From Gibbula magus (lineage: Eukaryota; Mollusca; Gastropoda; Trochida; Trochidae), in contig OW388297.1 of the NCBI GenBank assembly GCA_936450465.1, positions 27,236,387 to 27,300,386 on the forward strand: a stretch of 64,000 nt of DNA, given 5' to 3'. The position numbers and the translations under genes are program-made. Positions 1-64,000 of the stretch are shown here, one piece after another. The notes beneath the pieces are model-generated. The model had not been told where the DNA came from and made no database searches. It saw only the letters and a program-made list of their open reading frames with translations. Positions within the stretch are counted from its first letter, which is position 1. Every line of letters begins with the position of its first letter.

Positions 1-1235
1 GAGCTAAAATCAATAAATACACTCAACATGTGCAAGGAATAAATAAACTCCGATATAAGTATGGTACAGTCTGCTTCTGAGATAGAATGTGCAGTCCACA
101 AACAATCACTTTTAATATCCGGAACAGGGAGAGACACACCATGACCATATTCTGGACTAGCACAAACTATATTTTTTTACATTCATGATTTGCTTTAAAT
201 GAGATAGGCCTTCCAGACAATCTTCTCTCCCTGACCATCATATGCTGTATATCAAGCCCCAGGAATTGTCATCGGCAGTAAGGTTATAACATTAAATATG
301 TCAAAGATCTGTATTCAAAATGTACTACTATACCTAAAAATTATCATAATAAATGTTTGTACAACTTCAAATATAATACTTGTACAGCATTTGACATCAC
401 AACCAACTTATTAATTGCTTTGGTATTTATGAGCTAAAGATAACTTATCAGTTCTAAATACAAAAGGAAAATGATATGTTTGATGGCATTCTAAAGTTAG
501 TTATGTAATTGATATGTTTGTCAACATTATAAAGCTAATTATGAAATCAAAGATCACAACCTCCTACTGTCAAGGAATACAACTAGAAATGTTACATGTA
601 CTTTTGTTGAGACAAATCAGGGTAAAGTATTCAGAAGTTAATTGATGATATAAAGAACTATTCCCTGTAAATGGAGACAATTGCAACCTCTTTGGACGGA
701 GAAGGAACTTGTACGAGATTCCAGATACCTCATTTCTAGTAGAATGATCAGAAAATATTAGATCTATATTTGAGATTCACCGGGATACCCCACTACAGAC
801 GATTCCCAGGGCCTGTCATACACCTCCCAGCTTGATTCATGTATACATGTAGGTATATATCAGAGAATTGTCAAGGAAACACAAACATTAACACTTCTTC
901 ATCAACTCAACAAACTACTGCACTCTATCACAAACCACTGAAATTCAGCTACTCCACTATCACAAGCTAATATAAATGGTTTCAAAATGCCAGCAAAATA
1001 CTATTGCTCTACACCTTTGAGATAAAACAGCTGAGGACCGCTGTTTTCAGCAATAAAACCCTGTAATCCCTGCAGCCTCAGCAAATAGCAGCGAGTGGTT
1101 TATCTGCATGGCAGTTTCAACTGTTTCTTCTCTCTTGAAAATAAAACCCTCAACTTATCCAACTTGACACTAAATCACTGTCTAACGGATCCTCCGTTGT
1201 CATATGGTATGACTAAACTAAGTTCCGACCATGCT
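1..1235 (-). other. MEIOC 3' UTR / downstream flank
   Basis: No coding exon or repeat family was recognised. Read on the minus strand this is the region 3' of the MEIOC stop. The only polyadenylation-like hexamer noticed is ATTAAA (plus-strand 111-116), which would give a 3' UTR of about 1.1 kb. This is a weak inference. Confidence 0.3.
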
Positions 1236-18199
<16,964 letters not shown>

Positions 18200-20100
18200 C
18201 TATGAGAAAGCACAAAGTGTGTGTAAAATGTTAACATGACATTGTCGCTTTCATTTAAATTATCTACTTGGATATTTAATTTTACTGCACAAAAAGTGTT
18301 CTTTTTGTCATAAAATATGAAATAAATCACCCTCTCATTTCTTTCTGTTTGCCCATTTCGGGGCCTGAATATATATTATTGAAAAGAGCTCTTGTTTCAG
18401 AGTTGATTTACATTACAAAAAAATCGTAAACGTTCTAGAAGATAGTTAATGAAATAATAAAAGATGATTAACGAAATGCTCTACATATTATGCTACCAGT
18501 GCAGTTGTGTCGTTTCAAGGGGACTTTGTTTACCAACACTGTGAACAGACGGCAGGGTTATTCAAGAATCAATTGTTTTGTCTGAACTTGCAAAAGACAG
18601 ACAGCCACAAACTGAATATGAATTGTGCACATCATTGATTGATATCCAAAATTATTTTCGAACAGAAGGAAAATCGGTCATAGACAATCACAATGTGTAT
18701 GCGAGTTGCTACAACACCCTGTTAAAGCTATGGCGACCACACGCCTGCGACTATCAGCTGACTGCAGAAGTGTCGGTATGCCGAAACAAAATAACGTGCT
18801 TTGCGTGTCTTTCTGAGAAACAAATTCTGAGAACCTCATCTCCATAGTCGTGATTTCCTCCTATTCTGTTAGTTTGTTGATTTAGTTTACTTTCTTTGAG
18901 GACGAGTCACGATACAGAGGATAGCGCGCCATTTCAAAGATAATCGGGTCATGACAGTAACACAATGAATCGAGAACGGCAAACTTGACGTCGAATATTT
19001 GTTACCATTTCTTTGGTGGCAAGTGCAATACTTTATTCAGATTAGTTTCTGCATGGTATTTAACATACAATATACAGATTTTGTCGAAAACCAACTGTAA
19101 GTATTCCCCATATCGACGTATGGAATGCAGGCGAACTATCGAGCACATCGACATCAACATTCGGTATGTTGACATCGGGGGTGTGTGTTATTTTCACAAA
19201 TTTACTATTTGACAGCCACAAAATTGGATGAAAATTGCAGATATAGCCTACCTGCTGATGACGCTGGTTACTTCCAGCCGACCTCATCAATCCTATCCTG
19301 GAATTTTCATAATTTTCGCTCTCATTCAGCTGGACCGAGAGCGCCATTGACGTTCATTTTGCAGTATGCTAATAGCATGATTTTGTACTATTTTCTCCAC
19401 AACCAATAATAACTTCTAATCGCCGCGAAGCAGCTTCTGCTGTAGAATTCATCGAATTCAATTGTGAGGTTCAGACAAGTATAATGATTTGGGTTTATTC
19501 TTTATAAAAAAATAGCTCAAGTATGATACCAAGGCAAACTACTCTGGTATACTTATTCAAATGTAGATAAAATTTAGTGTAAACTTTTTAAACGCAAATT
19601 TGTCCAATTTCTGCCTCATGGTAATGTTTTTTTATGTGGATTTCCTGTCTAGAATGAAAGTCAAAAGAACGTAATATTTGTAAAAAAAATAAATATATTC
19701 TCCACAACCCAATTTGAATTTGAATCCCAATCCGGTTCAATCTAATGCAAATTAGATATGATAATTTGTGAAATACTATAACTATCAACCGACAGAACCT
19801 GATCTAAATGGCTGCGTCAACAGATGGATACTTGTCATTAAAGGAACGCCTATCACATTTGCAATCGAATACAGTGAGGGATCCAGAAATATTCAGGGGG
19901 GGTGGGGGTAGAGGGTGTTCACTCATGTCACAAATCAACAAAAACCGACCTCTTGTCGTGAGGACATATACAATATAACGAAAGGAAATGAGACATATGT
20001 CATGTAGGCCTAGGTCCAATTAAAATATTTCTTTCAATAAATGTTGACACTACTACGTTGGTCCGAAGAAGTATTCAAATATGTGTGTGTGTTTACCAAC
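18200..20100. other. Flank upstream of visible MEIOC exons, no gene confirmed
   Basis: No recognisable protein or RNA gene. A minus-strand ATG at 19345-19347 opens a 95-codon frame with a good-looking CAG/GTAGGC donor, but its phase does not join the MEIOC exon at 18199. The missing MEIOC start exon could lie here or beyond. Confidence 0.4.
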
Positions 20101-20108
20101 TATAAGAC

Positions 20109-20209
20109 CACAGGCGCCAGACCCTTAATATACACCTCCGTATATATATCTACATATCTAGGTAACATACATATATACGTAGGTGTATATGCATGGTCTG
20201 GCGCCTGTG
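20109..20209. mobile_element. 101-bp hAT-type MITE with perfect 8-bp target duplication
   Basis: Exact 15-bp terminal inverted repeats (CACAGGCGCCAGACC) are flanked by the direct repeat TATAAGAC at 20101-20108 and 20210-20217. The inner sequence continues the inverted symmetry (TATACACCT / AGGTGTATA). An 8-bp duplication is the hAT signature. Confidence 0.75.
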
Positions 20210-20580
20210 TATAAGACCTGTGTAAAATATAAAGAAACATTCATCGGTGTTTTGAGAATATGTCATATTCCAACCAATTGCTTTTCTATTACTACGTTGA
20301 CACTTCATCTGTTCATCTGTTCATAACATGACAAACGTTCTCAGTTTTAGGATATTTTTTATGTTTAAGCTCTTAGCTTAAATTTGTGTAAAATGTTATT
20401 TCATTAAAATAAGCAAAATCAGTAAGTATGTCATGTGCGTGAATATCTGCAGCCCTGATAAATCCTATTGAAATACATCTTTCAACACATGTTGTTACTA
20501 CCTTTTGGGTTACACCAACCCAGATTGGATTATTTTGTTTTGTTTTGTATTGCCAAGAAAGGAAGTTTCTTTGTTTTTCT

Positions 20581-20770
20581 CAGTTTGATTAAAATCGATA
20601 GTTTTTCCGAGCAATAAAAGTTGCGAAATAGTGCAGCTACCGGGATACGAACACATATCGTTCAGAGGTTTCCTCGCCAAACACTATAGAATAATAGAAC
20701 CAGTTCGTATCCCGATATGCACTATTTTGCAGATTTTATCTTCGGAACAGGGGCGATTTTAATCAGACTA
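20581..20770. mobile_element. Short copy of the 1725-2170 MITE family
   Basis: The left arm CAGTTTGATTAAAATCGA, with CCGAGCAATAAAA and CGAAATAGTGCAGCTACC, closely matches the left arm at 1725. The right arm ends GATTTTAATCAGACT. The interior is nearly lost, leaving almost only the two arms. No target duplication was recognised. Confidence 0.7.
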
Positions 20771-21252
20771 TGTCTTCCTTGGACCATACAGATATGAGTG
20801 AGTATGCTACCAATCATGAAGCATGGTTTGAAGTATGGGGCTGTCATCCATCAGCTGACAGTATCCTTCTTCATGACATCTTTGTCGAATCAGTGTTACA
20901 TCTGTCATACCCTCCAAGTTGCCTCACGATCAGGCTCATGTCGTTATGTGAATGTTATGTGAATATCTTCAATTATTGGTTTAATGAATGTATTATTATC
21001 GGTAGTCAATCTAAATACATTTAGATCCACTATAAACAATAAATTTACGTAGGAACAAAATATAGAAGTGTTGATCTAAATTTAGTTAGATTAATCAGCA
21101 GTAGACTTCAAAATATATTAAAACATAAATGAATAATTAATAAATAAAATTGATAAATAAATAAATTTAAAAAAAGAAGATTTGGCCAGATCATTGAGGT
21201 GAATAATGGTATGGGGTATTTGTAAGGCAGTTATACATGGTAGGAAATAAAG

Positions 21253-21340
21253 TGAAGTGAGGTGATTTGTGGTTTAACGCCGCTTTAAAGTGTTTCACTT
21301 ATATCACGGCTGCTAGTATTATTGCAGATGGAAACCCCGC
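21253..21340 (-). repeat. Fragment sharing the SINE 3' tail
   Basis: Read on the minus strand, this shares GCCATAATACTAGCA-like and GTGATATAAGTGAAA-like wording with the 3' part of the SINE copies at 26225 and 56383. The rest of the SINE is absent. Confidence 0.45.
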
Positions 21341-21641
21341 AAGACGACGTGGTTATGTATTGCGGAGAAACCTGCGAGCAACGGCTGGAACTTGACCGAC
21401 TGCTGTGAAAAGGGAATCAGCTTGATAGATTAGATTCAGAACAGACATATCGGACGATTTGATTTCAGCAATCGGCTTTTGAGCGATTGTTTGTGCAGAA
21501 TTTCTCTTTGTGCAGCCTTCATTGTCAGGTAGACTGATCAAACATTATTACAATATTCAAATTGTATTTTTTATTCAAATGAAAAATCATTTGGTTTACA
21601 TTTTGATGAAGAAAGTATCTTGCGTGTAGTCTTTCAAAAGT

Positions 21642-24421
21642 AGCGAAACTCTGGAGACGCTTGAGGTCGTAAGCGTCGCTTATTATTGGTAATAAGTTTG
21701 TCGGCAAGTAGCTTTTAGTCATTACGCTGTTCCTTTTCACTCCCTGTTTAAATATTCATAGGTTATATCATTATTGATCTCTCTTCGAGTCATTTAAACT
21801 CATTCAAATGGATTTATGTATTTGTGACCAATGACTTGAAACGCTTCCGCATGGTTCGCTTTATCATTGTTAGAGAACTATTCAAAGCGTGCCATTTGCA
21901 AGCGTTCAGAAATGCTTGCAAAAAAAATGTGTTTAAATGTAAATGTATAATTTTGCTTTTGTAAACTTTTGTAAAAGCAATTAACAGGAGGCGGAATATA
22001 GTTGAAATTCAGGTTAAAATACAAACTGTGTACATTCAACTATTTTAGGTATCTTATAAGATTTAATCATTTAAATGTAGGGTAGTTAACGCAATCTAAA
22101 TAAATTTAAATCAACTGAGAATTTAGCTTATAATAAATACTAATTACTAAATACTAAATACTGCGACAGTAGGGCTACAACTAAAACTCCATTGATCTAA
22201 ATGTAAATTTATGTGGATTGGTTTAGACGAAAATGTAAATTCCTAGTTTATAGCTTCTGGCATAAACTTTCAATTCCAAAAAATAGTCAATTTATAGTAT
22301 TTGAATACATGTATATAAATATACAATCTAAATAAATTTAGATCGTCTGTCCTATATACCTGTACATACCTATACCTGTTGATCTAAATTTATTTAGATT
22401 GATAAATATATATCCTTACTTTATATCACTGGTGCCAATATATAGACAAAAGTCCATACATGCAAAAGTTATGAAGAATACAGAAATAAATGCAGTAAAA
22501 TCATATTTAACAGTATGTGCGTAAACTCATGTAATAACGAATACATGCATGGTTATTCGGAACGGTTTGATTTAAGACACAATTCCAGTAGATCTATTAC
22601 AAGTGTAGCATTCTCTCACCTTAATTATCGTCAATCATTAAGGACTTATACACAGTACTGAACAGTATCATATATATATAGAGATTGTGTGATTCAATGT
22701 TTCATAATAGTATATGACAGTTGTTTCATTAGTTTTAGTAAGAAAAGCTCTCCATTCAAACAGTCAAAATTCTTGTACGATTAGTCAGAAGTTCCCTCTA
22801 TCTACCACTAGGTGGGCATTACCATACAAGAAAACATCAGTCGGAAAATATAAGTCGCTAGAAATATATAAGTAGCATCATAAGTACAAGTACAATGGAA
22901 ATTCTAGGACATGAAATACCTATGTTAATGTAGACTACATATACGTAAAGCGCTGAGTCTACTCGCAGACTGGGTACTTCTCTGGGCGAGCTTGCTCTCC
23001 AGTTCTCGCCACTATATACTGGCGGCACAACAGCGAAACTCTGGAGACGCTTGAGGTCGTAAGCGTCGCTTATTATTGGTAATAAGTTTGTCGGCAAGTA
23101 GCTTTTAGTCATTACGCTGTTCCTTTTCACTCCCTGTTTAAATATTCATAGGTTATATCATTATTGATCTCTCTTCGAGTCATTTAAACTCATTCAAATG
23201 GATTTATGTATTTGTGACCAATGACTTGAAACGCTTCCGCATGGTTCGCTTTATCATTGTTAGAGAACTATTCAAAGCGTGCCATTTGCAAGCGTTCAGA
23301 AATGCTTGCAAAAAAAATGTGTTTAAATGTAAATGTATAATTTTGCTTTTGTAAACTTTTGTAAAAGCAATTAACAGGAGGCGGAATATAGTTGAAATTC
23401 AGGTTAAAATACAAACTGTGTACATTCAACTATTTTAGGTATCTTATAAGATTTAATCATTTAAATGTAGGGTAGTTAACGCAATCTAAATAAATTTAAA
23501 TCAACTGAGAATTTAGCTTATAATAAATACTAATTACTAAATACTAAATACTGCGACAGTAGGGCTACAACTAAAACTCCATTGATCTAAATGTAAATTT
23601 ATGTGGATTGGTTTAGACGAAAATGTAAATTCCTAGTTTATAGCTTCTGGCATAAACTTTCAATTCCAAAAAATAGTCAATTTATAGTATTTGAATACAT
23701 GTATATAAATATACAATCTAAATAAATTTAGATCGTCTGTCCTATATACCTGTACATACCTATACCTGTTGATCTAAATTTATTTAGATTGATAAATATA
23801 TATCCTTACTTTATATCACTGGTGCCAATATATAGACAAAAGTCCATACATGCAAAAGTTATGAAGAATACAGAAATAAATGCAGTAAAATCATATTTAA
23901 CAGTATGTGCGTAAACTCATGTAATAACGAATACATGCATGGTTATTCGGAACGGTTTGATTTAAGACACAATTCCAGTAGATCTATTACAAGTGCAGCA
24001 TTCTCTCACCTTAATTATCGTCAATCATTAAGGACTTATACACAGTACTGAACAGTATCATATATATATAGAGATTGTGTGATTCAATGTTTCATAATAG
24101 TATATGACAGTTGTTTCATTAGTTTTAGTAAGAAAAGCTCTCCATTCAAACAGTCAAAATTCTTGTACGATTAGTCAGAAGTTCCCTCTATCTACCACTA
24201 GGTGGGCATTACCATACAAGAAAACATCAGTCGGAAAATATAAGTCGCTAGAAATATATAAGTAGCATCATAAGTACAAGTACAATGGAAATTCTAGGAC
24301 ATGAAATACCTATGTTAATGTAGACTACATATACGTAAAGCGCTGAGTCTACTCGCAGACTGGGTACTTCTCTGGGCGAGCTTGCTCTCCAGTTCTCGCC
24401 ACTATATACTGGCGGCACAAC
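21642..24421. repeat. 1390-bp tandem duplication
   Basis: Copies 21642-23031 and 23032-24421 appear identical apart from one T/C difference seen (22606 versus 23996). The unit starts AGCGAAACTCTGGAGACGC and ends TACTGGCGGCACAAC. It carries several palindromes of the type TCTAAATAAATTTAGA. The second copy ends 3 bp before the left end of the large transposon. It is non-coding. Confidence 0.9.
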
Positions 24422-24424
24422 TGC

Positions 24425-24440
24425 AGAGAGGGTTCTATCG
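24425..24440 (+). repeat. Left terminal inverted repeat of the transposon
   Basis: AGAGAGGGTTCTATCG, matching the right terminus exactly in inverted orientation. The sequence directly outside is ACTGC rather than TTAA. Confidence 0.8.
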
Positions 24441-24974
24441 GGGTATTTTTTGTGGAAACGAAATTCAGGTGGGAATTCCCTTTTGCACACGGCACACAAG
24501 TGTGTGTTTTTTTATAAACGCTTTTATTTTACTTTTTACTACTTTATATTGATATTTCAGGAGATAATTAAACTTAATCCGAATGTAAAAACAAAAAAAT
24601 AACCAAACAAAAACGAAGCCACTGATTGGCGCTGCAAGCGCCAAGGGGATTAACTCCATTGTTGTGATGGCGGCGACTGACTCGAGCGATCAAATTGACG
24701 AGATGCTTTTACATGTATGAACAATTATGTGATTATAGTGAGTTATTTTCACAAGGAATTAAGAAGTTTTGACACTAATGCCTCTAAGATAATGACGCTA
24801 ACTCAATATGACACTGAGGAAGAAACTGGCTTCAATCAGGGTTTCGATTATAACCTGTTGTTCGCTCTCCCCATCATCCTCACGTTCACAGATCGCCAAG
24901 TAGTGTTCAAGACATATATTTTGCTATCAACTTCAAGTGGGATTACCTAGATATGATTCAATAAGAAAATAAGA

Positions 24975-25174
24975 ATGAGTAAGGTTGGGCGAGGCCGACC
25001 TCGAAAACACGAGGATATTTCGCCCGTGAGTAGAAGACGGGAGAGAAATGCTCAGCGAGTCTATTTGGGAGATCTTTCAAACAGATGGATTGAGCTGAAA
25101 ACAGCACTGGTATTGACGGATAATCAACTTGCAAGACACCTTCTAGATAACCATGATGTGACCTGTCAATGCAA
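24975..25174 (+). CDS. Transposase exon 1 (AT-hook)
   Basis: Begins MSKVGRGRPRKHEDIS, an AT-hook core (GRP) in a basic run, and ends at HDVTCQC with donor CAA/GTAAGT, two bases into a codon. Confidence 0.75.
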
Positions 25175-28100
25175 GTAAGTATGAAAATAATTTATCAACG
25201 TTGAAATGTTTGTGATATCTACTACATGTCATATAACAATTCATACTTTTCAGTCTTCTGTCTGTATGACTGCAGTACAGTAGACATATATTCATAGTGC
25301 ATACATACATAATTTTTAATTTTTGGGCCTGACATAAATTATCAGAACAATGAACCTAAAATTCTTGCCTAAAATTTGTAAACAATATTCAGTCCTGAAG
25401 TAATTCATGTCCAAATTAATCAATTATTTTTTCATTGATGTATTTATTTTTATTTTTATTTTTGCAGTTCTACCCCAGTACCTTGTGATCCATGGGACAG
25501 AAGCTCACAACAAGAAAGTCTTCAGCTGCCATCAGTTAGCACACCCCAGAAAAACAAAGATCTAGATGTTGTATCATGTGTTGCAGGTGAGCATACACTC
25601 TTTACATTGTATCTCAGTAACCTGGTATACTTCGCTCTAAGTTGAGTCTTGTCATGTTTATGTAATTTATTTCATACATTTCACAATAAGTATAATTGAA
25701 GTGTGACGATCAGAAACTTTGGAGGTTATATTATTCATAATGAATTGACAAGCAGTGTATCGATATCGTGATACTGAATGTGACAATATATACATCATGA
25801 TTTATTTTGTGTATTGTGATAAGATAACTATTGTTGACTATTGTTTATCAAGAAAATATGTAGGTGATAGATAGATAATGTGATGTGTATCATATTGTGA
25901 AACTTGATAACCCCAGATTGGGTATCAAGATTATCAACATGATCCCGCCGAAGTGTTTATAATTTGTGGTTGTATTCATTCAGCTTTGCTAAGAACCATG
26001 GATTTTTTTTTCATGTCATTTCTCTATTTTCAGACTTGTCATTGATATCCTCATTGATGAGCTCTCCTACCAGTGACGAAAACAATGAAACTGCTGATCA
26101 ACCTTGCAATGAGTATGTATATTAATGTATTCAATATCAAATAATATTTTGAATTTCAAGATTGCATATATTTTGTTATGTAAGACCGTTTACATGAATC
26201 ATAGCTGATATTTGGCATATTTGTTGAATAACACGAGTTCGAATCATGTCAGGGGCACAGTAACTTTTTATGCAGTAGAGAACTGTAAGGTTTTTTATGC
26301 AATGTTACATTGTTGCAGCAAGGTTTGGGTGCAATGCTACACTGAACTTCAGTGCAGTATACCATCCATGGTTCACTAGTCCCAACCGGTACACGCAGGT
26401 TTCACGGCAATGCATAACCACACAACATAACAGGCTTTCTTCCTGCCATAATACGGGCAGCCATGATATAAGTAAAATTCAATGTTAAAACTCACCTGCA
26501 TAACCTAATACTGTTTATGTCCATTTTCTCATTGAAATTTCTTTATCACAGACAATGCAGAGAATCAACGCAGACAGTTGCTGAGTTTACAAACCCGGGT
26601 CCAGATGTTTTGGATAAGACTGCTGACATAACCAGGTATGTATTTATTTGAACACATTATCATTTACAATTGTCTTATTAACTGGTATCATAGATAAATA
26701 TGTATGCTCTTTGCTGTGTTTCACAACAAAGTATTATATCATTATTGTTTTTTACGGGTTGACCCAAGTGTTTACCCCCCTTACAGCTACTAAGACTATG
26801 ATGATGAGTTAAATGTATTAGAAATGATAACTTTGTGTAAGCAGGCATATAGTTCATGATTTTCTCTGTGTTACAGTGCCACACTAGGAGAGAGCATCGA
26901 CTCCATCAACAGCGACGATGAATTCCTGAACATGTCACTGCCGGACAGAGATGAAGATGCAATGCCCGGTTTAGACAATAGTACCAAATTCATGGACAAT
27001 ATTTCGACACAAAAGTGTATTGCTTTTGTTGATCCGCTTGTAGAACTTGTTAAGAATTGTATTGGACATACTTGTGAAAACTGTAAAACCAATTTGGTTT
27101 TTTCATACACAATGAGAGCTACTGCTCTTATGGTCACTTGGAAGTGTCAAAGAGGGCATTCAGGCAGCTGGTCTTCTCAACCCAAAATCGGTTCCATGTT
27201 TGCTGGTAATCTACAGCTGGCCGCTGACATCCTACTCACTGGCAACAGCTACGCAAAAGTTGCAATGCTTTTCTCTTACATGAATTTGGGCTGCGTCAGC
27301 AAGTCCTATTTCTACAATGTACAAAGATTCTATGCTCTTCCTGCAATTGAATCTTACTGGGCATCGATGCAATTGGACATTCTCAGTAAGCTGAGAAAAA
27401 GTGAATCACCGATCATACTGGCTGGAGACGGACGTAACGATTCACCAGGACACAATGCGCAGTATTGTACTTACACCATGATGGATGTGGATACCAGACA
27501 GATTGTCGGTCTAGAAATAGTCGACCTTCGGGAAGCCCCAAACAGCGTCGCAATGGAGAAAATTGGCTTCATACGTTGTATGGACTACATCACCAACATC
27601 ATCTCTGTTACAGAAGTTGTCACTGACCAAAGTTCATCAATTGCCCTGACAATGCGTAAGTGTACAGACATTCATTGGAATGCCAAATTTATATTTTTTT
27701 ACAAAATGTCATGGAAAAGTAAGCAATGTATACATAGTGTATAAAATCCCCCCAATTGTTTTTATCAACATGGGTAACTAAGTAATGTAATGTAATGTAT
27801 TAAATGTAATGTAATTCAGATATATTATTTATGATTTGCTTTTTTTTGCAGGAACAAAGTTTCAAAACATCAAACATCAGTGGGACGTGTGGCACGCTGC
27901 TAAGAACTTGGAGAAGAAACTGACAATGGTGAGATATTTTGAGAGTTGTTAAACTAAACTATCTAAATTTGATCATATGTACAGCTTCATACAGCAATTT
28001 TGTACTTCTAATAATTTTCATGCTGCAGTATGAATAAATTTCAGTCCAATAACATTTATCACTCTCTATTTGACAACTTCCAAACACAAGGCATAACTCT

Positions 28101-29899
28101 TGCCAGTCTGCATTAGTGGTTGATTTAAGTCTTGCAGTATTTCCCTCGCTTCGTTGTGCCTAGATAGTGAAGCTCTGCACCAGAAATGCATAGTGGGTCT
28201 AGATTTCTAAGGAAATACTGCAAGGCCTAAATCAGCCAGCAATGGAGACTGGCAAGAGTTATGCCTTTATTTGATGTCTCCTGACACATTTGTGTTATGT
28301 TGTATTTATAGTAAATGTTTTGTTTCAGCTCGGAAATACCAAGAAGACGGCTATTATACGGACTTGGGCTCCTTCTATCCGGAACCACTTCTGGTACTGC
28401 TCTAAGATTTGTGAAGGCAATGAGGATTTATTGAAGGTAACTATTTGTGTCTGGTATTCCACATACATGTTATATGTTCAAATTGAGTAGACAGATGAGT
28501 AAATTATAAGATGGCACACTCATATATATGATATAATTATTGAATAACTGATGTCTACTATAACTTATCTAAGTAAACATATTCTACTCCTGATTTTTTT
28601 CAAACAGGAAACATGGATGAGGATCCTGCAACACGTGTGTAACAAACACGAGTGGGCCGTCAGTGAGCACACACCTGGCAAGTGCGCACATGCACCTCTC
28701 AATGCCAACGACGACAAAAAGCCTTGGTTTGACACCAACAGCGAGGCCATGGACATCCTCCGAGGTGTTGTGATGGACCGCAGACTGATGGGGACCATGA
28801 CCCACTTCACCAACTTTCGGTAAAAATGATTTCCTTCAGTTTCAGAAATATAATTTAATTTCCTTATATTTATTCAATCAAAATTTGTCTGTATTGTTAT
28901 CATAATTAAAGACACTTTTTCTTAAAAGTAGAAAATTAATTAAAAAATATTATAGCCAAAGAAAGGTTACTTGCTTCTATGAACTTTTTTTTATAAGGGA
29001 CTCTATTTTGTTTTTAGGCACACTGGTATCCTGGAGACGTTCCACAACCACCTGCTGATGTACTGTTCCAAGAGACAGTCCTACCAGTAAGTGAAAAGTC
29101 TATTATGAAACAAAACCGCTACCAGATAAACTCAGCATAATTCTTAATGTTATGTCATATACCTGTATAATTTAATCATTTGAATAAATTTTGTTCATTG
29201 ATAAAATCGATATGGTCTTAACATACTATCAACAGTATGTCTGCTTTATGTGGTTAAAAATGGATGGATTCATCACTATCGCAAGTTTTCATAATAATAA
29301 TTCTTTCTTACACAACAGGTTTCCTGGCTACCGCTCACGCAATCTATTGGCTGCAATAGACTACAATCACCATGTGAACAGACCTGAGCTCTTGAACCAA
29401 AATGGAGAGACAAGGTAAATAGAAATGTGAATGTGAATAAATGTGGGATTGTATGGTTGAGGATTGTCAGCGAAATTCCATATTCAATCGTTGGAATAAC
29501 ACATAGTAATGAAACTGGTATCATAGCATTAGTCTGTCTTGGCATTTAATCAGGAAGGTGATGTTACAAAGACTTCATTGTATACCTAAAGATTCTCATC
29601 TTTTGAAATGTGCCTAACCTACAAGCAATAATTTTTTTTGCTATTTTTTCAGTCAGACTCCAAAATACAACAAGAGGTCAAAGACTTGGAGTGTTGCACC
29701 AGTGAAGATCAACAAGGGCTATGCATACAAGTATGACCTGCAGTGCCTGATCTTCGAAGAAAAGGCAAAGGATCTTCTTCCAACGAACAGGAGTTGCCAA
29801 CGAAGGGAAGATGACCCTAGACGAATTGCCCCGTCAATTGCCAAAGTTGCCTGTCCTCCGAAAGATGAACTTGTTCAAAAGCAAATATCGAGATTCTAG
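24975..29899 (+). CDS. Kolobok-like transposase, 11 exons, 689 aa
   Basis: Exons 24975-25174, 25468-25586, 26034-26112, 26552-26635, 26877-27655, 27852-27928, 28329-28436, 28608-28819, 29018-29086, 29319-29414 and 29653-29899 all have GT-AG borders and keep one frame to TAG. In order: an AT-hook near the start (GRGRPRK), an acidic Ser-rich linker, a zinc-finger pattern (Cys227, Cys230, Cys251, His255), and the catalytic region with DGRNDSPGH (Asp345/Asp349), VVTDQSS (Asp411), HQWDVWHAAKN, and HTGILETFHNHL, whose Glu559 is the likely third acidic residue. The role would be DNA cutting and joining of the transposon ends. The family name is inferred from TTAA and motif wording. No stop or frameshift was found in any exon. 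A possible extra 5' exon (ATG at 24667 to 24714, 16 codons, donor CAT/GTATGA) could extend the N-terminus. The ATG at 24975 was chosen because it needs no weak acceptor. Confidence 0.82.
25468..25586 (+). CDS. Transposase exon 2 (linker)
   Basis: Acceptor after a T-rich tract ending tttttgcag; donor GCAG/GTGAGC. Polar linker with WDRSSQQESLQLPS. In phase on both sides. Confidence 0.7.
26034..26112 (+). CDS. Transposase exon 3 (linker)
   Basis: Acceptor tctctattttcag, donor AATGA/GTATGT. Ser/acidic-rich linker ending near ADQPCNE. The phase fits both neighbours. Confidence 0.65.
26225..26480 (+). repeat. SINE copy inside a transposase intron
   Basis: Contains a B-box-like GAGTTCGAATC, then GGTTTGGGTGCAATGCTACA, GGTTTCACGGCAATGCATA and GCCATGATATAAGT, the same order as the better-preserved copy at 56383-56642. 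Confidence 0.6.
26552..26635 (+). CDS. Transposase exon 4 (linker)
   Basis: Acceptor tctttatcacag, donor ACCAG/GTATG. It encodes a QCREST-like start followed by a polar stretch ending in DKTADIT. In phase. Confidence 0.65.
26877..27655 (+). CDS. Transposase exon 5 (zinc finger and first catalytic Asp)
   Basis: The largest exon. It carries CENC...KCQRGH zinc ligands, IILAGDGRNDSPGHNAQYCT with the first catalytic Asp, and EVVTDQSSS with the second, and ends with donor ATGC/GTAAGT. The reading continues without a stop for 259 codons. Confidence 0.88.
27852..27928 (+). CDS. Transposase exon 6
   Basis: Acceptor ttttttttgcag, donor ACAATG/GTGAGA. Encodes HQWDVWHAAKNLEKKL, a highly typical segment that follows the second catalytic Asp in this transposase group. 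Confidence 0.85.
28088..28267. mobile_element. Short MITE inside a transposase intron
   Basis: Arms of about 55 bp: AAGGCATAACTCTTGCCAGT at the left and its reverse complement at the right, continuing through TTGATTTA / TAAATCA and CTTGCAGTATTT / AAATACTGCAAG. The spacer is about 70 bp. It does not disturb exons. Confidence 0.7.
28329..28436 (+). CDS. Transposase exon 7
   Basis: 36 codons, phase 0 at both ends (acceptor gttttgtttcag, donor TTGAAG/GTAACT). Encodes RTWAPSIRNHFWYCSKICEG, a tryptophan/cysteine-rich helical segment. Confidence 0.82.
28608..28819 (+). CDS. Transposase exon 8
   Basis: Acceptor ttttcaaacag, donor TTTCG/GTAAAA. Includes VCNKHEWAV, KCAHAPL and KKPWFDTNSEAMDILRGVV, with His/Cys residues that may bind zinc. 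Confidence 0.85.
29018..29086 (+). CDS. Transposase exon 9 (likely third catalytic residue)
   Basis: Acceptor ttgtttttag, donor TACCA/GTAAGT. Encodes HTGILETFHNHLLMYCSKRQ; the Glu of LETFHN is the candidate third acidic residue. Confidence 0.83.
29319..29414 (+). CDS. Transposase exon 10
   Basis: Acceptor tacacaacag, donor ACAAG/GTAAAT. Encodes FPGYRSRNLLAAIDYNHHVN, a conserved stretch near the C-terminus. Confidence 0.82.
29653..29899 (+). CDS. Transposase exon 11 and stop
   Basis: Acceptor ctattttttcag. Encodes SQTPKYNKRSKTWSVAPVKI and a basic C-terminus ending KQISRF, then TAG. Confidence 0.8.
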
Positions 29900-30688
29900 A
29901 TGTACATGTTAACCATGAAAGAATGAATAACCTAGTTGTCAACTTGTCAATTGAACAAACTAGAATGAGGTCACTGTCAAGAGTAAAATGTTTTTATTAC
30001 AATTTTTCACATGTACACTTACATGCTTACATGTCACTCACTGTGTATATGGCATTTGACAATTTCATGTGAACCCTTTAAAAGTTATCGGATTATATAT
30101 ACACAGACTGGTGTCTTCTCATTCAGAAATGAATATGAATATATTTTTTGATTTACAAGAAATTATTGTCAATGGTATCTAGAGACATAACTGTCCAAGG
30201 ACTTGCATGCATTTTCCCCATGTGTGAGCAGACATTACTTAAACATTGAACTAAATCCATGATGTCTGTGATGAATTATCATTACAAGTTGTTTTTTTTT
30301 TGTTTATTTCTTCCCAAAGGTTACAAAGTTCAGAAAACAATTGCAATGTGTATACAATATATAATAGATATATTGACTAGGAGCTTTTTGGATCTATATA
30401 TGTACATCAATTTACCTTGAGCTGAAAGGTGTCTGTCTAAAAACAGAAACGTTAATAGTTGAATATTGGAATTAGTGCTTTCCACTTTTTATCAAATTTG
30501 TTCATTTCATTGTTTCTTTTGAAAATGTATTTCTCAACAAAATAGATTTCTTTAAGGTAATTACTGTGAATCTTGGTTTTGAATTTTTTCTATTACATAA
30601 GTTGATATATTTCTGGGCAGAAATAATAATTTATCAAAACATTGTTGTATAATGTGACAAACCAAAACAAACTATTTTCAGATTGTAA

Positions 30689-31161
30689 TTATTTTGGTAA
30701 ATAATTATTTATCCAAAGTTCATTCCAGGAAGTTGTGGTTATACTGCATTCCCAATATACATGACAAATGCTCCCAGAAGCATCATTGCAAAAACTACAT
30801 AGATCATTGTCAACAAGATTCATTCTCAACAATTCTCTTTTTGTATAAATAACTCTTTGTAGAAATCTATATTGAAAATCAATAAGTTTAACATCCTTCA
30901 AATCCTGTCTATATGAGTTAAATATATCTTTCCAGTCAAATTCACAGTCAATAAAATCATTTCCCATTTTTTGTTTATGGAAATCAACTTATCATAAAAG
31001 ATTCTAGATCCTGTTTTGATTTCAAAATATTTCTTGTAAATACTTGTGTATAATAGGTAGGAATAATTCTTGTACATTTTATAAAAGATTTCCAAAAGTG
31101 GGGGAATATTAAGTAGATAATTACATGTTGATGAAGTATGTATAACATGGATTTGGGACAC
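30689..31161 (-). pseudogene. LINE reverse-transcriptase C-terminal fragment
   Basis: The minus-strand reading FQYRFLQRVIYTKRELLRMN, then LCSFCNDASGSICHVYWECS, matches the zinc-knuckle-like segment that ends many non-LTR retrotransposon polymerases. The preceding part (about 30970-31161, SRIFYDKLISINKKWE) is in another frame. The shift lies at an A-run near 30970, so it is broken. Only this 3' part of the element is present, placed between the two transposon genes. Confidence 0.65.
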
Positions 31162-31381
31162 ACATCAATTATCATGTGGTAGTAGCAAATTTACAAAATA
31201 CAGTACGTTTTAATACAAGTGATTTGATGTTGTATACATTGATAGATTGGTGTATTCTTGTTGCTCATTATATTACAAAGAAAGTGATGCTATGGAATAT
31301 TTCGAAATGTTTATACATCATTATGGCACTTGGCACAAATAAACTGTATCAATCATCCATTGTTTTCTTTCATTTCCAAAA

Positions 31382-31870
31382 TCACAAGCGACCAGGACGA
31401 AATCCTGTGTAGTTTCCATTGTCAGCTGGGTATTGTTGTCTAATTTTAAGAACAGTACACGATGGAACAACTTTCCTCTCTCCTGAACGAAGAACTCCAT
31501 ATCTCATCAAGATAAACTGTCTGTACGCTGTGTGACGAAACATCCTGTTGTTCCTCTGGTGATCATAGGCATACAAGTCATTCCTATAGGCCCCTGCTGC
31601 ATCCAGTACGTCTTCGTCCATCACTACGCGCTGAAACTTTCCTGTGGCTGTCACACACTGTCCTCTCTTTTTAATGCAGCATCTATTCTCGATGTTGGTC
31701 GGCATTGGTCTGCAATTGCCACAATGACACCATCGAGGCAACACGTCTTCAGGGGGTGGGTTTGGAGGCTCTGAGGACGTCATTACTGTCTGGTAGGTTT
31801 CCTTGTCCTGCCATATCAGCTTTGTGAGTAGGCTACGTCTGCTGGTCTCATCCAAGTTATCTAAGAAATT
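31382..31870 (-). CDS. P2X7 intracellular-domain exon
   Basis: Acceptor ctccatttcag, TGA at 31382-31384. All Cys and His landmarks of the domain are present, including WCHCGNC, the CC pair, RHTAYR and the LPSC-like PSC. The domain sits in a single exon, as reported for its occurrence in other animal genes. Confidence 0.88.
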   Translation of the reverse strand, partial: NFLDNLDETSRRSLLTKLIWQDKETYQTVMTSSEPPNPPPEDVLPRWCHCGNCRPMPTNIENRCCIKKRGQCVTATGKFQRVVMDEDVLDAAGAYRNDLYAYDHQRNNRMFRHTAYRQFILMRYGVLRSGERKVVPSCTVLKIRQQYPADNGNYTGFRPGRL

Positions 31871-33683
31871 CTGAAATGGAGATGTTTAATATAAGAATAG
31901 TAATAGCCTTAGTATAAATACTTGTTTTTTTTGTTTTAAAATACAAAAAGATTGAAATCAATGATTACTGTTATATTGGTATCAAATATGTAGATATGAC
32001 AATAACATTGGAGTGATCTGCACCATTTAAACCCTCTTTTACATAATGGAGTTGAATTTATTAATCTTCATGAACAAAAACTTTTAATTACCTTTATTTT
32101 CAATAATCCTTCAGTTGATGGTTCTTCATTAGTATTTGGTATGGGCGTTGCAGATTGAGATGTGCCAGTGGTTGTGGTAGATGTAGAAGTAGATGTGGAC
32201 GTAGCAGATGTACGAGTGGCAGACTTGGATGTGGATCTGGCAGATGCTCCTCTACATTTCGGTCTGGCAGATGCAGGCTTGCATTTCAGTCTGGTGGATG
32301 AAGGCTTAGGCATGGAAGGATGTGTCGATCTGTCGGATCGGGCTTTGGGTGTTTCGGTTGACAGAACTGGGGATGCTACAGGTTGTTGGCGAATTGGAAT
32401 CTTTGACAGTCTACCATTGGTCATCTGCTTACGAACCTTGGTTGGAATTTCTGGTACCTCCACATGATGAATCCTCTGGAAATAAGCATTGTCTTTATTA
32501 TATAAGTAAATCACAAATAGTGGTTGCTCAGAATTTTACAGGACTGGTGACTTGTAGTATTTCTCTGTAATTTCTCAAAGCAGACAGGCAGGGAAATAGA
32601 GAATCTCACCAAAGTGCCTTAAATTATGACAATTATTATTATATATTGATTATTATTATCAGCACAAGTTGATCAAGCTTATTTTCATCAACTCCTGTTC
32701 AGATAATTGATTTCAGAAGTCATGATGGTGTCATTCCTCATTGTACATCAATGAAAAGGTGATATTACTTGCCAGTGTAGGATACTGCATATTTATACAG
32801 AAATATTAAAGTAGTGTAAAAGCGCCACATTATGACGTCGCTTTCCCTCGTTTTATACAAAATCGTTAACTCGTTTAATAAAAAATGGAATTAGATAGAA
32901 AGTCATTTAGTATCCTATATATATCACACAAGCTTCACTGACGGCATATAGAACCTGGCATATTTGCTTATTTGTAGCATTACCAGATAATAGAGTAAAT
33001 ATTATATATGTTGTATTTTGTACCAACCTTTCTGTCAGTATAGTTGCCCTCATGTGGTTTCATGAACTGAAAGTAATAATTAAATAAGCATCAAAATCAC
33101 ACAACACAAAGTCAAGATGAATGAGGCATTATTGCTTGAACTTTTAAAAAAAATAATTAACTGTAACCACACTCATGATGTCACGTTGTAAAGAAACTAG
33201 TAAGTAAATATTGATAATTATTTAATTTATTTAATGAAATGAAATTTGTTATCTAAACTAGACAAATGTTAATATTCCTTATTTTCATAACATAACGCTG
33301 TGATCGTTCTAGGCATGTTGATATATATACATATATTTATTTGACTTGAGAGTAAATATAAAAAAAAATATTTAAATTATTGTAGGTTATACTTATACTT
33401 AGGTTATAATGTTGAAAATCACATGAATATAAATTATAAGGTGCGTAGGTATACGGCTATACAGTACCTGTCTTTTGAAAAGGAATATAATACTTACTTC
33501 AAAGCAAATGTCTTCGTCGATCGTAGAATCAACACGGTTCGAGCATGGAAGAAGATGACCACATCTGCATAGACTGCTACAGTTTTGGTTGCGCTGCTTG
33601 CAAGGACAGGCTCCACGTTTCCCAGTCCGAGAACAGGTGTTGTTGCAGTGACAGCTCGCCATGTTCGCATTTGAGGAACACAC
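31382..33683 (-). CDS. CXC cysteine cluster fused to P2X7 intracellular domain, 365 aa
   Basis: Exons in transcript order 33683-33498, 33066-33028, 32475-32092 and 31870-31382 join in phase 0 throughout, with GT-AG borders. Residues 11-47 form a CXC-type cysteine cluster (CHCNNTCSRTGKRGACPCKQ, then CSSLCRCG), like Tesmin/TSO1 DNA-binding repeats. Residues 76-203 are a basic Ser/Thr/Pro linker with a Ser-Thr run. Residues 250-363 are the P2X7 'ballast' domain: RWCHCGNC, NRCCIKKRGQC, RHTAYRQF, VVPSCTVLKIRQQYP and GNYTGFRPGR. In vertebrate P2X7 this domain is cytosolic, binds zinc and guanine nucleotide, and follows a channel. Here there is no channel or membrane segment. It faces the transposase gene tail to tail inside the same terminal repeats, which suggests an accessory, perhaps DNA-binding, transposon protein (inference). 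Met8 is an alternative start. Confidence 0.83.
32092..32475 (-). CDS. Linker exon of the P2X7-domain gene
   Basis: 128 codons, Lys/Arg/Ser/Thr/Pro-rich, with repeated SARPKC-like and SATSTS-like words. Acceptor cttatttccag, donor ATAAAG/GTAATT. Probably disordered. Confidence 0.72.
33028..33066 (-). CDS. Small 13-codon exon of the P2X7-domain gene
   Basis: Acceptor ttactttcag, donor AGAAAG/GTTGGT. Encodes FMKPHEGNYTDRK. Accepted because both borders and the phase fit. Confidence 0.6.
33498..33683 (-). CDS. CXC exon of the P2X7-domain gene
   Basis: 62 codons with 11 Cys spaced as in CXC repeats; donor TTTGAA/GTAAGT. The first ATG in frame is at 33681-33683. On the minus strand, 150 bp upstream, is AATATGGCGTC (about 33833-33843), a YY1-like motif often found near transcription starts. 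Confidence 0.78.
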
Positions 33684-33981
33684 GCATGTTTACCTCTATT
33701 TATACCTTCAGCGTACATAACCCTGTGGAAAGGCCCAATTCCCCTTCTCCGATGACACTGACACATGACAGCGTCTGTTCATTGCCCCTCTCAGCGTCTC
33801 GCCCATACGACACTCGTAATACAGACACGATCGACGCCATATTGATTAGATTTTCCGCGTTGCATTATGGGAAGGGAGTTTTCCGCATGCTATAAATAGG
33901 TTTAGCTCTTTCATGACGCGCATACGAGCGCGGTAGCTAAAAATAACTCAATTAGCATTTTAAGCTCGCGCTGTGGAAAGG

Positions 33982-33997
33982 CGATAGAACCCTCTCT
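33982..33997 (-). repeat. Right terminal inverted repeat of the transposon
   Basis: CGATAGAACCCTCTCT, followed immediately by TTAA at 33998-34001, the expected target site for a Kolobok-type element. Confidence 0.8.
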
Positions 33998-34001
33998 TTA
34001 A

Positions 34002-35617
34002 GATGATTCTTGTATAAACCCTGGATGTGAGAGACACTTGGTGTTTTGTCATCTGTGTATAAACTCATCGCCAGAGCTACATCCCCAAGCAAAAGGCGAT
34101 ACTACACACAGTCTGAATCTCCAAACCATGCAGTATAAATGAATTTAGATCAACAGTTTTTGTATATTAGGTGGTACGACTGTAGGCCTATAACCATAAT
34201 ATACGACAGTCGAGAACGGTATAGACTTGCTCATTGTGTTTGTCCAGGCTGCAGACAGTGAGATGCATGATCAGTTTTGCATGATATTTCATTTATTTGG
34301 TTCTAAAATATACCATATTTCAATATAGGTGTTGGTTTAGGTTACATCTTCTTACTCGACTTTCATATTCAGCACCTCCAAATTCTTAATATATCAAATA
34401 TATATGTATACATGTCTCAATGAAAACCAAGGTCTCATACATGTGAAGCAGCCGATAATTATGACTCTATCTCACGTATGCAATCGTTAAATACCTATTA
34501 AACGCTAAAGAAGCAAATCTGTACTCATATCCACTTTATTAATGTTTCCAAAATTACGTTAGTTGGCTTAATGGCTGCAGAAAGCTACGGTCCATTGCCC
34601 GGTTTTAGATCATGACCACGACTTTAAATGGTTGTATTTTCATTATATTAAACTGATTGACCTTAAACTGGTTAATAATTTCGGTTAAATTTGTTAATTC
34701 TTAATTAAATAAAACGTCAAATAATAAATATGTGACCTCAACAACATGATTATGTCCCTTTAAAGGGATATAATGATTAAGGGAACACGGGGCAGTCAAC
34801 TAGTGATGACCCCCAAGCTGGACCGCTGTTCTGTTGATTGGTGGCTCACTGGACGTTGGAAGCAGAGATTTGAAATCATTCACTCCTGGGGCCGACTGCA
34901 GGTATGACGTAGTGTTTATGTCTACATTGCAACCAAATAATTATTCACTTTTAATTGAATCTTAATGTAAATAGTTATACTTTTTCATAGATTTAGTGTA
35001 TTTAAATCTTTCTTTTTCAGATGTTCTTATTCCCATTTTAAATTATAAACATTTGCTTTCTAAATAGGAATATGTTACCACATAAATGAGTTTGATTCAT
35101 CTGGAATAATAGTCAAGTGATCTCATTTGTCTATTGGCAACACACTCCTGTACAAAATATATACAAATGTACATAGATTTACATGTATTCGTTACTTCAA
35201 TCCAGCTTTAACATTTAGCTTCAGAAGAATATTTTTTGAACAATTCATTAAAAGTTAAAATGCTAAAGAAAATACGATCACTTCTTTCTAGAAGAGACAA
35301 GGCTCTTATATATTAAATGTGTACCTGCTTACCTGTCTTCAGGGAATTTCAAATATTCAGACATTAAAATTTAAGCAATATGCATCCTTCTGATTGGACT
35401 GAACAAGGTCACGGGATTGGTAAACATTCTCCTGAGCGCGAAAGTGACGCTTATGAATTATAACATTCATACTTTGAAGGCTTTACAAAATAACCGCCGT
35501 AACTGCTAATGATCTTTTACATGTCGATATAATAAACCCGATTGATGTTTTGGTTTATGAATAATTGTGAATAATCGAACGTCTGTTGAGTGATGTACAC
35601 TCCATCTCTACTAATTA
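34002..35617. other. Flank right of the transposon
   Basis: Mostly anonymous AT-rich DNA. It includes one ATTTAGATC motif (about 34143) of the type that is common left of the transposon, and the candidate exon at 34806-34901 annotated with the two-exon gene. Nothing else is supported. Confidence 0.4.
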
Positions 35618-37579
35618 TACCCCCGCCTTACAGCGTAAGCGGGGGTATATATATTATATAGCGTTCATTCTGTCTGTCCGTCCGTCACAAAACTTTGTGC
35701 AGAGCATATTTTTCAAACTATACATGCTAGCTTCACCAAACTTGCTACACGTGTAAGCCATGATCTCTAGTTGTGTCTTTTGAGGGTTAAATCGAGTTTT
35801 GAATGTTAATTTTTGAGGTTTCCATGGAAACATGACCAAAACAGTGACTCTGTAAGGGGGTCATTTTGTGTGGAGCATATTTCTCCGATAAACATGCTAG
35901 CTTCACCAAACTTGCTACACATGTTAGCCATGATCTCTAGTTGTGTCTTTTGAGGATTATATCGAGTTTTGAGTGTTAATTTTTGAGGTTTCCATTGAAA
36001 CATGACCAAAACAGTGACTCTGTAAGGGGGTCATTTTGTGTGGAGCATATTTCTAAACACTATACATGTTAGCTTCACCAAACTTGCTACACATGTAAGC
36101 CATGATATCTATAGTTGTGTCTTTTGAGGGTTAAATCGAGTTTTGAATGTTAATTTTTAAGGTTTCCAAGGAAACATGACGAAACAGTGACTCAATAAGG
36201 AAGTCATGTTGTGCGGAACTGAATTTCTAAACTATACATTCTAGCTACACCAAACTTCGTACACATGTCAACCATGAGGCCTAGATGTGCCTTTTGAGGG
36301 TTAGACCTATTTCTTAATTTTATTTTTAGCGGTTTCCATGGAAACATGGTTTAACAGTTATCTCTGGAATTGTACATTCGCTATTCATTCAACTTTACAC
36401 AAAGGGTTGTCATTCCCATAGTTGTGCCTTTCCTATTTTCAGTTATATCAAACTATATTTAAGCGGGGGTATGAGAGCTGTGCTCGTTTCTACATTTGTT
36501 GCTTTTGGGTTAAAATGATATATGGGAAACATTTTGAATTCACAATTTCAATAACCTGCACTTATCTTCCTTTAATTTATTTCTAATGTGACTCTAAGGT
36601 CTTGGAATTGTTCATTGATTCTGACTTTTTACAAGTGGGGCGCATTATTTTTAATTCTGACGTAATTGATCTTTTAAGAATGGCAATTGAAATTTTATCA
36701 GATTTATTTCCCTGTACATTTTGAAACCGTTAATCTGTCTGTTGTCTTTTGAATATTAGTGTCAGGGTGTGCTTACAATATGTCAGTTTTGTTTTTAAAC
36801 TTTTCGTTGATCTAGCTTCATTGTCTTGTCTTGACATTGGCATTTGTTTGTGGATAGTTGACAGTAGTTCTGTATTGTTCTAGCGTGTGTACAAAATCGA
36901 TTATACTTTTTCTCTCGTTACTATTTTCTTTAGGATTCCGTTAATCTTTAAGATTATGTTTGAGCTTTACTTCTTCCATCATTTAATGAGAAACTATGAA
37001 AAGTTACATTGTACGAGGGACACTTTCCCTAACTTACTTCAATATGTATAAGTGCATAATCTCAATAGTCATTGTTCTGTGAACTCCTGTGTTGTTCGTT
37101 ATGTCTCATGGGTGATGCAACACTATTGTGGGTGGAGCTAATGGCATGTTCAAAGTTGCAATTGTCCGAACACTGTTTTTTTTGTATCTATATTTGTCAG
37201 TTTCAATATAATTGAGGAATGTTTCACATTTAAAATCAAAATTAGATATATCTAAAATTAGGTTATATGGTTGATCACCACGAGGAAATCCTGAGTGTAT
37301 CATCATCATTTATTTTCTTTATTTTTTTAACAGAATATCATCCTACTCGGTCGTCTAAAGGCTGCTGTTGTGAAGGGACGTGACCCTAGTTGTTGGAGAT
37401 GTCTGTTTGAGGTGTCCAATCCTAAGTCAGCTATCCCCACCATTAGTTTAGGGGTGAATAGCTGCAGGCTTTGCCAGGATTGGTATAACAAGGCTGCATG
37501 TCCTTGTTTAGATTTAGGGGCCATGCTTATCATGGTAGTAAGGGACCACACAGTTCCCCGTGTGGATGCACAAGTTTAG
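34806..37579 (+). CDS. Candidate two-exon gene, 113 aa, function unknown
   Basis: Exon 34806-34901 opens with ATG, reads 32 codons (MTPKLDRCSVDWWLTGRWKQ and onward) and ends CTGCAG/GTATGA in phase 0. Exon 37334-37579 follows a clean polypyrimidine acceptor (tttttttaacag), reads 81 codons and stops at TAG. It has paired cysteines (PSCWRC, SCRLCQ, ACPC) that could bind metal. The acceptor exon's region is duplicated, with damage, at about 54990-55320, on the other side of the minisatellite array. The splice signals and open phase support it, but no family is recognised and the exon could be non-coding. Its 3' UTR may continue into a donor-like ACCAAG/GTGAGT at 37711. Confidence 0.33.
35618..36481 (-). 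mobile_element. Second pearl-like element, about four 170-bp repeats
   Basis: The left end has a hairpin, TACCCCCGCC...AAGCGGGGGTA, then GTCTGTCCGTCCGTC, then repeats (GGTTTCCATGGAAACATGAC, CTTCACCAAACTTGCTACAC, GTTGTGTCTTTTGAGG) at about 35817, 35987, 36161 and 36331. The right end is AGCGGGGGTA. The order (hairpin, GTCC microsatellite, repeats, terminal G-run) is the mirror image of the element at 10874-12266, and the units share words, so they are relatives. Confidence 0.6.
36482..37333. other. No gene recognised
   Basis: AT-rich sequence without clear repeats or long frames. It would be intron of the candidate two-exon gene. Confidence 0.4.
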
Positions 37580-37700
37580 AATGTAGAATACACCTCACCA
37601 GTAGGTTTAGTTAAGGGATAGGTTCCCCCTCCCCTCAGACAATTTCCCAACAGGTGTTTGCTAGCTTCACAACATGCACCTGGACATGCTGGCCACAGAG
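37360..37700 (+). repeat. Left copy of a direct repeat flanking the minisatellite array
   Basis: Shares TTGTTGGAGAT, TCTGTTTGAGGTGTCCAATC, CAGCTATCCCCACCATTAG, TTTGCCAGGATTG, TTCCCCGTGTGGATG and CCCCTCCCCTCAGAC in the same order with about 54990-55300. Confidence 0.8.
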
Positions 37701-38090
37701 GACCAAGGTGAGTCACTATATTACATAGTAGATATATAACTTGGGTTGAGGGCTCGGATAATGCTTGATAGAGTAATTTCAGAAGTAGCAGGTTCACGCT
37801 GAATTGTTACTGCAGAACAGAACATGGTAAAGTTTAGATTTAGTGTTTGAAATTCACTGAATTATGTAATTGTAAATTCAACTGACATCTTATCTTATAT
37901 TGTTAGATTTTGAAACGTTTCTCTAGATTATAACAACAATTGTTTAATAGTTCAACAATAACAGTATTCAGTTTTGACCTTATCTATAATAAGTTCATGT
38001 AATACATGTCCCGGGTACTTACTGCTGGGATCAGTATCAGACATACATCAAATGTGAACTTTTCTACATTGTTATTTTTGGATCCACAAG

Positions 38091-41000
38091 ACCTGGGAGG
38101 ACTCCATGCCGGAAGACGACCTGGGAGGACTCAATATCGGAGGAAGACCTGGGAAGACACCATGCCGGAGGAAGACCTGAGAGGACTCCATACTGGAGGA
38201 AGATCTGGAAGGACTCCATGCCGGAGGAAGACCTGGGATGACTCCATGCCGGAGGAAGACCTTTGAGGACTCCATGCCGGAGGATACCTGGGAGGATGTT
38301 GCTGGAAGAAGATCAGTGGGATACCCTGTCATGTGATGACCGAGGAAGGTATGAACCCTTTCTATTAAGAAAAACATTAATCAATGTTAATCTTTTCATA
38401 AATTCTTGAATGCTACAAAAGAAAGTCAAATGCACATATATTCTTTCTTTTTGATCTTGGAATCCAAAAGTAAGTTTAACTTTTACATTTCTTTAGTTTT
38501 CATATGCGATATATAATACTAAGCCTATTTAATTGGTAGAACTATTTTTTGCAGCATACAGCTAAACACATTCACAGCAAATGAATCTAAGCAATAAGTA
38601 CATTTTACAGAACCAGATGAAAACCGGAGGAAGACCTGGGAGGAATCCATACCGGAGGAAGACCTGGGAGGACGATGTGGGAGGATTCCATGCCGGAGGA
38701 AAACCTGGGAGATCTCCATGCCGGAGGAAGACCTGAGAGGACTCTATATCGGAGGAAGACCTGCGAGAACGACCTGGGAAGACTCCATGCCGGAGGAAGA
38801 CCTGGGAGCACTCCATGCAAGAGGAGGAAGACCTGGGAGCACTCCATGCCAGAGGAGGAAGACCTTGGAGGACACCATGCCGGAGGAAGACCTAAGAGGA
38901 CTCCATACCGGAGGATACCTGGGAGGAATCCATGCCGGAGGAAAACCTGGGAGAACTCTATGCCGGAGGAAGACCTGGGAATAGTCCATGCCGGAGGAAG
39001 ATATGGGAAGACGCCATGCCAGAGGAAGAACTGGGAGGACGTTGCTGGAAGAAGATCAGTGGGATACCCTGTCATGTGATGACCGAGGAAGGTATGAACC
39101 CTTTCTATTAAGAAAAACATTAATCAATGTTAATCTTTTCATAAATTCTTGAATGCTACAAAAGAATGTCAAATGCACATATATTCTTTCTTTTTGATCT
39201 TAGAATCCAAAAGTAAGTTAAACTTTTACATTTCTTTGGTTTTCATATGCGATATATAAACTGTATATTGCACAACTGCAGTTAATGTATTAAATCATTA
39301 ATTAGATGTGAACACTGAAATTATCATTAACTGAAATTTAAAGACGTAAGTGTTATGTTTGTATGATATGAGCTGCTGACTTCAATTTTCTTATTAGGTT
39401 GTAACTATACTTCAAAATTTATCACGAATGGTTTGATTTAGATGAAACTGTTACATTTTGTTGACAACCCTTCAGAAATTGTCATTAGTTTATCCAATTA
39501 ATGTTTGCTGATTGTAAGTTGACATTATTAGATTAAATTTCTATTACAGATCTTATCGAAAGTTTAAAAATTTCAGAATTAAATTATCTTTGACCGCTAG
39601 AAGACTTTATATATTATATTCAGCTAAGAGGACATGACTATATAAGCTAGGCTACCTATAGTACATGTGCTTTACATGAAATAATACTAAGCCTATTTAA
39701 TTGCTAGAACTATTTTTGCAGCATACAGCTAACCACATTCACAGGAAATGAATCTAAGCAATAAGTACATTTTACAGGACCAGATTAAGACCGGAGGAAG
39801 ACCTGGGAGGACTCCATATCGGAGGAAGACCTGCGAGGACGACCTGGGAGGATTCCATGCCGGAGGAAGACTCCATGCCGGAGGAAGACTCCATACCGGA
39901 GGAAGACCTGGGAGCACTCCATGCCAGAGGAGGAAGACCTGGGAGCACTCCATGCCAGAGGAGGAAGACCTATGAGGACTCCATGCCGGAGGAAGAACTG
40001 GGAGGACGTTGCTGGAAGAAGATCAGTTGGATACCCTGTCATGTGATGACCGAGGAAGGCATGAACCCTTTCTATTAAGAAAAACATTAATCTATGTTAA
40101 TCTTTTCATAAATTCTTGAATGCTACAAAAGAATGTCAAATGCACATATATTCTTTCTTTTTTATCTTAGAATCCAAAAGTAAGTTAAACTTTTACATTT
40201 CTTTGGTTTTCATATGCGATATATAAACTGTATATTGCACAACTGCAGTTAATGTATTAAATCATTAATTAGATGTGAACACTGAAATTATCATTAACTG
40301 AAATTTAAAGACGTAAGTGTTATGTTTGTATGATATGAGCTGCTGACTTCAATTTTCTTATTAGGTTGTGACTACTTCAAAATTTATCACGAATGGTTTG
40401 ATTTAGATTAAACTGTTACATTTTGTTGACAACCCTTCAGAAATTGTCATTAGTTTATCCAATTAATGTTTGCTGATTGTAAGTTGACATTATTAGATTA
40501 AATTTCTATTACAGATCTTATCGAAAGTTTAAAAATTTCAGAATTAAATTATCTTTGACCGCTAGAAGACTTTATATATTATATTCAGCTAAGAGGACAT
40601 GACTAAGCTAGGCTACCTATAGTACATGTGCTTTACATGAAATAATACTAAGCCTATTTAATTGCTAGAACTATTTTTGCAGCATACAGCTAACCACATT
40701 CACAGGAAATGAATCTAAGCAATAAGTACATTTTACAGGACCAGATGAAGACCGGAGGAAGACCTGGGAGGACTCCATATAGGAGGAAGACCTGGGAGGA
40801 CGACCTGGGAGGATTCCATGCCGGAGGAAGACTCCATGCCGGAGGAAGACTCCATGCCGGAGGAAGACTCCATGCCGGAGGAAGACTCCATGCCGGAGGA
40901 AGACCTGGGAGCACTCCATGCCAGAGGAGGAAGACCTGGGAGCACTCCATGCCAGAGGAGGAAGACCTTTGAGGACACCATGGCGGAGGAAGACCTAAGA

Positions 41001-44000
41001 GGACTCCATACCGGAGGTAGGCCTGGGAGGAATGCATGCTGGAGGAAAACCTGGGAGGACTCCATGCCGGCGGAAGACCTGGGAGTACTCCATGCCGAAG
41101 GAAGACCCGGGAAGACAACATGCCGGAGGAAGAACTGGGAGGACGTTGCTGGAAGAAGATCAGTTGGATACCCTGTCATGTGATGACCGAGGAAGGTATG
41201 AACCCTTTCTATTAAGAAAAACATTAATCAATGTTAATCTTTTCATAAATTCTTGAATGCTACAAAAGAATGTCAAATGCACATATATTCTTTCTTTTTG
41301 ATCTTAGAATCCAAAAGTAAGTTAAACTTTTACATTTCTTTGGTTTTCATATGCGATATATAAACTGTATATTGCACAACTGCAGTTAATGTATTAAATC
41401 ATTAATTAGATGTGAACACTGAAATTATCATTAACTGAAATTTAAAGACGTAAGTGTTATGTTTGTATGATATGAGCTGCTGACTTCAATTTTCTTATTA
41501 GGTTGTAACTATACTTCAAAATTTATCACGAATGGTTTGATTTAGATGAAACTGTTACATTTTGTTGACGACCCTTCAGAAATTGTCATTAGTTTATCCA
41601 ATTAATGTTTGCTGATTGTAAGTTGACATTATTAGATTAAATTTCTATTACAGATCTTATCGAAAGTTTAAAAATTTCAGAATTAAATTATCTTTGACCG
41701 CTAGAAGACTTTATATATTATATTCAGCTAAGAGGACATGACTATATAAGCTAGGCTACCTATAGTACATGTGCTTTACATGAAATAATACTAAGCCTAT
41801 TTAATTGCTAGAACTATTTTTGCAGCATACAGCTAACCACATTCACAGGAAATGAATCTAAGCAATAAGTACATTTTACAGGACCAGATGAAGACCGGAG
41901 GAAGACCTGGGAGGACTCCATATAGGAGGAAGACCTGGGAGGACGACCTGGGAGGATTCCATGCCGGAGGAAGACTCCATGCCGGAGGAAGACTCCATGC
42001 CGGAGGAAGACTCCATGCCGGAGGAAGACTCCATGCCGGAGGAAGACCTGGGAGCACTCCATGCCAGAGGAGGAAGACCTGGGAGCACTCCATGCCAGAG
42101 GAGGAAGACCTTTGAGGACACCATGGCGGAGGAAGACCTAAGAGGACTCCATACCGGAGGTAGGCCTGGGAGGAATGCATGCTGGAGGAAAACCTGGGAG
42201 GACTCCATGCCGGCGGAAGACCTGGGAGTACTCCATGCCGAAGGAAGACCCGGGAAGACAACATGCCGGAGGAAGAACTGGGAGGACGTTGCTGGAAGAT
42301 CAGTTGGATACCCTGTCATGTGATGACCGAGGAAGGTATGAACCCTTTCTATTAAGAAAAACATTAATCAATGTTAATCTTTTCATAAATTCTTGAATGC
42401 TACAAAAGAATGTCAAATGCACATATATTCTTTCTTTTTGATCTTAGAATCCAAAAGTAAGTTAAACTTTTACATTTCTTTGGTTTTCATATGCGATATA
42501 TAAACTGTATATTGCACAACTGCAGTTAATGTATTAAATCATTAATTAGATGTGAACACTGAAATTATCATTAACTGAAATTTAAAGACGTAAGTGTTAT
42601 GTTTGTATGATATGAGCTGCTGACTTCAATTTTCTTATTAGGTTGTAACTATACTTCAAAATTTATCACGAATGGTTTGATTTAGATGAAACTGTTACAT
42701 TTTGTTGACGACCCTTCAGAAATTGTCATTAGTTTATCCAATTAATGTTTGCTGATTGTAAGTTGACATTATTAGATTAAATTTCTATTACAGATCTTAT
42801 CGAAAGTTTAAAAATTTCAGAATTAAATTATCTTTGACCGCTAGAAGACTTTATATATTATATTCAGCTAAGAGGACATGACTATATAAGCTAGGCTACC
42901 TATAGTACATGTGCTTTACATGAAATAATACTAAGCCTATTTAATTGCTAGAACTATTTTTGCAGCATACAGCTAACCACATTCACAGGAAATGAATCTA
43001 AGCAATAAGTACATTTTACAGGACCAGATGAAGACCGGAGGAAGACCTGGGAGGACTCCATATCGGAGGAAGACCTGCGAGGACGACCTGGGAGGATTCC
43101 ATGCCGGAGGAAGACTCCATGCCGGAGGAAGACTCCATACCGGAGGAAGACCTGGGAGCACTCCATGCCAGAGGAGGAAGACCTGGGAGCACTCCATGCC
43201 AGAGGAGGAAGACCTTTGAGGACACCATGCCGGAGGAAGACCTAAGAGGACTCCATACCGGAGGTAGACCTGGGAGGAGTGCATGCCGGAGGAAAACCTG
43301 GGAGGACTCCATGCCGAAGGAAGACCTGGGAAGACAACATGCCGGAGGAAGACCTGAGAGGACTCCATGTCGGAGGAAGAACTGGGAGGACGTTGCTGGA
43401 AGAAGATCAGTGGGATACCCTGTCATGTGATGACCGAGGAAGGTATGAACCCTTTCTATTAAGAAAAACATTAATCAATGTTAATCATTTCATAAATTCT
43501 TGAATGCTACAAAAGAATGTCAAATGCACATATATTCTTTCTTTTTGATCTTAGAATCCAAAAGTAAGTTAAACTTTTACATTTCTTTGGTTTTCATATG
43601 CGATATATAAACTGTATATTGCACAACTGCAGTTAATGTATTAAATCATTAATTAGATGTGAACACTGAAATTATCATTAACTGAAATTTAAAGACGTAA
43701 GTGTTATGTTTGTATGATATGAGCTGCTGACTTCAATTTTCTTATTAGGTTGTGACTACTTCAAAATTTATCACGAATGGTTTGATTTAGATTAAACTGT
43801 TACATTTTGTTGACAACCCTTCAGAAATTGTCATTAGTTTATCCAATTAATGTTTGCTGATTGTAAGTTGACATTATTAGATTAAATTTCTATTACAGAT
43901 CTTATCGAAAGTTTAAAAATTTCAGAATTAAATTATCTTTGACCGCTAGAAGACTTTATATATTATATTCAGCTAAGAGGACATGACTATATAAGCTAGG

Positions 44001-47000
44001 CTACCTATAGTACATGTGCTTTACATGAAATAATACTAAGCCTATTTAATTGCTAGAACTATTTTTGCAGCATACAGCTAACCACATTCACAGGAAATGA
44101 ATCTAAGCAATAAGTACATTTTACAGGACAAGATGAAGACCGGAGGAAGACCTGGGAGGACTCCATATCGGAGGAAGACCTGCGAGGACGACCTGGGAGG
44201 ATTCCATGCCGGAGGAAGACTCCATGCCGGAGGAAGACTCCATGCCGGAGGAAGACCTGGGAGCACTCCATGCCAGAGGAGGAAGACCTTTGAGGACACC
44301 ATGCCGGAGGAAGACCTAAGAGGACTCCATACCGGAGGTAGACCTGGGAGGAGTGCATGCCGGAGGAAAACCTGGGAGGACTCCATGTCGGAGGAAGACC
44401 TGGGAAGACAACATGCCGGAGGAAGACCTGAGAGGACTCCATGTCGGAGGAAGAACTGGGAGGACGTTGCTGGAAGAAGATCAGTGGGATACCCTGTCAT
44501 GTGATGACCGAGGAAGGTATGAACCCTTTCTATTAAGAAAAACATTAATCAATGTTAATCATTTCATAAATTCTTGAATGCTACAAAAGAATGTCAAATG
44601 CACATATATTCTTTCTTTTTGATCTTAGAATCCAAAAGTAAGTTAAACTTTTACATTTCTTTGGTTTTCATATGCGATATATAAACTGTATATTGCACAA
44701 CTGCAGTTAATGTATTAAATCATTAATTAGATGTGAACACTGAAATTATTATTAACTGAAATTTAAAGACGTAAGTGTTATGTTTGTATGATATGAGCTG
44801 CTGACTTCAATTTTCTTATTAGGTTGTGACTACTTCAAAATTTATCACGAATGGTTTGATTTAGATTAAACTGTTACATTTTGTTGACAACCCTTCAGAA
44901 ATTGTCATTAGTTTATCCAATTAATGTTTGCTGATTGTAAGTTGACATTATTAGATTAAATTTCTATTACAGATCTTATCGAAAGTTTAAAAATTTCAGA
45001 ATTAAATTATCTTTGACCGCTAGAAGACTTTATATATTATATTCAGCTAAGAGGACATGACTAAGCTAGGCTACCTATAGTACATGTGCTTTACATGAAA
45101 TAATACTAAGCCTATTTAATTGCTAGAACTATTTTTGCAGCATACAGCTAACCACATTCACAGGAAATGAAACTAAGCAATAAGTACATTTTACAGGACC
45201 AGATGAAGACCGGAGGAAGACCTGGGAGGACTCCATATAGGAGGAAGACCTGCGAGGACGACCTGGGAGGATTCCATGCCGGAGGAAGACTCCATGCCGG
45301 AGGAAGACTCCATGCCGGAGGAAGACTCCATGCCGGAGGAAGACTCCATGCCGGAGGAAGACCTGGGAGCACTCCATGCCAGAGGATGAAGACCTTTGAG
45401 GACACCATGCCGGAGGAAGACCTAAGAGGACTCCATACCGGAGGTAGACCTGGGAGGAGTGCATGCTGGCGGAAGACCTGGGAGTACTCCATGCCGAAGG
45501 AAGACCTGGGAAGACAACATGCCGGAGGAAGACCTGAGAGGACTCCATGCCGGAGGAAGAACTGGGAGGACGTTGCTGGAAGAAGATCAGTGGGATACCC
45601 TGTCATGTGATGACCGAGGAAGGTATGAACCCTTTCTATTAAGAAAAACATTAATCAATGTTAATCTTTTCATAAATTCTTGAATGCTACAAAAGAATGT
45701 CAAATGCACATATATTCTTTCTTTTTGATCTTAGAATCCAAAAGTAAGTTAAACTTTTACATTTCTTTGGTTTTCATATGCGATATATAAACTGTATATT
45801 GCACAACTGCAGTTAATGTATTAAATCATTAATTAGATGTGAACACTGAAATTATCATTAACTGAAATTTAAAGACGTAAGTGTTATGTTTGTATGATAT
45901 GAGCTGCTGACTTCAATTTTCTTATTAGGTTGTGACTACTTCAAAATTTATCACGAATGGTTTGATTTAGATTAAACTGTTACATTTTGTTGACAACCCT
46001 TCAGAAATTGTCATTAGTTTATCCAATTAATGTTTGCTGATTGTAAGTTGACATTATTAGATTAAATTTCTATTACAGATCTTATCGAAAGTTTAAAAAT
46101 TTTAGAATTAAATTATCTTTGACCGCTAGAAGACTTTATATATTATATTCAGCTAAGAGGACATGACTAAGCTAGGCTACCTATAGTACATGTGCTTTAC
46201 ATGAAATAATACTAAGCCTATTTAATTGCTAGAACTATTTTTGCAGCATACAGCTAACCACATTCACAGGAAATGAAACTAAGCAATAAGTACATTTTAC
46301 AGGACCAGATGAAGACCGGAGGAAGACCTGGGAGGACTCCATATAGGAGGAAGACCTGCGAGGACGACCTGGGAGGATTCCATGCCGGAGGAAGACTCCA
46401 TGCCGGAGGAAGACTCCATACCGGAGGAAGACCTGGGAGCACTCCATGCCAGAGGATGAAGACCTTTGAGGACACCATGCCGGAGGAAGACCTAAGAGGA
46501 CTCCATACCGGAGGTAGACCTGGGAGGAGTGCATGCTGGAGGAAAACCTGGGAGGACTCCATGCCGAAGGAAGACCTGGGAAGACAACATGCCGGAGGAA
46601 GACCTGAGAGGACTCCATGTCGGAGGAAGAACTGGGAGGACGTTGCTGGAAGAAGATCAGTGGGATACCCTGTCATGTGATGACCGAGGAAGGTATGAAC
46701 CCTTTCTATTAAGAAAAACATTAATCAATGTTAATCTTTTCATAAATTCTTGAATGCTACAAAAGAATGTCAAATGCACATATATTCTTTCTTTTTGATC
46801 TTAGAATCCAAAAGTAAGTTAAACTTTTACATTTCTTTGGTTTTCATATGCGATATATAAACTGTATATTGCACAACTGCAGTTAATGTATTAAATCATT
46901 AATTAGATGTGAACACTGAAATTATCATTAACTGAAATTTAAAGACGTAAGTGTTATGTTTGTATGATATGAGCTGCTGACTTCAATTTTCTTATTAGGT

Positions 47001-50000
47001 TGTGACTACTTCAAAATTTATCGCGAATGGTTTGATTTAGATTAAACTGTTACATTTTGTTGACAACCCTTCAGAAATTGTCATTAGTTTATCCAATTAA
47101 TGTTTGCTGATTGTAAGTTGACATTATTAGATTAAATTTCTATTACAGATCTTATCGAAAGTTTAAAAATTTCAGAATTAAATTATCTTTGACCGCTAGA
47201 AGACTTTATATATTATATTCAGCTAAGAGTACATGACTATATAAGCTAGGCTACCTATAGTACATGTGCTTTACATGAAATAATACTAAGCCTTTTTAAT
47301 TGCTAGAACTATTTTTGCAGCATACAGCTAACCACATTCACAGGAAATGAATCTAAGCAATAAGTACATTTTACAGGACCAGATGAAGACCGGAGGAAGA
47401 CCTGGGAGGACTCCATATCGGAGGAAGACCTGCGAGGACGACCTGGGAGGATTCCATGCCGGAGGAAGACTCCATGCCGGAGGAAGACTCCATGCCGGAT
47501 GAAGACCTGGGAGCACTCCATGCCAGAGGAGGAAGACCTGGGAGCACTCCATGCCAGAGGAGGAAGACCTTTGAGGACACCATGCCGGAGGAAGACCTAA
47601 GAGGACTCCATACCGGAGGTAGACCTGGGAGGAGTGCATGCCGGAGGAAAACCTGGGAGGACTCCATGCCGAAGGAAGACCTGGGAAGACAACATGCCGG
47701 AGGAAGACCTGAGAGGACTCCATGTCGGAGGAAGAACTGGGAGGACGTTGCTGGAAGAAGATCAGTGGGATACCCTGTCATGTGATGACCGAGGAAGGTA
47801 TGAACCCTTTCTATTATGAAAAACATTAATCAATGTTAATCATTTCATAATTCTTGAATGCTACAAAAGAATGTCAAATGCACATATATTCTTTCTTTTT
47901 GATCTTAGAATCCAAAAGTAAGTTAAACTTTTACATTTCTTTGGTTTTCATATGCGATATATAAACTGTATATTGCACAACTGCAGTTAATGTATTAAAT
48001 CATTAATTAGATGTGAACACTGAAATTATCATTAACTGAAATTTAAAGACGTAAGTGTTATGTTTGTATGATATGAGCTGCTGACTTCAATTTTCTTATT
48101 AGGTTGTGACTACTTCAAAATTTATCACGAATGGTTTGATTTAGATTAAACTGTTACATTTTGTTGACAACCCTTCAGAAATTGTCATTAGTTTATCCAA
48201 TTAATGTTTGCTGATTGTAAGTTGACATTATTAGATTAAATTTCTATTACAGATCTTATCGAAAGTTTAAAAATTTCAGAATTAAATTATCTTTGACCGC
48301 TAGAAGACTTTATATATTATATTCAGCTAAGAGGACATGACTAAGCTAGGCTGCCTATAGTACATGTGCTTTACATGAAATAATACTAAGCCTATTTAAT
48401 TGCTAGAACTATTTTTGCAGCATACAGCTAAACACATTCACAGGAAATGAATCTAAGCAATAAGTACATTTTACAGGACCAGATGAAGACCGGAGGAAGA
48501 CCTGGGAGGACTCCATATCGGAGGAAGACCTGGGAGGACGACCTGGGAGGATTTCATGCCGGAGGAAGACTCCATGCGGGAGGAAGACTCCATGCCGGAT
48601 GAAGACCTGGGAGCACTCCATGCCAGAGGAGGAAGACCTGGGAGCACTCCATGCCAGAGGAGGAAGACCTTTGAGGACACCATGCCGGAGGAAGACCTAA
48701 GAGGACTCCATACCGGAGGTAGGCCTGGGAGGAATGCATGCTGGAGGAAAACCTGGGAGGACTCCATGCCGGCGGAAGACCTGGGAGGACTCCATGCCGG
48801 CGGAAGACCTGGGAGTACTCCATGCCGGAGGAAGAACTGGGAGGACGTTGCTGGAAGAAGATCAGTGGGATACCCTGTCATGTGATGACCGAGGAAGGTA
48901 TGAACCCTTTCTATTAAGAAAAACATTAATCAATGTTAATCTTTTCATAAATTATTGAATGCTACAAAAGAATGTCAAATGCACATATATTCTTTCTTTT
49001 TGATCTTAGAATCCAAAAGTAAGTTAAACTTTTACATTTCTTTGGTTTTCATATGCGATATATAAACTGTATATTGCACAACTGCAGTTAATGTATTAAA
49101 TCATTAATTAGATGTGAACACTGAAATTATCTTTAACTGAAATTTAAAGACGTAAGTGTTATGTTTGTATGATATGAGCTGCTGACTTCAATTTTCTTAT
49201 TAGGTTGTGACTACTTCAAAATTTATCACGAATGGTTTGATTTAGATGAAACTGTTACATTTTGTTGACAACCCTTCAGAAATTGTCATTAGTTTATCCA
49301 ATTAATGTTTGCTGATTGTAAGTTGACATTATTAGATTAAATTTCTATTACAGATCTTATCGAAAGTTTAAAAATTTCAGAATTAAATTATCTTTGACCG
49401 CTAGAAGACTTTATATATTATATTCAGCTAAGAGGACATGACTAAGCTAGGCTACCTATAGTACATGTGCTTTACATGAAATAATACTAAGCCTATTTAA
49501 TTGCTAGAACTATTTTTGCAGCATACAGCTAACCACATTCACAGGAAATGAATCTAAGCAATAAGTACATTTTACAGGACCAGAGGAAGACCGGATGAAG
49601 ACCTGGGAGGACTCCATATCAGAGGAAGACCTGAGAGGACGACCTGGGAGGAATCCATGCCGGAGGAAGACTCCATGCCGGAGGAAGACTCCATGCCGGA
49701 GGAAGACTCCATGCCGGAGGAAGACCTGGGAGCACTCCATGCCAGAGGAGGAAGACCTGGGAGCACTCCATGCCAGAGGAGGAAGACCTTTGAGGACACC
49801 ATGCCGGTGGAAGACCTAAGAGGACTCCATACCGGAGGTAGACCTGGGAGGAATGCATGCTGGAGGAAAACCTGGGAGGACTCCATGCTGGCGGAAGACC
49901 TGGGAGTACTCCATGCCGAAGGAAGACCTGGGAAGACAACATGCCGGAGGAAGACCTGAGAGGACTCCATGCCGGAGGAAGAACTGGGAGGACGTTGCTG

Positions 50001-53000
50001 GAAGATCAGTGGGATACCCTGTCATGTGATGACCGAGGAAGGTATGAACCCTTTCTATTAAGAAAAACATTAATCAATGTTAATCTTTTCATAAATTCTT
50101 GAATGCTACAAAAGAATGTCAAATGCACATATATTCTTTCTTTTTGATCTTAGAATCCAAAAGTAAGTTAAACTTTTACATTTCTTTGGTTTTCATATGC
50201 GATATATAAACTGTATATTGCACAACTGCAGTTAATGTATTAAATCATTAATTAGATGTGAACACTGAAATTATCATTAACTGAAATTTAAAGACGTAAG
50301 TGTTATGTTTGTATGATATGAGCTGCTGACTTCAATTTTCTTATTAGGTTGTGACTACTTCAAAATTTATCACGAATGGTTTGATTTAGATGAAACTGTT
50401 ACATTTTGTTGACAACCCTTCAGAAATTGTCATTAGTTTATCCAATTAATGTTTGCTGATTGTAAGTTGACATTATTAGATTAAATTTCTATTACAGATC
50501 TTATCGAAAGTTTAAACATTTCAGAATTAAATTATCTTTGACCGCTAGAAGACTTTATATATTATATTCAGCTAAGAGGACATGACTAAGCTAGGCTGCC
50601 TATAGTACATGTGCTTTACATGAAATAATACTAAGCCTATTTAATTGCTAGAACTATTTTTGCAGCATACAGCTAACCACATTCACAGGAAATGAATCTA
50701 AGCAATAAGTACATTTTACAGGACCAGATGAAGACCGGAGGAAGACCTGGGAGGACTCCATATAGGAGGAAGACCTGCGAGGACGACCTGGGAGGATTCC
50801 ATGCCGGAGGAAGACTCCATGCCGGAGGAAGACTCCATGCCGGAGGAAGACCTGGGAGCACTCCATGCCAGAGGAGGAAGACCTGGGAGCACTCCATGCC
50901 AGAGGAGGAAGACCTTTGAGGACACCATGCCGGAGGAAGACCTAAGAGGACTCCATACCGGAGGTAGACCTGGGAGGAGTGCATGCTGGAGGAAAACCTG
51001 GGAGGACTCCATGCCGAAGGAAGACCTGGGAAGACAACATGCCGGAGGAAGACCTGAGAGGACTCCATGTCGGAGGAAGAACTGGGAGGACGTTGCTGGA
51101 AGAAGATCAGTGGGATACCCTGTCATGTGATGACCGAGGAAGGTATGAACCCTTTCTATTAAGAAAAACATTAATCAATGTTAATCTTTTCATAAATTCT
51201 TGAATGCTACAAAAGAATGTCAAATGCACATATATTCTTTCTTTTTGATCTTAGAATCCAAAAGTAAGTTAAACTTTTACATTTCTTTGGTTTTCATATG
51301 CGATATATAAACTGTATATTGCACAACTGCAGTTAATGTATTAAATCATTAATTAGATGTGAACACTGAAATTATCATTAACTGAACTTTAAAGACGTAA
51401 GTGTTATGTTTGTATGATATGAGCTGCTGACTTCAATTTTCTTATTAGGTTGTGACTACTTCAAAATTTATCACGAATGGTTTGATTTAGATGAAACTGT
51501 TACATTTTGTTGACAACCCTTCAGAAATTGTCATTAGTTAATCCAATTAATGTTTGCTGATTGTAAGTTGACATTATTAGATTAAATTTCTATTACAGAT
51601 CTTATCGAAAGTTTAAAAATTTCAGAATTAAATTATCTTTGACCGCTAGAAGACTTTATATATTATATTCAGCTAAGAGGACATGACTAAGCTAGGCTAC
51701 CTATAGTACATGTGCTTTACATGAAATAATACTAAGCCTATTTAATTGCTAGAACTATTTTTGCAGCATACAGCTAACCACATTCACAGGAAATGAATCT
51801 AAGCAATAAGTACATTTTACAGGACCAGATGAAGACCGGAGGAAGACCTGGGAGGACTCCATATCGGAGGAAGACCTGGGAGGACGACCTGGGAGGATTC
51901 CATGCCGGAGGAAGACTCCATGCCGGAGGAAGACTCCATGCCGGAGGAAGACCTGGGAGCACTCCATGCCAGAGGAGGAAGACCTTTGGAGCACTCCATG
52001 CCAGAGGAGGAAGACCTTTGAGGACACCATGCCGGAGGAAGACCTAAGAGGACTCCATACCGGAGGTAGACCTGGGAGGAATGCATGCTGGAGGAAAACC
52101 TGGGAGGACTCCATGCTGGCGGAAGACCTGGGAGTACTCCATGCCGAAGGAAGACCTGGGAAGACAACATGCCGGAGGAAGACCTGAGAGGACTCCATGC
52201 CGGAGGAAGACCTTTGAGGACTCCATGGCGGAGGAAGAACTGGGAGGACGTTGCTGGAAGAAGATCAGTGGGATACCCTGTCATGTGATGACCGAGGAAG
52301 GTATGAACCCTTTCTATTAAGAAAAGCATTAATCAATGTTAATCTTTTCATAAATTATTGAATGCTACAAAAGAATGTCAAATGCACATATATTCTTTCT
52401 TTTTGATCTTAGAATCCAAAAGTAAGTTAAACTTTTACATTTCTTTGGTTTTCATATGCGATATATAAACTGTATATTGCACAACTGCAGTTAATGTATT
52501 AAATCATTAATTAGATGTGAACACTGAAATTATCATTAACTGAAATTTAAAGACGTAAGTGTTATGTTTGTATGATATGAGCTGCTGACTTCAATTTTCT
52601 TATTAGGTTGTGACTACTTCAAAATTTATCACGAATGGTTTGATTTAGATGAAACTGTTACATTTTGTTGACAACCCTTCAGAAATTGTCATTAGTTTAT
52701 CCAATTAATGTTTGCTGATTGTAAGTTGACATTATTAGATTAAATTTCTATTACAGATCTTATCGAAAGTTTAAAAATTTCAGAATTAAATTATCTTTGA
52801 CCGCTAGAAGACTTTATATATTATATTCAGCTAAGAGGACATGACTAAGCTAGGCTACCTATAATACATGTGCTTTACATGAAATAATACTAAGCCTATT
52901 TAATTGCTAGAACTATTTTTGCAGCATACAGCTAACCACATTCACAGGAAATGAATCTAAGCAATAAGTACATTTTACAGGACCAGATGAAGACCGGAGG

Positions 53001-54975
53001 AAGACCTGGGAGGACTCCATATCGGAGGAAGACCTGCGAGGACGACCTGGGAGGATTCCATGCCGGAGGAAGGAAGACTCCATGACGTAGGAAGACCTGG
53101 GAGCACTCCATGCCAGAGGAGGAAGACCTGGGAGCACTCCATGCCAGAGGAGGAAGACCTTTGAGGACACCATGCCGGAGGAAGACCTAAGAGGACTCCA
53201 TACCGGAGGTAGGCCTGGAAGGAATGCATGCTGGAGGAAAACCTGGGAGGACTCCATGCTGGAGGAAGACCTGGGAAGACACCATGCCGGAGGAAGACCT
53301 GAGAGGACTCCATGCCGGAGGAAGACCTGAGAGGACTCCATGCCGGAGGAAGAACTGGGAGGACGTTGCTGGAAGAAGATCAGTGGGATACCCTGTCATG
53401 TGATGACCGAGGAAGGTATGAACCCTTTCTATTAAGAAAAACATTAATCAATGTTAATCTTTTCATAAATTCTTTAATGCTACAAAAGAATGTCAAATGC
53501 ACATATATACTTTCTTTTTGATCTTAGAATCCAAAAGTAAGTTAAACTTTTACATTTCTTTAGTTTTCATATGCGATATATAAAATGTAAATTGCACAAC
53601 TGCAGTTAATGTATTAAATCACTAATTAGATGTGAACTCTGAAAATATCATTAAATATAATAGAACCTCTCAGTTTTCTTCAATGTTAATTCATTTATTC
53701 ATATAGACAATACTTTCAAGTAAACAAAACACTAACTATCATTTCGAAGCGTTGCCTACTTAGCCAGATATCGCGGTTCAAAGTGAGTAAGTTTTCCGCG
53801 GCCCCTCAGTGTAGCATAACCTTCGTAAGCGATGTGACGTCATACACAGGAGTTGCTACAATGAAATCCTTAGGCGATTTGTCGATTTTCGTCGATGATT
53901 CGTTTAAACACAATAACAACTTTTGACATTGTAAGTTTCCGATAGAATGGGTATTTGTGCGTCTGTAGGAAGTAAGTTCGGAATTTTTGAAGGATTTTTC
54001 GATATTCAGTTGCTGGTTTTAGTTTGGTTCTTTTACCGATCGAGCGGAGCGTTGCTTTTTTTTATAGGCTACAATATGCTTTGAAATGAATAATTTCAAT
54101 TGTTATCGTCACTATTATTTATTTTTTTGTTGTGCTTGATTTTAAATTTCAAGAGGCATGTATAGTTCGAGGTCTACTGAGTCAATACTTCTCATGGTGA
54201 CTTTTTATTCATAATAGAATAATTGCATGTTCAACATTGTTACTGGTTAACAGTTTTGGAGGGGAAAAAATCGAGCTATCGTTAAATTTATAATCTTGTA
54301 CATTTACAATTACTTACATTGAGACAGTTATTTTATACTGTAGAGAAATGTGGCGGGTGAAAATGTCAAAAGTTTTTAAAGCCTACAATGATGTATCTAT
54401 GATAAGGAATCATGATTAATTTCAAATCGAAATGAAAAGGGCGTTTTCTTTTTCGGTACATATTTTCTTTCAGATTCTGTTCCATCAATATCATGTTATT
54501 TGGGTAAAATCGATGAAATGTTAACGTAGAATGCTGAAAATCTAGCTTTTAATTTCTATATTAATTCTATATTGTTCATAAGTTAGTCATGTAATCAACA
54601 CTCACTAATTGCACTTAATGCATTCACACCTTTGCTTTGATGCCAGATATCGGTCACTGGACCGGTTCAATTATATAAGAGGTGGCGCATCAAGATATTG
54701 CCAACGTCCTGTCATATGACGTAACTGGTGATACTGAAATGGTCGTTCGTTGAAATAAAGATACACATATAGGCGACATTCAGTCTGGACATAATACTAA
54801 GCCTATTTAATTGCTAGAACTATTTTTGCAGCATACAGCTAACCACATTCACAGCAAATGAATCTAAGCAATAAGTACATTTTACAGGACCAGATGAAGA
54901 CCGGAGGAAGACCTGGGAGGACTCCATGCTGGTGGAAGACCTGGGAAGACACCATGCCGGAGGATGACCTGGTGC
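38091..54975 (+). repeat. ~1.1-kb tandem array with exon-like 28-bp minisatellite blocks
   Basis: Fourteen full units and two partial ones. Each has an exon-like block (starts 38611, 39778, 40739, 41882, 43022, 44127, 45197, 46303, 47377, 48477, 49578, 50722, 51823, 52981) followed by a ~680-bp spacer. Every block follows TACATTTTACAG, begins GACCAGATGAAGACC (AACCAG in the first), consists of variants of GAAGACCTGGGAGGACTCCA + TGCCGGAG (28 bp), and ends CCGAGGAAG before GTATGAACCC. Block length varies from 281 to 481 bp by repeat number. Spacers are almost identical and hold a possible 9-nt microexon (gatcttag/AATCCAAAA/gtaagtt). Splice-like borders suggest exons of a repeated transcript, but joining block to block meets TGA in the frames tested, so coding is not supported. 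The first spacer is shortened, and the last is replaced at 53655-54790. Confidence 0.85.
53655..54790. other. Unique ~1.1-kb segment replacing part of the last array spacer
   Basis: The spacer homology stops near 53650 and resumes at ATAATACTAAGCCTATT (54791). The segment has GTGACGTCATAC (a CRE palindrome, near 53831), ATATGACGTAAC, and GGACCGGTTC. No long frame or inverted ends were found. Confidence 0.55.
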
Positions 54976-54984
54976 CATGCTGTT

Positions 54985-55320
54985 ATGATGGGCTGTAACA
55001 CTTGTTGTTGGAGATTTTGTCTGTTTGAGGTGTCCAATCCTAAATCAGCTATCCCCACCATTAGTTTAGGGGTGATTAGCTGCAGGCTTTGCCAGGATTG
55101 ATATAACAAGGTTGCATGCCTTGTTTAGATTTAGGGACCATGCTTATCGTGGTTGTTAGGGACCATACTGTTCCCCGTGTGGATGGCCAGTTTAGAATGT
55201 AGGATACACCTCAGGTATAGACTTCCCCTCCCCTCAGACATGTTTCCAACACCTCTGGTTGCTAGCTTCATAACACTCACCTGGGCAAACTGGACACGGT
55301 CTTGCATGGAAGAGAAGAGA
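54985..55320 (+). repeat. Right copy of the array-flanking direct repeat
   Basis: Homologous to 37360-37700 with scattered substitutions and small gaps. The reading frame of the left copy is broken here (for example, TGATATAAC where the left has TGGTATAAC). Confidence 0.78.
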
Positions 55321-55379
55321 GAGAACGAGAGGGAAATCATACCAGAGGTTAACCAAACATAATTCCTTGACCTAGGAGG

Positions 55380-55935
55380 ACCATGGAGGATGCCAGTCCA
55401 GGTAATGACATAGATGCCATGTCAGAAGACAACCTTGGAAGATGCCATCTCCAAGGATCAGTCAAGGGAGCTTCTCAGTCTGACACCAAGGATCACGCCA
55501 TGTTTGAGGGTTACCTTTGAGGATGCTATGCAAGAGGACCATGATGATGCTATGTCAAAGGAAAACCTCAGAGAATGCCTTGCTGGAGGAAGACATAGAA
55601 AAATGTCTTGTCGGAAGCAATCCTAGGACGACAATATGTAAGAAGAAGACCTAGGACAACACTATCCCGGAGGAAGTCCTAGGACGACACAAAGCTGGAG
55701 GAAGACCTAGGAGAATGTCTTGTTGGAGGAAGATCTAGGACGACAACATGCTTGAGGAAGATCATCAAGGATGTCTTGTCAGAGGAAAACCTAGGATTCC
55801 TTGCTTGAGAAAGACCAAGAGGATGCTTTGCGGAAGTAAGACCTATAACATTGCCACGTTATAGGAAGACCTAGAAGGATACCATGCCAGACCAGGACCT
55901 AGTGGATAACCGAAGATGACATTCCATCATGGTAT
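55380..55935 (+). repeat. Degenerate, older relative of the 28-bp minisatellite
   Basis: Irregular repeats of the type GGAAGACCTAGGACGACA, GGAGGAAG and GATGCCATG. The block closes with CATCATG before GTATGAACCATTTTT, the same donor-like context that ends every array block. This suggests an ancestral exon-like block outside the homogenised array. Confidence 0.6.
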
Positions 55936-56382
55936 GAACCATTTTTATGCAGCACAGTATTTATCACAACTTTTCATTTCATAAAATGCCTGACACAAAA
56001 TTTGTAAAAGATGATTACGCAGGTAAATGCTTTAAAATAGATAACAAAAGAATAGTATTTATATATTCATTTAGTTGTTTTCATACACTAAGTAAGACAT
56101 TTTGTTGTACATCTCTTATTCATTTGTTTAATCATTAGAGGTGAAATGTGCAAAATGTCATACTGAAGTTCAAAAATATAAAATATATTTCTGTTTTAAT
56201 AGATGAGGTGCTTACTTCAGAGGATAAGCAAGGGTGAAAGAAGATCCTATGTCAGAGTATGTCCAAAGAAGATGACAAGCCAAATAACCAAGAATGACAT
56301 GCAGAAACGGACTAGTTTGACTTTATATTGTCTTACTTTTTAGCCCATCAGAACATATAAAGCCTAAAAGCCCTTTAGTGTC
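55936..56382. other. Unassigned sequence after the degenerate block
   Basis: AT-rich. A short stretch near 56215-56300 again has GAAGA-rich wording, perhaps further minisatellite remains. No gene was recognised. Confidence 0.35.
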
Positions 56383-56642
56383 TGTTGGTTGAGGGGGCGG
56401 AATAGCGTGTTCGGCTTCGGATCAAGAGGTCCGGGGTCCGAATCCAGCCAGGGGCTCGGCAACTGTTCTATATGCAGTTAGGTTTGGGTGCAATGCTACA
56501 CTGAATTTCAGCGTGGTACCGCCCATGGTCCGCTAGTTCCAGCCGATGCTCCCAGGTTTCACCGCAATGCATAGCAACATGGCATTACGGCTTTCTCCCT
56601 GCCATAATACTAGCACTCGTGATATAAGTGAAATACTCTTAA
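56383..56642 (+). repeat. tRNA-derived SINE
   Basis: The head GAGGGGGCGGAATAGCGTGT has an A-box-like region, followed by GGGGTCCGAATCCAGCC, a near-perfect B box (GGTCCGAATCC). The body continues TTTGGGTGCAATGCTACACT and CAGGTTTCACCGCAATGCAT and ends CTCGTGATATAAGTGAAATA. A second copy at 26225-26480 and a tail at 21253-21340 show that it is dispersed. Confidence 0.72.
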
Positions 56643-56714
56643 AAGTCACCTCCCCTTACTTTAGCTTTCTAGCTCATGAGGGCTTAAAAGGTCTAAAAGG
56701 GAGTTTGGTGTCAG

Positions 56715-59700
56715 GCGTCATCCTTAAACTTTGTAAATATGGTAACCTAAGTTCGTTTGAAGTCTTTCCAAAAAATAATCTTGACCTTTAGCCCAACTTC
56801 ACTATTTAACATTGTTATATTTTGGATCACAATATCTGCATTAGTTCTAAATCTTTCACTTTTGGGACGATCCGTAAGGGACGCGTCCCCAAAAAGGTAA
56901 ACAGTTTGTACTAATGCAGATGGTCTGATCCCATATATAACAATATCTTTAATTCATTATTTAAATAACATGTTCTTCTGATGTAAATATGGTAACCCAA
57001 GTTCTTATGAAGTCATTCAAAATATAATCTTGACCTTTAGCCAAACTTCACTATTTAACATTGTTATATTTTGGATCACAATATCTGCATTAGTTCTAAA
57101 TCTTTCACTTTTGGGACGATCCGTAAGGGACGCGTCGCCAAAAAGGTAAACAGTTTGTACTAATGCAGATGATCTGATCCCATATATAACACAATATTAA
57201 TATTTATTATCTAAATAGCATGTTTTTCTAATGTAAATATGGATACCAAAGAAATTCTTGTGAAGTCATTCCAAAAAATAATCTTGACCTTTAGCCCAAC
57301 TTCACTATTTAACATTGTTATATTTTGGATCAAAATATCTGCATGAGTTCTAAATCCTTTACTTTTGGGACGATCCGTAAGGGACGCGTCTCCAAAAAGG
57401 TAAACAGTTTGTACTAATGCAGATGGTCTGATCCCATATATAACACAATATTAATATTTATTTTCTTAATAGCATAATTTTTTAATGTAAATATGGATAC
57501 CAAAGAAGTTCTTGTGAAGTCATTCCAAGTATAATCTTGATCTTTCTAAAGAAACTTTAGCCCAACTTCACTATTAAACATTGTTATATTTTGGACCACA
57601 ATATCTGCATTAGTTCTAAATCTTTCACTTTTGGGACGATCCGTGAGGGACGCATCCCCAAAAAGGTAAACAGTTTGTACTAATGCGGATGATCTGATCC
57701 CATATATAACAATATCTTAAATTCATTATTTAAATAACATGTTCTTCTGATGTAAATATGGTAACCCAAGTCCCTTTGAAGTCATTCAAAAAATAATCTT
57801 GGACTATTTAACATTGTTATATTTTGGATCACAATATCTGCATTAGTTCTAAATCTTTTACTTTTGGGACGATCCGTAAGTGACGCGTCGCCAAAAAGGT
57901 AAACAGTTTGTACTAATGCAGATGGTCTGATCCCATATATAACAATATATTTAATTCATTATTTAAATAACATGTTCTTCTGATGTTAATATGGTAACCC
58001 AAGTTCTTATGAAGTCATTCCAAAAAATGATATTGACCTTTAGCCAAACTTCACTATTTAACATTGTTATATTTTGGATCACAATATCTGCATTAGTTCT
58101 AAATCTTTTACTTTTGGGACGATCCGTAAGGGGCGCGTCCCCAAAAAGGTAAACAGTTTGTACTAATGCAGATGATCTGATCCCATATATAACAATATAT
58201 TTAATTCATTATTTAAATAACATGTTCTTCTGATGTTGATATGGTAACCCAAGTTCTTATGAAGTCATTCCAAAAAATGATATTGACCTTTAGCCAAACT
58301 TCACTATTTAACATTGTTATATTTTGGATCACAATATCTGCATTAGTTCTAAATCTTTTACTTTTGGGACGATCCGTAAGGGACGCGTCCCCAAAAAGGT
58401 AAACAGTTTGTACTAATGCAGATGATCTGATCCCATATATAACAATATCTTTAATTCATTATATAAATAACATGTTCTTCTGATGTAAATATGGTAACCC
58501 AAGTTCTTATGAAGTCATTCCAAAAAATAATCTTGACCTTTAGCCCAACTTCACTATTTAACATTGTTATATTTTGGATCAAAATATCTGCATGAGTTCT
58601 AAATCCTTTACTTTTGGGACGATCCGTAAGGGACGCGTCTCCAAAAAGGTAAACAGTTTGTACTAATGCAGATGGTCTGATCCCATATATAAAAATATAT
58701 TAATATTTATTATCTAAATAGCATGATTTCTAATGTAAATATGGATACCAATGAGGTTCTTGTGAAGTCATTCCAAGTATATTCTTGATCTTTCTAAAGA
58801 AACTTTAGCCCAACTTCACTATTAAACATTGTTATATTTTGGACCACAATATCTGCATTAGTTCTAAATCTTTCACTTTTGGGACGATCCGTGAGGGACG
58901 CGTCCCCAAAAAGGTAAACAGTTTGTACTAATGCGGATGATCTGATCCCATATATAACAATATCTTAAATTCATTATTTAAATAACATGTTCTTCTGATG
59001 TAAATATGGTAACCCAAGTCCTTTTGAAGTCATTCAAAAAATAATCTTGGACTATTTAAGATTGTTATATTTTGGATCACAATATCTGCATTAGTTCTAA
59101 ATCTATTACTTTTGGAACGATCCGTAAGGGACGCGTCCCCAAAAAGGTAAACAGTTTGTACTAATGCAGATGGTCTGATCCCATATATAACAATATATTT
59201 AATTCATTATTTAAATAACATGTTCTTCTGATGTTAATATGGTAACCCAAGTTATTTTGAAGTCATTCCAAATTATAATCTTGACCTTAGCCCAACTTCA
59301 CTATTAACATTGTTATATTTTGGATCACAATATCTGCATTAGTTCTAAATCTTTTACTTTTGGGACGATCCATAAGGGACGCGTCCCCAAAAAGGTAAAC
59401 AGTTTGTACTAATGCAGATGGTCTGATCCCATATATAACAATATATTTAATTCATTATTTAAATAACATGTTCTTCTGATGTTAATATGGTAACCCAAGT
59501 TCTTATGAAGTCATTCCAAAAAATGATTTGACCTTTAGCCCAACTTCACTATTTAAACATTGTTATATTTTGGATCACAATATCTGCATTAGTTCTAAAT
59601 CTTTTACTTTTGGGACGATCTCTAAGGGACGCGTCCCCAAAATGGTAAACAGTTTGTACTAATGCAGATGGTCTGATCCCATATAAAACAATATCTTTAA

Positions 59701-61500
59701 TTCATTATTTAAATAACATGTTCTTCTGATGTTAATATGGTAACCCAAGTTCTTATGAAGTCATTCCAAAAAATAATCTTGACCTTAAGCCCAACTTCAC
59801 TATTTAAACATTGTTATATTTTGGATCACAATATCTGCATTAGTTCTAAATCTTTTACTTTTGGGACGATCCGTAAGGGGCGCGTCCCCAAAAAGCTAAA
59901 CAGTTTGTACTAATGCAGATGATCTGATCCCATATATAACAATATATTTAATTCATTATTTAAATAACATGTTCTTCTGATGTTAATATGGTAACCCAAG
60001 TTCTTATGAAGTCATTCCAAAAAATGATTTGACCTTTAGCCCAACTTCACTATTTAAACATTGTTATATTTTGGATCACAATATCTGCATTAGTTCTAAA
60101 TCTTTTACTTTTGGGACGATCCGTAAGGGGCGCGTCCCCAAAAAGGTAAACAGTTTGTACTAATGCAGATGATCTGATCCCATATATAACAATATATTTA
60201 ATTCATTATTTAAATAACATGTTCTTCTGATGTTGATATGGTAACCCAAGTTCTTATGAAGTCATTCCAAAAAATGATTTGACCTTTAGCCCAACTTCAC
60301 TATTTAAACATTGTTATATTTTGGATCACAATATCTGCATTAGTTCTAAATCTTTTACTTTTGGGACGATCTCTAAGGGACGCGTCCCCAAAATGGTAAA
60401 CAGTTTGTACTAATGCAGATGGTCTGATCCCATATATAACAATATCTTTAATTCATTATTTAAATAACATGTTCTTCTGATGTTAATATGGTAACCCAAG
60501 TTCTTATGAAGTCATTCCAAAAAATAATCTTGACCTTAAGCCCAACTTCACTATTTAAACATTGTTATATTTTGGATCACAATATCTGCATTAGTTCTAA
60601 ATCTTTTACTTTTGGGACGATCCGTAAGGGGCGCGTCCCCAAAAAGGTAAACAGTTTGTACTAATGCAGATGATCTGATCCCATATATAACAATATATTT
60701 AATTCATTATTTAAATAACATGTTCTTCTGATGTTGATATGGTAACCCAAGTTATTTTGAAGTCATTCCAAATTATAATCTTGACCTTAGCCCAACTTCA
60801 CTATTTTACATTGTTATATTTTGGATCACAATATCTGCATTAGTTCTAAATCTTTTACTTTTGGGACGATCCGTAAGGGGCGCGTCCCCAAAAAGGTAAA
60901 CAGTTTGTACTAATGCAGATGATCTGATCCCATATATAACAATATATTTAATTCATTATTTAGATAACGTGTTCTTCTGATGTAAATATGGTAACCCAAG
61001 TTCTTATGAAGTCATTCCAAAAAATAATATTGACCTTTAGCCAAACTTCACTATTTAACATTGTTATATTTTGGATCACAATATCTGCATTCGTTCTAAA
61101 TCTTTTACTTTTGGGACGATCTCTAAGGGACGCGTCCCCAAAATGGTAAACAGTTTGTACTAATGCAGATGGTCTGATCCCATATATAACAATATCTTTA
61201 ATTCATTATTTAAATAACATGTTCTTCTGATGTAAATATGGTAACCCAAGTTCTTATGAAGTCATTCCAAAAAATAATATTGACCTTTAGCCAAACTTCA
61301 CTATTTAACATTGTTATATTTTGGATCACAATATCTGCATTAGTTCTAAATCTTTTACTATTGGGACGATCCGTAAGGGACGCGGCCCAAAAATGGTAAA
61401 CAGTTTGTACTAATGCAGATGATCTGATCCCATATATAACAATATATTTAATTCATTATTTAAATTACATGTTCTTCTGATGTAAATATGGTAACCCAAG
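56715..61500. repeat. ~250-bp satellite, 19 copies
   Basis: Each unit has TTAACATTGTTATATTTTGG, ATCACAATATCTGCATTAGT, TTTTGGGACGATCCGTAAGG, GACGCGTCCCCAAAAAGGTA, CAGTTTGTACTAATGCAGAT, GATCTGATCCCATATATAAC and AACATGTTCTTCTGATG. TGCATTAGT and ACTAATGCA form outer arms of an ~80-bp imperfect hairpin whose inner arms are TTTTGGGACG and CGTCCCCAAAA, around GACGCGTC. Spacing is mostly 249-251 bp, with 233 and 266 as outliers. No coding frame. Confidence 0.9.
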
Positions 61501-61701
61501 ACCAAGTTCGTCTGAACTTATTCCATTCTTCTAAAATAGTTTTATCAGCACAAGTTAATGATTTAACTTTGTTATAATTCGGATGACAATTTCTGTAGTG
61601 TTTAAGAATTTGTACTTTTTGAACGATCCTGCAGTGCAATGCAATGTTATTTTTATTTATGATCTAAATGATATTTTTCTCTTACTTTTCAGACAAATTT
61701 C

Positions 61702-61730
61702 AACACCCCCCCCCCCCCCCCCCAACCAGG

Positions 61731-61761
<31 letters not shown>
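61702..61761. repeat. Two poly-C tracts
   Basis: Runs of about 18 and 30 C separated by AACCAGGA. The other strand is poly-G and could form quadruplexes. Length in such tracts is often unreliable in assemblies. Confidence 0.9.
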
Positions 61762-61763
<2 letters not shown>

Positions 61764-61859
61764 ATTCCCCAAGTGTCTTCATAGTAAAATATTTAAAAAA
61801 TTCCCGTTCAGGCCGGATTGAAAGCTATCTTTATCTATAAACTTTAGCTTTAGCACCAG

Positions 61860-64000
61860 GACCTTTCAACTTATTCCAAATTTCCAATTCCCCCCTCTCG
61901 GATCGGATTCAAACTTATCTTCCTTTTCGAATGTTCCACACATCTTACTGATGTACCAAATACCAAATTTCAAAATAATCGGTTTGGATTAGGTACAAAA
62001 AACAACTTTTCAAAATTACACATTTTAATGACGGTCAATGATGGTAAAAATTCCCTTTTCGTGTCAGATTCAAAATTATTTTGTTTTCTAAAATACTTGT
62101 AAATTACTTCTAAAATGTCTTTCAAATTATTCAAATTTTATTTTTTTGATCGAGTCTTTCTTTTCTAGGTCATTGTCTGTACATTTTAATGATGGTCCAC
62201 CAAGTGCATTTCAACTAATTCTAAATTCAAAAATTCCTTTTTCGGTTTGGGTTCAAAGTGATCTTGCATTTCTAAAAAATATCAGCACATCTTACTGATG
62301 GTCCACCAGGGCATATTAGTTAAAAAATGTCCTTTCTGATTGGATTAAAACTTATCTTGCTTATTTAAAAGTGCCTTTTAACTTATTCAAAATTTCAAAT
62401 TCCCCTCTCGGATTGGATTAAACGTTATCAGCACATAAAGCCCTCAGAACCTTTCAACTAATTCTAATTTTTTGCTTTTCTAAAATACTTCAGCTCATCT
62501 TATTGATGATCCCATTCAACCAATTCAAAATTTCAAATTTCCCTTCAGGAAAAAATTTAGAATTTTCTTGTTTTTCTAAAATATTTCATCACATTTTAAC
62601 AGTTGCTTTCAACTTCAATTCCAAACTTTGAAATTCCCCTCTCGGATTCAAAATTCAAAATTATCTTGCTTTTCTAAAATATTTCAGCTCATCTTAATGA
62701 TGATCCACAAGGGCCTTTGTGCCATTCAACTAATTCCAAATTTCCCTTTAGGAACAAATTCAAAATTGTCTACTTTTCTAAAATATTTCAGCACATCTTA
62801 ATGATGGGCCACCAAGGCTTTTGTGCCATTCAACTAATTCCAAATTTCAAATTTCCCTTTAGGAACAAATTCAATACTATCTTGCTTTTCTCAAATATTT
62901 CAGCACATTTTAATGATGGGCCACCAGAGCCTTTGTGCCATTCAACTAATTCCAAATTTCAAATTTCCCAATAAGAACAAATTGAAAATGTTATGCTTTT
63001 CTAAAATATTTCAGCACATCTTAATGACGGCCACCAGGGGATTTGTGCCATTCAACTAATTCCAAATTTCAAATTTCTCTTTAGGAACAAATTCAAAATG
63101 TTCATGCTGTTCTAAAATACTTCAGCACGTCTTAATGATGGGCCACCAGGGCCTTTGTGCCATTCAACTAATTCCAAATTTCAAATTTCTCTTTAGGAAC
63201 AAATTCAAAATGTTCATGCTGTTCTAAAATACTTCAGCACGTCTTAATGATGGGCCACCAGGGCCTTTGTGCCATTCAACTAATTCCAAATTTCAAATTT
63301 CCCAATAAGAACAAATTGAAAATGTTATGCTTTTCTAAAATATTTCAGCACATCTTAATGACGGCCACCAGGGCCTTTGTGCCATTCAACTAATTCCAAA
63401 TTTCAAATTTCTCTTTAGGAACAAATTCAAAATGTTCATGCTGTTCTAAAATACTTCAGCACGTCTTAATGATGGGCCACCAGGGCCTTTGTGCCATTCA
63501 ACTAATTCCAAATTTCAAATTTCTCTTTAGGAACAAATTCAAAATGTTCATGCTGTTCTAAAATACTTCAGCACGTCTTAATGATGGGCCACCAGGGCCT
63601 TTGTGCCATTCAACTAATTCCTAATTTCCCTTTAGGAAGAAATTAAAATGTTCATACTTTTCTAAAATATTTCAGCACATCTTAACGATGGGCCACCATG
63701 GCCTTTGTGCCATTCAACTAATTCCAAATTTCCCTTTAGGAACAAATTCAAAATTATCTTGCTTTTCAAAAATATTTCAGCACATCTTAATGATGGGCAA
63801 CCAGGGCCTTGGTGCCATTCAACTAATTCCAAATTTCAAATTTCCCTTTAGGAACAAATTCAATACTATCTTGCTTTTCTAAAATATTTCAGCACATCTT
63901 AATGATGGGCCACCAGGGCCTTTGTGTCATTCAACTAATTCCAAATTTCAAAAGTTTGATTTCAGATTGGATTCAAAATTATATTGCATTTTAAAAACAA
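61860..64000. repeat. ~112-bp satellite running off the window
   Basis: Well-matched copies from about 62690: TCTAAAATATTTCAGCACAT, CTTAATGATGGGCCACCAGG, GCCTTTGTGCCATTCAACTA, ATTCCAAATTTCAAATTTCC and CTTTAGGAACAAATTCAAAA. Marker spacing is 110-112 bp. Diverged copies extend back to about 61860. One two-unit block (about 63080-63300 and 63400-63600) recurs almost exactly. No gene. Confidence 0.85.

Follow-up and report, generated by a model that had tools for sequence, protein, structure and literature searches.

The stretch from position 24425 to 33997 of the window, a 64,000-nucleotide segment of the genome of the gastropod Gibbula magus, is a near-intact copy of a multi-copy transposon of the Kolobok type, and its second gene, KolX, encodes what we hold, with slightly better than even confidence, to be a trans-acting DNA-binding partner of the transposase. 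The host genome contains dozens of copies of the element, whole or partial, that are nearly identical. In this young family, which includes copies with both genes intact and has many diverged relatives, the original job of the ballast domain carried by KolX becomes directly testable.

The element is 9,573 bp long and is bounded by perfect 16-bp terminal inverted repeats (TIRs), AGAGAGGGTTCTATCG at 24425 to 24440 on the plus strand and its exact inverse at 33982 to 33997 on the minus strand, just as a first, sequence-only reading of this DNA had described. A common word of 16 bp or longer arose in 1 of 2,000 Markov-shuffled pairs (1-kb boxes outside the gene pair), and the TIR word occurs at 387 places in the host genome, 100 of which were listed, versus one for a reversed control. 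The ends read AG...CT, that is, 5'-RR ... YY-3'; such 5'-RR ends, like a TTAA target, are Kolobok features (PMC9587614). On the right, TTAA is found at 33998 to 34001. Its left counterpart is CTGC, and a tandem duplication of the host flank (1,390 bp; 21642 to 24424) ends at the left TIR. The two units, 21642 to 23031 and 23032 to 24424, differ by 2 mismatches in 1,393 positions, and the second stops at the TIR; a 524-bp piece of this flank has at least 42 matches in the genome (40 of 163 candidates scored), and among these only the window's two units are full length. The missing left TTAA is thus best read as a local rearrangement, for which a single-end break at the TIR in a failed transposition would be one possible origin. 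As a consequence, the TTAA duplication is documented by the sister copies of the element rather than by the window copy.

The transposase gene (24975 to 29899, plus strand) is of the Kolobok DDE type, and the sequence-only reading's claim that it is uninterrupted holds: the predicted model has 11 exons (24975-25174, 25468-25586, 26034-26112, 26552-26635, 26877-27655, 27852-27928, 28329-28436, 28608-28819, 29018-29086, 29319-29414, and 29653-29899), GT/AG borders throughout, no internal stop, and a product of 689 amino acids. This model and that of KolX were predicted from sequence, without RNA evidence. A protein search returned 68 homologues, the best 51% identical, and the Pfam Mutator-like transposase profile matches with an E value of 4.3e-12. 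The Kolobok marks GDGR, TDQ, DVWH, CNKHEW..GKCAHAP, and LETFHNH are all found in the model, as are the C/DxxH motif and the H2CH-type finger of Kolobok DDE transposases. The two aspartates, DVWH, and the glutamate are present, and D345, D411, D432, and H435 are nearly invariant across 69 transposase sequences. At the N terminus, about residues 5 to 63 (24981 to 25163, plus strand) form a basic, AT-hook-like module that scores below the Pfam cut-off for AT_hook; it is shared by 26 of the 69 sequences, the window transposase included, with others being truncated there. No THAP domain was matched by Pfam in the window transposase, and the same scan found one in 1 of the 69 sequences. In a phylogenetic tree that included no Repbase Kol0 references, the window transposase groups with a protein from abalone, and two frog sequences, one with a THAP domain, lie far away. 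One transposase intron holds a hairpin insert (28088 to 28267) with 57-nt arms that are 89% complementary, and a LINE tail fragment (zf-RVT; 30692 to 30967, minus strand; E value of 4.4e-6, 27.7 bits against a cut-off of 27.5) lies between the two genes; neither insertion disrupts a gene.

The receptor P2X7 is a drug target in inflammation, and the ballast domain makes up a large portion of it on the cytosolic side. KolX, which contains such a domain, runs convergent to the transposase gene near the right end of the element (31382 to 33662, minus strand) and is predicted to have four phase-0 exons encoding 358 amino acids. Exon 1 (33498 to 33662) specifies a nine-cysteine, CXC-like cluster with a closing C-x-N; exon 2 (33066 to 33028) is followed by exon 3 (32092 to 32475), a Ser/Thr-rich linker that is likely disordered, and by exon 4 (31382 to 31870), which holds the P2X7-type ballast domain. 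A TATA box, TATAAATAG (33696 to 33704, minus strand; 5' end at 33704), precedes the KolX ATG by 42 bp. The Pfam profile P2RX7_C matches KolX with an E value of 1.5e-36 (126.6 bits against a cut-off of 23.5), and P2X7 chains in the PDB match its ballast region at 5e-20. The convergent gene therefore does join a cysteine cluster to the P2X7 domain, as first proposed, and the domain itself, initially placed at residues 250 to 363, is relocated to residues 240 to 354 by comparison with P2X7 or 218 to 354 by Pfam. All seven zinc cysteines of the P2X7 ballast are aligned in KolX; PMC7016195 names five residues of the GDP site in rat P2X7, of which KolX keeps three and lacks two. Structure prediction for the ballast exon, on three sequences, reached a mean pLDDT of 44, too low for a usable model. 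Protein searches retrieved a single loach protein with the whole of KolX, in which the nine-cysteine cluster was not found, and a single ENA fragment (196 amino acids, 69% identical) with the ballast region.

The cysteine cluster was compared with the published pattern of the CXC superfamily, which takes in MSL2, tesmin/TSO1/LIN54, and pre-SET motifs (PMC3447885). As in that superfamily, KolX exon 1 has nine cysteines in order and a closing C-x-N, all invariant in seven of seven sequences (the window and six diverged families), and the K-R-G ahead of C-P-C is likewise invariant in all seven. It differs in the Cys3-Cys4 spacer, which is 8 residues long versus the published 4 to 7, while the remaining pattern fits; none of the seven sequences satisfies the strict published pattern. 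Pfam and PDB searches with exon 1 gave no match, and its structure prediction, likewise too poor to use, has a mean pLDDT of 44. With one spacer off and no profile match, we refer to the cluster as CXC-like: the nine cysteines and the C-x-N support the plain CXC label of the sequence-only reading, and the spacer and the lack of Pfam recognition speak against it. The same source describes the CXC of MSL2 as a DNA-binding Zn3Cys9 fold and reports DNA binding by the CXC domains of both MSL2 and LIN54 (PMC3447885), and by analogy the KolX cluster likely binds DNA.

The host genome, which comprises 140 contigs totalling 1.47 Gb, was searched for further copies. Five plus/minus TIR pairs spaced about 9.57 kb apart were fetched, and all align with the window element end to end at 99.3% to 99.5% identity; each contains both genes and is flanked by TTAA at its two ends. 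Counting the window copy, which makes six, five have an intact transposase and four an intact KolX. Variable columns are less frequent in coding sequence (7 of 3,148) than elsewhere (50 of 6,455; p = 5.6e-4). The sisters differ among themselves by 0.03% to 0.16%, and the window copy differs from them by 0.36% to 0.38%; such small divergence among full copies implies that the family spread recently. Some genome copies are deletion derivatives, and two TIR pairs spaced by about 410 bp are MITE-like derivatives: they are flanked by TTAA at each end and have nothing but the ends in common with the element. Eight single TIR hits also came from the search, with TTAA adjoining the repeat in five. The sequence-only reading had named two findings that would speak against it, full-length copies without the P2X7-domain gene and terminal repeats belonging to two unrelated elements. 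The five copies looked at all contain both genes, and their identical ends with TTAA on both sides counter the second.

The association of the genes extends well beyond the full copies. Across the host genome there are 85 matches to the cysteine exon (108 of 108 candidates scored), at least 148 to the ballast exon, of which 33 are at 99% identity or more, and at least 149 to the transposase core exon; the latter two counts are lower bounds, as only 150 of 271 and 147 of 391 candidates, respectively, were scored. When all 85 cysteine exons are set against the best 113 of the 148 ballast matches, 62 have a same-strand ballast exon downstream within 10 kb (median, 1.8 kb), 23 have none nearby, and not one is in the wrong order or on the wrong strand. 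Viewed from the ballast side, a cysteine exon lies upstream of 61 of the 72 ballast exons matched from their start, comprising 31 of 34 at 97% identity or more, 13 of 16 at 60% to 96%, and 17 of 22 at 40% to 59%, and upstream of 8 of 41 whose matches begin later. A convergent transposase is present within 12 kb of 31 of 34 near-identical ballast exons and of 9 of 12 and 9 of 20 in the two lower identity classes (87 of 148 ballast matches against 99 of 149 transposase matches), and some of the apparent absences in the 40% to 59% class reflect split or unlisted transposase exons, as at L050, which does have transposase pieces. Among 21 ballast matches covering the C-terminal part only, the transposase is convergent in 13 and upstream on the same strand in 8. 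The 31 of 34 linked near-identical exons and the five sister copies together sustain the claim that one mobile element carries both genes.

A closer look at six loci with 42% to 80% ballast identity shows that the pairing recurs in diverged families. The recurrence of the P2X7-domain gene with the transposase, which the sequence-only reading had proposed to look for in other genomes, is seen in these families of the host genome itself: a cysteine exon lies upstream of the ballast exon in all six, and a convergent transposase core accompanies the gene in five, the sixth (L051) having an N-terminal piece only. The window's TIR word was not found in these families. Three of them (L049, L050, and L051) have their own TTAA-flanked TIR pairs around the genes in a TTAA-anchored search. 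That search gave no pair at L047, where there is too little sequence, and none at L052, where a repeated 13-mer nevertheless probably forms a TIR pair, flanked by TTAA at one end and ATAA at the opposite end. Ka/Ks for the ballast exon, by Nei-Gojobori counts, is 0.084 to 0.087 in three pairs whose dS of 1.2 to 1.75 is near saturation and 0.31 in the very close pair L047/L048, with two further pairs saturated and giving no value; for the cysteine exon it is 0.12 to 0.25 over six pairs by the same count, the pairs in these comparisons not being independent. As measured by these substitution counts, purifying selection acts on both KolX domains. Because the selection is seen between transposon families, it supports the role in transposon biology that had been suggested from the sequence.

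The union of the two domains has limits. L053 and L054 hold ballast exons that are more distant still. No cysteine cluster was found in 8 to 9 kb at either locus, and a transposase is nearby in both, convergent to the ballast at L053 and upstream on the same strand at L054. This indicates a ballast domain that stays constant and a cysteine cluster that belongs to one branch; with the 23 of 85 cysteine exons that have no ballast nearby among the 113 matches used, it also indicates that the union is not universal. Viral contigs contained no relative of KolX or of the transposase. Prokaryote genome contigs yielded a single locus, L001, whose record carries the name of a mussel gill symbiont. It has six pieces of a transposase, split by introns and 34% to 53% identical, and no KolX match better than an E value of 1.7 in 10.6 kb; L001 is most likely host DNA.

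Defective copies bear on how the two proteins are supplied. A KolX defect pattern, in which the match begins only at residue 16, is common to four loci on four contigs, and the 1-bp frameshift itself is seen in L010 and L012, which have different flanks with TTAA. A split transposase match, as expected of the 14-bp deletion in L013, is common to five loci on four contigs. The sharing of broken KolX or broken transposase genes across contigs suggests that both products probably act in trans. Neither protein would probably be needed in cis if, as the scatter of the loci suggests, transposition gave rise to each defect group, and the spread of KolX-broken copies would fit a dispensable KolX equally well.

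We propose that the transposase would cut at the AG...CT ends of the TIRs and insert the element at TTAA, while the KolX cysteine cluster would contact DNA, perhaps at the element ends or at promoters. The ballast domain may be a zinc-held scaffold that contacts itself or the transposase, and both proteins would be provided in trans, given the defects common to loci on different contigs. P2X7 and nanor would then be captures of the same scaffold, as proposed in print. The roles put forward by the sequence-only reading, end binding or regulation, are possible ones for KolX. A bolder version, which we entertain as a possibility and would not bet on, makes KolX the DNA-reading half of a two-part transposase, whose zinc-cysteine reader, mounted on the ballast scaffold, would stand in for the missing THAP domain and clamp the transposase to the ends. 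Were this so, one constant ballast scaffold would carry different DNA readers, CXC-like here and THAP in a relative from a tick, and the ballast of P2X7 would be the fossil of a transpososome assembly module, its zinc site inherited.

The main rival to KolX as a DNA-binding partner is that it regulates the element without belonging to the transposition machinery, either by occupying the promoters that the element has near its ends and so setting the transposase level or by countering a host silencing factor. We regard this as a real though less than probable alternative. It agrees with the layout of KolX, a gene of its own that is convergent to the transposase gene and has a TATA box close to the right end, with the described action of LIN54 CXC domains at promoters, and with the spread of the KolX-defective group. 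No finding speaks directly against it, and the conservation at 40% to 50% identity and the near-constant linkage to the transposase fit regulator and partner alike. It is improbable that KolX rides along as a passenger, or helps as a general accessory, without reading DNA, the cluster being a structural zinc module and the ballast binding a nucleotide or a host protein. The ballast does bind GDP in rat P2X7 (PMC7016195), three of the five GDP-site residues are retained here, and no profile recognizes the cluster as a DNA-binding domain; however, the two other GDP-site residues are lost, and across seven families there is no variation in the nine cysteines or the closing Asn of the CXC pattern. 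That a host gene was captured or lies by chance between unrelated repeat ends, as the window copy's left end without TTAA beside a host tandem duplication might hint, is rejected with near certainty, being refuted by the 31 of 34 linked pairs and by five full-length copies at other places, which have identical ends, contain both genes, and are flanked by TTAA on each side.

Returning to KolX as a probable DNA-binding partner, its setting is in part familiar. Kojima and Bao (2022) describe Kol0 Kolobok transposons that encode KolX with a ballast fold and propose that P2X7 arose by fusion with KolX, with nanor likely derived as well (PMC9587614). The presence of the ballast domain in a Kolobok transposon and the origin of P2X7 by fusion are thus already in print; having a transposon source of the P2X7 ballast already proposed, the contribution here is a family in which the function of the domain can be tested. 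The element could explain how the ballast domain reached other genes. The window element resembles Kol0 in its DDE transposase and ballast-domain gene, TTAA target, and 5'-RR ends. It differs in that the main text of PMC9587614 does not mention a CXC cluster, whereas the window KolX has a CXC-like one. The union of such a cluster with a ballast domain was not found in an open-access library, and as far as these searches reach, the CXC-like cluster ahead of the ballast in KolX, its recurrence, and its conservation are new.

KolobokP elements (PMC9587614) likewise have a convergent second gene downstream of a Kolobok transposase, but they bear long terminal direct repeats and encode a His-Me finger nuclease. 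The window element has neither, and its second gene is KolX. Its 420-bp ends have the 16-bp TIR as their sole strong match, and with the P2RX7_C match of the second gene, identity with KolobokP was rejected. In frog Kolobok transposases of the XKol type, a THAP domain is usual (PMC6004289), whereas none is detectable in the window transposase.

Ballast, or ZCD, proteins are reported across animals by Rump et al. (2020) as short proteins without other domains, with TolA- and THAP-ballast proteins in a tick as exceptions, and an "ancestral synteny" of ballast genes with two markers is described; neither "transpos" nor "CXC" occurs in the main text of that paper (PMC7016195). For P2X7 itself, an eLife abstract of 2023 refers to the zinc and nucleotide sites of the ballast as being of unknown function (PMC9859053). 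KolX shares with P2X7 and with the ballast proteins, including nanor-like ones, a C-terminal ballast in which the zinc cysteines are kept, and to the lone, short proteins of PMC7016195 it adds a cysteine cluster.

In three copies of the Kolobok-type element from the host genome (L021, L027, and L036), the match to the window element ends at one common point, element position 6542, which adjoins the LINE fragment lying between the transposase and KolX genes (30692 to 30967, minus strand). This common breakpoint reflects either an older arrangement or a deletion in common. At the left flank, 1,390 bp of host sequence is present as two tandem copies (21642 to 24424; 99.86% identical), the second of which stops at the left TIR. 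A duplication ending at the TIR is either a sign of aborted transposition or a coincidence.

Near the element ends, TGTGGAAA occurs on the plus strand at 24451, 33724, and 33972, each site within about 275 bp of an end; these are three of its four plus-strand occurrences in the window. The word, chosen after the fact, is a possible binding site.

Transposase sequence was also seen elsewhere. L001, from a record filed under a Bathymodiolus gill symbiont, contains pieces of a Kolobok-type transposase split by introns (3595 to 9774), most likely contaminating mussel DNA. Within the host genome (G000), eight consecutive transposase matches spaced about 1 kb apart, with 37 to 42% identity and stops present, form a tandem array built from a dead transposase piece (C12:18326120-18333623).

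The window itself holds long tandem arrays of a 145-bp unit (25 times, 14175 to 17811) and a 250-bp unit (15 times, 57803 to 61500), as well as blocks recurring at intervals of about 1.1 kb (38088 to 53400). Every block contains 28-bp repeats, which leave both strands with long open frames. An open frame of 518 codons (5814 to 7367, minus strand), for which a Pfam search gave no match at E 0.01, is likely a host exon. Finally, an intron of the transposase gene contains an inverted repeat with 57-nt arms (28088 to 28267) that resembles a small nested MITE.
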